Origin: a virus
Length of the DNA: 64,000 nt
Virus record (IMG/VR): IMGVR_UViG_3300037808_001133
Coordinates: 1 to 64,000 of that record
Direction: 5' to 3' (one strand)
Shown here: positions 1 through 64,000 of the stretch, piece by piece
How the letters are laid out: every line of letters starts with the position of its first letter
Position numbering within the stretch: position 1 is the first letter of the stretch
Position numbers and translations under genes: made by a program
The notes under the pieces: generated by a model
Databases searched by the model: none
Seen by the model: the letters and a program-made list of their open reading frames with translations, nothing else
What the model was told of the DNA's origin: nothing

Positions 1-155
1 TGTTCGAAGAGTGGCAAGAGCGCACGGCAATCATTGCGGCTGACGGCGTCCCGCTCCTCACAGCGGAGAAGCTTGCAAGCCACCAAATCTTCAGGACCAC
101 CGACGTGCCCCGTTGGATCAGGGCAATGGAGAAGGCCAGCGGCTTGCCCGAGTGA
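1..155 (+). CDS. C-terminal fragment of an unknown protein
   Basis: An open frame enters from the left edge and ends at TGA 153-155, giving about 50 residues with a plausible protein composition (FEEWQERTAI near the edge, ending KASGLPE). It lies upstream of the terminase, where a regulator or small terminase gene is often found. The fragment is too short to assign, and the terminase below already carries a TerS-like domain. Only the 3' end is visible. Confidence 0.55.
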   Translation, partial: FEEWQERTAIIAADGVPLLTAEKLASHQIFRTTDVPRWIRAMEKASGLPE

Positions 156-232
156 GCGTCGCTTGCCACCCTGGACGTGCCTGCCGAGCGTGCGCTCGGG
201 GCGACAACGTCAGTCGGCACCGCACTCAATGA
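152..232 (+). CDS. possible 26-residue cysteine-rich ORF
   Basis: A GTG start overlaps the upstream stop as GTGA, the coupling used by many genes in this genome. The predicted 26-residue peptide has a CH..CRAC arrangement that could be half of a zinc ribbon. There is no independent support such as a clear coding bias, so this may be chance. Confidence 0.25.
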   Translation: MSVACHPGRACRACARGDNVSRHRTQ

Positions 233-455
233 ACCCATAGCCCCCTCAACGGCCAAGGGAAACAAGGCCGTTCGGTGCCGGCTGGCTCACCCGCTCAGCG
301 CCACCGCTTGCGCGAATTTGTTCGTGCGCTGTCAAACCCTTATGCCGTAAGGTGTTGAGCCTGGCTACGTCGCCGCTCATGCCTGCTGCTGTTCGCAGCT
401 GCTCACTGCTGTCGCGTTCGTCCGGTTCGGGGGGAACGTGGCGTCGCATGTCTTT
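233..455 (+). other. non-coding stretch before the terminase
   Basis: No convincing gene is seen on either strand here; the open frames have poor composition and no ribosome binding site. The stretch ends in the promoter-like element at 456-464. It contains a small GCTGC/GCAGC inverted repeat near 382-396 but no clear terminator. Confidence 0.4.
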
Positions 456-464
456 TGATACCTT
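456..464 (+). promoter_or_regulatory. extended -10 promoter before terminase
   Basis: The sequence TGATACCTT fits an extended -10 element (TGnTAnnnT). The same TGATA core occurs before other plus-strand genes (near 4932, 7125, 7213, 8639, 22258 and 26089). No good -35 is seen. It lies 18 bases before the GTG chosen for the terminase, which argues that translation starts at 482 and not at the upstream in-frame TTG at 455. Confidence 0.45.
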
Positions 465-481
465 GCGCTTGTGAGAAACCG

Positions 482-2275
482 GTGAGCGAGAGTCCAAGCA
501 CAGTCGAACCGTGGGAGCGCCAACCTGGCGAGACTGCCAAGAACTTCCAGGCGTTCAGCCTCTATATGGACATGCGGCCCCACGAGCGGGGCGTTCGCAA
601 AGTGCAGTCGAAGCTCGGCCTGAGATCCTGTCGTCACCTCTTCAAGTGGAGCGCTCAGTTCGAATGGGTGAAGCGGTCGGCGCTATGGGACGACGAGCAG
701 TCCCGAATCAGAATCCTCGCGGCGAACGACAAGGCGCGGCTCATGGCCGAGCGTCACTACAACCTCGCCGACCACATGCAGGCCGTCGTCGGTGTCCAGC
801 TGGAGCAGCTGTCGCGCAAGGCGAAGGACGCGAGAGCGAAGGGTGAAGCGTTCGACTACCTCGACGCGCCCAATATGGTCCGGTGGATCAAGGCGCTCGT
901 CGACGTCCAGCGGATAAGCATTGGCGAACCGATCGTGCTTCCTGTCGAGGCCGACTTGCTCAGGCAACAAGGGTGGTCGCCGCTCGACCAATGGCGTCAG
1001 CGCTACGTTCGACCTCCCGGTGAGTTCAGTCCTCACCGGCTCCAGCGCGAAGCGATCAACAGCCCGGCCCGCTTCTTGGCAATCGTTGCTGGCGTCCAGT
1101 CAGGCAAGACAACCGGCGGGGCAATCCGGTTCGTCAACAAGCTCGCGACCGAGATACCCGAGCTTGAAACCAAGGGCGAGGTCGGCCTCTGGTGGCTCGT
1201 CGCACCGAACTCGGTCATTGGCCGTGTCATGCAGCAAGCCTTTGAGTCGCATATCAACGCGCTCGGGCTGCTCGACAAGACGTCTGGGTCCGAGTCCAAC
1301 CGGGTCTGGAAGCTCAAGGGCGGGCACCGCGTCGAGTTCCGTTCTGCGCAGACGCCGACGAGCCTGGTCGCCGCACCGGTCAATGGGATCTGGCTTGACG
1401 AGTTCACGCTTGTTGACCAACGCACCTGGACCGTGTCGCTGCGTCAGCGCCTCGCAAAGACGGGCGGCTGGGCAATCTTCACGGGCACGCCTCGTGGTAG
1501 GAACTGGGCCTACGAGGAAATCTGGCGGCGCGGCCAGAAGGACGACGACCTATACGACGAGCAGTTTGCCTGCTTCACGTGGCACTCGAGCGAGAACCCT
1601 GCGATCAGCGCGGACGAGATTGAGTCGGCGCGAAGCCAACTCCCCGAGGCTTACTTCCGACGCGAGTGGGAAGCGTCGTGGGAAGCCTTCCACGGACAAA
1701 TCTATGAGCACTACCAGCGCACGCTTCACGTCCGAGCCGGTGTCACGAAGCTCGGTTGTCCTGACGGCACGGTCTACAGGATCGGCATTGACTGGGGCCA
1801 CGCGAAGCCGGGTGCGGCAGTTGTCCTGCGCTGGCTTCCAACCGGCGAGTGGCATGTGGTCGAGGAGGTCCACGTCGCGGGCAAGCTCCCGGCTTGGTGG
1901 CACGAGAAGATCGTTGAGCTTTGGCGTCGCTGGAAGGTAGAGAAAATCTATTGCGACCCTGCCGAGCCTGGGCGGATCGCAACGCTGGTCGAGGACGGGC
2001 TCCCAGCCGTGAAGGCGAACAACTCGGTGCACGACGGGATCAGAACGATTGCCGCGCTGTTCAAACAGAACCGCTTCCTCATTGACGAGGACTGCCAGGT
2101 TGTCGCCAATCAGTTCGGCGAGTACCACTGGAAGCAAGACAACAAAGGCAACCGGCGCGAGTTCCCCGAGAAGGGTAACGACCACGCGATTGACGCGACA
2201 CGCTACGGCGTCCATTCGACTATGACGGAACCAAGGCCAGGGGAGAGATCAACATGGGGCAGCAAGGGCAGATAA
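482..2275 (+). CDS. terL: terminase large subunit with fused TerS-like N-terminal domain
   Basis: This is the DNA packaging motor, which cuts and translocates phage DNA into proheads. The ATPase has Walker A GVQSGKTT at about residues 204-211, Walker B GIWLDEF at about 302 and FTGTPRG at about 333. The RNase H-like nuclease shows three acidic sites: IGIDWG (about 434), IYCDP (about 489) and HAIDATRYG (about 567). The first 80 residues (WERQPGET, then WSAQFEWVKRSALWDDEQ) resemble the helical DNA-binding domain usually encoded by a separate small terminase gene. GTG 482 was chosen over TTG 455 because the promoter element lies between them. The product is 597 residues, long for a TerL, as expected for a fusion. 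Confidence 0.93.
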   Translation: MSESPSTVEPWERQPGETAKNFQAFSLYMDMRPHERGVRKVQSKLGLRSCRHLFKWSAQFEWVKRSALWDDEQSRIRILAANDKARLMAERHYNLADHMQAVVGVQLEQLSRKAKDARAKGEAFDYLDAPNMVRWIKALVDVQRISIGEPIVLPVEADLLRQQGWSPLDQWRQRYVRPPGEFSPHRLQREAINSPARFLAIVAGVQSGKTTGGAIRFVNKLATEIPELETKGEVGLWWLVAPNSVIGRVMQQAFESHINALGLLDKTSGSESNRVWKLKGGHRVEFRSAQTPTSLVAAPVNGIWLDEFTLVDQRTWTVSLRQRLAKTGGWAIFTGTPRGRNWAYEEIWRRGQKDDDLYDEQFACFTWHSSENPAISADEIESARSQLPEAYFRREWEASWEAFHGQIYEHYQRTLHVRAGVTKLGCPDGTVYRIGIDWGHAKPGAAVVLRWLPTGEWHVVEEVHVAGKLPAWWHEKIVELWRRWKVEKIYCDPAEPGRIATLVEDGLPAVKANNSVHDGIRTIAALFKQNRFLIDEDCQVVANQFGEYHWKQDNKGNRREFPEKGNDHAIDATRYGVHSTMTEPRPGERSTWGSKGR

Positions 2276-2433
2276 AACTCGTGAGCTTACTCACGGCACC
2301 ACGAGGAGAGTCGGCCTTCCGCGTGCCGCTCCCGTGTCTCGCCGAGGAGTGTGAAGGTTCGCTCGCGGGTGTCCTCGGCGGAACCTTCTGGTGCTGCTCG
2401 TGCGGCGCGAAGCACCGGGTGGTGAACGCGTGA
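2254..2433 (+). CDS. small zinc-ribbon protein
   Basis: This 59-residue ORF starts at ATG 2254, preceded by GGGGAGAGA, and overlaps the end of the terminase by 22 bases in another frame. Two cysteine pairs (CLAEEC and CCSC, then CGAKH) suggest a single zinc-binding ribbon. Its stop overlaps the GTG of the following ParB-fold gene, so the two are probably translationally coupled. The function is unknown; it is one of many small cysteine-pair proteins in this phage. Confidence 0.6.
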   Translation: MGQQGQIKLVSLLTAPRGESAFRVPLPCLAEECEGSLAGVLGGTFWCCSCGAKHRVVNA

Positions 2434-3026
2434 GCGAGCCCGACCTTTCCCATATCACTCCCGACCTCCAGTCGCTCGCGTGTCTTGTGACCGACGTCGT
2501 GAAGGACCCGTCGAACCTTCGGGTCCACGGGGCCAAGTCAATCGAGAGCGTGCGGGGCTCCCTCGCGAAGTTCACGCAGCGCAAACCGATCGTCGTGAAC
2601 AGGCGCACGAAGGTCGTGGAGGCTGGCAACGGAACGCTTGAGGCGACCGTCGCGAACGGGCACGAGCACATTGCGGTCGTCTGGGTTGACGACGACCCGC
2701 TGACAGCGACAGCGTTCGCGATCGCCGACAACCGGACAGCTGAGCTTTCGTCGTGGGACGCGCCGGCGCTCAAGCTCCAGGTCGAAGCGCTCGGCGACTA
2801 CGAGGTCCCGGGTGTTGACCTCGACTGGCTCAACGAGCTTGACCCGCCCGAGCCCGACGACGCGACAGCTGCTCAGGCCGACGAAGACGAGGACGCGGAC
2901 ACTGGACCGCAGCTTGGGGATATGCAGTTCCGGCTCATGGTCGAGTGCGGCGACGAGTTCAAGCAGGCCGAACTCCTCGCACGCCTTGAGGAAGAGGGGT
3001 TCACGTGCCAAGCGTTAATGTCGTAG
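2430..3026 (+). CDS. ParB/Srx-fold protein, copy A
   Basis: The 198-residue product has a ParB N-terminal-like domain (DPSNLRVH at about 30, VRGSLAKF, VEAGNGTLEAT, then TAFAIADNRTAE). It is a clear paralogue of the minus-strand protein at 48047-48712; they share DPSN, RGS.AK, GNG.L, FAIADNRT and DYEVPG. GTG 2430 is used because it overlaps the preceding stop. The C-terminus adds an acidic linker and a short alpha/beta segment. Such phage proteins bind DNA or nucleotides and are often neighbours of DNA-modifying enzymes. It overlaps the next gene, an ABC-GNAT fusion, by 22 bases, so the two likely act together. Nuclease activity is not demonstrated by the motifs seen. Confidence 0.75.
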   Translation: MSEPDLSHITPDLQSLACLVTDVVKDPSNLRVHGAKSIESVRGSLAKFTQRKPIVVNRRTKVVEAGNGTLEATVANGHEHIAVVWVDDDPLTATAFAIADNRTAELSSWDAPALKLQVEALGDYEVPGVDLDWLNELDPPEPDDATAAQADEDEDADTGPQLGDMQFRLMVECGDEFKQAELLARLEEEGFTCQALMS

Positions 3027-4162
3027 TCGAGACAGCGATCTCTCGCACGCCGCGAGCCCGCCAGCTGGAGGGCATGTTCGACGTTCCGCCTACCGAGGTC
3101 ACGCGCCTTGAGTGGGACGTGAACCTTCCCTACGAGGACAAGCCGTGGCAGGTCGGCCTTATCGTTGGCGCGTCAGGCGCGGGCAAGACAACGATTGCCC
3201 GCAAGCTGTTCGGCGACCTCGTTGACGCGGAGCTCACGTGGGACAAGGCGTCGGTGATCGACGACTTCGCCGACGGGCTGTCCATGCGAGAGATCAGTGC
3301 CGTGTGCCAGGCGGTCGGGTTCAACACGGTCCCGGCCTGGCTGCGGCCCTACCGAGTCCTGAGCAACGGCGAACAGTTCCGGGTCGAGCTTGCGAGGCGA
3401 CTCCTCGAGGGAGGCGACCTCGTCGTGGTGGACGAGTTCACCTCAGTCGTAGACAGGCAGGTCGCGAAGATTGGTAGTCACGCGGTTCAGAAGCACGTCA
3501 GGAAGGGCAACGGGAAGTTCGTCGGTGTCACGTGCCACCGCGACGTGATCGACTGGCTACAGCCCGACTGGACCTTCGACCCGTCAACGCGTGAATTCGC
3601 ATGGAGGTCGGTTCGGCCCCGCCCCAAACTCGACATTGAAATCCGACCCGTCCCCTATTCGACGTGGCGCGTGTTCGCTCCATTCCACTATCTGACGGCG
3701 TCGCTCCACCGCTCGGCAAGGTGCTGGGGCCTCTACTGCAACGGACGACTCGCGAGCTTCGCGGGGATTCTCTATCGCATGCACCCGAAGACGAGGAACC
3801 TGTGGGGCTGCTCGCGGCTCGTGACGCTCCCTGACTTCCAAGGGCTCGGGCTCGCGTTCGCTTTGATCGACACGGTCGGAGCGATCTACAAAGCCGACGG
3901 CAAGCGGCTGCATACTTACCCTGCTCACCCAGCCCTGATCCACGCGTTCGACCGCTCACGCGTTTGGCAACTGCGGTCGAAGCCCGCGACGTGGCAACCG
4001 CTTAACAAGAAGTCCAAGGCGAGCGCGACCAAGAACTTCAAGCGTGCCTTCAAGTGGGGAGACAACATGGGCACGCGACCGAACGCGGTCTTCCGCTACG
4101 TCGGCAAGCCGGCTGACAAGCAAGACAGCGAACGCGTCATGGCCTACTGGAAGAAGAAATGA
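3005..4162 (+). CDS. ABC-type ATPase fused to GNAT acyltransferase domain
   Basis: The 385-residue protein starts at GTG 3005 inside the end of the ParB gene. The first half is a soluble ABC ATPase: Walker A GASGAGKTT (about 56-64), an LSNGEQ signature variant (about 118) and Walker B LVVVDEF (about 138) followed by TSVVD. The second half is a GNAT fold with the acyl-CoA loop FQGLGLAFALID near residue 278. No membrane segments are present, so it is not a transporter. GNAT-fold phage enzymes include Mom of phage Mu, which modifies adenine in DNA; a DNA or nucleotide modification role is an inference supported by the adjacent ParB-fold gene. Protein or small-molecule acetylation is the alternative. 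Confidence 0.8.
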   Translation: MPSVNVVVETAISRTPRARQLEGMFDVPPTEVTRLEWDVNLPYEDKPWQVGLIVGASGAGKTTIARKLFGDLVDAELTWDKASVIDDFADGLSMREISAVCQAVGFNTVPAWLRPYRVLSNGEQFRVELARRLLEGGDLVVVDEFTSVVDRQVAKIGSHAVQKHVRKGNGKFVGVTCHRDVIDWLQPDWTFDPSTREFAWRSVRPRPKLDIEIRPVPYSTWRVFAPFHYLTASLHRSARCWGLYCNGRLASFAGILYRMHPKTRNLWGCSRLVTLPDFQGLGLAFALIDTVGAIYKADGKRLHTYPAHPALIHAFDRSRVWQLRSKPATWQPLNKKSKASATKNFKRAFKWGDNMGTRPNAVFRYVGKPADKQDSERVMAYWKKK

Positions 4163-4563
4163 CTGCCGGTCGGCAGCGCCAGCTGTTCGCGGCCCTTGTC
4201 TCGTGCGAGACGTGCGGGTGGTCGTGGCGTGAGGGCGAGGCCGCGCCTCAAGAGCACCAAAATCACGCGCAGAAGCCCGCACGCGTAGTCACTCGGGGGT
4301 CGATAAACGGGGCCCCCGTCACGCCTGTCCCGCTCAAGAAATGGAGGTGCTCGCGGTGCTGGTCGAAGTTCAAGAGCCCAAGGGCCGAGCTTTACCCGGT
4401 TTGCCAAGCGTGCGTCGACGGCGAGCGCAGCCTGTTCGGCGAGGGCTCCATGATCCCGAAGGACGCTCACCCGATTGGGAACCCGCGCCGCCTGTTCGCT
4501 CAGGGCAAGCGCGGCGCCATGCGTAGGGACCGCGCCAAGCGGGGCAAGCGTAGGGTCCTGTGA
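4159..4563 (+). CDS. zinc-ribbon protein of unknown function
   Basis: The 134-residue product starts at ATG 4159 in an ATGA overlap with the ABC-GNAT gene. It has CETCGW near the N-terminus, CSRCW in the middle and CQAC near residue 90, enough for one or two zinc sites. The C-terminus is very basic (RRDRAKRGKRRVL), consistent with nucleic acid binding. No family is recognised. Confidence 0.65.
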   Translation: MTAGRQRQLFAALVSCETCGWSWREGEAAPQEHQNHAQKPARVVTRGSINGAPVTPVPLKKWRCSRCWSKFKSPRAELYPVCQACVDGERSLFGEGSMIPKDAHPIGNPRRLFAQGKRGAMRRDRAKRGKRRVL

Positions 4564-4916
4564 GCCGGGTCAACGTGGGGCGCACCTTCGCCGACAAAGA
4601 CAAGCCCTCGCGCTGGTACGTCGTGCTCAAGGTTGACCACGTCTACGCGCTGGTTTGGTGGGAGGGCGGCGAGCCTCACGCAGTCCCGGTCTCCGAAATG
4701 AAGCGCAGGAAGATCAAGCTCGACAGCTTCGACTTCCCTATGTCGCAACTGCTCCACCGTTGGGGAATCACCGCTCGGCAGCTTGACGAGTTCTTGGAGT
4801 CGGGCATGTATCGTCACGAGCCCGACGTCTCGCACGTCCGCAGTACCAGGAAGCCAACGAACGGCAGGACGACTCACCACCTCAAACACCGACACAAGAA
4901 CTTCAAGCGGACTTGA
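4560..4916 (+). CDS. unknown protein, 118 residues
   Basis: The GTG start overlaps the upstream stop (GTGA). The N-terminal half looks like a small beta-rich domain (RWYVVLKV, YALVWWEGGE) and the C-terminus is basic with many His and Lys. It closes the operon that began with the terminase; the next gene has its own promoter-like sequence overlapping this stop codon. No function can be assigned. Confidence 0.6.
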   Translation: MSRVNVGRTFADKDKPSRWYVVLKVDHVYALVWWEGGEPHAVPVSEMKRRKIKLDSFDFPMSQLLHRWGITARQLDEFLESGMYRHEPDVSHVRSTRKPTNGRTTHHLKHRHKNFKRT

Positions 4917-4940
4917 CGTAGGCGGTTGCCATGATAGCTC
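4913..4940 (+). promoter_or_regulatory. promoter, -35 and extended -10
   Basis: TTGACG (4913-4918) is followed after 16 bases by TAGCTC, within the extended TGATAGCTC element (4932-4940). It precedes the small gene at 4959, which has a strong AGAGGAGG ribosome binding site. Confidence 0.55.
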
Positions 4941-4958
4941 CAGCCAGAGGAGGCCCTC

Positions 4959-5114
4959 ATGAACACGCCGGACAAGCTGAAGCCGCCGCCGCTGTCGTTC
5001 CCATGCAAGGTGAAGGAAGAGACAGAGAAGGCTGGGCTGGTCGCGCCGCGAGAGCTTCCCTTGTCCTTGCCTGTGCCTCGGTCCGAACGTGCGGTTGACT
5101 GGCGGTCGCTATGA
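4959..5114 (+). CDS. small proline-rich protein, 51 residues
   Basis: ATG 4959 follows CCAGAGGAGG at the right distance, the best ribosome binding site in this area. The product is 51 residues, rich in Pro, Leu and Glu (KPPPLSFP near the start). Its stop overlaps the next start as ATGA. There is no recognisable domain. Confidence 0.5.
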   Translation: MNTPDKLKPPPLSFPCKVKEETEKAGLVAPRELPLSLPVPRSERAVDWRSL

Positions 5115-5314
5115 TCGTCCCAATGAGGGGTGAAGCTTCGTTCCGACGCGGCGCGGTGTTCGTGGTCGAGCGCCTCTACTGGCGCGGCCGCCCGCTCCCG
5201 GTTGGCGTCCTCAAGCTGCGGTGGCTGTTACCAGCTTCACGCGTCGGCTACGACTACCCGGGTCGCCAGCTGCCAGACGTGCTCGATCGTCCAGGCGAGC
5301 GACGCGTCGCGTGA
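5111..5314 (+). CDS. unknown protein, 67 residues
   Basis: ATG 5111 is in an ATGA overlap with the preceding stop, and the stop is in a GTGA overlap with the next gene. The product is basic with a YWRGRPLPVG stretch and hydrophobic beta-like segments. It was chosen over the longer overlapping frame because of the coupling at both ends. The function is unknown. Confidence 0.45.
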   Translation: MIVPMRGEASFRRGAVFVVERLYWRGRPLPVGVLKLRWLLPASRVGYDYPGRQLPDVLDRPGERRVA

Positions 5315-5463
5315 AGCCAAAGCTCAAGCTCGTGCGCAGGACCAGCGAGGTCAGGGAGAACAGAACCGTCTGGATCGAGTTGGTCAAGAGCGGCAAGACT
5401 TACTTCGAACGCGTCATGAGGCAAGACGGGTCGGAGGTCTCGTGGCGCAAGACCTCCAAGTGA
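5311..5463 (+). CDS. small basic protein, 50 residues
   Basis: GTG 5311 overlaps the upstream stop. The product (VKPKLKLVRR at the start, then VWIELVKSGKTYFERV) looks like a small beta-sheet domain of about 45 residues. A longer frame extends upstream but has a shadow-like composition. It is coupled to the next gene through GTGA. The function is unknown. Confidence 0.45.
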   Translation: MKPKLKLVRRTSEVRENRTVWIELVKSGKTYFERVMRQDGSEVSWRKTSK

Positions 5464-5807
5464 CACCGGGTGACATGGCGGCTACCGCTCTCTCGGTCCT
5501 CGTGATTGCCTTCTCCTGTCGGGTAGCTTCGCGGCTTCACGCGAAGGCCGCGGAGCAACGTCACGTCGACAAGGCGGTGGCGTCGGCGAGGGCGAACAAC
5601 ACGATCACGCTCACGTGCGGTAGCGAGATCCGCGTGGTCGCAAAGAAGATCCCGTCAGGGTTCCCAGCTGCTTGCGACGTTTGCCAGTCGTGCGCCGAGG
5701 TCGAGGTCAACGAGACGACAATGCTCTACCTCTGCCCCGGCTGCTTCGTCCAGGTCGCAGCCCGGTTCGTACGCCGAGCCTACAGAGCGAAGCGCTCACG
5801 CGTGTAG
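5460..5807 (+). CDS. membrane-anchored zinc-ribbon protein
   Basis: The GTG start overlaps the preceding stop. The 115-residue product has one hydrophobic segment near the N-terminus (ATALSVLVIAF), then a charged region and a zinc site made of CDVCQSC (about 75) and CPGC (about 96), ending in a basic tail (RRAYRAKRSRV). This suggests a protein tethered to the inner membrane with a cytoplasmic zinc ribbon. It converges with the minus-strand gene at 5796-6068, overlapping it by 12 bases. Confidence 0.55.
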   Translation: MTPGDMAATALSVLVIAFSCRVASRLHAKAAEQRHVDKAVASARANNTITLTCGSEIRVVAKKIPSGFPAACDVCQSCAEVEVNETTMLYLCPGCFVQVAARFVRRAYRAKRSRV

Positions 5808-6068
5808 CGCGTCGTCCTCCGGGACTAGCGCCTCGTCACTCGGCGGCGGCGGTGAAGCTGGCGCGCACTCAAGGTCTTCCTCGGTGTAAGCCTGCTGTGC
5901 CATGCGGGTGCGCTTCGCGATCTTGAAGAACGCGGAGTCGGTGTCGGTGACAGGCTTCTCGACGTTGCCTCGCAGCTGCCGCAGCGTTGCCCTGACTTTC
6001 TCGCGAACAGATTCCAGCGCCGGGTCAAACGTCCTGGTCGGTCTCGGCTTCGGCTTTGGTGCGAGCAT
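5796..6068 (-). CDS. unknown protein, 90 residues, minus-strand island
   Basis: The protein begins MLAPKPKPRPTRT and has a helical, charged middle and an acidic Pro-rich tail. It is the last of three minus-strand genes inserted into an otherwise plus-strand region, nine bases after the preceding gene. Composition is protein-like and better than the opposing frames. No family is recognised. Confidence 0.5.
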   Translation of the reverse strand: MLAPKPKPRPTRTFDPALESVREKVRATLRQLRGNVEKPVTDTDSAFFKIAKRTRMAQQAYTEEDLECAPASPPPPSDEALVPEDDALHA

Positions 6069-6077
6069 GCCTGCCTC

Positions 6078-6305
6078 TTATTGCTTTGTTGGACGACGAC
6101 CCTTGATCCGTGACGCGTGCAGCTTGACCTGCTCTCTCAGCGATCGTAGTTCCGAATCGCTTCTGGTGCCATGTTCCCGAAGCGCTGACTGTCGCTTGAG
6201 GACGACAACCGGTTGCAGTTCTCGGGGGCGCTTCTGCCGAGACGAGGCATAACCCAAGACGAGACAGCTATTCACCGCGAGGAACAGCGCCAACCAGAAG
6301 GTCAA
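6078..6305 (-). CDS. small one-membrane-segment protein, spanin-like
   Basis: A TTG start overlaps the stop of the upstream gene (TTGA). The 75-residue product has an N-terminal hydrophobic segment (FWLALFLAV, then LVLGY) followed by a basic, probably coiled-coil region. This topology fits an inner-membrane spanin subunit or similar lysis accessory, but many small phage membrane proteins look alike and there is no specific motif. Confidence 0.5.
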   Translation of the reverse strand: MTFWLALFLAVNSCLVLGYASSRQKRPRELQPVVVLKRQSALREHGTRSDSELRSLREQVKLHASRIKGRRPTKQ

Positions 6306-6598
6306 GACGGGTCTCCCTTGAGCACCTTAAGCAACTCGTCCATGACTTGCTTTTGCTCGTTGCGCTCGTGACTTAGTGCGGCGCGCATTTCCTGGCGAAT
6401 GTCGTCCTCGCGGGTTTGCCCCGACTTGACTAGCTCGGCGATCCTGCCCGGCTTGCGCTCCGGTTCCTTCGGGTCGCCCTCGTAGAACGTTCTCAGTTCC
6501 CGGTTCTGACGCCACAGCATGTAGACGGCGAGGCCCAGGATTACAGCCATTGGCCCAGACGCGACCAGTGACTTCACAGCTTCGTCAAATAGATCCAC
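6302..6598 (-). CDS. holin-like membrane protein with coiled coil
   Basis: The GTG at 6598 was chosen; upstream in-frame codons read into a poor composition. The 98-residue product has one hydrophobic segment after a short amphipathic start (ASGPMAVILGLAVYMLW) and then a long charged helix. A single segment plus a cytoplasmic coiled coil is seen in some phage holins. It heads the minus-strand trio and is divergent from the plus-strand gene at 6668, with about 70 bases between them for two promoters. The holin role is an inference. Confidence 0.5.
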   Translation of the reverse strand: MDLFDEAVKSLVASGPMAVILGLAVYMLWRQNRELRTFYEGDPKEPERKPGRIAELVKSGQTREDDIRQEMRAALSHERNEQKQVMDELLKVLKGDPS

Positions 6599-6667
6599 GG
6601 TCGCCTCTTGGTGTGTACTTGTTCCCCGACTCCTCCTCAGAGTAAGGTGCAGCCGGGAGGATCTCCA

Positions 6668-7081
6668 ATGTCCGAGTTCAACGACAAGGTCGAGCAAGCG
6701 ATAGCAAAGACGGCAGACGCCCTCGCTGACGGGTTTGACGCAAGCGACGTCTCTGTCCTGGTCCGGGAGGCGGTCGAGGTCGCAGAGGGCTTGGACAGCC
6801 TGGACGGCCCAGCCAAGCGGAAGCTCGCAATCGAGTTTGCTGGCACACTGGTCGATAAGTTCTTCACCGAGGCCACGCCGCAGATTGAGCAGCTGGTCAA
6901 GGACGTCGATTGGCCGTTCCTCACGGACGGCATGGAGGCGGCGCTCGTCGATCCAATCGTCAAGAAGTTCGCCGTGCCCTATGCGCGTGACCTGCTCAAG
7001 CTCGCGATCCCGAGCATGGTTGACCTCGTCGTGGACGCGTCGAAGGGCTTCGTCAACGTGAACGTGTCAGACGACGCGTGA
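6668..7081 (+). CDS. unknown helical protein, 137 residues
   Basis: ATG 6668 is preceded by GGGAGG. The product is acidic and almost entirely helical, with regularly spaced hydrophobics and a hydrophobic C-terminal third (DLLKLAIPSMVDLVV). A -10-like TAAGGT occurs near 6644. It could be a virion internal or lysis-related protein; no family is recognised. Confidence 0.55.
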   Translation: MSEFNDKVEQAIAKTADALADGFDASDVSVLVREAVEVAEGLDSLDGPAKRKLAIEFAGTLVDKFFTEATPQIEQLVKDVDWPFLTDGMEAALVDPIVKKFAVPYARDLLKLAIPSMVDLVVDASKGFVNVNVSDDA

Positions 7082-7105
7082 CGCACGGCGTCAGGACGCG
7101 TGAGG

Positions 7106-7133
7106 TTGCTCATACGGAGACCTGTGATATGGG
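7106..7133 (+). promoter_or_regulatory. promoter-like element
   Basis: TTGCTC (7106-7111), 16 bases, then TATGGG within TGATATGGGT. It overlaps the start of the possible 28-residue ORF, so the two are alternatives or the promoter serves the lipoprotein gene at 7246. Confidence 0.35.
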
Positions 7134-7215
7134 TGCCGACTGCGGTTGCAGCGCTGGTGATCAGGACACGGTCGAGGTTGCCTCGCGACCATGGGACCAC
7201 GACCCAGTGGTTTGA
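7129..7215 (+). CDS. possible 28-residue peptide
   Basis: ATG 7129 has a GGAG nearby and runs 28 codons (CGCSAGDQD near the start). It lies on top of promoter-like sequences, so its coding status is doubtful. Confidence 0.2.
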   Translation: MGADCGCSAGDQDTVEVASRPWDHDPVV

Positions 7216-7221
7216 TACCGT
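7213..7221 (+). promoter_or_regulatory. extended -10 element
   Basis: TGATACCGT is almost identical to the element before the terminase (TGATACCTT) and lies about 30 bases upstream of the lipoprotein start. Confidence 0.4.
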
Positions 7222-7245
7222 GTTGCCTCAACCAGAGGAACACCA

Positions 7246-7482
7246 ATGAGCAAACTCCACCGACTCGCAATGCTGAGCGCCTTCCTGCTGCTCGGCACAC
7301 CGGGCTGCAAGCACAACCTTCAGCGACCCTACGTCGACGCCATGATCAAAACCGAGTTGGTGATCCGCGACGACATTGAGGCCGGGGACTACAAGCCCGA
7401 GGCGGGCTCCCTCACGGTGCTGGACGAGTGGAAGAAGGCGAACGCGAACGCTGACGCCGCGCTCAAGGCCAAGGGGAAGTAG
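7246..7482 (+). CDS. small lipoprotein, possible outer spanin
   Basis: The 78-residue product has a basic start, a hydrophobic stretch (LSAFLLLG) and a lipobox-like GTPGC with the cysteine at about residue 21, followed by a short charged helix. ATG 7246 follows AGAGGAA. A small lipoprotein near a small membrane-anchored protein (6078-6305) could be an outer/inner spanin pair; they are on opposite strands, which is unusual for spanins. The lipoprotein call is good, the spanin role is inference. Confidence 0.6.
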   Translation: MSKLHRLAMLSAFLLLGTPGCKHNLQRPYVDAMIKTELVIRDDIEAGDYKPEAGSLTVLDEWKKANANADAALKAKGK

Positions 7483-7484
7483 CC

Positions 7485-7814
7485 ATGAACCTCCAACCGA
7501 ACGACGACCGAGTACTTGTGCGGCCCTGGAAAGAGGACAAGCTCAACGGTCTTCACCTCCCGACCGAGCGCAAGAAGGAAGCGATCTCAATGGGGCAGGT
7601 TATCGCCTGCGGCCCTGGGCTCAGACGCGAGGGCGAGTTGCTCCCCATGCGCTGCAAGGTCGGCGACACGATCCTCTACGACACCCGCGCCGGTCTCGAG
7701 CTCCGCGCCGACAGCAAGGTGCTTCTCTTCCTTCACGACAGTCAAGTCGTCGCGTTCGTCCGAGCCGAGGAGTCCGAGCCGGCGCTCCCCGAGAAGGTCG
7801 CGGTGGAAGCGTGA
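7485..7814 (+). CDS. GroES-like cochaperonin
   Basis: The 109-residue protein matches the Cpn10 pattern: NDDRVLVRP at the start, a mobile-loop region, GQVIACGPG, KVGDTILYD and SQVVAFVR at the end. Phage cochaperonins such as T4 gp31 pair with host GroEL to fold the major capsid protein. No GroEL gene is in the window. It starts two bases after the lipoprotein stop and overlaps the next gene by GTGA. A short acidic C-terminal extension follows the fold. Confidence 0.8.
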   Translation: MNLQPNDDRVLVRPWKEDKLNGLHLPTERKKEAISMGQVIACGPGLRREGELLPMRCKVGDTILYDTRAGLELRADSKVLLFLHDSQVVAFVRAEESEPALPEKVAVEA

Positions 7815-8182
7815 GCGACCCAATCAAGGCGTTCGCCGACGCGCTCCCGAGCGAGGACGAGTTCCTCAAGCTCTGGAGCGAGAAGGCAAAGGAGAACGGG
7901 GCCGACGTTACGAAGCTCCTCAAGTCCCAGGCTGACGGGCTCATTGCGACGAGCAAGCAGTTCGTCAGCGCGTTCAACGGGACCGAGCGCGACCAGCGAC
8001 GGCTTGACGCCATGCTCGCTCTCGGCAAGTTCAACGCCGAGTGCGAAGCGTTCATGGAGCTTGACGCCTGGTCGAAGGCGTTGCTTGCCACCCTTCAGGA
8101 GATTGGCAAGGTGGTCCTCGACGTCGGCGTGAAGGCCATTGTCGCGAGCCTCGCCGCGTCGCTTAAGGGCGGGCTCGGGTAG
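7811..8182 (+). CDS. unknown helical protein, 123 residues
   Basis: GTG 7811 overlaps the GroES stop (GTGA), which decides the start despite a much longer open frame upstream. The product is helical, ending in a hydrophobic Ala/Gly-rich segment (VKAIVASLAASLKGG) that could be membrane-active. The function is unknown. Confidence 0.55.
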   Translation: MSDPIKAFADALPSEDEFLKLWSEKAKENGADVTKLLKSQADGLIATSKQFVSAFNGTERDQRRLDAMLALGKFNAECEAFMELDAWSKALLATLQEIGKVVLDVGVKAIVASLAASLKGGLG

Positions 8183-8199
8183 TCGCGAGTCGTCGTAGC

Positions 8200-8227
8200 T
8201 TGACTCACGAACTCGGTGACGTAGGCT
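8200..8227 (+). promoter_or_regulatory. promoter before decoration-type gene
   Basis: TTGACT (8200-8205), a 16-base spacer and TAGGCT (8222-8227), followed by a 30-base leader with CAGGAGGAA before ATG 8258. Confidence 0.55.
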
Positions 8228-8257
8228 GAACCTTCCAACCGAACCCAGGAGGAACCC

Positions 8258-8569
8258 ATGGCACTCGACGGAACGATCACGAAGGTCAGCGCACAAGACA
8301 TTGCCGACCGCGAGCACCTGACCCTCGACCTTCAGGGTCCAAGCAGCTACGCCAACGGCGGCGAAGCAATCCTCCCGAGCGCGTTCCCATTCCGCACTGG
8401 CGGGCTGTTGATCGACACGGCTGAGGGCAAGGACGACGACACGACAGCGCAGGCGAAGTACGACCCGACTGCGGGGACGCTCAACTTCTTCGCAGTCGGC
8501 GGGGCCGAGGAAGCCAACCTCGCGGACCTCAGCGCGAACAGCTACCGACTGACTGTCGTCGGTCGCTAA
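8258..8569 (+). CDS. probable virion structural protein, 103 residues
   Basis: It has its own promoter and an excellent ribosome binding site (CCAGGAGGA), suggesting high expression. The sequence is beta-rich, with GPSSYANGGE, FFAVGGAEEAN and a C-terminal YRLTVVGR, a pattern common in small head decoration or cement proteins. It is placed just before the portal and flanked downstream by a hairpin. The assignment rests on composition and position. Confidence 0.5.
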   Translation: MALDGTITKVSAQDIADREHLTLDLQGPSSYANGGEAILPSAFPFRTGGLLIDTAEGKDDDTTAQAKYDPTAGTLNFFAVGGAEEANLADLSANSYRLTVVGR

Positions 8570-8596
8570 CAAACACTCTCCCCCGAGTACTACGGC

Positions 8597-8639
8597 ACGG
8601 CCCCCGCTCAACGAGTTTGAGTGGAGGCCGTCGCTGTTT
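8597..8639 (+). terminator. imperfect hairpin, probable terminator
   Basis: ACGGCC (8597-8602) pairs with GGCCGT (8626-8631) and CTCAA (8607-8611) with TTGAG (8617-8621), with a small internal loop, followed by GTTT. It separates the 8258 gene from the portal promoter. Confidence 0.45.
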
Positions 8640-8647
8640 GATAACGT
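8639..8647 (+). promoter_or_regulatory. extended -10 promoter before portal
   Basis: TGATAACGT; a TTGAGT lies 19 bases upstream inside the hairpin. The portal ATG follows at 8665 with CTGGAGG. Confidence 0.45.
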
Positions 8648-8664
8648 GACAGCTGGAGGCACCC

Positions 8665-10410
8665 ATGCCGAAGGACGTAACGGCAACCCTGATTCAAAAC
8701 GGGGTTGACCCAGAGCAGGCCGAACTGATCGCTGAGGCCATAGTGCTTTCGCGTCAGAAGCGCGGAGGGGTCCTGTTCGAAGACGCGGCGCTCAGGACCG
8801 TGCGCCGCTCCTTCTTCGCGGGGCGTCGTGGTGACGACCAGTACCGCGAGTTCCAAAGCCTTGTCACTTCGGAACTCAAGTCGCTCACGCCTGGCGAGCT
8901 TGCCTTCGGCGACATACCAGACGCGGCACGTGAACAGTATTCGGCGTTCTGCTGGAATATGTACAAGGGCCGACAGGAGCGATACCTCGACCGGCACGAG
9001 GACGAGGACCCAGCCGAGTTCCTCAACCGCCCGCAAAAGCGAACGCTCAACGTCACCAAAATGGTGATCAACATTCTCTCGCAGCTGTACCACTCGTCCC
9101 CGATCCGCGACCACAAAGAGGAGGAGGTGGACCCCGGTGACGCCGAGACCGTTAAGGACAACGCGGCAAAGAACCACCTCGACGACCGGCTTGACGAAAT
9201 CTGGTCTGGCGAATTGTTCAACCGGTCCATGCTTGAGATCGACCGGCTGTGCCGACTGCTCGGGACCGTCGCGGTGCGGCCTATGTACGACACCGAGCAG
9301 CCCGGGTCGATCCGGCTCTGGCTATTCATGAGCCACCAACTGCGAGTGATCCCAGACCCGGTCGCGCCTTGGAAGCCAGCGGTTGTGATTGAGCGGGCTC
9401 ACCCGTTCGGTCGCCAGAAGTCGGTGACGATTTGGACGAAGGACTTCTTCGTTGACCTTCGCCGCGACAACCAGGTGACGGTGGAGCCGCACGGGCTTGG
9501 CAGGATTCCTCACGTGTTCTGCCGCGACGAGCTTTCTTACACCTCGTTCTTCGTCGAGGGGCGCGGCCGCGTTCTCTGCAACCCCAACGCAATCCTGAAC
9601 AACGACCTCTCCGACTTGGAAGAGGTCAAGCAAATGCAAGGGTTCTCCCTGCTTGAGCTAACGAACCCGGTCGAGGACACGCAGCGAATCGGTCCACGCG
9701 AGGCGGTCACGTTCCGACCGACCGACAACACGACACCGTTCGGTGCAAAGTTCGTTGCGCCCAACGCGCCGCTCGCGGAGCTCCGCGCCGACTGCTCAGA
9801 ACAGATCGACCAAATCCTTGAGGTCAACGGCGTCCCGGCCGCAGCTGTCGGCGCGGACATTAACCGGCGCTCGCTGTCGGGCGCGGCTATCCGTGCGGGT
9901 ATGCAGCCGATCATTGCGGACAACAAGAAGCGCGAGTCTCTCTTCAAGCCGCTTGAGCACGACCTTGCCGACTCAATGCTGCGTATGGTCCGTCGTCACG
10001 AGCCGACCTTTGCCTACGACCCAGACACGCAGCGCCCCGAGTTCACGATCTTCTACCAGACCCTAGAGTTCCCAGCCGACACCCGCGACAAGGTCGTGAA
10101 GGACGACTTCGACATTGCCCAGGGGATCAACACGCCAGCCGGTATCCTGCGACGCGACGAGCCCGAGAAGTTCCCCACGCACGAGGAGGCCGTTCTTCAG
10201 TGGCAGAAGAACCTCGCCGAGCTTCGGACGGCTGGCTTCAGTCCTGGCGACGACGAGCAGGACCCGAACCTCCGCGCAAGCTTCGGTGGCTTCCAACCGA
10301 CGGTTGAAGGTCGCGAACCGCAGGAGGAGTACACGTCCAGGGAACTCATTGAGGACCTCGACGTCTTCTCAAACAAGGAGACGGCCCGGGTTCAGGCGAG
10401 CGGACTGTAG
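8665..10410 (+). CDS. portal protein
   Basis: The 581-residue protein would form the dodecameric vertex channel through which DNA enters the head and to which the neck attaches. Length and layout fit phage portals: a long alpha/beta front, a central helical part with LSGAAIRAGMQPII and the helix KRESLFKPLEHDLADSMLRMVRR, and an acidic C-terminal tail. It follows terminase and precedes a head-associated protein, the usual order. The portal family cannot be named without a search. Confidence 0.85.
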   Translation: MPKDVTATLIQNGVDPEQAELIAEAIVLSRQKRGGVLFEDAALRTVRRSFFAGRRGDDQYREFQSLVTSELKSLTPGELAFGDIPDAAREQYSAFCWNMYKGRQERYLDRHEDEDPAEFLNRPQKRTLNVTKMVINILSQLYHSSPIRDHKEEEVDPGDAETVKDNAAKNHLDDRLDEIWSGELFNRSMLEIDRLCRLLGTVAVRPMYDTEQPGSIRLWLFMSHQLRVIPDPVAPWKPAVVIERAHPFGRQKSVTIWTKDFFVDLRRDNQVTVEPHGLGRIPHVFCRDELSYTSFFVEGRGRVLCNPNAILNNDLSDLEEVKQMQGFSLLELTNPVEDTQRIGPREAVTFRPTDNTTPFGAKFVAPNAPLAELRADCSEQIDQILEVNGVPAAAVGADINRRSLSGAAIRAGMQPIIADNKKRESLFKPLEHDLADSMLRMVRRHEPTFAYDPDTQRPEFTIFYQTLEFPADTRDKVVKDDFDIAQGINTPAGILRRDEPEKFPTHEEAVLQWQKNLAELRTAGFSPGDDEQDPNLRASFGGFQPTVEGREPQEEYTSRELIEDLDVFSNKETARVQASGL

Positions 10411-10413
10411 GGC

Positions 10414-12039
10414 GTGGCTACCGACCCCGTCAGCTACATGGACGCGGCAGACGACTTCCTCAGCAAAATGGAAGCGTCGAAGCTCGTGGCGAAGGCCGAA
10501 CTTGAGACGGTCCGAAAGGGTCTCGTTCGCGACATTAAACGCGAGGCGAAGGACACAGTGAAGTCGCTTCAGACAACGCGTATCGGTGCGGCAAAGGTCT
10601 TGATTCCGAACGCTTCGAACCTCAAGAAGATTGGGCTCTCGTCGGAGAGGGTCCGATCGAAAATGCAATCCTTCCGACTCAACTACCTCAACCGAGACCA
10701 GGTGACTGCGCTGACCGACGCGGGCACTATGCCCGAGGACACGTCGAAGTTCATTCGCCACTCGCGCCGGCTGGCACGGCACGCTCGCGAGTTCCTCACC
10801 AAGATCAAAGAGGAGTCCCCCGAGCTACAGGAAGAAATCGACGCGACCCTTCTTCAAATGGAGGACAACGATATGGACCTCCTGAAGCTGGAGGTCAAGT
10901 CCATGACGCGCATGAAGGAGACCATGCTTCGCGCAGTCAACGGCCAGAAGGAGCGCGGGCAAGTGCTCAAGGAGATTGAGGACTGGGACTTGAACAAGCA
11001 GCTGTTCAACCTCTCGATCCTCGAGCACCCAGACGCCGTCGTCAGGAACCTCTTCGCGAACGCGTCGACCCGGCAGGGCTCAGCGACCGCTACCAAGACC
11101 AGCGAGATCCCGAAGCGGTCGCACGTCTTTGTCGGGCTCCCGCCGCAGGCCGCGGCGAAGCTCAAGCCGAACAGCAGGACCGCCGACTTCTCCTGGCGAC
11201 TGTTCGATCAGAAGACGCTGAACGAGAAGTTCAAGAACCTCCCAAGCAAGCAGGGAAGCCCTTCGTCGTGGCGTGGGCTCGGGCTGGACTACAACACGAA
11301 GGAGTTCTACTTGCCGGTGCCTCCGAGCATGGTCACAGGGCTCACGCCCCTCGTGACGGCGCGTCGGGCACAAACGCTTGGCGCTGGCGCAGCGGCCAGA
11401 GCAGCCGTTATGCCGCCAGACCGAATCAAGGGCGACGACCAGCTGAACCCGGTAAGCGGCGCGGCTGGGGACTCGGCTGGCGTATGGCTTGCCCGAGAGC
11501 TTCCAGAGCAGAAGGGTTTTCTCGCGAAGGCAAACGACAAAGAGATTGAGTCGATCCTCGACTACAAGGCGGGCGACGCCCTTGAGATCAACGACCTCCT
11601 CCGTGCCGACCGTGCCGACCTGCTCGGCAAGCGGAAGCAGGGAATGGTCGAGTCGCTCGACGGACTCCTCGACAAGACGGCAACGTCGAAGGACCTGGTT
11701 GTCTACCGGCAGAGCACTCACCCGGCGTTCAAGAAGCTCAAGGCCGACGACACGTTCAACGAGAAGGGCTATAGCAGTACCAGCCTCATTCGGGACCACA
11801 AGAAGTTCGGCGAGGCGGCAGAGGAAATCTTTGACGCGAAGGCCGTCCAGCTGGTGATCAATGTGCCGAAGGGTTCGAAGGGTGCTTACCTTGACTTCGT
11901 CGAGGAAGCGTCCAACCGCGAGGACGCTGAGTTCCTTCTTCCGCGTGGCGTGAAATACACAGTCACGAAGGTCGAGCAGCGAAACGACCGCAAGCAGGTG
12001 TTCGTTGACATTGAGCCCCTCGACACTTCTGAAAGGTAG
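10414..12039 (+). CDS. MuF-position head protein with ADP-ribosyltransferase-like domain
   Basis: The GTG start is three bases after the portal stop. Residues 1-350 are helical then mixed, in the position of MuF-type minor head proteins. The C-terminal 180 residues match the ADP-ribosyltransferase exotoxin fold: YR at 431-432, the STS motif in GYSSTS (452-457), INVPKGSKGAYL and the final motif DAEFLLPRG (504-512). In the family the last motif is normally E/QxE; here the catalytic Glu506 is kept but the residue two before is Asp504. Such domains occur on phage head proteins and may be injected to modify host targets. Activity is uncertain because of the substitution. Confidence 0.7.
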   Translation: MATDPVSYMDAADDFLSKMEASKLVAKAELETVRKGLVRDIKREAKDTVKSLQTTRIGAAKVLIPNASNLKKIGLSSERVRSKMQSFRLNYLNRDQVTALTDAGTMPEDTSKFIRHSRRLARHAREFLTKIKEESPELQEEIDATLLQMEDNDMDLLKLEVKSMTRMKETMLRAVNGQKERGQVLKEIEDWDLNKQLFNLSILEHPDAVVRNLFANASTRQGSATATKTSEIPKRSHVFVGLPPQAAAKLKPNSRTADFSWRLFDQKTLNEKFKNLPSKQGSPSSWRGLGLDYNTKEFYLPVPPSMVTGLTPLVTARRAQTLGAGAAARAAVMPPDRIKGDDQLNPVSGAAGDSAGVWLARELPEQKGFLAKANDKEIESILDYKAGDALEINDLLRADRADLLGKRKQGMVESLDGLLDKTATSKDLVVYRQSTHPAFKKLKADDTFNEKGYSSTSLIRDHKKFGEAAEEIFDAKAVQLVINVPKGSKGAYLDFVEEASNREDAEFLLPRGVKYTVTKVEQRNDRKQVFVDIEPLDTSER

Positions 12040-12041
12040 GC

Positions 12042-12224
12042 ATGACCGCCGACAAGACTCTCTACGAGTTCCAACTCTACGACGTCAACGGCGAGCTACT
12101 CGCTCGCTCAGCGTGCGTCCCGCCCTTTGAGAGAGCGCCCGAGGTGGCGATCAAGGGCACCAAGTACTTTGTCCTCATGGAGGATATGACCTACCAGGAA
12201 GCGGTCGGCGTTCACTGGCTCTAG
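12042..12224 (+). CDS. unknown small protein, 60 residues
   Basis: ATG 12042 is two bases after the upstream stop. The product looks like a compact beta-sheet domain (YEFQLYDVNGELL, KYFVLME). It may be a virion or chaperone-like accessory; nothing is recognised. Confidence 0.55.
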   Translation: MTADKTLYEFQLYDVNGELLARSACVPPFERAPEVAIKGTKYFVLMEDMTYQEAVGVHWL

Positions 12225-12266
12225 GGACTCGGTTTGAGTCACACGCTCGCGCTCACGATTCCGCAG

Positions 12267-12275
12267 GGTAGACTG
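12267..12275 (+). promoter_or_regulatory. -10-like GGTAGACTG element
   Basis: GGTAGACTG also occurs before genes at 35261 and 42859. No good -35 at normal spacing. It lies about 18 bases before the 12293 start. Confidence 0.3.
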
Positions 12276-12292
12276 CCAAGGGAGATTCGCTC

Positions 12293-13039
12293 ATGACTAC
12301 ACGTTGGAGAACGAGCCGTTGGCTTCCGGGGCGTGGCGTATGCGGCGGGTCCGGTGGCGGGCCTGGCGCCGCCGCGCCTACACCAATCCCGTTGACCGTT
12401 GACCTGATTAAGATCACGGCGTCACCGCTTGAGCTCGGCGCTGAGCTACCCGCGACGTTGACCTTCAACACGACGAAGGCAGGCGAAGACGGTCCGTTCG
12501 TGTCGCGCACGGTTCAGGACGACGACGGCAACGCGGCTGTCGATATCCTGGGAGACGCGGACCCGGTCCCGACCGGCGGAATGGGCTTTGTCTACACCAA
12601 GACGTTGATCGGCGAAACCGTTGACTTCACCTACACGGCTGACGACGGGACCGACGTGGCGCAGGACGTCGAGACCTACACATGGCTCCCCAAGGTCTAC
12701 GCGGGCGTCGCGCCAATCCCCGGCGCGGTCGACGAGGTCTTCATTGAGGCGCTGCTCGAGAACGAGCTACGCGCCGACAAAGGCATTGCTCGCACCGGGC
12801 TCGCGTGGACGATCGGCGAGTATATCTGGGTCGCGTTCCCGCAGGCGTTCAATCCAACCAGCGTGCTCGACTTCCTCGTGCAGATCGGCGGCGCCGGTTT
12901 CCCCGGTGGCTTCGTTCTCGACACGGCTGGTATCTCGGTGACGCCGAACACGCCGAACGGAGTCGCTGCCCTCTACGACGTTTGGCGCAGCACCGGTTCG
13001 GGCAACGGCTTCGCGGTTGACCTTACCGTGAGCCCATAG
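12293..13039 (+). CDS. virion structural protein, beta-rich
   Basis: The 248-residue product starts with a short Gly-rich basic segment, then repeated beta-strand patterns (PATLTFNTTKAGEDG, TYTADDGTD) typical of immunoglobulin-like structural domains, and ends with YDVWRSTGSGNGF. It opens a run of structural genes between the portal region and the protease. The exact virion position is unknown; a capsid decoration or fibre role fits. Confidence 0.55.
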   Translation: MTTRWRTSRWLPGRGVCGGSGGGPGAAAPTPIPLTVDLIKITASPLELGAELPATLTFNTTKAGEDGPFVSRTVQDDDGNAAVDILGDADPVPTGGMGFVYTKTLIGETVDFTYTADDGTDVAQDVETYTWLPKVYAGVAPIPGAVDEVFIEALLENELRADKGIARTGLAWTIGEYIWVAFPQAFNPTSVLDFLVQIGGAGFPGGFVLDTAGISVTPNTPNGVAALYDVWRSTGSGNGFAVDLTVSP

Positions 13040-13046
13040 GAGCAGC

Positions 13047-13814
13047 ATGGCTAATTCAACCCCGTTCGATACCAAAGGCTTTGGTGCTGGCGACACGTTC
13101 AACAGTGCCCCGCTCGCGTCCGGGTCGAGCACCCCGACCGTGCGGAGCATTGACGTCAAAGGCGGCACGAAACAGGTCTTCGACATTGCAGCCCGCGACG
13201 CGATACCAGGCGCGGCACTTGCCCGCGACGACGCAGACCAAATGCGGCAGGAGGGAATGCTCTGCTTTGTCCAAGCCGACCAGACCACGTATCGCCTTGA
13301 AGGTGGGATCGCAAACGGCAACTGGGTCGCGTTCGGCGCGGGCGGCGGCGGGTCGGGCACGACGCTCGACATTGACGACCGCGTGAACCAGTCCGGTGGA
13401 GCTCTAGCCATCGGCGAGATCCTCGCGCCGCACCCGACGATCCCCAGGGCATACGTCAAGGCAGACATCTCCGACCCCGCCCTGGGCGCGTCTCGCCCCA
13501 TCGCTGTCTCAACCGCTGCGCCAGTAGCGACTGACCCCGCACCCTCGCGGATCGCTGGCGAGGTGTCCGTGCTCCTCGTGCCCGGCCTCCTCGGGATCGG
13601 CGTGCCGGTCGCGCTCACTGACGAGGTGATCGTCTCGACGACGGCCGGCCGTGGCACTCTGTCGAAGAACGGACCCGGCGAGCTCGGCCAGCCGACGGCC
13701 GGCCAGGCACTCAACAAGGTCGGCACCATCGTCAGCCTTCTCACATACGACGGAGCTGGCGACGACCTCGTGCTGGTCCAGCTCGACATGAGCCCGCGAA
13801 GGATTCAGAGCTAA
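13047..13814 (+). CDS. virion structural protein, 255 residues
   Basis: Start ATG 13047 with GGAGCAGC upstream. The N-terminal part has YRLEGGIANGNWVAFGAGGGG, a fibre-like chain ending in a glycine hinge, followed by a compact beta domain (LLVPGLLGIGVPVALTDEV). The stop overlaps the next start as TAATG. Likely a fibre or decoration component. Confidence 0.5.
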   Translation: MANSTPFDTKGFGAGDTFNSAPLASGSSTPTVRSIDVKGGTKQVFDIAARDAIPGAALARDDADQMRQEGMLCFVQADQTTYRLEGGIANGNWVAFGAGGGGSGTTLDIDDRVNQSGGALAIGEILAPHPTIPRAYVKADISDPALGASRPIAVSTAAPVATDPAPSRIAGEVSVLLVPGLLGIGVPVALTDEVIVSTTAGRGTLSKNGPGELGQPTAGQALNKVGTIVSLLTYDGAGDDLVLVQLDMSPRRIQS

Positions 13815-13987
13815 TGGCCACCACTACATTCACGCTTTCTAACGGCGGCAAGATCCAGGCCCAAGAGCCCGGCACGGTCTGGCAAGGTCTCGCCCTTGTC
13901 GAGACCTCAAGCGTAGAGGTCGGCGACTCTATCAGCGTCGGCTGCGGCTTCGCTGTCATGGACGTCGTCAGCAAAGTAACGGAATAG
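13814..13987 (+). CDS. small beta-rich structural protein, 57 residues
   Basis: The ATG shares a TAATG with the stop of the previous gene. The 57-residue product (TTFTLSNGGKIQAQEPG at the start) is beta-rich with no charge clusters. Probably a small virion component co-translated with 13047. Confidence 0.55.
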   Translation: MATTTFTLSNGGKIQAQEPGTVWQGLALVETSSVEVGDSISVGCGFAVMDVVSKVTE

Positions 13988-13996
13988 GAGAGCCGC

Positions 13997-15748
13997 ATGC
14001 CCGGTCCCAATTTACTCGTCGCCGATCAAGGCCCGCTCGGCGCAGGCGTAGCCTCTGTCCATGAGTTGCAAGGCGGGCGGTTCGCTCGGCAAATCGGGAA
14101 CTCAGACGCAGACATGCGTGCTGTCGCTGCCGTGACTGCCGGTGCGGCGAACGCGTTCATGTGGAACACAGTCACCTGGTTTCTAGGCAAACAGTATTGG
14201 CTAGGCGGGGCCTCGGTGGGGCCGCGCATGTGGCTCAAGGTTCATAATCCGGCAACCGACACCTGGGATACCGTCTTGGAGAAAATCTCCAACTGGGTGA
14301 TTGGTGGACTGATTGTCGTTCAGACTTCCTCTGGACCAGCGCTCGTGATCGTTGCCGGTGACTCTGCCACCATGGGGTTCGTTCGCACGTTCGACGGGGT
14401 GACATTCACGGCGACCGTCTACGGCGGCAACAAGACAAGCTCAACCAGCCGCCCTGGGAACATTATCGCGCACGGCGGGCTCGTGTTTGTTCATAACCCA
14501 GGCTCGCCAACTACAGCGGGCAACCGCCAGACCTTCGATCCCGTATCGCTCTCGATTGGGCAGTTCGCTGTCTCAGGAACCGCTGGCGGTTTCGTGAACA
14601 TGACCGGCTCGTTCTTCAAGTTCGACGGTCGCTTTTGGCATATCTGCGGGTCGGGCTCTTCGCCGGGCAGCGCCGCGAGCCCTGCCGTTCTCACAGAGTT
14701 CGCATTCGGATCGTGGTCTTATCGCGGCTTCGGGTCTGGCTACGGCGGCGTTCAAATGTATCTCGGGGACGACACCTCGGGAGCACTGGCAAACATGAAG
14801 TGCGCCGCCGTCGTCGTGGACGACGACACCGTGCTCGTGTTCGGGACCGGGCACGCTGGCGGTGGCGGGCTTCCCGTGTTCTACGCCTATGAGTTGACTC
14901 TAAGCGCGGGCTCTGGCAGTCAGCTTGTTGCGGCAGACGTGACCAGCACCTACGACCCCGGCGGGCTTGGAGGCGACACCACTAACTATTTGATAAACAA
15001 TATCGGCAGAGGCCCAGACGGGTATTGGTATCTCGCGTTCGCGAATGACGACACGCTGACCGGCCTCGGCCTCGTGCGCGTGGTCAAAGGTTCGGCGTGG
15101 CAAGACGCGGGATCAATGGGAGCGAGCACCGCATACGCGATCTCACTCGCGACGCTTGACGGAGGGGAACGCCGCGACTCACGCGGAACGCTTCCGCTCG
15201 TGAAGCCAGCACCAGCGGGCTCGCCGTCGAGTTCGGCTGGGCCAACTGGCCTTCTGCAAAACTTCCGCATGGACGGCGACCCGCTCATCGCCTTGATAGG
15301 CGCAACGGCGGCAGGTCCGTTCGTGGACGGGGAGGCAATTTCTTGGACTGGTGGAAGCGGAATCATCCTTGCCTTCAGCGCCACCGAGGTCCAAATACAC
15401 ACGGTTGTTGGAGTGGTTCCGGACGGGCTTCTGGTCACCGGAGCAGGCGGCGCCAACGCGACGTGCTCGACGAGCTCGGGAAACGGGCAGGCACACACGG
15501 CTCGGCTGATCTACTTCCGCGACGCAGCCAACACCGGCCTCGGAGCTCCCAGCTTGATCGGCACACTTGTCGCCGGCTCTGGCGTGAATTGCGTGGTGAG
15601 CAAGGGCACCGGCCCAGGCGGAAGCGACGAGGTCATCACGGACGCGGATGGAAGCGGAACCATCAAGACCTTCGAGTGGGATTTCCTGGCAGATTCTATC
15701 TTTGCCTTTGTCGCGGAGAACGTGAAGCTGCAAGCCTCGCGAGTCTAA
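13997..15748 (+). CDS. beta-propeller-like structural protein
   Basis: The 583-residue protein has repeated strands with FWHICGSG, GRGPDGYWYLAFAND and many Gly-Thr-Ser segments spaced like Kelch or similar propeller blades. The C-terminal 160 residues look like separate beta domains. It precedes a second propeller-like protein of 912 residues. They may form receptor-binding or head fibres. The repeat assignment is by eye. Confidence 0.5.
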   Translation: MPGPNLLVADQGPLGAGVASVHELQGGRFARQIGNSDADMRAVAAVTAGAANAFMWNTVTWFLGKQYWLGGASVGPRMWLKVHNPATDTWDTVLEKISNWVIGGLIVVQTSSGPALVIVAGDSATMGFVRTFDGVTFTATVYGGNKTSSTSRPGNIIAHGGLVFVHNPGSPTTAGNRQTFDPVSLSIGQFAVSGTAGGFVNMTGSFFKFDGRFWHICGSGSSPGSAASPAVLTEFAFGSWSYRGFGSGYGGVQMYLGDDTSGALANMKCAAVVVDDDTVLVFGTGHAGGGGLPVFYAYELTLSAGSGSQLVAADVTSTYDPGGLGGDTTNYLINNIGRGPDGYWYLAFANDDTLTGLGLVRVVKGSAWQDAGSMGASTAYAISLATLDGGERRDSRGTLPLVKPAPAGSPSSSAGPTGLLQNFRMDGDPLIALIGATAAGPFVDGEAISWTGGSGIILAFSATEVQIHTVVGVVPDGLLVTGAGGANATCSTSSGNGQAHTARLIYFRDAANTGLGAPSLIGTLVAGSGVNCVVSKGTGPGGSDEVITDADGSGTIKTFEWDFLADSIFAFVAENVKLQASRV

Positions 15749-15764
15749 GAAGGGCGGCTGCTCG

Positions 15765-18503
15765 GTGTCTAAATCACGCTCTGTTTTTGTCGTGGCTCGG
15801 CCGATGGTCAACGGCTGGGGACTGTATGAGGAATACAGCAGGGGCACCCTTTACCTCGGCAGGATCAACGGAGACGCCGCGCTCGCGAACGAGAACACGG
15901 CGGTAAACGTGGAGTGGCGAGCATTCGACCGCTCTGCGTTTGCGTCTGTAGACGTGCCGCCACAAGCGGCGACGCCGGCACAGACTGGAAGCCATAGAAT
16001 CTTTTGGTTCCAGCAGAACGCGATCCAGGAAAGCGTCTCCCTGCCGGTCCCATTCTCTGTCGTTCACACCGTGGTCGGCATGCAGAACGTGCTCGACTTC
16101 GGTCTGCACACCGGCCTCTACAACGTCTTGGGATTCGACGGGCTGCGCTACCTTTGCGGCCTCTACCCAGGCGCGCTAGCTGGCGAGACTGGCTGGGTGA
16201 AGTGGAACCCGCGCACGAACGTGTGGACCAGCGGGATCGTCGCGGGCACGACGCGGCCGAGCGGTAACCGCATGGGTCCGTGTGTCGCGTTCGACGCGCA
16301 ACTGTGCCACGCGAACAACGGCGTGCTCACGATGTTCGACCCTGCCGGCGAGACGATAAACCAGATCCCCTACGCGGACGGCTCAAGCATCGACCGAGTC
16401 GTGGTGTCTTCGGGAGGGCTGTTCATAGTTTCGGCTGGAGCTGGACAGATCAAGGTGCACCAACTTGCGTTTGGGCTGCACGAGATTAGCAACCCAGGCG
16501 CGCACGCGATCAACATCGCAGGCGGCGGCGAGTTCGCGCTGATGCGCTTCGGGTCGGTGGACGACCATAATCTGTTTTACATCATGTTCTATACGACGAC
16601 CGGCGGCACGGGATCGAAGTGCTACAAGGTCGAGACGTCAGGCCCATCGCCTGTCGTCACCGAGACCACGGCCATGGTTCCGACGGCCCTTGAGTTCAGC
16701 CAGCTCGCCGTGCCACCGTTCACGGTCTTCTTTGAAAACAGGCAGTGGCCTGGTGGAACGGCGCACCCCGACGACTGCTATGAGACCTGCTTCGACAACG
16801 TCGATTTTGTGCCTTACGTTCCGAGCGTTGCGGCGCCCTGGGGCCACTGCAAACTGATCCGAACAACCCCACCTGGGACGATCATTTACAACCCGCTGAA
16901 GTTCAACGGCGAGGGCGTCGCCATGAACCAGGAGGCGCTGGGTTCGCCGCCTGGAGGATTCACTGGCGCCGACTTCCTCACCCGCTCGCTGTCCGTCTCT
17001 TCGAGCTGGCTCGGCGGCGACGATACGCGGAACAACGAAGGTCGCCCGAAGGCGTGGCCTATAAGCGCGGTGGAATACTCGGACGCGACGACGCCCAGGG
17101 GTTTGCTCGTCACGTTCTGGCTTGAAGGTTCTGGCGCTGGCGGCGTGTCCGACGTGCTGATTCTCATCGGCAGGAACCGCATGCGCCCTAACCAGGTCGC
17201 GACGCTCGTGGCTGGGAATCCCGTGATCGACTACGGCGGCACGGCGCAATTCAACAATGCGCTGAACCGCCTGGAGAAGTGCAACGAGTCGTGGACGGGC
17301 GGCCCTGGGAACCAGAACCGGGTCTATGACTACGCGCCGCAAACGGTCGGCAAAGTGATCGAGCCCGGCACGACCTTGTCGGAGTTTCCTGCTGGCACCA
17401 AGGGCGGCGTGAATGTCTTCGCCTCGCCGCTCGCCGCCCCGAGACCTGCCCGCATTTACATGATCGAGACGAGCGCGGTTTTCATTGCCGCCGAGACGTT
17501 CCAGCAGAACGGAGGGCTGAACAACGGCGAGCTATTCGACCTGGGCAACGGACTCAGCTCTATCGTTCACCAGGCGATCATTGACCTCGGCGCGATACCG
17601 GACGGCGAGACGATCACCATCCAGCCGCTCATGTTCGGGACGGGCATGGTTGGCAATCCGCTCGCAGACGACTCGACATATTCCGGCTGGACGTTGGAGC
17701 ACCTAGTCGGACCAGGCGCGGTGCCGTTCCAGATCGACGCGGAAGGCCCGACCGTTGACACGTTCACGGAGTCGGTCGGAGGATCGGGCGACTCGGAAGG
17801 CCCGACCGTGGACACGCTAATGCAGTCCGCTTCAGCGTCTTCGGACTCGGAAGGCCCGACCGTGGACACACTCACCCAGGGCGGCGGCGGCGACTCCGAG
17901 GGGCCGGTGGTGGACTTGCTGCCGACGACGCTGCTGACTCCCCAGGACATCCTGCGCGGCCGTGGCTCCGAGCTCGCAGAGGAAGGCGGCGGCGTGATCG
18001 CGTGGCTGGCCGACGGCGTCGAGGGATCGGCGCGCAACGTCCTCAACGTGACGAACAACGGCAAGCCAGGCGAAGCGGCCGCGCTCTCGCTCGGCGCGAT
18101 CCCAGCCTTGAGCCTCACGCTCGACGGGATCATAGAGCTCGGTCGCGTTCTCGTGGACTGCGTCGCGAACCCAGCCAACACGACGTTCCCCGTCGTTGAC
18201 GTGACGGCGCTCGGGCTGTCGGTTGTCGGCGTTGCCGAGGTCAAGGTTCACTTGGTCGCGGCTGTTGGCGTGGTCGGTATGCCGACGATCGGCCTCGGGG
18301 TCGGCGGTGCTTACGACGATCAAGTTCCAGCAACGCCCGTGTCACTGGGTGCCGTTGGCTTTCACGAAGAACTCCCCGTGTTGCAGCCGCGCCCCGTACT
18401 CCGTCCAGGCGACGTCCTCGAGGTCGAGTTGGACGTGGTCGCCGCCGGGACGACGACGTATCAACTGGAGGTCGTCGTGTATGGCTTCCACCGAATCCCA
18501 TAG
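15765..18503 (+). CDS. large propeller-like structural protein with 18-residue repeats
   Basis: The 912-residue protein starts at GTG 15765. Residues 1-650 contain propeller-like beta repeats (VFDGLRYL-type and NPRTNVW patterns). Residues 660-715 hold four copies of a DSEGPTVDTL motif in an 18-residue period, probably an extended linker. The C-terminal 120 residues form a jelly-roll-like domain (LQPRPVL, TTTYQLEVVVYGFHRIP) that is also found in the next gene. A fibre or spike role is likely. Confidence 0.55.
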   Translation: MSKSRSVFVVARPMVNGWGLYEEYSRGTLYLGRINGDAALANENTAVNVEWRAFDRSAFASVDVPPQAATPAQTGSHRIFWFQQNAIQESVSLPVPFSVVHTVVGMQNVLDFGLHTGLYNVLGFDGLRYLCGLYPGALAGETGWVKWNPRTNVWTSGIVAGTTRPSGNRMGPCVAFDAQLCHANNGVLTMFDPAGETINQIPYADGSSIDRVVVSSGGLFIVSAGAGQIKVHQLAFGLHEISNPGAHAINIAGGGEFALMRFGSVDDHNLFYIMFYTTTGGTGSKCYKVETSGPSPVVTETTAMVPTALEFSQLAVPPFTVFFENRQWPGGTAHPDDCYETCFDNVDFVPYVPSVAAPWGHCKLIRTTPPGTIIYNPLKFNGEGVAMNQEALGSPPGGFTGADFLTRSLSVSSSWLGGDDTRNNEGRPKAWPISAVEYSDATTPRGLLVTFWLEGSGAGGVSDVLILIGRNRMRPNQVATLVAGNPVIDYGGTAQFNNALNRLEKCNESWTGGPGNQNRVYDYAPQTVGKVIEPGTTLSEFPAGTKGGVNVFASPLAAPRPARIYMIETSAVFIAAETFQQNGGLNNGELFDLGNGLSSIVHQAIIDLGAIPDGETITIQPLMFGTGMVGNPLADDSTYSGWTLEHLVGPGAVPFQIDAEGPTVDTFTESVGGSGDSEGPTVDTLMQSASASSDSEGPTVDTLTQGGGGDSEGPVVDLLPTTLLTPQDILRGRGSELAEEGGGVIAWLADGVEGSARNVLNVTNNGKPGEAAALSLGAIPALSLTLDGIIELGRVLVDCVANPANTTFPVVDVTALGLSVVGVAEVKVHLVAAVGVVGMPTIGLGVGGAYDDQVPATPVSLGAVGFHEELPVLQPRPVLRPGDVLEVELDVVAAGTTTYQLEVVVYGFHRIP
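17742..17915 (+). repeat. 54-bp tandem coding repeats
   Basis: Copies of GAAGGCCCGACCGT begin at 17742, 17796 and 17850 (54-base period), with a degenerate fourth at 17898. They encode the DSEGPTVDTL linker repeats of the 912-residue protein. Confidence 0.85.
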
Positions 18504-18512
18504 GAGAGATCA

Positions 18513-19091
18513 ATGCCCGGTGCAGCAAGCGCAGGAAGAGGAAGCGAACCCGTATCGCAAGGCGGCGGCATTGCGCTGCGGTTGGACGGCTCGCCGATCG
18601 GCGTCCCTCGCGACACGGTCAACCTTTTGACGAGCCCAGGGATCACGCCAACCGTCACTGACGATCCGACACCGGGAAGCGAAAAGGCGGACGTCGGCTT
18701 CGACTTGTCGGCAGTGGTATTGCTCGTTGCGCCGATCACGGGCGCGGACCTCGTGGCTGGCGTCGGCACGCTGAACCTCATTCCGGCTCTCGCGGGAGCA
18801 ACGCGGCTCATTGTGGACCGCGTTCAGATCGTTCCGGAGACCGTCGACGGTGCACCCGGCGTGCAGCCAATCATTCAAGTCGAAACGCCCGCCGGCGTCG
18901 GCGATCACGTCGCGAGCGGCGCGTTGCTTGTCACGGGCGACAACTTGCAAGACCTTCCCATGGTCACTCCGCGCCCGATCCTTGACTCTGTCGGCGCGAA
19001 CAACTTGTTGAACCTCGTCCAGACAGGGCTTGCCACGGCAACGAACTACACGGTGACCGTTCTCGTATGGGGCTACGTCCTCACGCCATAG
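18513..19091 (+). CDS. structural protein sharing the C-terminal domain of the 15765 product
   Basis: The 192-residue product has a C-terminal half that aligns by eye with the end of the preceding protein: LPMVTPRPIL against LPVLQPRPVL, and NYTVTVLVWGYVLTP against TYQLEVVVYGFHRIP. This suggests a duplicated beta-sandwich, perhaps a trimerising or shell-binding domain. The start ATG follows AGGAGAGA. Confidence 0.55.
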   Translation: MPGAASAGRGSEPVSQGGGIALRLDGSPIGVPRDTVNLLTSPGITPTVTDDPTPGSEKADVGFDLSAVVLLVAPITGADLVAGVGTLNLIPALAGATRLIVDRVQIVPETVDGAPGVQPIIQVETPAGVGDHVASGALLVTGDNLQDLPMVTPRPILDSVGANNLLNLVQTGLATATNYTVTVLVWGYVLTP

Positions 19092-19106
19092 GCGAGCTTG
19101 CCGTAG

Positions 19107-19135
19107 TTGCCTTTCGTATTCCCGTGCGGTAGCGT
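19107..19135 (+). promoter_or_regulatory. promoter before protease-scaffold gene
   Basis: TTGCCT (19107-19112), a 17-base spacer and TAGCGT (19130-19135). The protease GTG is only 9 bases further on, so the transcript may be nearly leaderless. Confidence 0.5.
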
Positions 19136-19143
19136 GACTCTCG

Positions 19144-21024
19144 GTGAGCACGACCAACCGCCCAACGGGCGGAGGGGATAGACAATCTGTGTCGTTGCTC
19201 ACCAGCAAAGACAATCGTGCTGAGGCGTTGGGGTCGAAAGGCCCCAACGCTGATCGCGTTTTCCAGACGAGCTTGCGCCTACGCCTTCAGTCCTTCAAAG
19301 AGGCTGTCAAGAGCGGCGAGGTTCCCGAAGGAACAATCTGGCTCGTTCGAATTATCGAAGCGGGGCAATCACTCAACGGCAAGCTCTACACCGAGGAAGC
19401 GCTTCGCGCAGCAGCCCCGGTGTTCGAAGGCGTCACGGTTCAGAACTACGCGTGGAGCCAAGACCCAGCTGCCGACGACGCCGACCACATTCCAGACGCG
19501 GTCACAGCTGTCGACGCTCGCGGCCTCAACGGGAACCAGGTCGGTTCGCTTGAGGGCGTTCACTTCAACGAGACCGCGAAGTCGCTCGACGGCTTCCTCA
19601 AGGTCTACGACCAGACCTTCCGCGAGCACTTGCTCACGGCGTTCAAGCTCGGGGACATTGGCGAAGGCGGCATGCGTGACGCCTTCGGGTTCTCAATCGA
19701 CGCGGACGGTATCGCGGACGAGCAAGGGAACGTGATCAGCATTACAGCTGCTCACGAGCTCACGGCTGTAAACAATCCTGCGGCTGGCGGTCGGGTTCGA
19801 CGCCTCGTTGCCTCGACTGGCCTTGTCGGAACAAAGACCGGCTCGCCAGCGCGAGCCTCTACAGAGGAGTACATCGTGGCGAACAAGTCAAAGCTCATGG
19901 AGAAACTGGGACGCCGGATTGCCCTCCGCGAGAACGCGCTCGAGGACAAGGCGCGCATGGAAATGATCATGCGTGCGTTCACCGACGAGTTGGACTCCCT
20001 CCGCTACGGCAAAATGTCCGACGCGACGACCGAAGAGAAGGTCGCGTTCGCGACTGACTTGACCCGCGACCTCGCCGCGGCCCTCGGCGGTGCCGGTGGT
20101 ATGCAGGAGTCGCTCAAGGTCGCAGCCCTCAAAGAGAACGCGGCAACCGTCGCTGGTCAGCTGAAGCTCTGGGCCGACCAGCTGTCCACCGCAGCTGACG
20201 AAGAGGTGCCCGCGCTGCTTGAGCAGATCAGGGACGAAATCACGAAGGCGCTGGACGAGTTGTCCGGGCAAGAGACAACCGAAGAACCCGAGTCGGAAAC
20301 CGACCAGGAGGCCGAAGTGGCAAAGACCAACGAAACCGAAGAAGTCGCGAGCGCGACTCAGGACGACTTCGCCCGCATGAGCGCTGGCATGACCGAGAAG
20401 CTCAGCGAGGCCCTCAAGAGCGGCGACGCTTCGAAGCTTCGCGAAGCCGCCGTCGAGATCGTCGGCGAGGAGCCGCAGCTAGACGAGAAGGACAAGACGA
20501 TCGCGGCCCTCAAGGAGAAGCTTGAAGGCCAAGCGATTTCCAGCGCCATGAGCAAGCTCGCCGAGAGCCTCGCTGACGGCGCCGGTCCTACCGTGCTTCG
20601 CCTGATCGACAGGAACACGCTCACGTTCAACGAAGACTACAGCGAGGTCAGCGGGCTCAAGGAAGCGATCAAAGCGATCGTCAAAGAGTTCCCAGGCTTT
20701 GGCCGTGTCGCCGAGTCCGTGGTCAAGGAGGAGGAGGCCGTTGTCGCCGCCGCCGCCGCCGCACCCGCGAAGGTTGCCGAGGCCGTCCCCGCGACTCCTC
20801 AGCAGCTTGCCGAGGCAATCGTGGCCGCTGACGCCGCACCCGCAACCGCCGCACCCGCCGCGATCGGTCAGGACGTTGTCCTGCGCGAGTCGGTCGGAGC
20901 CGGTTCCCTTGAAGCCACGCCCGCTCGCCTGAGCCAGCTGCGTCGCTACCAGAAGTCCATGAAGGCCGGAAACGTGAAGGCCATGAAGAAGCACCGCGAC
21001 TTGCGGACCCGTTTGGGTCTGTAG
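19144..21024 (+). CDS. prohead protease fused to scaffold
   Basis: Residues 50-230 look like a capsid maturation protease: a start domain with GTIWLVRIIEAG and NGKLYTEEALRAAAPVFEG, a GVHFNET histidine and an AFGFSIDADG serine motif, as in the assemblin-like serine proteases. The remaining 380 residues are helical, very rich in Glu, Lys and Ala, with an Ala/Pro stretch and a basic C-terminus, as in internal scaffolds that bind the capsid protein. It lies directly before the major capsid gene. The protein would shape the prohead and then be degraded. Catalytic residues were inferred by position. Confidence 0.75.
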   Translation: MSTTNRPTGGGDRQSVSLLTSKDNRAEALGSKGPNADRVFQTSLRLRLQSFKEAVKSGEVPEGTIWLVRIIEAGQSLNGKLYTEEALRAAAPVFEGVTVQNYAWSQDPAADDADHIPDAVTAVDARGLNGNQVGSLEGVHFNETAKSLDGFLKVYDQTFREHLLTAFKLGDIGEGGMRDAFGFSIDADGIADEQGNVISITAAHELTAVNNPAAGGRVRRLVASTGLVGTKTGSPARASTEEYIVANKSKLMEKLGRRIALRENALEDKARMEMIMRAFTDELDSLRYGKMSDATTEEKVAFATDLTRDLAAALGGAGGMQESLKVAALKENAATVAGQLKLWADQLSTAADEEVPALLEQIRDEITKALDELSGQETTEEPESETDQEAEVAKTNETEEVASATQDDFARMSAGMTEKLSEALKSGDASKLREAAVEIVGEEPQLDEKDKTIAALKEKLEGQAISSAMSKLAESLADGAGPTVLRLIDRNTLTFNEDYSEVSGLKEAIKAIVKEFPGFGRVAESVVKEEEAVVAAAAAAPAKVAEAVPATPQQLAEAIVAADAAPATAAPAAIGQDVVLRESVGAGSLEATPARLSQLRRYQKSMKAGNVKAMKKHRDLRTRLGL

Positions 21025-21065
21025 GCGTCGGCTGAAGACAGAACACAAGCAAGCAAGGATAAAAC

Positions 21066-22235
21066 ATGGCTGACAAGTTCACCTTCTCTGCCGGCACTAA
21101 CCTTCCCGAGATCGCGGAAGAGGTTGCGTCGGAAATCGCATTCATTACACGGAGCCTCTCGCCGCTCTTGGTCGAGTTGGGCTTCCCTGGCGACCTGGAC
21201 CAGGTCGGTAGCACGAAGCACGATTGGCAAGAGGACGCCCTCCTGCCCAACTCGGGCACGATCGACGCCGGCGGTGGTCTTGCTCCTGGCGTGACCGCCC
21301 TCGTCTTCGACACTCCTCAGGGACTTAACTTCCTGATCGGTGACGAGCTACAGGTTGAGGGCTCGACTGAAATCATGGTCGTCGTCGCGCCTGCGCCGAC
21401 TGCAACCGTGGTCAACGTGACTCGTGGTGCGAAGGGCACCGTCGCGATCACGATTCCCGACAACTCGCTCGTCAAGCGGATTAGCAATCCCGCCGTCGAG
21501 AACGAGACTGCCCCTGCTGCACGTCCGACCAACCGCTCGCGGTTGTCGAACTACACGCAGATTTTCCGCAACACCGCTTCGGTGACGCGCTCCATGCAGA
21601 ACGTGACCCTGCTCGGCGGGATCGCTGACGAAATGGAGCACCAGGTCGACCGGGTGATCAAGGACCTCGTGCGTGACCTCGCTCACTCCGTGGTCCGTGG
21701 CAAGGCCCAGACGGTCAACCCCGAAGGCACCGCTGCGATTCCCCGTACCATGAACGGGATCATTCAGTCGATCCTGGCTGGCGCGAACCCTTCGGTTCAG
21801 GACGCTGGCGGCGCGGGCCTCGACGAGAGCCGCTTGAACCTCCTCATGGAGGACATGTGGACCAAGGGCGGCACGCCTCGTCTTCTCGCTGCGCCTCCTG
21901 CGCAGCGCCGTCGCCTGTCGGCCCTGCTCCAGGGTCGTCAGCGCTACCGCGTCGAAGACAGCACCCTCGGTGCGGTCGTCGAGCGCTTCGTCTCCGACTT
22001 CGGCGAGATCGACGTTCTCGCTGCGGACATTTTCATTCCGTCGAACGTCGTGCTCGTCCTCGACCCCGCGAAGATTCGCATGGTCAAGCTCGGTGGCGGC
22101 GATCCGTTTGAGGTCATGCCTCTCGCTCAGCTTGGCCTGTCCATGCAGCGTGAGGTCGTCACCGAGGTCGGTATCGAGATCGAGAACGCTGGTGACGGCG
22201 GACAAGGAATGATCACGAACCTGGCAACTGCCTAA
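21066..22235 (+). CDS. major capsid protein, SU10/DUF5309 type
   Basis: The 389-residue protein has the expected length and landmarks of the SU10-like major head family: an N-terminal start ending SPLLVELG, a beta insertion (GDELQVEG to GAKGTVAI), then NYTQIFRNTASVTRSMQNV and a helix MEHQVDRVIKDLVRDLAHSV, and C-terminal strands IDVLAADIF and VVLVLDPAKIRMV. It follows the protease-scaffold and is followed by a strong terminator, as expected for the most abundant virion protein. Confidence 0.85.
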   Translation: MADKFTFSAGTNLPEIAEEVASEIAFITRSLSPLLVELGFPGDLDQVGSTKHDWQEDALLPNSGTIDAGGGLAPGVTALVFDTPQGLNFLIGDELQVEGSTEIMVVVAPAPTATVVNVTRGAKGTVAITIPDNSLVKRISNPAVENETAPAARPTNRSRLSNYTQIFRNTASVTRSMQNVTLLGGIADEMEHQVDRVIKDLVRDLAHSVVRGKAQTVNPEGTAAIPRTMNGIIQSILAGANPSVQDAGGAGLDESRLNLLMEDMWTKGGTPRLLAAPPAQRRRLSALLQGRQRYRVEDSTLGAVVERFVSDFGEIDVLAADIFIPSNVVLVLDPAKIRMVKLGGGDPFEVMPLAQLGLSMQREVVTEVGIEIENAGDGGQGMITNLATA

Positions 22236-22257
22236 ACGCAAAGCCAGGGCCTGGTTC

Positions 22258-22266
22258 TGATACCCT
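22258..22266 (+). promoter_or_regulatory. extended -10 element overlapping terminator
   Basis: TGATACCCT lies one base before the terminator stem. Initiation about 7 bases downstream would fall inside the 5' arm, so a new transcript would not re-form the full hairpin. Confidence 0.4.
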
Positions 22267-22267
22267 G

Positions 22268-22298
22268 ACGGCCAGCCCTGCGAGGGGCTGGCCGTTTT
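22268..22298 (+). terminator. intrinsic terminator after major capsid gene
   Basis: A perfect 11-bp stem (ACGGCCAGCCC at 22268-22278 with GGGCTGGCCGT at 22285-22295), 6-base loop and TTTT. It is the clearest intrinsic terminator in the window. Confidence 0.9.
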
Positions 22299-22334
22299 CG
22301 GCTGTACGACAAAGGCAACCAGAGGAGACCTCAC

Positions 22335-23210
22335 GTGGCAAAGAAGAAGCAGTTCAAGGCATTCAAGATTCACCACCCGTTCAACTCGGCAAGCGGCAAG
22401 CGCTACCGAAGGACCGAATACCTCCAAGCCACCTCCAAGGGCCAGGAGGACGAGTTGCGAAAGGCTCAGTTCGCGCAGGAGCTCGACGCCGGAACAAAGG
22501 CACCGCCAGCCGCTCCCGCTGCGCCAGCTGCCGCGCCGAAGCCAGCCGTTGACCCCAACGCACCCGTATCGCCCGACTGGTCCTTCCAGACGATCAAGCA
22601 AATGCGCGAATGGCTCGACGCGTCAGGCGTCGTGCTTTGCGGCCCACGATCCACCAAAGCGACTCACGAGAAGCTTTGCGCGGCCGCTTGGGCCTCGGGG
22701 TCGAAACCGAATCCCCTCTACGGCTACCCGGGCGGTCCTGTCCCGAGTCCCGGGTTCTCAGCGCTCACCGAACCCGGGGCTGCTGGGCTCGCAGCTGCGA
22801 TTGACGCGGCGAAGGCAGCAGGGTTCTCGGTCGAGGCCGCGCTGGCCGAACTTGAAGCACTTAGCACCGCTGACGCGACACCGACACCCGAGCCCGAGCC
22901 CCAAGACACCGGAGAAGGCACCAAAGAGCCCGCTGGCGCTCCTGAAACCGAAGAAACGACTGGAACCCCGGAGTCAGCAAACGAGACCCCTGGTGAGGCT
23001 CCAGCGACGCCGTGTGAAGGCTGCGACGACGGGACACCCGCTACAACCGAGGACAGCGAGGGAACGCCCCTCTGCGGCGAGTGCTACGCGTTCCTCGTGA
23101 CCGACGCCGACGCCGACGGCCTACCGACCACCGTCCTTCCCGAGGGCGAGACCGAATATCCCGTCAAGTCCGACGCGACAGCCGACACGCCAGCCACCCG
23201 CGAGGAGTAA
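22335..23210 (+). CDS. unknown protein with acidic repeats and cysteine pairs
   Basis: The 291-residue product starts at GTG 22335 after AGAGGAG. The N-terminus is basic, then an Ala/Pro linker, a SAP-like helical stretch (IKQMREWLDASGVV) and a long Glu/Thr/Pro region, ending with CEGCDDG and CGECY, a likely zinc site. Its place between the capsid and neck genes suggests a virion or assembly factor. No family is assigned. Confidence 0.5.
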   Translation: MAKKKQFKAFKIHHPFNSASGKRYRRTEYLQATSKGQEDELRKAQFAQELDAGTKAPPAAPAAPAAAPKPAVDPNAPVSPDWSFQTIKQMREWLDASGVVLCGPRSTKATHEKLCAAAWASGSKPNPLYGYPGGPVPSPGFSALTEPGAAGLAAAIDAAKAAGFSVEAALAELEALSTADATPTPEPEPQDTGEGTKEPAGAPETEETTGTPESANETPGEAPATPCEGCDDGTPATTEDSEGTPLCGECYAFLVTDADADGLPTTVLPEGETEYPVKSDATADTPATREE

Positions 23211-23213
23211 CCC

Positions 23214-24026
23214 GTGAGCCTGACCTTCGATCACCCGCACGTCGAGACCGGCGACAGCGGTGCCGCCTTGTCCGGGTGGGAGGTCACGGGCTTCGGGTTT
23301 GAGAACAACGACCACGGGCGCGTCTACGTCAGGCTCAACGGCGCGACGGTCGAAGCTTCGAAGAACCGGGCGTTCACGAGCCTTGTCGCGACCGGTCCTG
23401 ACGTCGCAGCGGACACTCAGCTTGTTCTTGCGCCGTCAGGCCCGACTGGTCTCGGCTTGACGGCGCATAGGACCTCCGGACAGATCCCTGCGGTGGGCGC
23501 GACACCGATTACGGTCTGGCTATTCCTGGCGAACGAGACCGACCTTCGCCGGAAGGACAATCAGCTGAGCACAATGCTGCTCAGGGGAGAGGTCGACTTC
23601 CTTCACCCATTGCTCGAGACCATGCAGGAGTTCCTGACTCGCATGGCTGCGATCTATCCGCCGGCCCCGACGACGGGTTACCCGAACGACTTGATCCCGA
23701 ACCCGCTTGAGAACGCTCGCAACGGCTCGCCCGAGTGGTACGCGCAGTTCTTCTGGAGCTTGAACTACCTCGGCGAGTTTGAAATCACCGGGCTGCAGAA
23801 CCCTGGCGACTACCGCCTTTGGTTCGTGAACCAATGCCTCGCGACGATCTACGGGCGCAAGGCCAGGACCGGCGACGAGAGCGACCCGCTCTTCACGCGG
23901 CAGTTCTCGTTCCAGGTCGAGGCCGACCGGCTTTGGTCTATCACGAAGCCATGGGTCACGCTCAGCAAAGACAACACCGCCGACCGCCAGCCCAAGATTC
24001 GCAACGTCAGGCTCAGGCGTGGCTAA
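23214..24026 (+). CDS. probable head-tail neck protein
   Basis: GTG 23214 is three bases after the previous stop. The 270-residue product has a beta-rich first half and a helical C-terminal part (HPLLETMQEFLTRMAAIYP, then WSLNYLGEFEIT). It overlaps the HK97-gp10-like gene by 8 bases. Position indicates a connector or neck role. Confidence 0.5.
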   Translation: MSLTFDHPHVETGDSGAALSGWEVTGFGFENNDHGRVYVRLNGATVEASKNRAFTSLVATGPDVAADTQLVLAPSGPTGLGLTAHRTSGQIPAVGATPITVWLFLANETDLRRKDNQLSTMLLRGEVDFLHPLLETMQEFLTRMAAIYPPAPTTGYPNDLIPNPLENARNGSPEWYAQFFWSLNYLGEFEITGLQNPGDYRLWFVNQCLATIYGRKARTGDESDPLFTRQFSFQVEADRLWSITKPWVTLSKDNTADRQPKIRNVRLRRG

Positions 24027-24678
24027 GACCAAGAAGACAACGGGCGGTCTGATCAACCTCACAATCGACAATCCGATTCTCCCGCTCCTCAAGAAGCTCC
24101 CGAAGGAAGTTCAGGACGCGATCGAAGGCGTCGTGAACGACTGGAGCGCCGAGGCGCTTGAGCGAATCAAGAACGCGACCCCGCGAGACAGGGGCACGGC
24201 GGCAGCGAACTGGAAGGTAGACAGCGTCTCCTCGTCAAAGCCTGGCGACGTGAAGGACGTGATCTCAAACGAGACGCCCTATATCAACGTGCTTGAGTTC
24301 GGCGGTTACCCGGTCGTCGCTATCCGTGGCAAGAAGAAGAAGAAAGCCAAGGCCAAGAAGCGGAAGAAGAAGAAGAAGAAGCAGGACGTATCCGCAGCCA
24401 TGCAGGCACTCATTGACTCTTCGACGAAAGCCGCCAAGCGCGTGAGGACCGGAGCCGGTATCAAGTCGGCCTCGGGGAAGGCAATCCTCGGTGGGTTCGA
24501 CCCGGGTCCGCGAACAAGCGCAGCGCCAGGCGGCGACCCAGAAATGCTGAGCAACGTCTCCAACCAAGCGAAGAGTGGAATGGTCAGGCGCGTGCTCGGG
24601 GACATTACGGACCCGTTCGTGTTTGAGCTTGAGGAAGCAATCGACCAGGCGTTCCTAGACATTGACGGTGGTCAGTGA
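24019..24678 (+). CDS. HK97 gp10-like tail completion protein
   Basis: The 219-residue product matches the family pattern: a helix SAEALERIKNATPRDRGTAAANW, then ISNETPYINVLEFGGYP. These proteins complete the neck between head and tail. A lysine tract (about 25 residues, mostly Lys with Ala and Arg) is inserted after residue 105, encoded by AAG repeats at 24331-24382. The gene starts at GTG 24019 inside the previous gene. Confidence 0.7.
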   Translation: MAKTKKTTGGLINLTIDNPILPLLKKLPKEVQDAIEGVVNDWSAEALERIKNATPRDRGTAAANWKVDSVSSSKPGDVKDVISNETPYINVLEFGGYPVVAIRGKKKKKAKAKKRKKKKKKQDVSAAMQALIDSSTKAAKRVRTGAGIKSASGKAILGGFDPGPRTSAAPGGDPEMLSNVSNQAKSGMVRRVLGDITDPFVFELEEAIDQAFLDIDGGQ

Positions 24679-25187
24679 AGTCTGCCCACGTAGAGGAGTC
24701 CGTCTACCGCTGGTTCGCCGAGGAGCTCGCGCTCCCCGAGGGCTTCGCGGACGCTGTTCACCTTCACAGGCCGGGTGCGCTGTTCCCCGAGCGAAACGAG
24801 GTCTGGATTTATCCCCGGATCTCTTCGTTCACCCGGGCTGTCGGCGTGCGGCCACGGCGCGGAGAAGAACACGACCGACTCGTTCTCGTTTGCTCGTGCC
24901 ACGTCAAGAACCCTCCCGGCGGGCGTGAGGACAAGCTTGAACTCAGCAAGCTCGCTGACGCCGTCAGGACCGTCATTGACGCGGGTGAGCGTGCGGGTGC
25001 CGCGAAAATCCTCGACGACGAGCGCCGCACAATCGCAATCGTGGACTTCGGTCCAGCGAACGAAGTCAGGACCTACCAACAGAGCGTCTCAGTTGGTGGT
25101 ATTTCAATCCCCGGGGTAGACTCGGCAGTGTTGACTGTCGCTTGCGAGATATCGCCCGTTAAGCCTCGCGTCCAGCCGTTGCACTAG
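24675..25187 (+). CDS. probable tail terminator protein
   Basis: The GTG start overlaps the gp10-like stop. The 170-residue alpha/beta product (EVWIYPRISSFTRAVG, ELSKLADAVRTVIDAG, SVLTVACEIS-type end) is the right size and place for the protein that caps the tail tube. The call relies on position between the gp10-like and major tail genes. Confidence 0.55.
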   Translation: MKSAHVEESVYRWFAEELALPEGFADAVHLHRPGALFPERNEVWIYPRISSFTRAVGVRPRRGEEHDRLVLVCSCHVKNPPGGREDKLELSKLADAVRTVIDAGERAGAAKILDDERRTIAIVDFGPANEVRTYQQSVSVGGISIPGVDSAVLTVACEISPVKPRVQPLH

Positions 25188-25199
25188 GAGACAGCTCTC

Positions 25200-26000
25200 A
25201 TGACCATTAAGAACTTTCGACACGGACGACTGATTATTGAGGACGGCAGCATTCCCGTGCCGCTTCAAAAGATCGTTACCTTCTCAGGCGCGACCTTCAC
25301 CTATACCGAAGGCCGCACCAGAACCGTTGTCCGCGATCGCGGCGAGATTAAAGAGGTGACGGTCGGTGACCAGGTCCCTGTCTCGTGGTCGCTCAGTGCG
25401 CAGTATGAGGACCGAACCTCGCTGCGGACGCTGCGTGACGGCGTCTGGGACAACCAGGTTGACTCGCTGATTGGCCTCGTGCCTGCCGCGCCGAACCTCA
25501 ACGTCCCGACGACCTACGACTACGAGCAGGACTCGCTGCAAGTTCTTTCGACCGACCCCATGTTCGGTATCGCAACGAAGCTGCCGATCGGAACGCCGCC
25601 AGCTGTCGACGGAGACTTCTCCGAGTCGCTCGGTGCGTCCAACGTCGAGCGCGTCATTGCCGTCGCTGCTGCCGACGGCTTGAACGTCCAGCCCGCCGCT
25701 GGTGACGTTGACGTTGACTTCACCTACGACGCTGTCGGGCGCTCGACGCTCGACCCCGCGTCGGTTGCGGCTGGTGCTTGCACGGGCTCGATCAACTTCT
25801 TCCGGCTCGTCCTGTTGATCTACGATCCCTGCGACCCGCCCTCGACCAACGACCTCACCATTGGCACGGTCGTTGAGCGAATCGAAATCGACCAGGCCTG
25901 GCTTGACGAGAACTCGTTCAGCGAAAACGAAGAGGCCGACGAAATCAGCTTCTCCGGTCAGTCCCTAATCGAGAAGGTCTCAATCACCGCAGTCCCATAG
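25200..26000 (+). CDS. major tail protein
   Basis: The 266-residue product is beta-rich with GRLIIEDGS, VTVGDQVPVSWSLSAQYED and a C-terminal IEIDQAWLDENSFSENEEADEISF, typical of tube proteins. It has a strong ribosome binding site (TAGGAGAC) and is followed by a terminator-like hairpin, as expected for a highly expressed structural protein. It lies directly before the chaperone pair. Confidence 0.7.
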   Translation: MTIKNFRHGRLIIEDGSIPVPLQKIVTFSGATFTYTEGRTRTVVRDRGEIKEVTVGDQVPVSWSLSAQYEDRTSLRTLRDGVWDNQVDSLIGLVPAAPNLNVPTTYDYEQDSLQVLSTDPMFGIATKLPIGTPPAVDGDFSESLGASNVERVIAVAAADGLNVQPAAGDVDVDFTYDAVGRSTLDPASVAAGACTGSINFFRLVLLIYDPCDPPSTNDLTIGTVVERIEIDQAWLDENSFSENEEADEISFSGQSLIEKVSITAVP

Positions 26001-26026
26001 GACTCGCCGACAATCCTCTGGCATGT

Positions 26027-26074
26027 GCCCCGTACCGAATCGCCTAAAAGCGACGACGTCGGGGCGCTGCTTTT
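26027..26074 (+). terminator. terminator after major tail gene
   Basis: GCCCCG (26027-26032) pairs with CGGGGC (26060-26065), enclosing a small TCGC/GCGA hairpin with a CTAAAA loop, followed by GCTGCTTTT. Confidence 0.6.
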
Positions 26075-26088
26075 GGTTCTGAGATCCG

Positions 26089-26097
26089 TGATAGGCT
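26089..26097 (+). promoter_or_regulatory. extended -10 promoter before tail chaperone
   Basis: TGATAGGCT, followed by a leader with AGCCAGAGGAGG before ATG 26126. No good -35 is present. Confidence 0.45.
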
Positions 26098-26125
26098 CGG
26101 AGGAGCAAGCCAGAGGAGGCGCTAC

Positions 26126-26710
26126 ATGGGAATTCTAGGCAACGTACAGTTGGTCAAGAGGACAAGGCTGGTCACGCTTGGCGTGGCAAGCGACGGGACG
26201 AAGCTTGAGGTGACGGTCTCTGCGCCGCCCCTCCAGCTGTCGCAAGAGATCGCGACCAAGATTCCCTCCCCAGACCCGCCCCCTAAGCGCGACAGCAACG
26301 GCAAGGTCCAGTTCAAGCGCGACCCGAGGACCGGCGCTGAGCTAAAGATTGACGGTGTCCTGGTCCCGCTCCTCGACTACAGCGACGCGAAGTTCGTCGC
26401 CGAGGCCGGCTCGGTAAAGAAGGCGCGGACGATTGCGTTGATCTTTGCGTGCACGGAGTTCCCGGGAGAATCGGCAGTCACGCGCAACGGTCACAGCCCG
26501 GTCGCGTTTGAACTCGCTCGCTGGAAGGAGCTTGAGGACGGAGGTGTTGACCTCGGTGCTTGGGGCGACCTCAACGACGCGCTCAACGCGCTATGCGACC
26601 CCATGACCGTCGGCGAGATCGAAGAGGCCCGAAGGGAACTCGGCGCAGACGAAGAAACGCAGAAGGAAATCAAAGCAAGGCTCGGGAAGGACGCTCCCAA
26701 GGGAAAGTAA
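26126..26710 (+). CDS. tail assembly chaperone, G-type
   Basis: The 194-residue protein is in the position of lambda gpG, between the major tail and tape measure genes. It has a beta-rich front, a central alpha/beta region and a Glu-rich helical end (GEIEEARRELGADEE) finishing DAPKGK. Such chaperones coat the tape measure during tail assembly. The last two sense codons lie in a slippery heptamer that allows a longer product. Confidence 0.75.
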   Translation: MGILGNVQLVKRTRLVTLGVASDGTKLEVTVSAPPLQLSQEIATKIPSPDPPPKRDSNGKVQFKRDPRTGAELKIDGVLVPLLDYSDAKFVAEAGSVKKARTIALIFACTEFPGESAVTRNGHSPVAFELARWKELEDGGVDLGAWGDLNDALNALCDPMTVGEIEEARRELGADEETQKEIKARLGKDAPKGK

Positions 26711-26907
26711 GGACGGGGGTTCTTTGGTGGGCACTCAAAGCCTGCGAGCGACTCCCATTCCTCGACCTTGAGAAGTTCTTCTCCGCACCTCGCGAGGAAC
26801 AAATCCTGCTCCTGATCTATGCGCAGGAGCGGGACCAGGAAGAACTTGAGGACGCGATCTCGCGCTCGGTGGCGAACATGATCCCGGTCCAAGGCGGAGA
26901 CACCTAA
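26126..26907 (+). CDS. tail assembly chaperone G-T fusion by -1 frameshift
   Basis: Slipping back one base at 26701-26707 avoids the TAA at 26708 and continues in the -1 frame from VRTGVLWWALKACERLP to the TAA at 26905-26907, for a total of 260 residues. The added domain is helical (PFLDLEKFF, EEQILLLIYAQERDQEELEDA) and has no good start of its own in that frame. The arrangement matches lambda G/GT. The fusion stop overlaps the tape measure start as TAATG. Confidence 0.85.
26701..26707 (+). other. programmed -1 frameshift slippery site GGGAAAG
   Basis: The zero frame reads G GGA AAG then TAA, a correct X XXY YYZ heptamer directly before the stop. GGGAAAG is the slippery sequence of the lambda G/T pair. 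Confidence 0.9.
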
Positions 26908-29900
26908 TGGCGACTGAGAAACTTGAAGTCGAAATCGGCGCTGACGCCAGCGGTCTTATTCGCGAGACGAAGAAGGCCGAGGACGCGTTTGAGAAGTTCA
27001 GTCGGAGCGTCGGAGACTCCGCGGACGACGTAGCCAAGTCTTCCGGCGCGGCCCGCGACGCGTTCGGTCGGTTCATTAAGAAGACCGACGAGGGCTCCAA
27101 GAAGACGAAGAAGGCCGCAACCGCGTTCCAGCGACTCGCGGCGACGGCGAAGCGTGCCGCGAGCTCGGTCAAGAAACTCGCGAAGGGCTTCGGGCAGATT
27201 GCGGTCAAGGCTCTCGCGGCTGGGTTCAAGGCCCTCACGAGTGTCGTTGCGGCGTCAGCGAAGGGCGTGCTCGGCTTCGGTGCCGCGCTCGTTGGTATCG
27301 GGACCGCCGCCGCTGTCTCGTTCGCGAAGTTCCAAACCGAGTTCGCGCAAGTCAGAACGCTCGTAGACGAGAGCAAGATTGACGTCGGCGAACTACAGGA
27401 CGGCGTCAGGGCTCTGTCCCGCGAGTTCGGCGTTGACCTCACCGAAGCAACCGCTGCCGCCTACCAAGCGATCTCAGCTGGCGTCGGCCCAGCCGAGGTC
27501 ATTCAGTTCCTTGGGAAGTCATTCGAAGGAGCAGCTGCCGGAGCCGCGACAACCGGCGAGGCCGTCGACCTCTTCACAAGCGCGATCAACGCGTTCGGGT
27601 TGAGCGCGTCTGACGTGACCCGGGTGTCGGACGTTCTGTTCGCAACGATCAAGGCAGGTAAGACGACGGCGTCAGAACTCGCAGCGTCGCTCGGTCAGGT
27701 CGCGCCCGTTGCGGCTGCGGCAGGCGTCTCGCTTCAGGAGGTCGGCGCAGCGTTCGCGACCCTGACCTCCCGTGGTATCAACACCGCAGAGGCCGCAACT
27801 CAAATCAAGGCGACCATTCTCGGAATCACCAAGCCGTCGAAGGAAGCAGCCCGCGCCCTCGAGGACCTCGGCGTCACCGCTGAGTCGCTGTCCGAGACTG
27901 GCCTCTCCGCAGCGCTCGCGAAAGTGAACACTGCGCTCGCCGAGGGCAACGTAAAGATCGGTGAGCTATTCCCGAACACCAGAGCGCTCCAGGGCGTGAC
28001 CGTTCTCGCGGGTAAGGGCTTCGACAAATTCGGCAAGAGCCTTGAGGCGACGGTTGCCTCGGCAGGCGAGACCGCTAACGCGTTCGACAAGATCAGAGAG
28101 GCGACCTCGTTCGCGTTCGGTCAGCTTCGCCGCACTATCGAAGACACGCTTCGCCAGGTCGGCAAGGCGATTGACCCGTTCGTCGCAAGAGGGATCAAGG
28201 CGTTCGCTAAGTTCTCAGCGTCGGCGAGGTCCGAGGTCGAGATTCTTGCGGACGTCCTGGTCAAGCAATTTACGCCAGCCGTCGAGGAAGCCTTCGGGGA
28301 GCTAGAGAAGTCTGCCGGTGAATCAGGCGACCTTGCCTCCAAGGCGCTCGACGCAATCGCGAACTCGTTCAGCTTCGTTGGTGACGCGATACGCGACAAC
28401 GCGCATGTCGTCGCTGCGATCGCGACCACGTTCGAAACCCTCGCTGACGTCGTGAAGGTCGCTGGGAACATTCTCGTCACAGCGTTCACGGCTGCGCTGG
28501 TGACGGCTGGCGGGGCGGTCGTTGTATTCCTCAAGCTCGGCAAGGGCTTCCTCAGCCTGTTCCGAATTGGTATTCCGGACGCGCTTGAGGAGGCGACAGA
28601 AAGCGCGAAGGTGTTCACGAAGTTCATGGCTGTCGCGACGGTCGCCGGCCTCAAGAAGACCGGCGAAGCCATTGAGGACCTCGGCGACGCCGCCGAGACT
28701 TTCGACGGGATCGTCGTCAAGGCACAGAGCTACACGACGAGCGCTGAAAAGGCGGCAGCTGCGACTCAAGAGCTAAACGACAAGGTGAAGGAGGCCAGAG
28801 CTTTCAAGGAGCAGGAGGACAGGGTAGACAGTCTCCTCGACAAGATTGACGCGCTCGGCAAGACCTCGGAGGAGGCCAGCGAGGGACAGGACAAGCTCAA
28901 GGTTGAGACGGAGGAAGCAGCTATCGCCTTCACTCAGTTCGACACCGCCGTGACCGCGAGCAAGACGAACACTGACCTCTTGAACGAGGCGCTCAACCGA
29001 GCAAGTATTTCGACGGGTGGCGTCGCAACGTCTGCGAACGAGGCCGCGACCGGGGTCGACAAACTCAACACCGCGACCGTCAGTGCCGCAACCTCCGCTG
29101 ACGAGGCTGCGACAGGGATCGACAAACTCACCGCGAGCTCTGCGGCCGCGACGACCGCGACTGAGACCATGACTACCAGCGCGGCTGCTGTGTCCATGGC
29201 GTTCCAAATGTTGGTGGAGACCACAGCAACCGCTGACGAGGCCCTGGAGAAAAGCAAGTCAGCGATTTCAAAGCTTCAGCAGGAGGCCACCCTGACACGC
29301 GAGGGCTTGATCCTTCTGTCGACTGTTCTCGGTGGCGAGTTCCAAGCCGCTGGAGACCAGGCGGCAGTCGCGCTCGACAAGGGGAAGATCAGCGCGGGTG
29401 ACTTCCGTATGGAAATCGAAAACCTCGTAGAGCAGCAACGCGCCGCAGCCCTCGGACTGAACAACCTCGTGACCCCGCTATCAAAGCTCGGGAGTGGCTT
29501 CCAGTCTCTTTCGACGTTGGCCGGTGAGGCCCGCGCTGCGATCGGCTCGAGACTGCGAGACGCCTTTGAGGGCTTCACCAAGGCGGTAGACAAGACCGAC
29601 GAGGGAACCGGGAGGCTAATCGACAGGATCTTTGAACTCGGTGAGCAACAGACGAAGCTCGCTGGCCTGAACGACACGACCGTCGTCAGCTACGAGAAGC
29701 TCGGCGAGGCGAACCGTGGCCTTCGCGACGAGGTCGTTGACGTCTCGCAACGCATTGGAAGCGACCTCAAGCCGCAGCTGGACAAGCTACTTGAGGCGTT
29801 CAACGCGGGCATAATTGGTGCCGACGCGTTGGGAGTAGGGCTTGGCAAGCTGAAGGACAAGGCCGGTCTCGTCGTGGACCTTCCGGTCGAGCAGTTCACT

Positions 29901-30482
29901 CTCTCGTTTGCGAACGGCCTGGACGCTGTCGCGAAGTCTGCCGACGGTGCAGCCGAGTCGCTTGAGAAGGTCTCTGAAGCGACAACCGACGCGATCAAGC
30001 GGGCTGCGCAGCTGAAGAAGGAAGGGGACAGACTCGGTGCCTTCGGGTTTGAGTCTGGTCGCCGGCCCGGTGGCGAGAGTCGCGGCGAGGCAACGAACAG
30101 GCTCAGGGGAAGCTTCGGCTTTGGGATTCGTCGGGGCCGCAGCATAGGGCAAGGTCGCGGCGGGCAATTCCAGCAGCAGCACCAATCAGGAACAGGCGTC
30201 TTCGCTAACGGTGGTCCGGTCCTCAAGACAGGCAGACCGCAGGTTGACGCTGGCGAGTTCATTCTCTCCCAGCGCGGGCTGTCCGACATGGGGCGTACCC
30301 TTGGGAACCTACTCAATTCGGGCAGGGGTAGCACCGTCGTCAATCAGACAAACACGTTTCAGGTCAACAGCGTCACGCCTGACGGGAACGGGAACGACGC
30401 GATCAACGACCTCGCGTCCAAGCTTAGGCCAGCCCTCCTGCGAACCGGCAGGCTTGCCGCGAACCAGAGCCCACTCACATGA
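26907..30482 (+). CDS. tail tape measure protein
   Basis: The 1191-residue protein sets tail length and is released during DNA entry. It begins with a helical region and a hydrophobic stretch (about residues 110-135, VLGFGAALVGIGTAAAV), then the conserved tape measure core with QTEFAQVRTLVDE, VRALSREFGV and AYQAISAGV. Long Ala/Thr-rich helices follow, and the end carries a Gly/Arg-rich and QVDAGEFILSQRG region. By the usual 0.15 nm per residue, the tail would be about 180 nm long. The start shares TAATG with the frameshift product. Confidence 0.9.
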   Translation: MATEKLEVEIGADASGLIRETKKAEDAFEKFSRSVGDSADDVAKSSGAARDAFGRFIKKTDEGSKKTKKAATAFQRLAATAKRAASSVKKLAKGFGQIAVKALAAGFKALTSVVAASAKGVLGFGAALVGIGTAAAVSFAKFQTEFAQVRTLVDESKIDVGELQDGVRALSREFGVDLTEATAAAYQAISAGVGPAEVIQFLGKSFEGAAAGAATTGEAVDLFTSAINAFGLSASDVTRVSDVLFATIKAGKTTASELAASLGQVAPVAAAAGVSLQEVGAAFATLTSRGINTAEAATQIKATILGITKPSKEAARALEDLGVTAESLSETGLSAALAKVNTALAEGNVKIGELFPNTRALQGVTVLAGKGFDKFGKSLEATVASAGETANAFDKIREATSFAFGQLRRTIEDTLRQVGKAIDPFVARGIKAFAKFSASARSEVEILADVLVKQFTPAVEEAFGELEKSAGESGDLASKALDAIANSFSFVGDAIRDNAHVVAAIATTFETLADVVKVAGNILVTAFTAALVTAGGAVVVFLKLGKGFLSLFRIGIPDALEEATESAKVFTKFMAVATVAGLKKTGEAIEDLGDAAETFDGIVVKAQSYTTSAEKAAAATQELNDKVKEARAFKEQEDRVDSLLDKIDALGKTSEEASEGQDKLKVETEEAAIAFTQFDTAVTASKTNTDLLNEALNRASISTGGVATSANEAATGVDKLNTATVSAATSADEAATGIDKLTASSAAATTATETMTTSAAAVSMAFQMLVETTATADEALEKSKSAISKLQQEATLTREGLILLSTVLGGEFQAAGDQAAVALDKGKISAGDFRMEIENLVEQQRAAALGLNNLVTPLSKLGSGFQSLSTLAGEARAAIGSRLRDAFEGFTKAVDKTDEGTGRLIDRIFELGEQQTKLAGLNDTTVVSYEKLGEANRGLRDEVVDVSQRIGSDLKPQLDKLLEAFNAGIIGADALGVGLGKLKDKAGLVVDLPVEQFTLSFANGLDAVAKSADGAAESLEKVSEATTDAIKRAAQLKKEGDRLGAFGFESGRRPGGESRGEATNRLRGSFGFGIRRGRSIGQGRGGQFQQQHQSGTGVFANGGPVLKTGRPQVDAGEFILSQRGLSDMGRTLGNLLNSGRGSTVVNQTNTFQVNSVTPDGNGNDAINDLASKLRPALLRTGRLAANQSPLT

Positions 30483-30964
30483 GCAATACACGCATGACCG
30501 CCGAGATCCCTGGGCGCGGCACGATTCAGATTACGCTTCGCTCGCCAGAGTGGGGCGACACCCTTCGGCTCGGTCGTCGCTGGAACGTCGGCCAGACCGA
30601 AGCGGGTTCGCAGTTCTTTCAGGACGAAGGGATTGAGACCGAGTTCTACGAGGCGACGTTCTCCGACCTGAACCTTTGCGAGCGAGCGGACCTTGAAGCG
30701 TTCTTTGCCCAGGACGCCGTGAACAAACGAGGCTTCCCGTTCCTGCTTGAAGTGACCGAGAACACGTCGCTCGGGTTCGTCGTTGGGACCGCCCAGGGAC
30801 TCTCGACGCTTGACGGCGTCTCGACCGCCGACGTCGTCGTGCCTACGACTGCTAGCTTTGGCTTCGTCCGGCTGGATCAGTCAGAGGTCGAATTCGCTGC
30901 GACACCTGGCGGGCGTTACACTACGAGCCTACGATTCAGACGCGAACAGCAGCCCGTCTGCTAA
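30479..30964 (+). CDS. minor tail protein, distal position
   Basis: The 161-residue product starts at ATG 30479, overlapping the tape measure end. It is beta-rich with a central helix (FSDLNLCERADLEAFFAQD) and resembles small distal tail adaptors in size and place. The family is uncertain. Confidence 0.5.
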   Translation: MSNTRMTAEIPGRGTIQITLRSPEWGDTLRLGRRWNVGQTEAGSQFFQDEGIETEFYEATFSDLNLCERADLEAFFAQDAVNKRGFPFLLEVTENTSLGFVVGTAQGLSTLDGVSTADVVVPTTASFGFVRLDQSEVEFAATPGGRYTTSLRFRREQQPVC

Positions 30965-30974
30965 GGAGAAACAA

Positions 30975-31340
30975 ATGGCCGGAACGATCAACTACAACCG
31001 TCCCAAGAGCGCACTCGTGAACGTCGCTCCCATGGTTCACACGCTACTCGTGAGCGAGCTCCCTGACGCGCCTGCCGCAGTCGGCGGCACCGGCACGACC
31101 GGTGTCCTTAGCGCTGAGATTCAGGTTGACGCCGACGAAGCAGGCGGCGCCGACATTCAGACCATGTACACGCTCGTCGCTACGCCGACGATCACGAGCG
31201 ACGGCAAGCACACGCTCACGGTTGTCGTGACGCCCGTTGGTGGTGACGGCACGACCCTGCCCGCGCAGACACTCGCCGTCCTTCACCCCGAGACGGTCGA
31301 CGGCTGGCAGTCTGCTGCTGGCAACGGACGCCTGCCCTAG
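30975..31340 (+). CDS. structural protein, 121 residues
   Basis: ATG 30975 follows AAGGAGA. Beta-rich, with MYTLVATPTITSDGKHTLTVVVTP, suggesting an immunoglobulin-like fold. Lies among tail tip genes. No family is recognised. Confidence 0.5.
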   Translation: MAGTINYNRPKSALVNVAPMVHTLLVSELPDAPAAVGGTGTTGVLSAEIQVDADEAGGADIQTMYTLVATPTITSDGKHTLTVVVTPVGGDGTTLPAQTLAVLHPETVDGWQSAAGNGRLP

Positions 31341-31361
31341 TCCTAGAACAGAGGAGTCAGC

Positions 31362-31880
31362 ATGTCAGCAACAGTCGAGGTCCGGGTTCTCCACGGTGCA
31401 GCACCCGGTCTCGGCGTGGACGTGACGTCGCAGACCCTTGAGCTAAAGCAGGCTGACAACGACGTCGTCGACGGCTCCTTCCCGGTGCCGGTCGGCGCCG
31501 TCACGAACTACTCGTGGCGCAAGACCTTTCAACTCGTCGTGACCGGCCCGCCAGACAATCAGATTGGGAACCTTCGGTTCTTCTCTGACGGCGGGTCGCT
31601 TGGCGTTGGTCGGACGGTTCTGTTCAACAGGGCCGCGGCCTACACGCAGGCAACCGTCGCTGACGAGACGACACCGATCAGCGCTGTTGATTCGGTCTCG
31701 CTCACAAGCGTCGCTCCCGAGGTGCTCGTGCCCGGCCAGCTGGTGAGTGACGCTGACCCGGTCCCGACGAAAGGGACTGGCCAAGACCACGTCGAAATGC
31801 AGCTAGCCGTTGACCCAACGGCACAGGTCGGAGACAGCGCGGGCTCACTTGCCTACCGCTACCGCTACAACGAGTCCTAG
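31362..31880 (+). CDS. structural protein, 172 residues
   Basis: Beta-rich product (TFQLVVTGPPDNQIG, AYRYRYNES end) with a good ribosome binding site. Composition resembles the 30975 product, and both probably decorate the tail or its tip. The function is unknown. Confidence 0.5.
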   Translation: MSATVEVRVLHGAAPGLGVDVTSQTLELKQADNDVVDGSFPVPVGAVTNYSWRKTFQLVVTGPPDNQIGNLRFFSDGGSLGVGRTVLFNRAAAYTQATVADETTPISAVDSVSLTSVAPEVLVPGQLVSDADPVPTKGTGQDHVEMQLAVDPTAQVGDSAGSLAYRYRYNES

Positions 31881-31899
31881 CCAGCCAGAGGAGGCGCAC

Positions 31900-32118
31900 A
31901 TGGACAGCCCTGACGCAAGACTTGCACGTCTTGTCACGCAAGCGAAGAAGGTACTGGAGTCGAGCGAAGGCACGATCTCAGACCTCGCCCTCTCGCTTGC
32001 CCACTCGGTCCTCGAGCACGCGGAAGTTTCGACCGAGGAGCCGCCGCCTGGTCCTTCGAAGTTCTCCTTCAAGCTTGACGACGAAAAGCCGAACTCAAAG
32101 ACAGTTACGAGCCCTTGA
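31900..32118 (+). CDS. small helical protein, 72 residues
   Basis: ATG 31900 follows AGCCAGAGGAGGCG, the strong late-gene ribosome binding site seen elsewhere. The product is a helix (LARLVTQAKKVLESSEG) plus a disordered Pro/Lys tail. The stop overlaps the next gene (TTGA). The function is unknown. Confidence 0.5.
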   Translation: MDSPDARLARLVTQAKKVLESSEGTISDLALSLAHSVLEHAEVSTEEPPPGPSKFSFKLDDEKPNSKTVTSP

Positions 32119-32504
32119 GCCTCGCGACGTGGTCGATCCTGTTCGCTGACGGGTCGGTCAAGAAGGGTCGCGGTATCAAACCGCCTCCCGGTTGGTTCAA
32201 CGACGTGAAGCGCTGCGTCGGCCTCGCGCTCAAGCTCACGGGGAACATTCCTGTCTTCGCGGTCAGGCCGGTTTGCAGCAACGACGTTGACCGAAAGGTC
32301 GGCAGCTGCGGAGGGACCGAGACGGCCCGTTACTGGGGCCTCAAGCCTGAGCCTGGATCGCAGGTCTGGATCTTCCCTCGTGGTGACCTGCTCGGGCTCG
32401 GGAGAGACGTTTGCGAGGTCGAGCGATTGGTGCTCGCGTTCCAAGGTAAGGTGAAAGCCGAGAAGGTAGCCGGTGGTCCAGATCAACGAGGTCAGTCCGA
32501 GTAG
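32115..32504 (+). CDS. unknown protein, 129 residues
   Basis: A TTG start overlaps the preceding stop. Strongly biased to Lys and aromatic residues with CSNDVDRKVGSC, possibly a small zinc or disulfide site. It overlaps the first IPT gene by about 30 bases. The function is unknown. Confidence 0.4.
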   Translation: MSLATWSILFADGSVKKGRGIKPPPGWFNDVKRCVGLALKLTGNIPVFAVRPVCSNDVDRKVGSCGGTETARYWGLKPEPGSQVWIFPRGDLLGLGRDVCEVERLVLAFQGKVKAEKVAGGPDQRGQSE

Positions 32505-33387
32505 GTTCCGTTCTGGGGACTTGATTACGATTCACGGCTTCGGCTTCTCGCCAGACTTCGGCGAGAACCAGGTCGCGATTGGTGGGATTCCCGAGGTGCT
32601 CCAAAGCGAGAGCGCGACCGAACTCACCCTCATTGTTCCTGCCGGTATTCCAGAAGACGACTGGGTCTCGGTCTTCGTCTTCCGAAGCGACTCGCTCGAC
32701 AATGCGAGCGACCAGTGGTGGTCGGGTGGTGCCGTCTCAGACCTTCGCGACGGCACAACCAGGGTTCCTGGTCAGATCCCCGGAGAGGCCGAGCGTGCGA
32801 ACCCGGTTCGCGTTGAGGACGTACCGCAGGCTCAGGACTACGAGCGGCTCGCGACGGCGATAGAGCACTTGCTGTTCGACGTCCTGTCGACCGTTGGTGA
32901 CCTCTTTGGATTTGACGGCGCGAGCTTGACGCCTGTTCCGATTGGCGCAGCTGGGAACGTCTTGCGAGCGAACCCTGCCGCAGCGACGGGCATGGACTAC
33001 GCCGGCCTCACGCGTGCTCAGACGTTGTCGTGGGGCGGTCGCAAGGCCGCCGGGGCGGTCACCCTTGGATCGCTCACTCCCAATGCCTCCTCGGACAACC
33101 TCGGCGCGGTCTTCGGTGACCACGTCTCACCGAGGACCGGGACCATGCGCGAGCTCGTCGTCCTGTTCGCCGAGGGCTCGGCTGGCGACACGCTCGACAA
33201 CGTTGAGGTCGAGATCAACGGGGCCCCTCTTTACGCTTCCGCAGCCGGGCTCGCGATACCTCCTGGCGGCACGCACGTCGTTGACCTTGGCCTGGCTATA
33301 AACGTAGGCGACCTGACGCAGGTCAGGGTCAGGAAGATCGGGACGAACGGGACAGCCGACTTCGTCGCGCAGGTTGAGATTCGCTAA
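32473..33387 (+). CDS. IPT/TIG-domain tail protein, copy 1
   Basis: The 304-residue protein begins with an IPT/TIG fold (VSPSRFRSGDLITIHGFGF, NQVAIGGIP), followed by a helical part (YERLATAIEHLLFDVLS) and a C-terminal beta domain (VEVEINGAPLY, LAINVGDLTQVRVRK). It is followed by two paralogues with the same layout. IPT domains on phage tails usually bind cell surface sugars or hold the tip assembly. Confidence 0.65.
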   Translation: MVQINEVSPSRFRSGDLITIHGFGFSPDFGENQVAIGGIPEVLQSESATELTLIVPAGIPEDDWVSVFVFRSDSLDNASDQWWSGGAVSDLRDGTTRVPGQIPGEAERANPVRVEDVPQAQDYERLATAIEHLLFDVLSTVGDLFGFDGASLTPVPIGAAGNVLRANPAAATGMDYAGLTRAQTLSWGGRKAAGAVTLGSLTPNASSDNLGAVFGDHVSPRTGTMRELVVLFAEGSAGDTLDNVEVEINGAPLYASAAGLAIPPGGTHVVDLGLAINVGDLTQVRVRKIGTNGTADFVAQVEIR

Positions 33388-34325
33388 TGCCGACCGTCGC
33401 AACAATCAGTCCAGGCAGAGGCCGACCCGGTGACGTCGTGCTCGTCAACGGAGTAGGGTTCAGCGCTGTCGTCGGACAGAACCAGGTGACGATCGGCGGG
33501 CTTCCGGCTGGCGTGAACGCCGCGAGCGCGACGCAGTTGGAGGTTGTGATCCCAGGCGGGCTCGCGGTTGACCAGCATGTGCCAGTCGTCGTGAACAACC
33601 TCGACGACGCCACCTCGTTCACTTGGTATTGGTGGTCGAAGGACACCGTCGCGAACACAGCAGCCATGGTCTTGCGCACCAAGATCCCGGGCTTCGACGA
33701 ACGCGCTCGCGGACTCGGTCGCTATGTCGCGAACAACGCGACAGCCGAGGCCCGTTACTTTGAGCGCATTGCAACGAAGATCCTTCTCGTCACGGATATG
33801 CTTTCCGCGAAGGGGAACTTCTGGAGTCGAGCAGCTGCCGAGCTTGGCGTTCGCCAGGCGCTCGCCGGCACGCTCGGTCAACCGTTCGTCTCTGCGGTCA
33901 GCGCTGTCGGTGGTCAGTTTCAGGACCGTCGTTGCTCGACGCTTCATTGGGGCTGCTCGCTCGACGTGGCGATCACTTCGCTGCTCGCGGTTGCGAACGG
34001 CATGGACTCGCAGCAGCCAGCGGTCGCAGGGTCAACGACGAAGCAAGTCGTTCCGTTCACGGGCCAGATCGTCCTTATGTCCATGCGTGAGCGGTTCAGC
34101 GCAAGCAGTCGCGTCAACAGCATTGAGGTCCTGGTGAACGACGTCTCGGTTCTCTTGCTTCAGAACGGAGACCCGGATTTCCCTGGTCCCGGGATTCGCA
34201 ACGGTCAGTCGCTGACGTTCTACCCTGGGCTCGCGGTGACGCAAGGCGACAGCGTTCAGGTTCGCGTCACAAGAAACAACACGACGACCGACTGTGCCGT
34301 CCTGGCAACCGCGTTGGTGGTCTAG
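33387..34325 (+). CDS. IPT/TIG-domain tail protein, copy 2
   Basis: The start shares TAATG with the previous stop. The 312-residue product repeats the layout: ISPGRGRPGDVVLVNGVGF with NQVTIGGLP, helix YFERIATKILLVTDML, then VNSIEVLVNDVSVLLL and LAVTQGDSVQVRVTR. Clear paralogue of copy 1. Confidence 0.65.
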   Translation: MPTVATISPGRGRPGDVVLVNGVGFSAVVGQNQVTIGGLPAGVNAASATQLEVVIPGGLAVDQHVPVVVNNLDDATSFTWYWWSKDTVANTAAMVLRTKIPGFDERARGLGRYVANNATAEARYFERIATKILLVTDMLSAKGNFWSRAAAELGVRQALAGTLGQPFVSAVSAVGGQFQDRRCSTLHWGCSLDVAITSLLAVANGMDSQQPAVAGSTTKQVVPFTGQIVLMSMRERFSASSRVNSIEVLVNDVSVLLLQNGDPDFPGPGIRNGQSLTFYPGLAVTQGDSVQVRVTRNNTTTDCAVLATALVV

Positions 34326-34326
34326 C

Positions 34327-35256
34327 ATGCCAGTAGAGATCACGACGCTTGGCTTGAACCGAGTGCGTCGCACAGACCCCGCGCCGCAAGTGACCGTAGA
34401 CGGAACAGGCTTCAGCGCTGCAAACAACTCAGTGTTCGTGTCAGGGTCGCCAGCCGCTATCGTCGTCCAAGGCACAACTCAGATCACATTCAACTTGCCG
34501 CCGCCGTTTACCTTCGGCTTCATTCCCGACGTTCGGTCGATCCACGTCCCGGTGCTCGTCGTGAACAACGACACGGGAGAGGTCAGCACCGAAGCGTTCG
34601 CCTGGATCAAGGCCGACCTTGACGAAGTCGCCGACGAGCGGATCGCCACGCCGATTCCTGGTCCGTTCGAAGTCACTGCCGCACCCGAGTCGCCTGACGT
34701 CTTTGAAGCTCGCGACATGCACAGGCTCGCCGCGCTCATTGAGTCTTTGCTTGTCGACGTCTCAGCAGGCAACGTCCTCGCATGGGACGGCGCAAAGCTC
34801 GCGGAGCCGACTGGCGTGAAGGGTGGCGGCGGTGGGCAGGTCCTCACCGTTGACCTCGCAGAACCGACGAGCTTGAAGTGGGCGTTCGAACTCGACGCAT
34901 GGCTTCAGTTCGGCGTGACGGTTTCTTCGGGTTTGACTTTGAACATGATCGCGAACGGCGACGGGACAAGCTTCGCCGGTTCCCCTGGTCGAGAGAACTG
35001 GGCGCTCGACGACGGCACGCTTGACTTGGTCAGTTGGCGCGGGCGGTCGAGCGGCGGCGGGACGATCGTGCTTGCCCGGGTATTGGTGAACGGTGTGCAG
35101 CAGTTCACGTCGGGCGCGATCTCGGTTTTCAGCTACACGCAGGCGATCAACGTGCCCGTCCTGAAGGGCGACAAGGTCGAGCTTGAATTGACTTGCTCGG
35201 TCGGCTTAGGTCACGCGGTCGCCTGCGTTGGCGGCATTCGGCTCCTGGTAGACTGA
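34327..35256 (+). CDS. IPT/TIG-domain tail protein, copy 3
   Basis: ATG 34327 is used; upstream in-frame codons are shadow-like. The 309-residue product has APQVTVDGTGFSAANNSVFVSG, helix MHRLAALIESLLVDVS and an end of FSYTQAINVPVLKGDKVELELT. It is more divergent than the first two but has the same three-part design. Confidence 0.65.
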   Translation: MPVEITTLGLNRVRRTDPAPQVTVDGTGFSAANNSVFVSGSPAAIVVQGTTQITFNLPPPFTFGFIPDVRSIHVPVLVVNNDTGEVSTEAFAWIKADLDEVADERIATPIPGPFEVTAAPESPDVFEARDMHRLAALIESLLVDVSAGNVLAWDGAKLAEPTGVKGGGGGQVLTVDLAEPTSLKWAFELDAWLQFGVTVSSGLTLNMIANGDGTSFAGSPGRENWALDDGTLDLVSWRGRSSGGGTIVLARVLVNGVQQFTSGAISVFSYTQAINVPVLKGDKVELELTCSVGLGHAVACVGGIRLLVD

Positions 35257-35260
35257 GGCC

Positions 35261-38200
35261 ATGTTCGGGAACAACTCACTCGCGACGTGGGGGACGAGTC
35301 AGTGGGGAACGATCCTTCCCGCACCTGGGGCTGTGTTCGCCCTGAACGGAAACGTGAGCGGCGACCTCGACAAGACGTTTGCCCTGGACGCGAACGTGGG
35401 CCTCGAGGACCAGGACGCAACCTTCGACCTCGACGCGACGGTCTCAAGGGACGAAGACGCTGTCTTCGCTTTGAGCGCAGCCATTGCCCTATTGCCGCCA
35501 GCCGTCTACGCGCAGATCACGACGAGCCCTTACCTCTTGGTCGAGTTGCTTCTTCCTGCTGGGCCGATAAGGGTCGCGACGAAATACCGGTGCGCCCTCG
35601 GGAGGACCTTCTCTCCGAGGCTTCGCAAGGGCGGTCAAATCCTTCGGACGATTGGCGTAGGAACAGACGACCTCCGGCTTGAGCTCGACGACACGACAAC
35701 GTCAGGCGCTGAGAGGTTCCGTGACCTCTTCGCCGCCGACGCGCCAGAGGGTTCCCTGGTCAGCGTTTGGCTCGGCGCAGACGGCGCGGCCGACGGTGAG
35801 CACCAACTCGTGTTTGAGGGAAAGATCGAACACGTCCAGGGCTTCAGTAAAACTGTAGCCAGGATACAGGTCGTCAGGCGCGAGCAAGTCGAGGACGTGA
35901 TCCTCGGGCAACTCATAGACGCCGTTGCCTTCCCTGACGCGCCGCCCGAGACGATTTCAAGAATGCTCCCAGTCGTTTTCGGGACGCTCGACTCGCACGC
36001 TGGCGTCGTGGTCAACACGAACGTCCTCGGTTCGCTCTTGGTCAACGTGTTCACTGCCGACGTCGTCGTCCAGCTGGTAGACGCTTCCGAGTTCCCTGCA
36101 GCTGGACAGGTAAGGGTCGGCGGCGAACTGATCGACTACACGACAAAGGTCGGGGACGACCTCGGTGGTCTGACTCGCGGGGCTGCTGGTACGATTGCAA
36201 CGGACCACCCGAAGGGCTCAGAGGTCGCTGAGGTCGGAGCGTTCCAAGTCAAGTTCGCGTCTCACTCGCTCGGCTTCCTCCGTCGCTTCAAGCTACGCCT
36301 CCCGAACGGCAACCTCGGCGACCCCGTACCGCAGCCCACGACGGTTGACCCGCTCACGGCACTCGCGACGTGGGACGAAGGGCTCCCACAGATTCGCGAC
36401 CCCGACGCTCGGCCGACCTATCAGCGCATTCACTTCAAGGAACCAGACGCCGCGAACACGGCTTTGAATGCTCAGTTCGCCTCGCGTGAGAGCACCGGCT
36501 ACGAGTGGTCCAAGGTCGCTCAGGTCCCAGGCGGTTCGACGCTCGCGCTCACGACGCACGTCGAAGGCGTCGGTCAACCGGGTGACATATCGCGTGCCTG
36601 GATTGGGTCAATCCACGACGTCCTGTCGGTGCTCGGGATCATTGCGCACGTGAACGCCGGGTCCTCCTCGTTCATTCTTAACGCTTTCGACACGGTGCCC
36701 GATTCGATTGCTCGCAACGACGAGAAGACCGGAGACCGTATCTACGACGTCCCGCCTCCGGTCGTTGACGTGTCGGCTCCTGCGCTCATTGACTTCTCGG
36801 CAACGCCGCAGAACGTCGTTGACCCCGGCCTCTTCGTGACCGTGAGCCGCGCCAGCAACGCCGTCGACAAGAACGACGACACGTTTGCCTGCTACCAATT
36901 CGTCGGCATTGGCGAGGCGATCGTTGCAGGCGGCGGCGACGTTATCTGCCGCTGGACTCAACAGGAGTGGGAGTCGGCCTTCCCAATCGGCTCGACCCCT
37001 GCCTTTATTGAAATCCGTGCGCTCATGGGCACGACGCTTATTCCCCTCTCGTCACCGTGGGAGGTCTACATAACGCTGGACGGTGTCGAGGTTGTCGGCA
37101 CGCGTCTTAAGTGTCAGACGGCGAACCCTGCCGGTGGCTTTGCTGGGTTCATTGCTGGCGTCGAGGAGTTCAAGCTTCCGATCACTGGCGCAATCGACAC
37201 CTCGATAGTTGACGCCTGGGAGCACTACGAGTTCGTCATGCACCCGGTCACGGGCGTATCGACCGGGCTCTGGTGCGCTCACGAGGTCTCGCTTCAAGGT
37301 CAGAACACACCGCCGTTGCCCGTGATCGACGTCTTGCAGGACACGCGCCGCAGCGTCACGAACTACTTTGAGGTCACGGACCAACTCCTCCTCGTTGACG
37401 GCGAGAAGTCGTGGGATTCATTTACTGATCCGGCGGCGCTTGGTCGCGTGACCTTTACGACTGTCGGTGGCGAGCCGCTAATCATTGAGACGTTCTGGGT
37501 CGTTGAGTTCACGCCGTTCGTCAAGGTTTCGCACCGCGTGCCCGACGTCTTCGCTGACGTCACCGGTCTCGTCCCGAGCGGCTCACCGACAGAGATTGCT
37601 CGCACGTTGATTCAAAGGCCCGCACCCGAGGGGCTCGGACTCGGGCCCGACAGAATTGATCAGTCGGCCTACATTGCGGCTGCGTCGTCCCTTGCCGCGG
37701 ACCAGGTGAGGGCCGACTTCGCGCTGAGCACACGAGTGTCTGCCGTCGGGCTCCTCTCCGAGCTTGCCGGGCAAGTCGATTGCCGAGACACCTGGAACAA
37801 CAAGCTGCACCGTCTAGTCCGCTTGCCGAGGGCAGACACGCTCATTCCCGTTGACCACGACTTGTCTAAGGGCGACTACCTCCGTCTAGGCGCTGGCGTC
37901 TCGGCGAAGTCTTTCGGGAGGACCTCGACGCGTGAGGTTGCGAACCGAGTGACCGCGACTTGGCGGCACTACGCCCCGAGCGGCGACACGAGCAAGACGG
38001 TCGAGTTGAACGACGCCGCGAGCCAAGCCTCAAACCTTGGTCTCCGCGAGGGCGTGCTTGAGCTCCAGCTGCTACAGGACGACGCCTCGGCAAACCTTGT
38101 CGCGACCCGGAAGCTCGAGCGCCTGCGAACGCCGCGCTGGACCGTGAGCCTCGACATTCCGATCTACGCCCTCAACTTCAAGGCGGGCGACTTGGTCTCC

Positions 38201-38308
38201 AGTACGGACCCCGAGTTCTCATTCCAAGTCGGCGAGATTACACAGGTAAACTTGAAGGCAGACAGGCTGAAGAGGGTGGGCCTTCTTATCGTCGTCTGGC
38301 TCAAGTAG
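35261..38308 (+). CDS. large tail hub or tip protein
   Basis: The 1015-residue product is among the largest after the tape measure. The first 75 residues hold degenerate FALDAxV repeats; the rest is beta-rich with regions such as FRDLFAADAPEGSLVSVWLG and IQVVRREQVEDVILGQLID that fit the nested barrels of tail-associated hub proteins. The position after the tip genes supports a central fibre or hub role. Confidence 0.55.
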   Translation: MFGNNSLATWGTSQWGTILPAPGAVFALNGNVSGDLDKTFALDANVGLEDQDATFDLDATVSRDEDAVFALSAAIALLPPAVYAQITTSPYLLVELLLPAGPIRVATKYRCALGRTFSPRLRKGGQILRTIGVGTDDLRLELDDTTTSGAERFRDLFAADAPEGSLVSVWLGADGAADGEHQLVFEGKIEHVQGFSKTVARIQVVRREQVEDVILGQLIDAVAFPDAPPETISRMLPVVFGTLDSHAGVVVNTNVLGSLLVNVFTADVVVQLVDASEFPAAGQVRVGGELIDYTTKVGDDLGGLTRGAAGTIATDHPKGSEVAEVGAFQVKFASHSLGFLRRFKLRLPNGNLGDPVPQPTTVDPLTALATWDEGLPQIRDPDARPTYQRIHFKEPDAANTALNAQFASRESTGYEWSKVAQVPGGSTLALTTHVEGVGQPGDISRAWIGSIHDVLSVLGIIAHVNAGSSSFILNAFDTVPDSIARNDEKTGDRIYDVPPPVVDVSAPALIDFSATPQNVVDPGLFVTVSRASNAVDKNDDTFACYQFVGIGEAIVAGGGDVICRWTQQEWESAFPIGSTPAFIEIRALMGTTLIPLSSPWEVYITLDGVEVVGTRLKCQTANPAGGFAGFIAGVEEFKLPITGAIDTSIVDAWEHYEFVMHPVTGVSTGLWCAHEVSLQGQNTPPLPVIDVLQDTRRSVTNYFEVTDQLLLVDGEKSWDSFTDPAALGRVTFTTVGGEPLIIETFWVVEFTPFVKVSHRVPDVFADVTGLVPSGSPTEIARTLIQRPAPEGLGLGPDRIDQSAYIAAASSLAADQVRADFALSTRVSAVGLLSELAGQVDCRDTWNNKLHRLVRLPRADTLIPVDHDLSKGDYLRLGAGVSAKSFGRTSTREVANRVTATWRHYAPSGDTSKTVELNDAASQASNLGLREGVLELQLLQDDASANLVATRKLERLRTPRWTVSLDIPIYALNFKAGDLVSSTDPEFSFQVGEITQVNLKADRLKRVGLLIVVWLK

Positions 38309-38317
38309 GAGAGCGTT

Positions 38318-39469
38318 ATGCCAACAGGATCAAGTCACCATTTCGACGGGCTGCAAGACGGGCAGGGCAACCTCTCCGACGCGAACCTCAACAGCCTTGA
38401 CGCCGGTTGCAATGTTCACGCGGTGCTCGGCAAGCTCCTCGTCAACATTGAGCCCGGTCGGTTCGTTTCTTCTGCTGCGTTTGAGGACTACGCCGGCGCG
38501 ATCGACCAACCGGTCCCAGCCTCAACGGTTGCCGGTGTCGTCTACCTTCTCCCGGCTGGCCCAACGCTCGTGATCGCGGCGGGGCCATTCCCGGGCGGCG
38601 AGCACATGCCGCTTGCCGAGTTCGATTCGGACGGCGTTCAGGTCCTGGCGATCCGCGACAAGCGGGCAACGGTCGGGACGAGCGTCATTGGTGGAGGCCC
38701 GCCCTCTGGCGCAGCCGGTGGCGTGCTCTCCGGCACGTACCCGAACCCCGGGTTCGCAGCTGGCGCGGTCCTTAACGCTCACGTGAACGCCGCCGCCGCG
38801 ATCGCGGAGTCCAAGCTCGCGCTGAATAACCCGACGCACGCGAACGCGAACGACCCGAGCGCTGGCGAGAAGAACGCGCTCGCGGGCACGACTGGAGTCC
38901 CAGGCGGCGGCAACGAGTACGTGACGACGACAGACCCGCGCATGGCTGACGCACGGACGGCTGCGGCGCACGCAGCGTCTCACCAAGACGGAGGTGCCGA
39001 CGAGGTCGCAACGATCACGCCAGCCGCAGACTCGATCCCGAAGGCGCTCGGGACGGGCAAGCTGGACGACGCATGGGTGAACCTCCAGGTGCGCGGACGC
39101 GACCGGGTATACGCCGTAGCTGAAGGGCGCACGACGACGACGCTCGCGCTGCCGCAACTCAAGCTCCAGGTCATTACGCCAGTGCTCACCGGGACCTACA
39201 TGGTTCACTGGCAGGCCGACGTCGACAACAATAACTCGGTGCTGCTCGGCACGGTCAGGCTCCAAGACGTGAGCGCCGCAGCGACTCTCGATCAAAACGA
39301 ATACGGGAACGCTGCGATTCCCCTCACGGCACCGAAGCGCGTATCTGGATTCGTCGAGCTCGTGCTTGTCGCCGAGACCAAGACAATCGAGATTCAGTGG
39401 TTCGACCAGGCAGGCGGCGGCACGCAGGGAATCCAACGTGCGCGGATTGAATTCTTCAGGGTCGGCTAG
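38318..39469 (+). CDS. tail fibre protein, 383 residues
   Basis: Contains the fibre motif GGVLSGTYPNPGFA near residue 130, low-complexity collagen-like segments, and a C-terminal jelly-roll (TGTYMVHWQADVDNNNSV, TIEIQWFDQAGGG) like TNF-fold trimeric tips. The stop is immediately followed by the next start. Confidence 0.65.
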   Translation: MPTGSSHHFDGLQDGQGNLSDANLNSLDAGCNVHAVLGKLLVNIEPGRFVSSAAFEDYAGAIDQPVPASTVAGVVYLLPAGPTLVIAAGPFPGGEHMPLAEFDSDGVQVLAIRDKRATVGTSVIGGGPPSGAAGGVLSGTYPNPGFAAGAVLNAHVNAAAAIAESKLALNNPTHANANDPSAGEKNALAGTTGVPGGGNEYVTTTDPRMADARTAAAHAASHQDGGADEVATITPAADSIPKALGTGKLDDAWVNLQVRGRDRVYAVAEGRTTTTLALPQLKLQVITPVLTGTYMVHWQADVDNNNSVLLGTVRLQDVSAAATLDQNEYGNAAIPLTAPKRVSGFVELVLVAETKTIEIQWFDQAGGGTQGIQRARIEFFRVG

Positions 39470-40584
39470 TGGCACAAAGGCGCGACGCAACTAAGCAGGT
39501 CATTCTTGAGACCCTGGAGGGCGTCCAGGTCTGGCTCGGGGAATGGTCTGCTGTTCACGAGGCGTTGTTCTTGCCAACCGGCGCTCTCGACTTCCCGATC
39601 GCCGGAGCGACTACAGAGAACCCGCCACCGAATCGCGTTCGGCTCAGATACAACGCCGCTGGAACTGCTTTCGAGTTCGTGGACGACGTCGGGACCGTCT
39701 ATCCGATCGGCGGAGGCGCAGGCGTTTCTGATTTCCTCGCGCTTCTCGATACGCCAGCGTCCTACGCAGGCCAGGCCGGCCTGGTGGCAGCCGTGAACGC
39801 TGGCGAGACTGGCATGGAGTTCGTTGCCCAGAGCGGGGGCGGTAGTGGTAGCGGGCTGGCTCGCCTTCGTTCGATGCCGAGCGCCTGTGGGTTCATTGAC
39901 GCAGCCGGCGCCGACGACGGAAAGCAGACAGCGCGTCAATATCAGGGGCTTGGCCTGATCCTTGTCGAGGGCTTCCAGGTTTACGCGGGGACCGGCGGCC
40001 CTGCAAGCCCCGGTGACGAGTCGGACGACGCTGGTGGCAGGACGTCGTTCGTAGAGTTGTCGATGTTCGATGACACGCCAGGCGTAAACGCCACAAACTT
40101 CACGCTAAGAATTGCGATGCCCGAGGGCTTTACCGAGTGGGGAGATGATGGGATCCGCTGGTACACGAAAGTTATAAGCGCGACTGGGCCAGGCGGGCAG
40201 ATCGACCCAACCATCGAGGTGTTCAATCCTCTCACTGGCGCTAGCTACGGGCCGATGCAGGCCACCCGCGCCGTCCCAGAGGCGTCGCTGCCCGAGACCG
40301 CCTATGTGATCCTTCAGATAACAAAGGCCCAGCTTGATGCCGAGCTCGCCGACTTCACGGCGGCCGCAGCGGGCGATGGAGTCTTCAAGCTTAAATGTAG
40401 CTTCCCTGCGCTGGGCGGCTTCTTCCCTGGCGAACAGTGGATTACACGTCTAGGCGCCATCGACATTGACTGGGTAGGGTCTGGCGGCGGCGGCGGTGGC
40501 CCGACCTTCGACCCTGATACGATCCTGGTCAACGCATCGGGCTCCGTCCTGACTAACGGCACAAACGTACTGGTGAGTGGATAA
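39469..40584 (+). CDS. tail fibre protein, 371 residues
   Basis: The GTG start overlaps the preceding stop (TAGTGG). The N-terminus (ILETLEGVQVWLGEWSAVHEAL) is helical, and the body is beta-rich with Gly hinges; the end is GGGGGGPTFDPDTIL. A fibre continuing the cluster. Confidence 0.55.
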   Translation: MAQRRDATKQVILETLEGVQVWLGEWSAVHEALFLPTGALDFPIAGATTENPPPNRVRLRYNAAGTAFEFVDDVGTVYPIGGGAGVSDFLALLDTPASYAGQAGLVAAVNAGETGMEFVAQSGGGSGSGLARLRSMPSACGFIDAAGADDGKQTARQYQGLGLILVEGFQVYAGTGGPASPGDESDDAGGRTSFVELSMFDDTPGVNATNFTLRIAMPEGFTEWGDDGIRWYTKVISATGPGGQIDPTIEVFNPLTGASYGPMQATRAVPEASLPETAYVILQITKAQLDAELADFTAAAAGDGVFKLKCSFPALGGFFPGEQWITRLGAIDIDWVGSGGGGGGPTFDPDTILVNASGSVLTNGTNVLVSG

Positions 40585-41204
40585 TGGCATTGCACAGCGC
40601 AGAGGTTCCGGGCTCAGTCCACGTAGCCCATAACTTCGAGCTCGCTGACGCAGCGGCTCGGATGGCCTTCACCTACGCGGCAACCGACGTCGGCAAGGTC
40701 GTCAGGCAGATAGACGACGGCTCTTTCTGGTTCGTCAAGAGCACGGCTCCCACGTTCTCCGAGGTTGGCGGCGGTGGCGGCGGTGGTGGTGGAACCGCCG
40801 AGATATTCTTTGCGGCCGGCAAGCAGGACAAGGACAGCGGCGACCACGCGGTGACCGAAATTAAGTCCGGCAAGGACAGTAATTTCGAGTTTCATATTCC
40901 GTATGACTTCGCCTCCCTTGTGGAGATCGCCCTGAAGTTCATCCCCGATGCAAACTCGGACGGTCCCGGCCAGGATGTAGACCTGACATCGGACTACGCG
41001 GCGGTCGGGCAGAACAAGTCAACGCATTCAGAGACAGACACGACATCAACATACGACCTCGGAACGGTCGGCAACGTCGAGGAGCTCGACCTGTCTGGAG
41101 TCTTCAACTCACTTTCTCCGGGAGACTCGTGCGGCGTAAATGTTGCTAACAACACGGCCGGAAACATAGACGCCATCGGCTTGCGTCTTAGGTATTCAAA
41201 ATGA
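40584..41204 (+). CDS. tail fibre protein, 206 residues
   Basis: The start shares TAATG with the previous stop. A run of glycines near residue 65 separates an N-terminal attachment domain from a C-terminal beta domain (VEIALKFIPDANSDG, NIDAIGLRLRYSK). Likely a side fibre or tip. Confidence 0.55.
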   Translation: MALHSAEVPGSVHVAHNFELADAAARMAFTYAATDVGKVVRQIDDGSFWFVKSTAPTFSEVGGGGGGGGGTAEIFFAAGKQDKDSGDHAVTEIKSGKDSNFEFHIPYDFASLVEIALKFIPDANSDGPGQDVDLTSDYAAVGQNKSTHSETDTTSTYDLGTVGNVEELDLSGVFNSLSPGDSCGVNVANNTAGNIDAIGLRLRYSK

Positions 41205-41614
41205 TAGAGGCTGGTCGGTCTTGCGGGGAGTGCTCTTTGTGCTGCTTCGCTCCGTCTATCCCATCCATAGGGAAGGAGCAGTACAGCCGCTGCGATCACC
41301 AGGCCGTCTCTCCTAGTGGTAGCTGCGGCATATACGAAGAAGAGAGACCCCCCGCGTGCTCCAACTGCCTGTGGATTCTTGGCCTCCTCGAAGAGGAAGA
41401 TAGGCCAGACAGGATAGGGGTCATCTTCGAGTCGCCAGATTCGATAAGGAAGACAACGAACGTCACGAGGGCGAGGCTAGTGAACGCCACGAATAGGGGC
41501 CGCCTTGTCGTCAAGGCAATCTCTAGAGTGATGCTCCTGGTCGTCACAGACAGGTACGGAAACATGGCAGCAGAAGGACCCAAGGCGCTACCGATAGCGA
41601 AGGTGAATAGGTGA
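41201..41614 (+). CDS. YkgJ-like cysteine cluster protein
   Basis: ATG 41201 overlaps the fibre stop by ATGA. The first 60 residues hold eight cysteines, including CGECSLCC at 8-15, the hallmark of the YkgJ family of putative iron-sulfur or zinc cluster proteins. The rest is alpha/beta. A cytoplasmic metal protein among fibre genes is unexpected; it may modify or fold fibre proteins. The stop overlaps the next gene by GTGA. Confidence 0.6.
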   Translation: MIEAGRSCGECSLCCFAPSIPSIGKEQYSRCDHQAVSPSGSCGIYEEERPPACSNCLWILGLLEEEDRPDRIGVIFESPDSIRKTTNVTRARLVNATNRGRLVVKAISRVMLLVVTDRYGNMAAEGPKALPIAKVNR

Positions 41615-42183
41615 GCAGCCAGTACGCGTACGACTCTTCGGACGTCCACCTGCACACGCTTTCCAAGGAGGTCGAGGGGGAGCTGCCTGGGCTGAGCTTC
41701 ACGGCCTCTGTTAACTCGACAAACCCAGAGCCCAGCCTGGTCTTCGTGTTCGAGCTAGCCCTCTCGGCGGGCGATCTGGTGACGCTGTCCGACGCCATTG
41801 ACGATCACAAGTCAGGAACATCACCGCTCAAGCTTTCAGCGTACAAGTCCGAAAAGCACGACCAGATCGACGTGCGGAGCAATGAGCTGACATTCATCTC
41901 GTTCGATTACGACGGAAAGACATTCTCATCAAGCAGGGACACGGTGCTAAAAACCTCGACGGCTGCGACCGTTGACCTGATGGGCTCCCTCCCTTACCCA
42001 CTCAACATATCGACACTGGACGGTGAGCCGTACTCACTGGTTGACCAGGCCGCGTTCAGGGCGTTCTTCTTAACGATGTTCGGGTCTGGCGCAGCTCACC
42101 ACACCTCAGGCAAGGCGCTCAAGGACCAGGTAGACGCTGCCGAGTCTTGCGCAGAGGTCGATGCCGTGGTGGACGACAGGTAG
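41611..42183 (+). CDS. fibre-cluster protein ended by an in-frame TAG
   Basis: GTG 41611 overlaps the upstream stop. The 190-residue product is beta-rich with ELALSAGDLVTLSDAIDDH and FRAFFLTMFGSG. The frame does not lose coding character at the TAG (42181-42183); it continues for 57 more codons to TGA at 42355. The full-length product would be 248 residues. This is either readthrough, suppression, a recent nonsense change, or sequence error. Confidence 0.6.
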   Translation: MSSQYAYDSSDVHLHTLSKEVEGELPGLSFTASVNSTNPEPSLVFVFELALSAGDLVTLSDAIDDHKSGTSPLKLSAYKSEKHDQIDVRSNELTFISFDYDGKTFSSSRDTVLKTSTAATVDLMGSLPYPLNISTLDGEPYSLVDQAAFRAFFLTMFGSGAAHHTSGKALKDQVDAAESCAEVDAVVDDR

Positions 42184-42357
42184 GCATGGAACAACAAGGG
42201 CTGGGTCGAACTGAAGGCGAGCACTTTCCCGGAGGAGTTTGGGACGGCAAAGATCGGCGGCACGAGGATTGACGGCGGCAAGGTGATTCGCTGCCGGTTC
42301 CACAACACGGGCGACACCGACGTTCGCGTTTCGATTCGCCTTGAGTTCCTTTATTGA
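42184..42357 (+). pseudogene. in-frame continuation of the 41611 gene beyond TAG
   Basis: The continuation (AWNNKGWVELKASTFPEE at the start, RVSIRLEFLY at the end) is in the same frame, uses mostly G or C in the third codon position, and ends at a natural stop just before the next gene. It has no start codon before about codon 34, so it is not an independent gene. Confidence 0.6.
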
Positions 42358-42366
42358 GGTAGAGCC

Positions 42367-42816
42367 ATGCTGGTCTCAGGAGCATTTCGCTGGAGGCACG
42401 TAGGCGTCAAGCTGCGTAGCCGACTAAAGATCGTTGGGATCTTGAACGGGTGCGGACCGAAAGGCGGACCGAAAGGCGGGTGGCTCGCGAGCGTCCTGCC
42501 GAGCAGAATCCTCGGACTGCACATTGAGGAGTTCTGCGATTGGCATGACTTCAACTACACAATCGGCGGAAAGGAAGCCGACCGGGTCAAGGCCGACTGG
42601 CAGTTCTACGAAGCCACTTACGCGCAAGCGATCGCGCTCACCGAGTCGTCGTGCAAGCGCTGGCTTCGACCGCTCTACACGTTCGTCGCCTGGGCCCTGT
42701 ACCGCGCCGTCTGGCTGGACGGTCGCAGGCACTTTCACTACGGAGACCCGAGAAGCGAGGAGGACGTCATGCTGCTCCTCTCGGCGGCTGAGCGCGAACT
42801 CGGGATAGCCGCATAG
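42367..42816 (+). CDS. phospholipase A2-like protein
   Basis: The 149-residue protein has a calcium-loop-like NGCGPKGG (about 27-34), then the active-site motif CDWHDFNY (about 57-64) with the His-Asp pair, and an acidic D.VKADWQF segment. This resembles phospholipase A2 proteins such as those of parvoviruses and some phages. It could damage the host membrane at entry or lysis. A hydrophobic stretch (YTFVAWALYRAVWL) follows. The catalytic pair is seen; activity is inferred. Confidence 0.65.
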   Translation: MLVSGAFRWRHVGVKLRSRLKIVGILNGCGPKGGPKGGWLASVLPSRILGLHIEEFCDWHDFNYTIGGKEADRVKADWQFYEATYAQAIALTESSCKRWLRPLYTFVAWALYRAVWLDGRRHFHYGDPRSEEDVMLLLSAAERELGIAA

Positions 42817-42832
42817 CTCACGCCGAATCGCC

Positions 42833-42841
42833 TGGTAGACT
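42833..42841 (+). promoter_or_regulatory. -10-like TGGTAGACT element
   Basis: CTGGTAGACTGA occurs here and at 35246, just before another tail gene, and a close form lies at 12267. It precedes the 42859 gene. No good -35. Confidence 0.35.
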
Positions 42842-42858
42842 GACCGGGGAGGCAACCC

Positions 42859-43374
42859 ATGGCCAACAATCTAAGAAACCCCGTCGAGGTCAGTCCCGGC
42901 GTTCGTGACACGGACCAGGACGGCACCCCCGACGTCAACACGGTGTCAACCCCGTTCGGCGAGACCAAGGGAACCGACTGGGTCTCCGAGTGGTTCGCGA
43001 TCGACGGCGTCGAGCACGGTGCCGAAGAACTCTCCGTCATGTGCTTTGTCGATTGGCAGGGAGCTACGTTCATTGACCTGCTCCCGCAACTGCGCCACGA
43101 CCAGGACGCCAAGCCCGCCGACCCGCAGGGACTCGTTCGCGAGGCCGAGGCGCTGCCCGTCGCGGTGTTCGACGGCTCGCGCCTCGACACGAACTTTGAA
43201 GCCGTGCAGGACACCGTTCGGTTGCTCGCTGCGAACTTCCGAGTTGACCCCGGTTCGCAGGAGGTCGCGTTCGCTGTCGGCGGCGTAAGCCAGGTTCGCT
43301 TCCTGGCCCAGTCCGACGGCGCTCCGGTGCTGCGCATGCAGCTGCTCTCGGGTGGCGGTTGGCGTGGGGCTTAG
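42859..43374 (+). CDS. structural protein, 171 residues
   Basis: ATG 42859 follows GGGGAGG. The product is beta-rich (WVSEWFAIDGVEHGAEELSV, VRLLAANFRVDPG) and acidic, typical of a virion decoration or tip subunit. It overlaps the next gene by 23 bases. Confidence 0.5.
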   Translation: MANNLRNPVEVSPGVRDTDQDGTPDVNTVSTPFGETKGTDWVSEWFAIDGVEHGAEELSVMCFVDWQGATFIDLLPQLRHDQDAKPADPQGLVREAEALPVAVFDGSRLDTNFEAVQDTVRLLAANFRVDPGSQEVAFAVGGVSQVRFLAQSDGAPVLRMQLLSGGGWRGA

Positions 43375-43729
43375 CGCAGACCGCTCGCGCAACGCTGTCT
43401 CGACAGCCCTTGGCGAGCCGCTCACGCTCAAGCGCGGCAACCGACTCCCGGGTCTGACCGCGAACTTGTTTGCCCCTGACGGGAACCCAGCTTCCTTGCC
43501 AGGGACCGTCACGTTCAGAATGCGAGAGGTCTTCACCCGCGTGACCAAGATCGCAGCTGGCGCGGTCACGATACTTGACCCCGGGACAGCGTCGGTGCTC
43601 TACGCTTGGCAGGCGACCGACACGGACACGCCAGCCGTCTACGAGGCATGGTTTGATCACACCGACTTGAGCGGCCGCGTCGAGTCCTACCCGAGTCAGG
43701 GAGCCATGCGTGTCAGGGTTGAGCCATAG
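43352..43729 (+). CDS. baseplate- or fibre-type beta protein
   Basis: The 125-residue product has a single beta-sandwich pattern: GTVTFRMREV, GAVTILDPGTASVLYAWQ, TPAVYEAWFDHTD. It resembles immunoglobulin-like baseplate upper proteins that bind fibres. Start at GTG 43352 is uncertain (43364 also possible). Confidence 0.5.
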   Translation: MAVGVGLSADRSRNAVSTALGEPLTLKRGNRLPGLTANLFAPDGNPASLPGTVTFRMREVFTRVTKIAAGAVTILDPGTASVLYAWQATDTDTPAVYEAWFDHTDLSGRVESYPSQGAMRVRVEP

Positions 43730-43934
43730 CGACCCAGCGTTCCGCGACCCCGTAAGAGGGGACAGGATCAGGAGGGGCCCGAACGAGTACCGCGTGACTG
43801 GGCGCGGCGTTGCCCGCTCAGTCCGGTTCGTCCGGTTGACCGATTCAGGGCACAGCCTGGTCGGGCAGAAGTCGATTCAGTGCTGGCGACGGCTAATCGA
43901 GACCGGCACAGTCGTTGAGCACGGCGGTCGCTAG
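43710..43934 (+). CDS. unknown small protein, 74 residues
   Basis: GTG 43710 overlaps the preceding gene by 20 bases. The product is basic (DPVRGDRIRRGPNEYRV), possibly a small beta barrel of SH3 type. It ends the plus-strand block; its TAG and the stop of the minus-strand HNH gene share CTAG. Confidence 0.5.
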   Translation: MSGLSHSDPAFRDPVRGDRIRRGPNEYRVTGRGVARSVRFVRLTDSGHSLVGQKSIQCWRRLIETGTVVEHGGR

Positions 43935-44431
43935 ACGACGTCCTTCCAGAGCGTCCCGTCTTCGATCTTCGCAATCGTCGTCCGGCTGACCTTGAACAAC
44001 GCAGCGAGACGCGTCTTCGTTGCGCCAGCCCGAAGGTAGCGCTTGATCGACGAAGCTTGTTCCCTCGTGAGCGCCTGCCCTTTCTTCCTGCCACCGCGAG
44101 CCCGCTGATTGCGAACGGCGTCGGCCCTGTTCTCCTTTCGCGTTCCCCAACGGAGATTCGACAGCTTGTTGTTCAGCGGGTCGTCGTCCCAGTGGAGTCC
44201 CTCTTGGCCCTCGGGACACTTCCCGCTGAAGGCAAGGAGGACGAGTCGGTGCAGCAGTCGCGGGTGCGTCTTGTCGTTGCGCCGCAGCGAGACCCGCTGG
44301 TGACCCGACCCGCACGGCTGCGGCTTGAGACACTTGTTTGTCCTGCCCGAGTGAACCCTTCCGAGGTTCGATACCAAGTAACCCGGGAATCCCGGGACCT
44401 GCCTCCATTGCTCGTGACCGAACGCGCTCAT
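43931..44431 (-). CDS. NUMOD4-HNH homing endonuclease
   Basis: ATG 44431 was chosen because GAGGAG precedes it; an upstream GTG lacks one. The 166-residue product has NUMOD4 (QWRQVPGFPGYLVSNLGRV), an HNH core (GLHWDDDPLNNKLSNLRWGT) and a C-terminal helix-turn-helix (KTRLAALFKVSRTTIAKIEDG) for DNA recognition. Such free-standing endonucleases spread themselves by cutting related phages. It is downstream of folE, separated by a 413-base spacer full of palindromes. Confidence 0.85.
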   Translation of the reverse strand: MSAFGHEQWRQVPGFPGYLVSNLGRVHSGRTNKCLKPQPCGSGHQRVSLRRNDKTHPRLLHRLVLLAFSGKCPEGQEGLHWDDDPLNNKLSNLRWGTRKENRADAVRNQRARGGRKKGQALTREQASSIKRYLRAGATKTRLAALFKVSRTTIAKIEDGTLWKDVV

Positions 44432-44452
44432 GCTCCTCACGGTACAGCACTA

Positions 44453-44519
44453 GGCTCCAGCCACAAACGCTCCTTCGGTGATCATGCCGACCGAGCGTCT
44501 GTCTATGTTGGCTGGAGCC
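44453..44519. other. palindrome unit 1
   Basis: A perfect 11-bp inverted repeat (GGCTCCAGCCA with TGGCTGGAGCC, arms at 44453-44463 and 44509-44519) encloses a second 6-bp stem (ACGCTC/GAGCGT). On the minus strand it ends 22 bases before the HNH start codon. Confidence 0.8.
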
Positions 44520-44527
44520 AGTCCTAC

Positions 44528-44578
44528 AAAGACAGATCGCCGAAGGCGACTGAGCCTGACGAAGTCAGGTCTGTCTTT
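44528..44578. other. palindrome unit 2, three-way junction
   Basis: Outer 9-bp stem AAAGACAGA/TCTGTCTTT (44528-44536, 44570-44578); inner hairpins TCGCC-GAA-GGCGA (44537-44549) and CCTGAC-GAA-GTCAGG (44555-44569). All pairs are Watson-Crick, and only a 5-base linker between the inner hairpins is unpaired. Confidence 0.85.
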
Positions 44579-44635
44579 TCATTCGTCTGTACAGCAAGCG
44601 ACCCCGACTACAAGAGCCGAGGCCGTTACTGCGCA

Positions 44636-44652
44636 CTCGAGCGGAGCTCGAG
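44636..44652. other. CTCGAG hairpin
   Basis: CTCGAG at 44636-44641 and 44647-44652 around CGGAG; lies between units 2 and 3. Confidence 0.6.
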
Positions 44653-44658
44653 GGCCGC

Positions 44659-44725
44659 GGTCATAACGAAGGCGAAAGGGCCGCAGGCCCGGTTCTGCGA
44701 AGCAGAATTTGCCTTCGTCATGACC
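44659..44725. other. palindrome unit 3, three-way junction
   Basis: Outer stem of 17 bp (GGTCAT/ATGACC, one A.C mismatch, ACGAAGGC/GCCTTCGT, one bulged G, AAA/TTT); inner hairpins GGGCC-GCA-GGCCC (44678-44690) and TTCTGC-GAA-GCAGAA (44693-44707). The last contains GCGAAGC, a known exceptionally stable DNA mini-hairpin. Confidence 0.85.
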
Positions 44726-44832
44726 TTCTACGTGTGGACTTGGACCAACCTCAGAGGGCGAAACGCACCTCCTCAAACAGTAGCCACCGACGTCCTGTAA
44801 GAGAGGGAAGAATACCAACCTCGTCTGACAGA

Positions 44833-44857
44833 ACGGGGTGAACCCTACGAACCCCGT
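44833..44857 (-). terminator. hairpin at folE stop, possible terminator
   Basis: ACGGGGT (44833-44839) pairs with ACCCCGT (44851-44857) around the folE stop codon. On the minus strand a TCTGTC follows rather than a clean T-run, so termination is uncertain. Confidence 0.35.
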
Positions 44858-45426
44858 GCAAGCGCCATGAACTCAGCGCGGGCTTCCGGCTTCGTGCGAA
44901 AGACACCGAGCGCACAGGACGTCACCATTCGCGCACCGGCCTTGCCTACGCCCCTGCAAGACATACACGCATGGGTTGCCTCAATCACCACGCAGACGCC
45001 GCCAGCGCTAAGGGCGTCGTTCAAGGTCGTCGCGATCTGAGTGGTCATGCGCTCTTGAACTTGCAGCCGCCGTGCGAAGCAATCGACAAGTCGCGCAAGC
45101 TTGGAGAGCCCGACTATCTTGTCACCAGGGAGGTAGCCGACAGTCGCGAACCCGGTGAACGGAAGCATGTGGTGCTCGCAAAGCGACGAGAAGGGAATGT
45201 CCCGAAGGATCACGACCTCGTCGTGCTTCTCGTCGAACTGCGTGCTCAGGATTTTCTCCGGGTCCTCGTGGTAACCACGGGTCATTTCGATCATGGCCTT
45301 CACGACCCGCTTCGGAGTGTCGTTCAGACCTTCGCGGTCCGGGTCTGGGTCTAGCAGTTCCAGTAGGCAACTGACACCCTCTTGGGCCTTCGTCTTGAGC
45401 ATTGCTCGTCGTGTTTCTTCGTTCAT
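44845..45426 (-). CDS. folE: GTP cyclohydrolase I
   Basis: The 193-residue enzyme converts GTP to dihydroneopterin triphosphate, the first step to preQ0. Zinc ligand motif CEHH at 83-86, GYLPGDKIVGLSKLARLVD, the VQERMT motif and the CMSCRGV segment at 154-160 are all present. It is the last gene of a minus-strand run with queC and the dpdA pair, nine bases after queC. In the phage it should feed deazapurine synthesis for DNA modification. Confidence 0.93.
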   Translation of the reverse strand: MNEETRRAMLKTKAQEGVSCLLELLDPDPDREGLNDTPKRVVKAMIEMTRGYHEDPEKILSTQFDEKHDEVVILRDIPFSSLCEHHMLPFTGFATVGYLPGDKIVGLSKLARLVDCFARRLQVQERMTTQIATTLNDALSAGGVCVVIEATHACMSCRGVGKAGARMVTSCALGVFRTKPEARAEFMALARGS

Positions 45427-45435
45427 GTTTGCAGC

Positions 45436-46125
45436 CTACCCGAGCGCCGGGATCACGACCGAGTCGGGGTCGAGCGAATACTCGGCGAGGTCTTTCACGT
45501 CAGCGATCCTGAACGCTTCGATTCGCTCGACGCACGTCCCGCACTTGCCGCAATGCTTCTCGCCGCCCTCGTAGCAAGTCCAGGTCGAAGCCCAGTCCAC
45601 GCCGAGCTTGTCGCCGAGCCGGGCAATGTCGGCCTTGCTCTTGTTGACGAACGGTCGAAGGATTTGCTTCGGGTCGAAGTGGCACAGCTTCGCCGCCTCG
45701 TTCATTGCGTCGGCGAACTCGGGTCGGCAGTCAGGATAGACGGCGTGGTCGCCAGCGTGCGCAGCGTAGGCGACAGCGTCATAGCCGAGCGCAACGCAGC
45801 GGCCCAACGCGACAGACAGAAGGATCATGTTTCGGTTCGGGACGACCGTTGCCTTCATGGACTCCTCGGCGTAGTGCCCGTGCGGGACCGGAACGCTGTC
45901 GTCGGTGAGCGCCGAGCCCCCGAGTATGTCGCGGAGCGCCGTGAGGTCCGCGACGACGTGCGTGACGCCGAGCTTGTCGCAAGTGGCCTTCGCAAAGCCG
46001 AGTTCCTTCTTGTGCCGCTGTCCGTAGTCAATGGAGATCGCGGAGACCAGGTGGCCCTCGTCGCGCAGCTGGTAGAGAAGGGCGGTGGAGTCCATGCCAC
46101 CTGATAGGACGCAAAGAATTTTCAC
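45436..46125 (-). CDS. queC: 7-cyano-7-deazaguanine synthase
   Basis: The 229-residue enzyme makes preQ0 from 7-carboxy-7-deazaguanine with ATP and ammonia. The PP-loop SGGMDST is at residues 8-14, followed by PNRNMILL and a four-cysteine zinc site (CYEGGEKHCGKCGTC) near the end. The GTG start overlaps the stop of the upstream dpdA-like gene, so they are translated together. Confidence 0.95.
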   Translation of the reverse strand: MKILCVLSGGMDSTALLYQLRDEGHLVSAISIDYGQRHKKELGFAKATCDKLGVTHVVADLTALRDILGGSALTDDSVPVPHGHYAEESMKATVVPNRNMILLSVALGRCVALGYDAVAYAAHAGDHAVYPDCRPEFADAMNEAAKLCHFDPKQILRPFVNKSKADIARLGDKLGVDWASTWTCYEGGEKHCGKCGTCVERIEAFRIADVKDLAEYSLDPDSVVIPALG

Positions 46126-47114
46126 GGTGTCGCCTCCTTGGCGATCGGTTGATTTGGAAGGAGCGGGAACGTGTAGCGTTCAAACGTCTCGGCGAGCCGG
46201 CGCTGGAATGCTGGCCTGTCCTTCTTCATGAGGATTCGAAGGCCCTCACAATAACTGCGAGCCTCCTGGTAGTCGAACAGTTCCCCGTTCTTCGCGTGCA
46301 GGACCGAGGCAATCTCCTTGATCCAAGACTCGGACCCCGCGAAGAAGTAAGCCTGCCCGCGCTCCGCGGCATGAACGTGAAGGTTCATGTACGCGTTGAC
46401 GCCCATGAGTGACGCGAGTCCGGTGCGGCCTGTATACGCCGCCGGGTCCTGAAGGATTTTAGTCGTGACGTTACAGCGGCTCGCGTGGCGCAGAACGTAG
46501 GGCGCGAGCTTCTTGGCCTTGCTCATTCGACCGCGAGCCTTGTCGTAGACCATGAAGTAACCGGAGAGCCGACCGTGACCGAACGAGTGGGAGTCAACGG
46601 TCGCGATCGGCAGCTGGAACATTTCGGGGAGGCGCGTGTAGCCGAGCGCGTGAACCTTCGCGTTGCCGCCCGTCACCTTCGCGATTTGCTGGTATCGGTG
46701 GTGAGCGTACTGCGGTCGCGCTCCGACGCACCCGCCAACGCAGACGCGCCCGTCGAGGTAGGTGAGGAGCTTCGGGACAATGTCGAAGCTCATGCCGGGA
46801 GAGAACACGGGCATTGGAGTCAGCCCGTCCTGATACAGCTGGTCAAGCTGCATGGCGGTCACGGCTGGCCTGGCTGGGTCGTCGAGCGAGACGTATGCCC
46901 AGACGCGTCCGTGAACTTGCTGCATGGCCTTTGAGTAGCTCTTGAAGCTAATCGGCGGCACCTTCCCCTTGAGCTCGCTCACGAAGTTCGTGTAGCCGCC
47001 CGAGTCAATCAGGAGGTTCGCGACGTTGGTGATCGAGAGCATGTCCTCCCAGTCGCGAGTCCCGGGCTTGCAATGGGCAATCGTGTAGAGAAGGTTGAGT
47101 CGGGGAATCCTCAT
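46122..47114 (-). CDS. dpdA: DpdA-like DNA 7-deazaguanine transglycosylase, copy 2
   Basis: The 330-residue protein is related to tRNA-guanine transglycosylase. LLIDSGGYTNF places Asp37 where the TGT proton-shuttling Asp sits, and ATVDSHSF (Asp174) is a candidate nucleophile; MPVFSPGMSF, GGCVGARPQYAHHRYQ and HALGYTRLP are shared with the neighbouring copy. The tRNA-type zinc cysteines are absent, as in the DNA-specific DpdA enzymes. ATG 47114 overlaps the stop of copy 1. It should exchange guanine for a 7-deazaguanine base in phage DNA. Confidence 0.8.
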   Translation of the reverse strand: MRIPRLNLLYTIAHCKPGTRDWEDMLSITNVANLLIDSGGYTNFVSELKGKVPPISFKSYSKAMQQVHGRVWAYVSLDDPARPAVTAMQLDQLYQDGLTPMPVFSPGMSFDIVPKLLTYLDGRVCVGGCVGARPQYAHHRYQQIAKVTGGNAKVHALGYTRLPEMFQLPIATVDSHSFGHGRLSGYFMVYDKARGRMSKAKKLAPYVLRHASRCNVTTKILQDPAAYTGRTGLASLMGVNAYMNLHVHAAERGQAYFFAGSESWIKEIASVLHAKNGELFDYQEARSYCEGLRILMKKDRPAFQRRLAETFERYTFPLLPNQPIAKEATP

Positions 47115-48043
47115 GCCTTCAGAAGCTCCGCTAGCGCAGCCCGTTCGGCTGGCTTGCCTGTCCCGAGGTCCAAGAGGTCTTGCCTGATCTTGCATGCGAG
47201 CGGGTAGTCAAACGTCTCACCGGTCTTCGCCGCCCTCACGGCTGCGATCACGCGGAGGTAGTTCTCCTCAAGCGCGAAGAAGAACATGGGGCCCGCGCTG
47301 CGCGACTCGCAGAAGTTGTGAATGTTCAGGAACGCGTTCACGGTCATGGTCGAGACGACGCTCATTTGCCCCTTCGTGTTCTCGCGCATGGCGTCGGTCG
47401 TCACCTTGCACTTCGCGGCGTGCGCGAGCATTGGGGGAGACCATTTGCCGAGCTTCTCGCTCAGCATGGTCCCGCGCCGCTTGTCGAACTTGCAGGCGGT
47501 GCCGAACCTCCCGCCTGACTGGTAAGAGGTGGAGTCACAGCTTGCGATCGGGACGCGGAACATATCCGGCAGGCGCGTGTAGCCAAGCGCGTGAACCTTG
47601 ACCGAGCCCTTCGTGAGCTTCGCGATCTTCTGATACCGGTGGTGAGCGTACTGGGGCCGCGCACCAACGCAGCCCCCGACGCACAGCCACCCTTTCCCCT
47701 GCTCGGCAAGGCGCGGGACCTCGGCGAACGACATACCCGGAGAGAACACCGGCATGACGTCGAGGTTGATCTTCGCGAAGTAGTCGAGGTTCTCCTTCGT
47801 CACCTTCGCGTTGCCCGGGTCGTCGAGGGCAATGACCTTCCACGCCGCGCCACCGAGCGCACGGTGGCGCTCGACGTACTGGTCCCGGGTCAGGAGCGGC
47901 TCCCTGCCCCGGAGTTGCTGCGTGAAGTTCGTGTAGCCACCCGAGTCGATCAGCAGCCGGGCGTGCGGCGCTATCGTGAGGGCCGTCTCCCACGGCGGCG
48001 TCCCCGGTTTCAGGAACGCGAGACTGTAGAGGAAGTTGAGCAC
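47111..48043 (-). CDS. dpdA: DpdA-like DNA 7-deazaguanine transglycosylase, copy 1
   Basis: The 310-residue product starts at GTG 48043, four bases after the ParB-fold gene. It carries LLIDSGGYTNF (Asp33), MPVFSPGMSF, GGCVGARPQYAHH and ASCDSTSY (Asp170). Large stretches match copy 2, so they arose by tandem duplication. Having two may give different sequence preferences, a heteromer, or different bases; this cannot be told from sequence. The product is shorter than bacterial DpdA. Confidence 0.82.
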   Translation of the reverse strand: MLNFLYSLAFLKPGTPPWETALTIAPHARLLIDSGGYTNFTQQLRGREPLLTRDQYVERHRALGGAAWKVIALDDPGNAKVTKENLDYFAKINLDVMPVFSPGMSFAEVPRLAEQGKGWLCVGGCVGARPQYAHHRYQKIAKLTKGSVKVHALGYTRLPDMFRVPIASCDSTSYQSGGRFGTACKFDKRRGTMLSEKLGKWSPPMLAHAAKCKVTTDAMRENTKGQMSVVSTMTVNAFLNIHNFCESRSAGPMFFFALEENYLRVIAAVRAAKTGETFDYPLACKIRQDLLDLGTGKPAERAALAELLKA

Positions 48044-48046
48044 GGC

Positions 48047-48712
48047 TTACCCGGCCTGCTGAATCTCGGCTTCCCACTCGGGGAACGTCGCGAGGTATTC
48101 GCGAATGAGTTTGCTCGCCTCAATTACGCAGTCCGGCTTGAGCTTGATTTTGATTGAACCGTTCTCGGTTCGCGTCTCGCCGTCCTCGTCCGACACGTCG
48201 GGGAGCGGCGCGAAGTCTGCGCCGTCGACCAGGACCTTCAACTCGTTGAGGAACTCGGGCTCAATGCCAGGCACCTCGTAGTCGGCCTCGGCGAGCGTGC
48301 TCAACTGACTGAACAGCGCGGGGAGGTCCCAGACAGCTTGTTCCGACGTCCGGTTGTCGGCAATGGCGAACCCGGTCGCGGTTGCCGGGTCGTCGTTGAC
48401 GAACAGGACTGCGGCGAAGCTGAAGCCACCCTCGCGGAGCGACCGCAGCGAACCGTTGCCCTTCTCGACAATCATGGTCCTGACGTTGACCACGAGGAGC
48501 ACCCGCTGCTTGTACTTCGCATAGGACCCCCGGATTCCCTCAAGGTTGTTCTCCGGGTGAAGGCGAACGTTTGAGGGGTCCTCAATCAGCACCGAGAGCG
48601 GTACGGCGTGAAGGCGAACCCTTCCCTGAATGTGCTCGAGTTCCTTGGCGTCATACCAGTCGTCCCCGAGGTCTTGTCTGACGTGGTAGCTGTCTGGGTC
48701 GAACTTAGTCAC
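48047..48712 (-). CDS. ParB/Srx-fold protein, copy B, DpdB candidate
   Basis: GTG 48712 was chosen over GTG 48736 because a CCAGAGGAG ribosome binding site lies between them. The 221-residue product contains DPSNVRLH, IRGSYAKYKQR, VEKGNGSL and GFAIADNRTSE, and is paralogous to the protein at 2430-3026. It lies directly upstream of both dpdA genes. Bacterial dpd islands include a ParB-like partner (DpdB) required for inserting preQ0, so a DpdB-like role is a reasonable inference. Confidence 0.75.
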   Translation of the reverse strand: MTKFDPDSYHVRQDLGDDWYDAKELEHIQGRVRLHAVPLSVLIEDPSNVRLHPENNLEGIRGSYAKYKQRVLLVVNVRTMIVEKGNGSLRSLREGGFSFAAVLFVNDDPATATGFAIADNRTSEQAVWDLPALFSQLSTLAEADYEVPGIEPEFLNELKVLVDGADFAPLPDVSDEDGETRTENGSIKIKLKPDCVIEASKLIREYLATFPEWEAEIQQAG

Positions 48713-48751
48713 TTGGAGCTCCTCTGGTTTGGTCACGATACTCGGTCGGGC

Positions 48752-49336
48752 TCAAGGGCGCCGCCTCTTGAATACGGAGGTGATCTTCGGCGCAACGCCT
48801 GGCGGTAGCGGCTCAGGCTTCGGCTTCGGCTTCGGCTTCGGCTTCGGTGGCGCCGGTCTCGTTGCGCGGGCGCTGTCGAACGCCTTGCGAAGCTCCCTGA
48901 CTGACTTGGTCGCTGCGCGGGCTGCTGGACCAAGACCGCTCATGAACGTGTCGCCCTTGACCTCGACGTAGCCCTTCCGAAGCTTTGACTTGACCAGCTT
49001 GGCAATCTCCAGCTGCGCACGGATCGTTGACCCCTCGTCCTTCTCTATGAGCCTTCCCTCGGTCCCGATTGGTCCGTAGCGAACGACGCGAACCGAACCG
49101 TTTCGCAGGACCTCCCAGAACTTGTTTGACCCGCCCCGGGTGCATTCGAATCGCCTCACGTTGCTACGCTCCTTCAGCGGTGGACCAGCCCTCGGGTCTC
49201 CGAAGGGCGAACCCGACGGAGCGCCGGGCGTAGTATTCCGACCGCAGCTGACGCAGAACGTGTCGTCCCTTTGCTGGCTCGTTGCCATGCAGATCCAATA
49301 GCGCCGGGACTGTTGCTTGTGCGGGCAAGCGCTCAC
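48752..49336 (-). CDS. WGR-domain protein with N-terminal cysteine motifs
   Basis: The 194-residue product has CPHK and CVSCGR near the start, then a WGR domain (about 60-125: RRFECTRGGSNKFWEV, VVRYGPIGTEGR, then a helix and KGYVEV). WGR domains bind nucleic acid ends in PARPs and some bacterial proteins. The C-terminus is a Lys-Pro repeat and a basic tail. The GTG start overlaps the upstream stop. The phage role is unknown; DNA end or repair binding is likely. Confidence 0.7.
   Translation of the reverse strand: MSACPHKQQSRRYWICMATSQQRDDTFCVSCGRNTTPGAPSGSPFGDPRAGPPLKERSNVRRFECTRGGSNKFWEVLRNGSVRVVRYGPIGTEGRLIEKDEGSTIRAQLEIAKLVKSKLRKGYVEVKGDTFMSGLGPAARAATKSVRELRKAFDSARATRPAPPKPKPKPKPKPEPLPPGVAPKITSVFKRRRP
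48816..48845 (+). repeat. (GGCTTC)5 microsatellite
   Basis: Five perfect hexamer copies, coding for Lys-Pro repeats in the WGR protein on the minus strand. Likely slippage-prone. Confidence 0.85.
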
Positions 49337-51486
49337 GACTTCTTCTGCTCAAGGAGCACGAGGTCGGCGCATGCCAAGTGGGCGCGTCTTGTGTTCTTGT
49401 CTTTCTCGGAGACCCACTCGTCGCCAGCCGTGACGGGCTTCAGGCAAACCTCACAGCAGCGATATCCCTTCTTCGTCTTCCGCTGCTTCCTGACCACGTT
49501 CATATCCGCCTTCAGCGTCCACCGAAGCTTTCGTTCCTCCTCGGCCTTCTCGTTCATTGCTTCCGTGACCAGCGGCTCGGGTGGCTCCTCGCTCGGGCGG
49601 TAGCGAACGCACGCGCAGTAGTCCGCGCCGCAGACCGCGTCGGTTTCGTTGTGCTGCTCACGCTTGTGTCCGCAGGCGCACGTCGCAATCACAAGCGGGA
49701 CCATGGGCCCGCCGAGAACCGTCCCGTGTGGAAGGTGCTCGCCACAGATTAGGCAACCGTCCTTCTCGTTCCACTCGCCGTGACCACAAACGAACCCCGG
49801 GCACTCCTCGCAGCGAGCGCACTTCTTCGTCCTGAAGTCGTGCTCCATGCCGACGTGACCGCACTTGCAAACGCGTTCGGCTGGGAGTCCACCGACGCCC
49901 TCCGAGCACGGGTGGCAGTTGCAGTCGAGCGGGCACCGGCACGCCTCGTCCTCGTCCCCGGTGTGCTCGCAGACACCCGCGATCGCGCCGAGCGCTGCGT
50001 CGAGGTTCGCCTTGCCCTGGTCAAGCTGTGACGTGTCAACGGGCGGAAACCAACCGCGACGACTCGTCGGGTGAAGACTCGGCCCGCACCACTCGCCCGC
50101 ACGCATGACCGCCTCTATGACCTCGCGGCATGGCGAACACGTGATCCCTGGAAGCTGGTCGCGCAGCTGCTGGTCTCCGTCAAGCGTGTACTTGTAGACG
50201 CGCCGCGACGTAGAGGGACACGGCGAACACGCGAACGACTCGGTGCACGGGGGAACCCAAGCACCCGAGCAATGAACAACCTTCTCGGCCTTTTCGATTG
50301 CGTCGTCTACCGCCTTGGCTCTTGCCTCCGGTCCTGCTTTCCTGAGCGCCTCCGCGTGCTCGTCGCGCTCGCGTTGCTCCGCTGTCGGTTTGTTCGCGTC
50401 GGCGAGCATGGCGTCACCAATGGGGCACAAGAGGTGGTGACCCGAGTTCGGCGCGTCGCTCGACTCGGGGTCCATGCCCTCGCAGACACCACAGGTGAAC
50501 TCCTCGCCACGCGAGCGAATCGGTTTGACGTCTACCTCGCGCTTGTCCACCGTCGCACCGCACGAGCAGTCCATGGATTTCTCAGCGCCCGACTGAAGCC
50601 ATACCGTCTCGCAGAGCAAACACTCGTGCCGAAGGACCAGCCCGCCCGTATGAAGCTTGCAGAACACGACTGGGCCGTCGCCTTGGTAGACCAACGCCTC
50701 CGAGCACGTCCTAATCCCGCACTCGCCCTCATACCCGGGGTTCGCGGTACAACCTGGGGATCGACAAACGGCACCCTTCTCTTCCTCCGTTTTGACGTTG
50801 CCGCACCCGTTGCAGCGGTCAGCGTCCGGTTCCTCGGTCTTCGGGGCTGGCGAAATGACCTTTTGTGTCCCGACCGGCAGTCCTTCGAAGTTCGCAGCTG
50901 GAAGCTCGCCTCCGATTGCTTCGCCGACCGACTTGTGACCGCACTCCGCAATGTTATCGGCGGGGCACCCTAGGACCGTGCAGGGCGTCCTGACGCGCTG
51001 CTCAAACGAAAGCTTGACGTCGTCGGCGCTTTTCAACTCGCGGCTTGGTAGTCGCCAGAGCTTGTCTCCAATCAGGTAGTCGTCGCCGACCTTCACCGGT
51101 CGCAGCTGTTGCCACCAATCGCACGGCATGAGACCACCCGGTGCTTTGATCGGTTCGGCCTGTTCGAACGCGGCAAGCTTCGGGCCCTCCGGTGTTCTCC
51201 AGAGGTAGACGGCTGCTCGTTGGTCTTCAAGCCAGTAGTACTCGGGCTCCTGTCCTGCGCGAGCCTTGAGCGCTTCAACGAACGCGACAACCGAGGTGCC
51301 GCTCTTTGTGTAACCCGCGACGATCGCTCCGAGTTCGATACCTCTCTGGGCAAGGTAGCTGACTGCTGCCTCCCAGAACTGGACACCGTCCTGGTAGTGC
51401 TCGAGGAGCGCTTCTAGCTCCTCGCGTGGATTGGTCATGCCGAGGATTTGCTTAAGCCTCTCCCTGACGTTTGGTGTGGCGGTCAC
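49333..51486 (-). CDS. 717-residue poly-zinc protein of unknown function
   Basis: GTG 51486 follows AAGGAGAA. The first 170 residues form an alpha/beta domain (EYYWLEDQRAAVYLWRTPEG, DDYLIGDKLWRLP). The remaining 550 residues contain about 48 cysteines, mostly in CxxC, CxC or C(H)xxH groups (CNGCG, CLLCE, CGVCEG, CSPC, CKCGH, CARCEEC, CLICGEH, CACGHKREQH, CCEVC), enough for ten or more zinc sites. It may be a scaffold binding DNA, RNA or host proteins. It is coupled to the WGR gene by GTGA. No family is recognised. Confidence 0.7.
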   Translation of the reverse strand: MTATPNVRERLKQILGMTNPREELEALLEHYQDGVQFWEAAVSYLAQRGIELGAIVAGYTKSGTSVVAFVEALKARAGQEPEYYWLEDQRAAVYLWRTPEGPKLAAFEQAEPIKAPGGLMPCDWWQQLRPVKVGDDYLIGDKLWRLPSRELKSADDVKLSFEQRVRTPCTVLGCPADNIAECGHKSVGEAIGGELPAANFEGLPVGTQKVISPAPKTEEPDADRCNGCGNVKTEEEKGAVCRSPGCTANPGYEGECGIRTCSEALVYQGDGPVVFCKLHTGGLVLRHECLLCETVWLQSGAEKSMDCSCGATVDKREVDVKPIRSRGEEFTCGVCEGMDPESSDAPNSGHHLLCPIGDAMLADANKPTAEQRERDEHAEALRKAGPEARAKAVDDAIEKAEKVVHCSGAWVPPCTESFACSPCPSTSRRVYKYTLDGDQQLRDQLPGITCSPCREVIEAVMRAGEWCGPSLHPTSRRGWFPPVDTSQLDQGKANLDAALGAIAGVCEHTGDEDEACRCPLDCNCHPCSEGVGGLPAERVCKCGHVGMEHDFRTKKCARCEECPGFVCGHGEWNEKDGCLICGEHLPHGTVLGGPMVPLVIATCACGHKREQHNETDAVCGADYCACVRYRPSEEPPEPLVTEAMNEKAEEERKLRWTLKADMNVVRKQRKTKKGYRCCEVCLKPVTAGDEWVSEKDKNTRRAHLACADLVLLEQKKS

Positions 51487-51509
51487 TTGTTCTCCTTCGT
51501 GTTTGGTGG

Positions 51510-51776
51510 TTAGGACATTGGGCGCCCTTGTCGCGGCGCCGCCTCTCGCTTTGGAATTGGTCCGTGTTTCTTCTTAATGCTCTTGAGCTTGACGGTGCAT
51601 GCCTCTTGGACGAACGAACGAATGCTTGCCTGCGGTTCGGGTCCGCGCTGCAAGTAGACGACCGCGTCTTTGATTCGCTCAATGAACTCCTCGTCTAGAT
51701 CGACCGGGAGCTTCTTCTTCTTCTTTGCCGCTTCGGCCTTCTTCTTCTTCGGTGTCTTCTTTGTCCGCGTTGCCAT
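51510..51776 (-). CDS. small ribbon-helix-helix-like DNA-binding protein
   Basis: ATG 51776 has AAGGAGGGAAAC. The 88-residue product has a Lys-rich N-terminal tail, then LPVDLDEEFIERIKDAVVYLQ and SIRSFVQEACTVKLKSIKKK, a strand-helix-helix pattern of the Arc/MetJ type. Likely a dimeric repressor or DNA-bending protein between the recombination ATPase and the zinc protein genes. Confidence 0.6.
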   Translation of the reverse strand: MATRTKKTPKKKKAEAAKKKKKLPVDLDEEFIERIKDAVVYLQRGPEPQASIRSFVQEACTVKLKSIKKKHGPIPKREAAPRQGRPMS

Positions 51777-51831
51777 GTTTCCCTCCTTGGGTTCGCCGCC
51801 CAGCCTAAGCCGGGCGGCGGTGTTGTTCAGA

Positions 51832-52950
51832 TCAGAACGGTAGGTCAAACCCCTCGGTTGCCTTCGACTCGTCGGACTCAGCCGGAGGGTTCGCCTCTGC
51901 CGCCTTGAGCGCCGCGAGCTCCTGCGCCTCTCCGAGCAAGACACGCTGCCGGTCGATCAACTTCAGGAGCGAAGACTTGCTCCCGCTGACGGACTGCATG
52001 TGCGCCCACGACTTGTCTGCGATATCGGTTGCCCCGACCTCTTTGAGCGCAACGCACAACCGCTCGACCTCGGCGCACTCGGCGCTTGTGTCCTCGGCGA
52101 CGTCCGTCCTCGTGTTCGGCGCTGTCTGCGGGATTGCCTGGGCTGGTGGTGCCACCTCGGAGAACGCAGCGGTCGCAGAGTTCTTCTCGGCCTTCGGGTC
52201 GTCGCACCAACGCTTGACCGCTTCCGCGAGGTCCGCGCCGAGGTGCTGGCTTGACACGTTCTCCAGTCGGTCGTCACGCGTCTTGACCACGTAGCCGGTT
52301 CCGCGCTTGCAGAAGACGGCAACGTCATACTCGTAGATCACGTTGCCGTCCTGGTCGGGCATGACGTCACCCAGTCCGTCCTCGGCCTTCTTGTGGCGAC
52401 TCTCCTTCTTGGCGCGGCACGTCGAGATCACATGCCCGGGATACTCCATGAGCGCCCTGACGAACTGATTGTGCAGCGGTCTTGCCGTGCTCCACCCGTC
52501 ACCCTTGCCGCGAGTCTGCGCGTTGATTTTGTCAACGATTTGCAGGAGGGCCCGCCACTCGTCCGTGATCCCGTCGAGCACGACGATTTCGATTCCAGCC
52601 TGCTTGCAGACCTCAAGGGCCCGGCAGAAAGACTCGGGTCCGCGTGACCCGTCCTCCATGAGCATGACTTGGAACCCGCCGATCGTGAGACCTTGCCGAA
52701 GGCACCGGTTGCAGTTGCACGGGCGGTCGGCATACTTCTCTGCCGAGCCGGTGCCGCCGTCTTTCCTGTCTGCGCTCTCGACCGTTTCGGTGTCGAGCAC
52801 CGCGATCTTTGACACGGGTATTCCGTAGAGCTTTGCGAGGTGGTGAGCTAGCGCGAGAGCGCCGTAGGTCTTGCCCGAACCGGACTCCCCAAAGAAGAGG
52901 AGGCGGCCCCAGATTTTCCCGCGTCGTGCGGGTCGTAGTGTGAATTCCAT
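51832..52950 (-). CDS. Sak4-like RecA-fold recombination ATPase
   Basis: ATG 52950 follows CTGAAGGAG; the open frame extends upstream but has poor composition. Walker A GESGSGKT is at 21-28 and Walker B IEIVVLDGITDEW near 130, with a CNCNRC cysteine insertion. The fold and 372-residue length fit phage Sak4/AAA_24 proteins that act with SSB in annealing. The protein ends GFDLPF, resembling the SSB C-terminal tip (DDIPF) that recruits partners. It lies with replication genes. Confidence 0.75.
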   Translation of the reverse strand: MEFTLRPARRGKIWGRLLFFGESGSGKTYGALALAHHLAKLYGIPVSKIAVLDTETVESADRKDGGTGSAEKYADRPCNCNRCLRQGLTIGGFQVMLMEDGSRGPESFCRALEVCKQAGIEIVVLDGITDEWRALLQIVDKINAQTRGKGDGWSTARPLHNQFVRALMEYPGHVISTCRAKKESRHKKAEDGLGDVMPDQDGNVIYEYDVAVFCKRGTGYVVKTRDDRLENVSSQHLGADLAEAVKRWCDDPKAEKNSATAAFSEVAPPAQAIPQTAPNTRTDVAEDTSAECAEVERLCVALKEVGATDIADKSWAHMQSVSGSKSSLLKLIDRQRVLLGEAQELAALKAAEANPPAESDESKATEGFDLPF

Positions 52951-53035
52951 GTTGACTCCTTCAGTGTAGTCAATAGGTGGTAACGGTGTAAACGGAACGT
53001 ATAGAACGGGTCGGACACCCGACCCGGGTGGTGAT

Positions 53036-53179
53036 TCATTCGTCAGTAGCGCGGGCAATGCCGGTGCAACGACCGGCTTGCTCGCCAAACTCTTCGGTGA
53101 GGTCTCGACCGCACGGCTTCCCCGGTGCTTCGTGCTCGGGGACGTCAACGACCTCCCCGCACTTGTCGCAAGCTGTCAC
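53036..53179 (-). CDS. mini zinc-finger protein, 47 residues
   Basis: The GTG start overlaps the upstream stop. CDKCGE and two later cysteines give one likely zinc site; the rest is acidic. First of several tiny coupled ORFs before the recombination ATPase, counting from the left. The function is unknown. Confidence 0.5.
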   Translation of the reverse strand: MTACDKCGEVVDVPEHEAPGKPCGRDLTEEFGEQAGRCTGIARATDE

Positions 53180-53514
53180 GCCTTGCCGTCCTTGTTGCAC
53201 ACCGGGCACTGCCACGAGCGCGGCTCTAGGTCGGGTCGAGCGTTGGGACTGAGCGCTTGCATTCCAGGTGTCTCGGTGATCCAGCCTTTGAAGCACCTCG
53301 GGTAGCTGCAGGTCTCCCTCTCCTCTGGCAACTTCCCGTCTGGCGAGTTCCACCGCTTGTGGAACTCGTCCCAGACCTCCGGGAAAGACCGTCGGAGAAT
53401 GTGCGCGTTGCTACTGTCGGCCTGCCGCATAGCAGCCATGATCAAACCGTAGAACGGCGGCGTCGGGTCCAGCGCGTAAAGCTCACGACTGACCTTGTAT
53501 TCGTGAAGGCTCAT
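53176..53514 (-). CDS. zinc-ribbon protein, 112 residues
   Basis: ATG 53514 overlaps the upstream stop (ATGA). The helical N-terminal part (FYGLIMAAMRQADSSNAHIL, FPEVWDEFHKRW) is followed by CSYPRC and WQCPVC, a probable zinc ribbon. It may be a small replication accessory, from its place downstream of the helicase. Confidence 0.55.
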   Translation of the reverse strand: MSLHEYKVSRELYALDPTPPFYGLIMAAMRQADSSNAHILRRSFPEVWDEFHKRWNSPDGKLPEERETCSYPRCFKGWITETPGMQALSPNARPDLEPRSWQCPVCNKDGKA

Positions 53515-53897
53515 ATCAGTCCCCCGAGTCCGAACCGTCTTGCGCGATCTGCCTTGCTCTTTTCCGTGTCGTAGCTTCGGAGCGTCGCGAGTAGCCACCG
53601 TGAGGTCTCGTCGCTCAATCCTTCAAGCTCGGCCTGGACGCTTTGACGCTGACCGCCACGCGTTCGCGCAGCTGCTCCCTTGAGGGCCCGGGTGACGTCG
53701 CGGTGCGGTCGCCGCAGTTCGTCTCCACGCGCCGCGATCAACGCGACAGCGAGACGGTCGAGTCCGTGAAAGCAGTTGTCGCAAGCGCACCCGTCGGTCC
53801 TGCCTGGGCAAGTAAGACCGGCCTCGGCACACGAGCACCCGTCTGGATTCTGCGGGTGGTGATTGCAAAGGTAGGCGCGAGGCTCAAAGACAATCAT
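53511..53897 (-). CDS. cysteine-rich protein, 128 residues
   Basis: ATG 53897 overlaps the preceding stop. The N-terminal third has eight cysteines within 35 residues (CNHH, CSCAEAGLTC, CACDNC), followed by a basic helical tail. This dense pattern suggests two zinc ions. The function is unknown. Confidence 0.55.
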   Translation of the reverse strand: MIVFEPRAYLCNHHPQNPDGCSCAEAGLTCPGRTDGCACDNCFHGLDRLAVALIAARGDELRRPHRDVTRALKGAAARTRGGQRQSVQAELEGLSDETSRWLLATLRSYDTEKSKADRARRFGLGGLI

Positions 53898-54061
53898 GCC
53901 TGCTCCTCGTCGTCGTGCTCGGCGTAGTGCCCGCAGCCCGTGCACGGCTCCTCGTGGTCGCACGGTTGCCGGGCTTGCTTGTCCGGTTTGTCGAGCGGCG
54001 CGAACCGCGCCTCCATTTCTTGCTCGTAAGCCTCTGCCGGGTCTGCCGGGTAAATACTCAT
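53894..54061 (-). CDS. small acidic zinc protein, 55 residues
   Basis: ATG 54061 overlaps the preceding stop, and its stop overlaps the next ATG. The product ends CDHEEPCTGCGHYAEH, one zinc site with His. The function is unknown. Confidence 0.5.
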   Translation of the reverse strand: MSIYPADPAEAYEQEMEARFAPLDKPDKQARQPCDHEEPCTGCGHYAEHDDEEQA

Positions 54062-54279
54062 GCCGTGTCCCTCGGTGTTCTTTTCTTGAGTCCTTTTCGA
54101 AATCGATCGCAGTGCCCAACGAGGCACCGCAGCGTTGCTTCCATTTCCTGTGTCGTTGACCCCTGCTCCATTGCCTTGAGCGCGAACCCTCGGAGGTATT
54201 CGTTGAGGTCCTGGTCGGTCACGACGAGGGAGTCAACGCAACCTCGTCGCGGCCCGAACCTTTCGTGTGCCTGTTTCAT
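54058..54279 (-). CDS. unknown protein, 73 residues
   Basis: ATG 54279 overlaps the helicase stop (ATGA). Helical and basic with one CxxxxxC pair (CLVGHC). Probably a helicase accessory from the coupling. No family. Confidence 0.5.
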   Translation of the reverse strand: MKQAHERFGPRRGCVDSLVVTDQDLNEYLRGFALKAMEQGSTTQEMEATLRCLVGHCDRFRKGLKKRTPRDTA

Positions 54280-55658
54280 GCCGGGGTGAACCGCGTGAAC
54301 GTCTTCTCAAAGCGAAGTCTGACCATGCCGGTTGGACCGTTCCTGTTCTTCGCCACGTTCAGGAGCGCAAGCTCGTTGAGTTCAGGCTTGTCGGGGAAGT
54401 AGTACTCGGGTCGGTGAAGCAGCATGATCACGTCGGCGTCTTGCTCGACCTGCCCGCTGTCTCGTAGGTCGGCCATGATCGGTTTCTTGTCGCTCCGGTC
54501 CTCGACCTTCCGGTTCAACTGCGCGAGCACGCACAGGTGAATGTTCAGTTGCCTGGCGTAGCGCTTGAGCATGATTGAGACCTCCGTGATTTCTGCGTAG
54601 CGACCACCGCCCCGTGTGTTCTCCGTTCCCGAGAGCAGCTGCATGTAATCGACGAAGACGATTCGGCATTGGTGCCGCTGGACCATTCGCTCAAGCACGC
54701 GTCCGAGGTCCCGCACCGAAGCGACCACGCCGTCGAAGACGCCCAGGCGTTCGCCGGTCTGTTCAAGCCACATGATCCCGTCGACGGTCCTGCCGTATTC
54801 CTGTTTCGCTGTCTCGCTGTCGAAGCGACCCGGTTCGGTCTCGCCGAAGACCCCGCGTCGAATCTTGGTCGTGTCCACGCCGCCGAACGAACCGGTCGCG
54901 TTGCACGCCAGCTGGAGGCGATCCATTTCCAAGCTCGCGATCCCGACGCGCTCGTTCCGGTTGAGCATTGCGGCTGCGAGGCAAAGCGCGAGGCTCGTCT
55001 TTCCCATGCTCGGTCGCGCTGCAAGGATCGACATTTCGCGGGGCCTGAAACACTGGACGACTTCGTCAAGGTCTCGCCAGCCCGACACGACACCCGGGTC
55101 ACGGTTGGGATCGTTGACGTGGTCCAGCAGTTCCTTCGCGAGCACGTCCCCGGAGTAAATCTTCTGACTTGCCCGGTCGGCGGTCACGGCGAAGAGGAGC
55201 TCATGCGCCTTGTCGAATGTGTCGGCGACCTTCCCATTGCTCCAGCCAAGCTCAACGATCCTCGCGCCGGCTTCGATCAGTTGCCTCTTCCGCGAGAGGG
55301 CCATAACGATCTTCGCGTAGTAGTTCACCTGCGCAGCGGTCGGGACGGTGTCTACCTCAAGCACGACGAGGTCGGTCTTTTGGTCGTCGCTCAGTGCCGA
55401 GCCTTGCCGCTCCATGTCGTTCGTGACCGCAAGGGCGTCCACGGGAATCCGCCGCTCACGAAGAGAGGCCATGCTTCCCCAGACTGCCGAGAGCCAGGGG
55501 CTGTAGAAATCTTTCGGGGCGAGCGGGGTCTCGAGTTCGTCCAGCCCCTTGTATCGATCGAAGCATGCAGCGAGCACGTTTCGTTCGGCGTCTTTGTTGT
55601 TCGGTGGCGTTCGTCGGAGGAGCGGGTTAGGTGCCTCTCCTGTTGTCCATGATTCCAT
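54276..55658 (-). CDS. DnaB-like replicative helicase
   Basis: The 460-residue enzyme unwinds DNA at the fork. An N-terminal DnaB domain (NNKDAERNVLAACF, DFYSPWLSAVW) is followed by the RecA-like motor with Walker A ARPSMGKTS (214-222), a Walker B FVDYMQLL and LAQLNRKVE and DLRDSGQVEQDADVIM motifs. The ATG follows GAAGGA. It overlaps the replication initiator gene by 32 bases, as helicase genes follow O-type initiators in many phages. Confidence 0.9.
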   Translation of the reverse strand: MESWTTGEAPNPLLRRTPPNNKDAERNVLAACFDRYKGLDELETPLAPKDFYSPWLSAVWGSMASLRERRIPVDALAVTNDMERQGSALSDDQKTDLVVLEVDTVPTAAQVNYYAKIVMALSRKRQLIEAGARIVELGWSNGKVADTFDKAHELLFAVTADRASQKIYSGDVLAKELLDHVNDPNRDPGVVSGWRDLDEVVQCFRPREMSILAARPSMGKTSLALCLAAAMLNRNERVGIASLEMDRLQLACNATGSFGGVDTTKIRRGVFGETEPGRFDSETAKQEYGRTVDGIMWLEQTGERLGVFDGVVASVRDLGRVLERMVQRHQCRIVFVDYMQLLSGTENTRGGGRYAEITEVSIMLKRYARQLNIHLCVLAQLNRKVEDRSDKKPIMADLRDSGQVEQDADVIMLLHRPEYYFPDKPELNELALLNVAKNRNGPTGMVRLRFEKTFTRFTPA

Positions 55659-56631
55659 TGGGGTCCTTCAGTTGAGTTGGCGTCGGCTTGTTCCAGTTGG
55701 TCGGCGTGTACAGCGGGCGGGTCGAGGGCGGCGGTATCGAGAGACTCGCTGTCGCGTCCTCCTCGACCTCTTCACCCCAACCGCCTTCGCTGAGCCATGT
55801 GCGAAGGCCGCGGCGGAATAATTCCGGGTGACGCTTCGCCAGGACGGCGGCACCCTTTGCGCCGTCGAGAATCGCTGGGAAATCGTCGACCCCGACGGAC
55901 CCTTTGGTGATCAGTTCCTTTAGCCACTTCTCGATCGCGAGCGGTTGCGGGACCACCCGTGGGGCGCCCCTATTGGTCGGGTGCGGGTAGATCGCCCTAA
56001 GTCCATTGATCAGGTCTGAGCTTGACAGCGAGGGAGCGCCTGTACGGCCCTGTTTCCCGGTTGACCGCGTCCCAGGACGGATCTGCTGCGAACGTGCCGT
56101 CTGCGCTACCGCTCGCAGCGTCCGGGGGTCTCCTGGTCGCGGGACGCTGGAGGGTGGCGGCTCAACATGGATTGGGAGGGTCTCGCTTGAGCTAGGCTCA
56201 GCTGAACCTAGCTCAAGTGTCCCCCTAGTTACTGTCTGGTTCATAATAAGGTGGTCGCCCGAACCTAGCTCAAGTGAGCCGCGATTAGGTTCGGTTGAAC
56301 GTGCTTCAGTTGAACGTGCTTCAGTTGAACTACGCTCAACTGACAGCGTGTAGAGGTGCCGCCTCCAGTCTTTGCCAGGGCGACGCGTTATCGAGATCCA
56401 CCCGGTCTTCTTCGCAAGCTTGAGGTGCTTGGAGACCGACGCTTCGGACAGGCCGGTTTCGATCGCGAGCAGGTCGAGGCCCGGGTAGCACGACCCGTCG
56501 TCGCGGCTCATTCGTAGCGAGAGCACGAGCAAGACCAAACGCGTCGTCGAAGACGCGGGACCAGCTGGTGAAGCGACTGCTCGTCGCCAGGCAAACAAAT
56601 CGACTGTCACGGTTCCCCGGTTTGTCGTCAC
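55627..56631 (-). CDS. replication initiator with winged helix and internal iterons
   Basis: The 334-residue protein has an N-terminal helix-turn-helix (YPGLDLLAIETGLSEASVSKHLKLAKKTGWI) like phage O-type initiators, a low-complexity middle (repeats of ARSTE and LELGS) and a C-terminal helical domain that could load the helicase. The middle is encoded by iteron-like repeats. GTG 56631 is the first start; GTG 56610 with CGGGGA is an alternative. It precedes the helicase, supporting a lambda O-P-like initiation unit. Confidence 0.75.
   Translation of the reverse strand: MTTNRGTVTVDLFAWRRAVASPAGPASSTTRLVLLVLSLRMSRDDGSCYPGLDLLAIETGLSEASVSKHLKLAKKTGWISITRRPGKDWRRHLYTLSVERSSTEARSTEARSTEPNRGSLELGSGDHLIMNQTVTRGTLELGSAEPSSSETLPIHVEPPPSSVPRPGDPRTLRAVAQTARSQQIRPGTRSTGKQGRTGAPSLSSSDLINGLRAIYPHPTNRGAPRVVPQPLAIEKWLKELITKGSVGVDDFPAILDGAKGAAVLAKRHPELFRRGLRTWLSEGGWGEEVEEDATASLSIPPPSTRPLYTPTNWNKPTPTQLKDPNGIMDNRRGT
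56186..56339. other. iteron cluster, candidate replication origin
   Basis: Related 15-16 base repeats with core TGAACnnnGCTyAAG: an inverted pair (56186-56201 and 56202-56217, one mismatch), a direct copy of 16 bases at 56261-56276, then three tandem 15-base copies at 56295, 56310 and 56325. AT-rich DNA (TAGTTACTG, TTCATAATAAG) lies between the second and third. They sit inside the initiator gene, as in lambda ori within gene O. Confidence 0.7.
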
Positions 56632-56690
56632 CCGTTTGCTACAAGAGAGTCGTGCCGGTGACGTGTGGCGCGTCTCTTGGTACTCCTTCA

Positions 56691-56750
56691 GTTGGGAGCG
56701 ACCCCTGGGCTAACCAGGGGTCGCTTGCTGTTGTACAGACTCGCTCCAAC
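56691..56750. other. branched palindrome upstream of the initiator gene
   Basis: An 11-bp perfect hairpin (56698-56708 with 56714-56724, loop GCTAA) can partly exchange with an outer stem (GTTGGnAGCGA 56691-56701 with 56741-56750), leaving a small CTGT-TGT-ACAG hairpin. GCGA at 56698-56701 can pair with either partner. It lies in the leader of the initiator on the minus strand. Confidence 0.6.
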
Positions 56751-56816
56751 AAACCCAGCGAAATAGAGGTTGGGAGTAACTGGATTGCCCGGTGTAAACG
56801 GGCTGTGGAGTTGCAC

Positions 56817-57074
56817 CTATCGCTGGCGACTTATTGTGGAGTCGTTGTCGGAATCGCGAGCGGTGTTTCGCTCGTGCAAGATCCGGAGCGCTACTGGCTC
56901 GTCGGTCGGCCAGACGTCCATGACGCCCTCGCAGTCGGGGCAGGGTTCGGTCCTTCGCTTCGCGTTTGGTCGGTTCAGGCTGAAACCGTTCCGACCGCAC
57001 TCGCGACACGACCACCGTTCAGCGGGTGGTAAATCCTCCGGGTTGATCCGGTCGAGAATCCCAGCGCTGCTCAC
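56817..57074 (-). CDS. zinc-ribbon protein, 85 residues
   Basis: The GTG start overlaps the upstream stop. WSCRECGRNG and PCPDCEG form a typical zinc ribbon of four cysteines. The remainder is helical. It is the last gene before the structured leader of the initiator. Confidence 0.6.
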   Translation of the reverse strand: MSSAGILDRINPEDLPPAERWSCRECGRNGFSLNRPNAKRRTEPCPDCEGVMDVWPTDEPVALRILHERNTARDSDNDSTISRQR

Positions 57075-57469
57075 TGTGGCTTCTTCCCGTGCAGCGACGA
57101 CCAACGAGTGTCGAGGAAGCAACCGCCCGAGCTACAGCTTCGGAGACCGCACGGCTCCCCGTCCCACTTGCAGCGCGGCGAGGTGCGCCGCTGCATTTGC
57201 CGCGCCATGAGTTTCCCAACGGCCATATCCAGCGCGAGCGTTCCCTCAAAGGTTTCCTCGTCATACTGCCCAACGCGGATCGAATACTTGACGCGCTCGA
57301 CGAGGTCGTCTCGCGGCTCAAGCTGCTCGACCGCGTGACCGATCTTGCGGGCTTCAAGCATGCACTCGGCACACAGTAGTTCCTCGGTGGGCGCGGGCCC
57401 GGTCTTCGACTTCGCTTTGGCGATCCGACCCACGGCTGGGCGGTCGCATTCCTGACAGGCTTTGATCAT
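57071..57469 (-). CDS. zinc protein, 132 residues
   Basis: ATG 57469 follows CGAAGGAGAA. It has CQECDRPAVG at the start, CAECM at about 33, and CKWDGEPCGLRSCSSGGC near the end, giving two probable zinc sites around a helical middle (DDLVERVKYSIRVG). The function is unknown. Confidence 0.6.
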   Translation of the reverse strand: MIKACQECDRPAVGRIAKAKSKTGPAPTEELLCAECMLEARKIGHAVEQLEPRDDLVERVKYSIRVGQYDEETFEGTLALDMAVGKLMARQMQRRTSPRCKWDGEPCGLRSCSSGGCFLDTRWSSLHGKKPQ

Positions 57470-57548
57470 TGGGTTCTCCTTCGGTTGGGTGTAGACACCT
57501 ATCGGTCGTTGCGTGGCGAGACCTTTAGGGGTTTCAAATTTTATTTGT

Positions 57549-57581
57549 GAGCACCCGCCCGCACGGCGCAGGCGGGTGCTC
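57549..57581. terminator. strong hairpin without a clear T-run
   Basis: A perfect 11-bp stem (GAGCACCCGCC with GGCGGGTGCTC) and 11-base loop lie just downstream of the 57587 gene stop on the minus strand. Sequence after it on the minus strand is A-rich, so intrinsic termination is doubtful; factor-assisted ending or RNA processing is possible. Confidence 0.4.
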
Positions 57582-57586
57582 GCGTG

Positions 57587-57808
57587 CTACCGCTCGTTGA
57601 TACCCGGGTTTCTCTCGGCGTCGGTCAGGCACCCGTCGCCGCAGTCTTCGCCGGTCGAGATCCAGCCCGCGCCCTCGCGAGTGATCAGTCCGTCGCGCTC
57701 CAGGGCGACGAGTGCCTCCTGAAAGTCCAACGCGTCAAAGATTTGAGGCACGGAGCTTTCCTCGACGCGCTTGAGCAGGGCGTCCTTGATTGCTTCCAGT
57801 CCGCTCAT
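57587..57808 (-). CDS. small winged-helix-like protein, 73 residues
   Basis: ATG 57808 overlaps the queE stop (ATGA). LLKRVEESSVPQIFDALDFQEALVALERDGLITREG is the pattern of a winged helix recognition segment. May regulate the queE-queD operon, as an inference from coupling. Confidence 0.5.
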   Translation of the reverse strand: MSGLEAIKDALLKRVEESSVPQIFDALDFQEALVALERDGLITREGAGWISTGEDCGDGCLTDAERNPGINER

Positions 57809-58467
57809 TCGACGTCCCACGCCTTGTGCTGCTGGACCGAGAGTCTCCAAGCGGGGTTCTCCTTGCACCAATTGATCGCGCACCAAAGGTTCGAAGAGGA
57901 GTCGGAGTCCTGCGGTGCCCAAGCAGGCGAAGCGAACCGGTGAAGCTCGGCGGCATGCCGAGATTCAATCCCGCGATCGTCTGGCGGGTTCCCAGGCGAC
58001 ACGACGCAGCGGACCTCGTCTGCTCGGCGAAGCCGAGTCGGCCCCTTCGGCGAACACGAAATCCAATCAGCCGCGTCAAGCACCTCGTCGCCAGACGTTC
58101 CGTTCGTCTCGACCGCCGTGTACCAGCCGTCACCACGAAGCGCGTAGAGCAGTTCGCGGTCAAGCTGAAGCGTCGGTTCCCCGCCGCTAATCACGACAGC
58201 CCGATTCGCGTGAGGGCGGCTCCCCCAAAGCACGGCCAAGGTTCGAAGGATCTCGGGAATGCCGAGGCGCTCCCCGCCCTTGAAGTCGGTGTCGCACATA
58301 AACCCGACGTCAATCTCAAGGCCCTCCATTTTGCGGTCGAGTTCCTCGGCGTCGACGCACTGAAGGTTGCAGCCCGCGAACCGCAAGAACAGCGTCACGG
58401 TTCCGGCGCGGTGCCCTTCGCCCTGAAGCGTCGGTCCGAAAATCTTCTTCACCGAATAGGTCTTCAC
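57805..58467 (-). CDS. queE: 7-carboxy-7-deazaguanine synthase
   Basis: The 220-residue radical SAM enzyme makes the deazapurine ring for preQ0. KIFGPTLQGEG, LFLRFAGCNLQC, CDTDF and ISGGEPTLQ are diagnostic of QueE. The cluster cysteines are C33, C37 and C58, a CX3CX20C arrangement with an insertion before CDTDF instead of CX3CX2C. GTG 58467 overlaps the preceding stop. Contained in an operon with the 58464 gene and queD. Confidence 0.88.
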   Translation of the reverse strand: MKTYSVKKIFGPTLQGEGHRAGTVTLFLRFAGCNLQCVDAEELDRKMEGLEIDVGFMCDTDFKGGERLGIPEILRTLAVLWGSRPHANRAVVISGGEPTLQLDRELLYALRGDGWYTAVETNGTSGDEVLDAADWISCSPKGPTRLRRADEVRCVVSPGNPPDDRGIESRHAAELHRFASPAWAPQDSDSSSNLWCAINWCKENPAWRLSVQQHKAWDVE

Positions 58468-59189
58468 GACTGTCTCGCATTCATTGTGAGTCCCAGTGCC
58501 TCGGCAAGCTTCGGGTAGATACTCTCCTCGGCGAGCTTTGCGGCGAACTCGCATGCGTCCCCCGAAGGGTGGTAGATCGGCGAGTAGTTGATCTCAAGGC
58601 CAAGGCCCAGGCTGTATCGCTCCTCTAGCTCGTCGGACTTTGACCACAGGTAGGGAGGCGGCCGCCGGCCAGGCCAGCTATGCCCTTCGAACTTTGCTCG
58701 AGCAGGCCACGTCGAGGTTGTCGGGTCAACGATCGTTCCCGACCCGTCGCTGTGCCGCAAAGCGAGCCAGCAATGAAGCTCGGGCATGAGCTCGCGAACC
58801 GTTCCGGTCTCCTCGCAGTAGGCTTCCCGCTTAACGCGTTTCTCACCCTGCCACTCAAAGCCGAACAACGGTGCGTCGGCGTCCTTGTGAGGGTCGGTCT
58901 CTGGCGTATGCCTCGGCCAGTAACACGTCCCGGCTTGAAGCATGAACTGCAACCCGTGTCGCTTTGCTCCAAGCAGCTGGAGCGCGGCTGCGTGAAACAA
59001 ACAGTCGAAGCCTGGCTTGACTGACTCGCTCCAGACGCTCGCGTAGAGAATGAGCGCGTCCTTCACGAGCTTGCGCTGCTTCGTTCGCGAGAGCACTTGG
59101 TCGTTCAACTCGTTCGCGGCAGCTGCGGGGCGTTGCCCGATCACCGCTCGCCTCCGAACCCTCGCGTTGAATTGCTTCTTGCCGCTCAT
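58464..59189 (-). CDS. transglutaminase-like cysteine protein in the que operon
   Basis: The 241-residue product has a possible Cys-His-Asp triad: FDCLFHAAALQLLG, ELHCWLALRH and IVDPTTSTW. The spacing resembles papain/transglutaminase-fold enzymes, which can be peptidases or acyl transferases. It lies between queE and queD with ATGA/GTGA overlaps on both sides, so it is expressed with them. A link to base modification (for example adding an amine or amide to preQ0 derivatives) is speculation. Confidence 0.6.
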   Translation of the reverse strand: MSGKKQFNARVRRRAVIGQRPAAAANELNDQVLSRTKQRKLVKDALILYASVWSESVKPGFDCLFHAAALQLLGAKRHGLQFMLQAGTCYWPRHTPETDPHKDADAPLFGFEWQGEKRVKREAYCEETGTVRELMPELHCWLALRHSDGSGTIVDPTTSTWPARAKFEGHSWPGRRPPPYLWSKSDELEERYSLGLGLEINYSPIYHPSGDACEFAAKLAEESIYPKLAEALGLTMNARQS

Positions 59190-59653
59190 AGCGAAGCCTC
59201 GGCTTTGCAGTTCGGCGTCTCCCAGACAAGAACCTTCACGACGTCAACGCCCGCGCCAGCGAGTAGGTCTGGGCAAATCACGTCGAGAAGATAGCTCGCC
59301 ATGTTCTCGGCGGTCGGGTTGCACGGCATGAGGTAGAGCTTTTGAAGAGTCCCAACCTCATTCCGACCAGGGCGCGGCACGACCTCAAGGCGACCGACTG
59401 CTTTCGCGAGCGGGTCAACGTCGTTCATGATCATTCCGTGGTCCCACTTCTCGTCCAGCCAGCCGCCGATCTTTTCCTTGAGCACGCTGAAGTCGATCGT
59501 GCGACCGACCTCGTCTAGCTCGTCCGCTTGTGCAGTCACCTCGACAACGTAGCGGTGACCGTGGAGGTGAGCGCACTTGCTCTCGTGCTTGTAGACCCGG
59601 TGGCCCGCGTCGAACTCCAGCTTCCTCGTGCAAGTAACTTTCGTGTCCTTCAT
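59186..59653 (-). CDS. queD: 6-carboxytetrahydropterin synthase
   Basis: The 155-residue enzyme turns dihydroneopterin triphosphate into 6-carboxytetrahydropterin. Zinc ligands H18 (FDAGHR) and H31, H33 (HLHGH), and Cys27 in the KCAHLHGH loop are in place, as is the C-terminal VWETPNC. It is coupled to the 58464 gene and to a short coiled-coil gene upstream. Confidence 0.92.
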   Translation of the reverse strand: MKDTKVTCTRKLEFDAGHRVYKHESKCAHLHGHRYVVEVTAQADELDEVGRTIDFSVLKEKIGGWLDEKWDHGMIMNDVDPLAKAVGRLEVVPRPGRNEVGTLQKLYLMPCNPTAENMASYLLDVICPDLLAGAGVDVVKVLVWETPNCKAEASL

Positions 59654-59895
59654 GCCCTCTTCTCCTTGGCTTTCTGTTCCGCGCTCGCGGTTGCGAGCCG
59701 CTCCTTGTGGAGCTCGATCATTAGTTCCTCACCATACGTACTCTTCCTGCCGACCCGCGAGAGAACGTTTCGGATCTCAAGCAACTCGGTGCCGACGCCG
59801 GGCTCGCTCTCGCGCAACTCCAACTCGGCTTCCTTCTTCAACGCAGCTGCACGCACTCGCGCTCGCTGCTCCTCTTCAATCAAAACTCGTTTCAT
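59650..59895 (-). CDS. small coiled-coil protein, 81 residues
   Basis: ATG 59895 has CTGAAGGAG. The product is almost all charged helix (EEEQRARVRAAALKKEAELEL). It precedes queD with an ATGA overlap. The function is unknown. Confidence 0.55.
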   Translation of the reverse strand: MKRVLIEEEQRARVRAAALKKEAELELRESEPGVGTELLEIRNVLSRVGRKSTYGEELMIELHKERLATASAEQKAKEKRA

Positions 59896-59920
59896 GGCGC
59901 TCCTTCAGTTTGGTTGTTGG

Positions 59921-60196
59921 TTAGTAGGTCCCGACCGTCAGCGAGTCGGCGTCCGAGAGGTCAGTTCCGTCGCCGGCCTGCCAAAGATCGCACGCAAGTA
60001 TCCTGAGCGCGAAGGTGAAATCGCACTCGTAGACCTCCTCGCCGTCTTCGAAGAACGTGACCTTGAGGTCCGTGACCCTCGGACCGCTGTGCCCCATGCC
60101 GGTTTGCCTCCTCACGCGCTCGATCTCGTTGGCGACGTAGTCCGGGAGGACGGTCCCAAGTTCCTCAAGCAGCGCGTCTCGGTTGTTCAGTTTCAT
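59921..60196 (-). CDS. unknown protein, 91 residues
   Basis: ATG 60196 overlaps the upstream stop. Alpha/beta product with RVTDLKVTFFEDGEEVYECDF and an acidic C-terminus. No family is recognised. Confidence 0.5.
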   Translation of the reverse strand: MKLNNRDALLEELGTVLPDYVANEIERVRRQTGMGHSGPRVTDLKVTFFEDGEEVYECDFTFALRILACDLWQAGDGTDLSDADSLTVGTY

Positions 60197-60438
60197 AGGG
60201 GCAACTCCATGAGTTCTTCTTTGCTGCAAGCGCAGCGGATTGTGAGCGTTACCTTGCCGTCGTGACCAACGCGTTTCGCGAACGCCGGGGCCCCAGTAAC
60301 GAAGATCAGAAACGTAGCCAAGTCAGGGAAGTCAATCTCAAGCGGTAGGTCGGGGAAGTCCCTGTGAGTAAGAAGGCCGGTGACCAGGCACGAGGGGCCG
60401 GTCATGCTTTCGAAGAATTCTTCAGGCGTCATGGTCAT
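60193..60438 (-). CDS. unknown protein, 81 residues
   Basis: ATG 60438 overlaps the upstream stop. Product has a mixed alpha/beta pattern (LEIDFPDLATFLIFVTG) and ends CACSKEELMEL. The function is unknown. Confidence 0.5.
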   Translation of the reverse strand: MTMTPEEFFESMTGPSCLVTGLLTHRDFPDLPLEIDFPDLATFLIFVTGAPAFAKRVGHDGKVTLTIRCACSKEELMELPL

Positions 60439-60788
60439 GCGGCGCACTCGCCGCCACCGCAAAGCCCAGTCAGGAACGTGGTGAGTTCGTCGCACCAACT
60501 GCAAGGCGCCGCTGCGCTGCGAACAAGGATAGACCAGAAGGCGTCCTGCGATTCGTCCTGGTCGAGCGTGGCAAGGTTCGCGACGTCCAAGACGAGGTGC
60601 CTTATCGAAAGCCTCACGACGCGACCGGTCCCTGCGACCCTGTCGAACTCCTTCTTTGCGCTGCGCTCCGCGTCCTCCATTCGCGCAGCACCAGAGAGTC
60701 GGAGGTCACCCGACGAACCGCTCCACGGGTGCCACGCCCCGTCGCGCCAAACGTTGACGCGCCAAGCGACTTCGGTGTCAGCGCTCAT
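60435..60788 (-). CDS. unknown protein, 117 residues
   Basis: ATG 60788 overlaps the upstream stop. An alpha/beta N-terminal part (VAWRVNVWRDGAWHPW) and a C-terminal CSWCDE with CGGGEC that may bind zinc. The function is unknown. Confidence 0.5.
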   Translation of the reverse strand: MSADTEVAWRVNVWRDGAWHPWSGSSGDLRLSGAARMEDAERSAKKEFDRVAGTGRVVRLSIRHLVLDVANLATLDQDESQDAFWSILVRSAAAPCSWCDELTTFLTGLCGGGECAA

Positions 60789-61459
60789 TGCGTATACCTC
60801 GGCGCGATCAGAACAAGGTTGTTCGGTGTCGCGTTCTCGTAGCAGTGCTCCCAGCCGTCCTCGTTAATGTCCTGGCCAGGCATGGGAATGAACGCGTAGC
60901 GATTGTCGGCCAAGCACCACGCACGCAGACGCGTCAGCAGGGTCCAGTCGGCAATCGTGCGGTAGTCCCTGTGCCGAACGTCGAGTCGGTCGGCGACTTC
61001 GCCTTCGCCGAGCCTGACGGCTTGCACCGAGAAGCGCCACTGACCGTCAGGTGTCGAGGCTCGGAGGATGTACTTGTCCAGAAGTTCGCTGGTCGCAGCC
61101 GTGGGAGGCGCTCCAGGGAGGCCGTTATCGAGGACAGGGTTCCCCGCCCTAGTCTCAAGCATTTCCTTTAGCAGCCCGATAGGCGGCACCCTGGGCGGGT
61201 GTCGCTGGACCTCGTCCTGAAGCGCTTCAAATAACGGTCGCTGGTTGTCCGGCGTGTTGTTCCTGGCGAACTCCCAACGCGTGATCCCCGTAGCCGGACG
61301 CCACTGGCGAACCGGCACCGTGACCTTCGGCTTGTGCCAGTCGAACAGGCGCGTCGCTTGAGGTTTGAGCATGACCCGCATTGACCCGTCGGGCTGGTGC
61401 CGACAAATCTCCGTGCCGTCTCTGGCGAGCTTGGTGAAGTGTTTCGCTGCGCCATTCAT
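60785..61459 (-). CDS. unknown protein, 224 residues
   Basis: ATG 61459 overlaps the upstream stop. The middle is helical and Pro-rich; the end resembles an alpha/beta binding domain (RTIADWTLLTRLRAWCLADNRYAFIP). It is part of a chain of coupled genes 59921-63407. No family is recognised. Confidence 0.5.
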   Translation of the reverse strand: MNGAAKHFTKLARDGTEICRHQPDGSMRVMLKPQATRLFDWHKPKVTVPVRQWRPATGITRWEFARNNTPDNQRPLFEALQDEVQRHPPRVPPIGLLKEMLETRAGNPVLDNGLPGAPPTAATSELLDKYILRASTPDGQWRFSVQAVRLGEGEVADRLDVRHRDYRTIADWTLLTRLRAWCLADNRYAFIPMPGQDINEDGWEHCYENATPNNLVLIAPRYTQ

Positions 61460-62196
61460 AGTGCGACTCGCTCCATGATGTACGACACCGTGCCACCGGA
61501 CGAAATGATCCCTCGGTTGTCGTCCAGGACCTTGTCGAGCGGTAGGCCCAGGCTCTCAACACCGACGCTGCCGTTCGTGCAGACGTAGAGGTATGGTCGC
61601 TCGTTCTCGTTCTCGCTCAGCGGCTCCCCGTCGAAGTAGACAGCTGCGTAGGCGACACCGCTCCAGTAGGCGTTCGCGAAACCCCGGTCTGACTTGTAGA
61701 CCCGGAGCGACACCTCGCCCAGATGGTTGTCACCACCAATGTCCTTCAGCGTCACGGTCGAGAAAGGAAGCGACATAATCGAGGCGAGTTCGTCGCGAGC
61801 TAGGTCGGGCAGCACGTCAATCGGAATGCTCAGCGACTCGACGTAGTGGTTCACGCGTTCGCGCAGCGATACCCGCTGGCTCTCGTCAGCCGACAAGGCG
61901 CAGAGGCCGAGGTAGTCTTCGCGCTCGGGGTCGTCAGCGGTGAAGACACCCGGGCCAGCGTAGTGAGCCAGCGCGACCTTCTCGCTGACGCTTCCTCGCT
62001 CAAGGTACTGGAGGCTCGCGGGGTCTGCGCCGCCGCTCATGAGTCGCGAGGCAAGCATGGCCTCGTCGCCCTCAAGACCAAGCGCGACAGACGCGGCTCG
62101 CGCCTGGTCGTTGGTGAGGAGTTTCTTCTGACGGGCGTCTTCGATCATTGCGCGGAGCTCGGCGAGAGCTTCGGGCTTGGTGGCGGTTTCAGTCAT
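61456..62196 (-). CDS. unknown acidic protein, 246 residues
   Basis: ATG 62196 has AAGGAGGGA. The helical N-terminal half has TNDQARAASVALGLEGDEAMLASRL, and the C-terminal half is beta-rich (VAYAAVYFDGEPLSE, PYLYVCTNGSVG). Possibly a regulator of host enzymes; no family is recognised. Confidence 0.5.
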   Translation of the reverse strand: MTETATKPEALAELRAMIEDARQKKLLTNDQARAASVALGLEGDEAMLASRLMSGGADPASLQYLERGSVSEKVALAHYAGPGVFTADDPEREDYLGLCALSADESQRVSLRERVNHYVESLSIPIDVLPDLARDELASIMSLPFSTVTLKDIGGDNHLGEVSLRVYKSDRGFANAYWSGVAYAAVYFDGEPLSENENERPYLYVCTNGSVGVESLGLPLDKVLDDNRGIISSGGTVSYIMERVAL

Positions 62197-62483
62197 ACGG
62201 TTCGTCCCTCCTTGGGACAGCAGTTGCAGTGGTGTTTGATCCAGTTGGGCCCGGGACGAACGTAGTCCCAGGTGAGTCCGACGGCGTCGCGTTCGTGAAG
62301 GCACTCGGCGACAGCTGGCGGCAAGAGAGTATCCGGGTCCTGACCGACAGGAACCCAGAAGTGAAAGTGAGCCCCATGGGGCCCCGCCAACGTAGCGTCG
62401 GCGAGGACCCCTGCGAACACGTCAGGGAACGGCGTGTCGCGGTAGTCACGAAAGGCGTGGCGAAGGTCGGCGTAAGAGGTCAC
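62193..62483 (-). CDS. unknown protein, 96 residues
   Basis: The GTG start overlaps the upstream stop, deciding it against longer frames. The product contains HGAHFHFWVP and a C-terminal CNCCPK cysteine cluster. The function is unknown. Confidence 0.5.
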   Translation of the reverse strand: MTSYADLRHAFRDYRDTPFPDVFAGVLADATLAGPHGAHFHFWVPVGQDPDTLLPPAVAECLHERDAVGLTWDYVRPGPNWIKHHCNCCPKEGRTV

Positions 62484-62668
62484 GCTTGCCGCGCCTCCCA
62501 TGCGCGGACAAGCGCCGCACGGGCAAGGTCCGCGCTCGTCGCACCTTGCCCCGCCTGGACGTCCCGTGGGACGTAGGAGAAGCCGCACTTGCAGCACTGG
62601 ACTTGGTCTATGTCCACGTCCCACTCGGCGTCGCAGAGGCACGCAGGCTTAGGCTGCGTCCCCGGCAC
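62480..62668 (-). CDS. zinc-ribbon protein, 62 residues
   Basis: GTG start; PACLCDAEWDV and QCCKCGFSY give a four-cysteine ribbon. It overlaps the end of the 62649 gene by 20 bases. One more of the small zinc proteins. Confidence 0.55.
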   Translation of the reverse strand: MPGTQPKPACLCDAEWDVDIDQVQCCKCGFSYVPRDVQAGQGATSADLARAALVRAWEARQA

Positions 62669-63407
62669 CGGTCTCCTCCTTCGTGGGGCCGACGTTGCGG
62701 TTGGTCTTCTCGGGTGCGGTCACGACGACCTTGCCACCCTTCGCGGCACGCGGGCTCTTCTTGGTGAGGTTGACCTTGACCGCGACCGCAGCGATCGAAC
62801 GCTTGAGCCCCTTCCGGTCGAGGGCGAACGCGTCGGACGGGTCGAGCTTCGCGAACGCGATCAGGGTCTTGATCTCCTTCGCGGTCTCGCGGTCGAGCAC
62901 GGGGCAAGTCGCGAGCTTCGCTAGCAAGTCGAGACCACCGGGGTCTGCCTTGCCCTTGCGCCCGAGCGGGACGTCTTGCAGCTGGCGCTTCACGCGCTCG
63001 CCCCACTCGACAAGCTCAGCCGGTGGGCGCTCCTCGTCGGTGGTCGTGATCTCCCACTCCGACACGCCAGCCGTGAGACCCGGCTTCACCTCAAGCTTCG
63101 TCAGTAGCTCGCGACCCGCACCCGTCTTCGGGATCAGGTAGAAGCCGTCTCCCATTGGCGCGGTCATGAACTGACGGCGGAACTCCTCGCGAACCCTCGC
63201 CTGCTCACGCTGCATTTCTTTCGTGTGCTCGTGGGCCTCCTTGCTAATGAAGTGAGACCCGACGCCGCGAATCAATCCGCCCGCCTCCGTTTCGGTCGGG
63301 AGCTCCTCGAGGCCGAGGTCCAACGCCTTGTTCGATTTCACTCCTCGGGCAAAGCTCATGTGTAGCCTGCCGACGATAAGAACGGTTCTCTCGTTTGGGT
63401 TTGTCAT
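62649..63407 (-). CDS. unknown protein, 252 residues
   Basis: The product begins with an alpha/beta region (TVLIVGRLHMSFARG), then charged helices (HEHTKEMQREQARVREEF) and a basic tail. The composition is that of an intracellular DNA- or protein-binding factor. The start is one base into the stop of the 63407 gene. No family is recognised. Confidence 0.55.
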   Translation of the reverse strand: MTNPNERTVLIVGRLHMSFARGVKSNKALDLGLEELPTETEAGGLIRGVGSHFISKEAHEHTKEMQREQARVREEFRRQFMTAPMGDGFYLIPKTGAGRELLTKLEVKPGLTAGVSEWEITTTDEERPPAELVEWGERVKRQLQDVPLGRKGKADPGGLDLLAKLATCPVLDRETAKEIKTLIAFAKLDPSDAFALDRKGLKRSIAAVAVKVNLTKKSPRAAKGGKVVVTAPEKTNRNVGPTKEETGAGDAA

Positions 63408-63640
63408 TAGTGTTCTCCGTGAAGGTGGTTGTGCTTGGTCGTCGTGGTCGTGCCGTCGTTGTTCAAGTAGGTGTGGACGTGGTCGCCGATATGCCGCTCC
63501 TCGACGTCGCCGAGCGCGTCGGAGATTTTGAGGGTGAGGTCTTCCAGCGCAGCTGCGTCTGACTTCTGCCTACGCCCCTCGGGTAGCCTGATCGTTGCCT
63601 TGCCGTCAACGACCTCGATAGTGAAATTGATTTGTGCCAT
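63407..63640 (-). CDS. unknown protein, 77 residues
   Basis: ATG 63640 follows AAGGAAGGAA. The product has a beta-like start (INFTIEVVDGKATIRL), a helix and a His/Thr-rich end (TTTTTKHNHLHGEH) that could bind metal. The function is unknown. Confidence 0.5.
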   Translation of the reverse strand: MAQINFTIEVVDGKATIRLPEGRRQKSDAAALEDLTLKISDALGDVEERHIGDHVHTYLNNDGTTTTTKHNHLHGEH

Positions 63641-63652
63641 GGCTTTCCTTCC

Positions 63653-63880
63653 TTACCTGTTCACGGAGACGTTGAGCTTGTTGCCGACGCGGCGAATGAT
63701 CGCGCCAGGCGAGAGGCGTTGGACGGTGGCAATGCTCGTGAGCACTCCCGCCTCGTCCAGAACGCGCTTTGCGTCCAGGCGGGTGAGGTCTCCCTCGACG
63801 GGAAGCCCGAGGTTGACCCGAGCCCTCTTGTTGATCTCGGTGTCGGGGACTTTGATTTTGACGAGTGTGTAGCAGGCCAT
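63653..63880 (-). CDS. unknown protein, 75 residues
   Basis: ATG 63880 follows AAGGAGC. The product (YTLVKIKVPDTEIN, NLGLPVEGD) looks like a small alpha/beta fold similar to minor regulatory phage proteins. No family. Confidence 0.5.
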   Translation of the reverse strand: MACYTLVKIKVPDTEINKRARVNLGLPVEGDLTRLDAKRVLDEAGVLTSIATVQRLSPGAIIRRVGNKLNVSVNR

Positions 63881-63890
63881 GCCTTGCTCC

Positions 63891-64000
63891 TTAGACGCTT
63901 GCGCCGCGACGGCGACGACGAGGGGTTGAGGTGACGACGGACAGTGGTGCGGTGGCAAGGCGAGCGCGGCCGCTCGTTGCCCATTTGCGAAGCGCTGTGA
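63891..64000 (-). CDS. C-terminal fragment of an unknown protein
   Basis: An open frame enters from the right edge on the minus strand and ends at TAA 63891-63893, about 36 residues. It ends with a basic TPRRRRRGASV tail, suggesting nucleic acid binding. Only this end is visible. Confidence 0.35.
   Translation of the reverse strand, partial: TALRKWATSGRARLATAPLSVVTSTPRRRRRGASV

What the first reader, a model, noticed from the sequence alone, without database searches (positions are those of the whole stretch)
44453..44725. Tandem palindromic elements forming GNA-triloop three-way junctions
Three fold-back units lie within 275 bases. Units 2 (44528-44578) and 3 (44659-44725) each have an outer stem enclosing two inner hairpins, with almost no unpaired bases at the junction. 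All four inner hairpins have triloops on the plus strand of the form GNA (GAA, GAA, GCA, GAA) closed by C-G, and one contains GCGAAGC, known as an exceptionally stable DNA mini-hairpin. This is unlikely by chance and suggests function as single-stranded DNA (origin, packaging site, or hairpin promoter as for N4 virion RNA polymerase, which uses 3-base-loop hairpins) or as a structured RNA. AAV ITRs have a similar T shape, only as an analogy.
Basis: partly seen in the sequence, partly recalled or inferred. Interest (0 to 1): 0.85.

Follow-up and report, generated by a model that had tools for sequence, protein, structure and literature searches.

The report
Folded non-coding element in two phages
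Next to a DNA-cutting gene, an uncultivated bacterial virus carries a stretch of DNA that folds into Y-shaped hairpins, and a distant relative keeps the same shape after most letters of its main stem have changed in matching pairs, which suggests the shape is useful, although its job is unproven.

Summary
Window 44453-44725 contains two three-way junctions (3WJ; 44528-44578 and 44659-44725). They are the only ones of their kind in 76 kb of phage sequence; 0.03 are expected per shuffled genome. Five perfect triloop hairpins, not four, all read C(GNA)G on the + strand. The region is the strongest folding outlier of the record, most strongly as minus-strand RNA. It lies between folE and an I-HmuI-type HNH homing-endonuclease gene. 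One relative was found: an 81-kb phage contig in a Planctomycetota MAG (TerL 75% identical). It has the homologous HNH gene and, upstream of it, a homologue of unit 3. There nine outer-stem pairs and one inner pair are changed on both sides yet still pair, the loops stay GNA, and a flanking non-coding block is conserved. The upstream genes differ. Rfam has no match. Best reading: regulatory leader of the HNH gene, a sequence-conserved block followed by a folded 5' leader RNA. A site acting as folded single-stranded + strand DNA (Streptomyces telomeres follow the same loop rule) is not excluded. N4-type promoter, retroelement, IscB/HEARO and a true telomere are not supported. Strand and molecule remain undecided, and only two sequences exist.

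The parts
44726..44833 (-). Non-coding block conserved in sequence (73% over 105 aligned bases; 50 of 62 in its best part) between the two phages; proposed promoter/operator of HNH
   Evidence: Alignment with L104; mismatches evenly spread over codon positions (4/5/3), so not coding; no conserved fold above shuffled columns
44754..44771 (-). Small hairpin GAGG-T-GCG-TTT-CGC-CCTC (minus strand) inside the block; sibling GAAG-A-GCG-TTT-CGC-CTTC keeps it with one two-sided change
   Evidence: Sequences; present in the minimum-energy folds
44659..44725 (-). Unit 3: three-way junction, 15-bp outer stem (minus strand) around two triloop hairpins, GGGCC-GCA-GGCCC and TTCTGC-GAA-GCAGAA on +; the part conserved in the sibling (L104:10192-10264)
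44633..44655 (-). Fifth hairpin, CTCGAGC-GGA-GCTCGAG on + (44636-44652), plus two outer GC pairs
   Evidence: absent in the sibling
44591..44632 (-). 18-bp stem with one bulge and 5 G-U pairs, formed only on the minus strand as RNA
   Evidence: z -4.0 minus, +0.2 plus; 0.6% of random 53-nt segments of the genome reach z -4; absent in the sibling
44528..44578 (-). Unit 2: three-way junction, 8-9 bp outer stem around TCGCC-GAA-GGCGA and CCTGAC-GAA-GTCAGG (+ strand)
   Evidence: absent in the sibling
44453..44519 (-). Unit 1: long hairpin with a 10-11 bp basal stem, a 7-nt bulge, internal loop and an 8-nt apical loop; no GNA loop
44433..44438 (-). Ribosome-binding site GAGGAG of HNH (ATG at 44431)
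   Evidence: Sequence
43931..44440 (-). HNH homing endonuclease gene, NUMOD4 + HNH_3, I-HmuI type; linked to the element in both phages
   Evidence: Pfam; 1U3E match E 3e-15; sibling 67% identical

Best explanation
The element is the upstream regulatory region of a free-standing I-HmuI-type HNH homing-endonuclease gene. A sequence-conserved block (44726-44833) is probably its promoter/operator. The array of three-way junctions and hairpins (44453-44725) is transcribed on the minus strand as a folded 5' leader that ends about 15 nt before the ribosome-binding site and limits or times translation, or protects the message. Shown by sequence: position, non-chance fold, conservation of the fold with compensating changes, conservation of a non-coding block, linkage to HNH in two phages. 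Inferred: that it is transcribed, that the minus strand is the working one, and what it does to the HNH message.
For: Same strand as HNH, ends just upstream of its RBS. Minus-strand RNA fold is the extreme of the genome. The 18-bp stem here and the sibling's 12-bp hairpin are continuous only on minus through G-U pairs. Two-sequence consensus energy of the 3WJ is better on minus (-42.0 vs -36.2). Sibling keeps block + 3WJ + hairpin + HNH although the gene upstream of it differs (folE here, a DUF7768 gene there). Nine two-sided changes in the outer stem and one in an inner stem. Precedent: T4-type homing endonuclease genes are controlled by RNA structures near the RBS, and seg43(25) has a very stable hairpin immediately upstream of an open RBS (PMC2988022). 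Predicted RBS accessibility is lower with the leader (0.31-0.45 vs 0.60; sibling 0.10-0.23).
Against: Every triloop obeys C(GNA)G on the opposite (+) strand, a rule known for DNA, not for C(UNC)G RNA triloops. A wobble near the junction is G-U on + in both phages. Related HNH genes in other phages follow directly behind another gene without such a leader. No promoter-like site was found (sigma-70 consensus only). Only two sequences, so no formal covariation statistics; unit number is not conserved.
Confidence: 0.4

Rival explanations
1. A DNA site that works when the + strand is single-stranded or when cruciforms are extruded: GNA-triloop hairpins and Y-shaped junctions are recognised by a replication, priming or nicking protein, as in Streptomyces telomeres and parvovirus ends. 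The adjacent I-HmuI-type enzyme, from a family of nickases, could be involved.
For: All five loops here and both in the sibling are C(GNA)G on the same strand, N varying. Streptomyces telomeres fetched here show mainly C(TNC)G on the 5' strand, that is GNA on the 3' strand, as published for all six telomere classes (PMC8743542). In Streptomyces, paired hairpins closed by sheared G-A pairs are likened to parvovirus 'rabbit ears' (PMC4513846). I-HmuI-type enzymes nick DNA (PMC3428280). Junction pairing of unit 3 is more complete on +.
Against: Internal position, collinear with the sibling; no similarity to telomeres in plasmids; no HUH, Tap or Tpg-like protein recognised among those scanned; the 18-bp stem and the sibling's hairpin pair only as minus-strand RNA.
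Confidence: 0.27
2. A bidirectional transcription terminator or insulator at the convergent junction of the structural genes (+) and the leftward genes (-), with HNH inserted beside it.
For: Convergent position in both phages. Palindromes fold in both transcripts. Unit 2 ends in TTTT on +.
Against: Only unit 2 has a short T tract; terminator-like sites are not above shuffles (3 vs 1.9 +- 1.4). Does not explain the uniform GNA loops or the conserved block. No comparable structures in 400 kb of the MAG's genome.
Confidence: 0.18
3. A selfish or neutral array of palindromes, grown by duplication and kept perfect by template switching at DNA hairpins, without function.
For: Unit number varies between the phages (units 1 and 2, the 44591-44632 stem and the fifth hairpin are absent from the sibling). 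Short stretches are shared between units 1, 2 and 3. Template switching could restore pairing and would favour the most stable single-stranded DNA loops.
Against: Inner hairpins, junction and the neighbouring non-coding block are 73-77% identical, about as well conserved as or better than most coding DNA of the two genomes. No further copies in the phages, the MAG or about 1.5 Mb of other sequence.
Confidence: 0.15

Closest known systems
Structured leaders of phage homing-endonuclease genes (I-TevI to III, segB, mobE; seg43(25) of Aeromonas phage 25)
   Same: RNA structure next to the RBS of a phage homing-endonuclease gene; in seg43(25) a very stable hairpin stands just upstream of an open RBS (PMC2988022)
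   Different: Those are single hairpins; here an array with two three-way junctions, uniform triloops and a conserved block; transcription not shown
Streptomyces telomere palindromes
   Same: Tightly packed palindromes, GNA triloops with one polarity
   Different: Internal, not at an end; no palindrome I (CCCGCGGAGCGGG); no sequence similarity; no 3WJ by the same search in six telomeres
Ornate large RNAs of bacteria and phages (GOLLD, ROOL, OLE)
   Same: Multi-branched non-coding structure; the class is described in PMC12286853
   Different: No Rfam match at gathering or relaxed thresholds; shorter; the conserved core is one 3WJ
HEARO RNA / IscB omega RNA
   Same: Structured RNA candidate upstream of an HNH nuclease gene
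   Different: The protein is a 169-aa NUMOD4-HNH homing endonuclease, not a RuvC-HNH protein; no HEARO match in Rfam
N4 virion RNA polymerase promoters and phage G4 complementary-strand origin
   Same: Small, very stable hairpins with GAA-type loops in single-stranded DNA (general knowledge)
   Different: No virion RNA polymerase-sized gene; double-stranded DNA phage with its own DnaB-like helicase; three-way junctions

Membership tests
Structured leader of a phage homing-endonuclease gene | Downstream gene is a homing endonuclease of a known family | tested here: met
   NUMOD4 + HNH_3; I-HmuI 1U3E E 3e-15
Structured leader of a phage homing-endonuclease gene | RNA structure at or directly upstream of the RBS | tested here: met
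   Predicted, minus strand, both phages
Structured leader of a phage homing-endonuclease gene | Structure is transcribed and alters translation | not testable with these tools
   Needs RNA data; predicted RBS accessibility only
Streptomyces-type telomere | GNA triloops of one polarity | tested here: met
Streptomyces-type telomere | Located at the end of a linear replicon | tested here: not met
   Internal; DNA continues collinear with the sibling on the left and through folE on the right
Streptomyces-type telomere | Tap/Tpg-type end-patching proteins | tested here: inconclusive
   No match among the unknown proteins scanned; not all ORFs were scanned and it was not checked that the libraries hold Tap/Tpg models
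N4-type hairpin promoter | Giant virion RNA polymerase (about 3500 aa) | tested here: not met
   Longest ORF 1191 aa in the window; no ORF near that size among those listed at the right end; the extra 7.5 kb is too short for one
Retron / diversity-generating retroelement | Reverse transcriptase | tested here: not met
   PF00078 absent from the 68.6-kb record
Group I intron or any Rfam family | Covariance-model match | tested here: not met
HEARO / IscB | RuvC plus HNH effector and HEARO RNA | tested here: not met
   169-aa NUMOD4-HNH protein; no HEARO match
Intrinsic terminator | Hairpin followed by a U-tract | tested here: inconclusive
   Only unit 2 (TTTT on +); number of sites not above shuffles

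The most novel reading that the evidence does not exclude
A new class of phage DNA element that acts as a folded + strand: telomere-like GNA-triloop three-way junctions placed inside the genome beside an I-HmuI-type nickase and serving as its nicking, priming or protection site. This would be a nickase plus hairpin module unrelated to HUH/parvovirus or Tap/Tpg systems.
Probability: 0.15. Interest if true: 0.85.

Novelty: new variant of a known kind. Interest (0 to 1): 0.52.

Why it matters
It is an unannotated, conserved nucleic-acid fold in a little-known phage group (one member from a Planctomycetota MAG) with no Rfam family. If it is a leader RNA, it is an unusually elaborate control region for a selfish endonuclease. 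If it works as DNA, it would put telomere-type hairpins inside a phage genome. The uniform GNA rule gives a sharp test between the two: change the loop's outer bases and see which process fails.

Tried and rejected
Direct DNA similarity of the element in phages and plasmids: nothing meaningful. Relatives by FolE, HNH, DpdA, tail protein and MCP in IMG/VR: no sibling; TerL worked. More siblings in 294 Planctomycetota and 154 same-class genomes: none. Covariance model of unit 3 on 79 FolE loci and 47 HNH loci: at most marginal hits (best 20.5 bits). Coding explanation of the conserved block: rejected, mismatches evenly spread over codon positions. Conserved secondary structure of the block itself: not above shuffled columns. 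The HNH family as carrier of the fold: related HNH genes in two Pseudomonas phages and a Mycobacterium phage follow directly behind another gene. Host repeats as source: no further unit-3-like copy in the MAG, no 3WJ in 400 kb of it. The first z-scan timed out and was redone more lightly.

Full report
Observation. The sequence is as described. Folding of 44440-44740 gives two three-way junctions, one long hairpin and further stems. A search for two adjacent triloop hairpins (stems >=5) inside an outer stem (>=7) finds two in the 68.6-kb record, at 44528-44578 and 44666-44718 (inside unit 3). Sixty dinucleotide-shuffled genomes gave two in total. Adding 7.5 kb from an overlapping record gives no further one of that kind. 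Among 280-nt tiles the region is the clear extreme.

What surrounds it. The record is a phage (TerL 455-2275, major head protein 21066-22235, DnaB helicase 54276-55658). The element lies between the end of folE (44845) and an HNH gene read leftwards (43931-44440), at the convergent junction of the rightward structural genes and leftward genes. The HNH protein is of the I-HmuI type. IMG/VR record 3300037842_000997 joins 52921-68600, 7465 new bases and 1-13467, so the genome is at least 76 kb and our contig lacks the join.

The sibling. TerL found one relative, JAJDEU010000047.1, an 81-kb contig in a Planctomycetota MAG. It matches ours in the same order and direction over most of 32113-44427, that is late genes and HNH (HNH 67% identical). 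Upstream of HNH it carries a non-coding block 73% identical to the block right of unit 3 and a 3WJ homologous to unit 3 at L104:10192-10264. The inner hairpins are nearly the same: GGGCC-GCA-GGCCC becomes GGGCC-GAA-GGCCC, and TTCTGC-GAA-GCAGAA becomes TTCCGC-GAA-GCGGAA. Of 15 outer pairs, nine differ on both sides and still pair, three differ on one side (one of these is a mismatch in the sibling), and three are unchanged. A model from unit 3 alone finds the sibling at 52 bits. It is the only 3WJ of this kind on the sibling contig. Units 1 and 2, the 44591-44632 stem and the fifth hairpin are missing there; a different 12-bp hairpin stands before the HNH start. The gene upstream differs: folE here, a DUF7768 gene there. 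So the constant unit is block + 3WJ + hairpin(s) + HNH, and palindromic units were gained here or lost there.

Which strand and molecule. For RNA on the minus strand: same direction as HNH; better fold; better two-sequence consensus (-42.0 vs -36.2); the 18-bp stem at 44591-44632 and the sibling's 12-bp hairpin are continuous only through G-U on minus. The 18-bp stem by itself is only moderately unusual (0.6% of random segments reach its z). For DNA on the plus strand: every triloop in both phages is C(GNA)G there; that rule is known for DNA mini-hairpins (general knowledge) and telomeres. Real Streptomyces telomeres fetched here show mainly C(TNC)G on the 5' strand, that is GNA on the 3' strand, as published (PMC8743542; PMC4513846). 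One wobble near the junction is G-U on plus in both phages. I cannot decide; I put leader RNA at 0.40 and a DNA site at 0.27.

Mechanism proposed. Block = promoter/operator of HNH; array = folded 5' leader. The precedent is the control of T4-type homing endonucleases by RNA structure near the RBS and, for I-TevI, by an operator resembling the homing site (PMC2988022). Predicted RBS accessibility falls from 0.60 to 0.31-0.45 with the leader and is 0.10-0.23 in the sibling. These are predictions only; transcription has not been shown.

Rejected readings. N4-type promoters need a giant polymerase gene that is not there. Retrons and diversity-generating retroelements need a reverse transcriptase. 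No Rfam family matches either phage's element. A true telomere would lie at an end. HEARO needs a RuvC-HNH protein.

Limits. Two sequences give compensating changes but no formal covariation statistics. The sibling was found through one gene, and its host assignment rests on MAG binning. Template switching could also create perfect stems, although it does not explain the conserved block.

Noticed in passing
46122-48043 (-), with queC 45436-46125 and folE 44845-45426: Two tandem queuine tRNA-ribosyltransferase-like (DpdA-like, phrog_887) genes, 47% identical to each other, beside queC and folE: probable 7-deazaguanine DNA modification with a duplicated transferase.
   Followed up: partly
window 1 and G000:C1:68600: The 68.6-kb record is not complete: IMG/VR 3300037842_000997 bridges its two ends with 7465 bases not in the record, so the genome is at least 76 kb and closes on itself.
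   Followed up: yes
56183-56330: Tandem 15-bp repeats (TTCAGTTGAACGTGC) and a large palindrome inside an HTH_36 initiator-like gene just upstream of the DnaB-like helicase gene: a likely replication origin.
   Followed up: no
44721-44737, and L161:18466-18482: An exact 17-base match (TGACCTTCTACGTGTGG) between the start of the conserved block and a place inside a predicted zinc-ribbon ORF elsewhere in the same genome; could be a second binding site or chance.
   Followed up: partly
10414-12036 (+): ADP-ribosyltransferase domain (PF03496) in the C-terminal part of a protein encoded next to the portal-like gene.
   Followed up: no
3005-4162 (+): Protein with ABC-type ATPase and GNAT acetyltransferase matches (phrog_11143, E 3e-96), next to a ParB-like gene.
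   Followed up: no
L082:3891-5435 (-), record 63891-65435: CDC48/FtsH-type AAA ATPase in the phage.
   Followed up: no
55653, 56671, 57464, 59888: A repeated motif (CTCCTTCAGTTGGG on +, CCCAACTGAAGGAG on -) among the leftward genes; probably a shared leader with ribosome-binding site.
   Followed up: no
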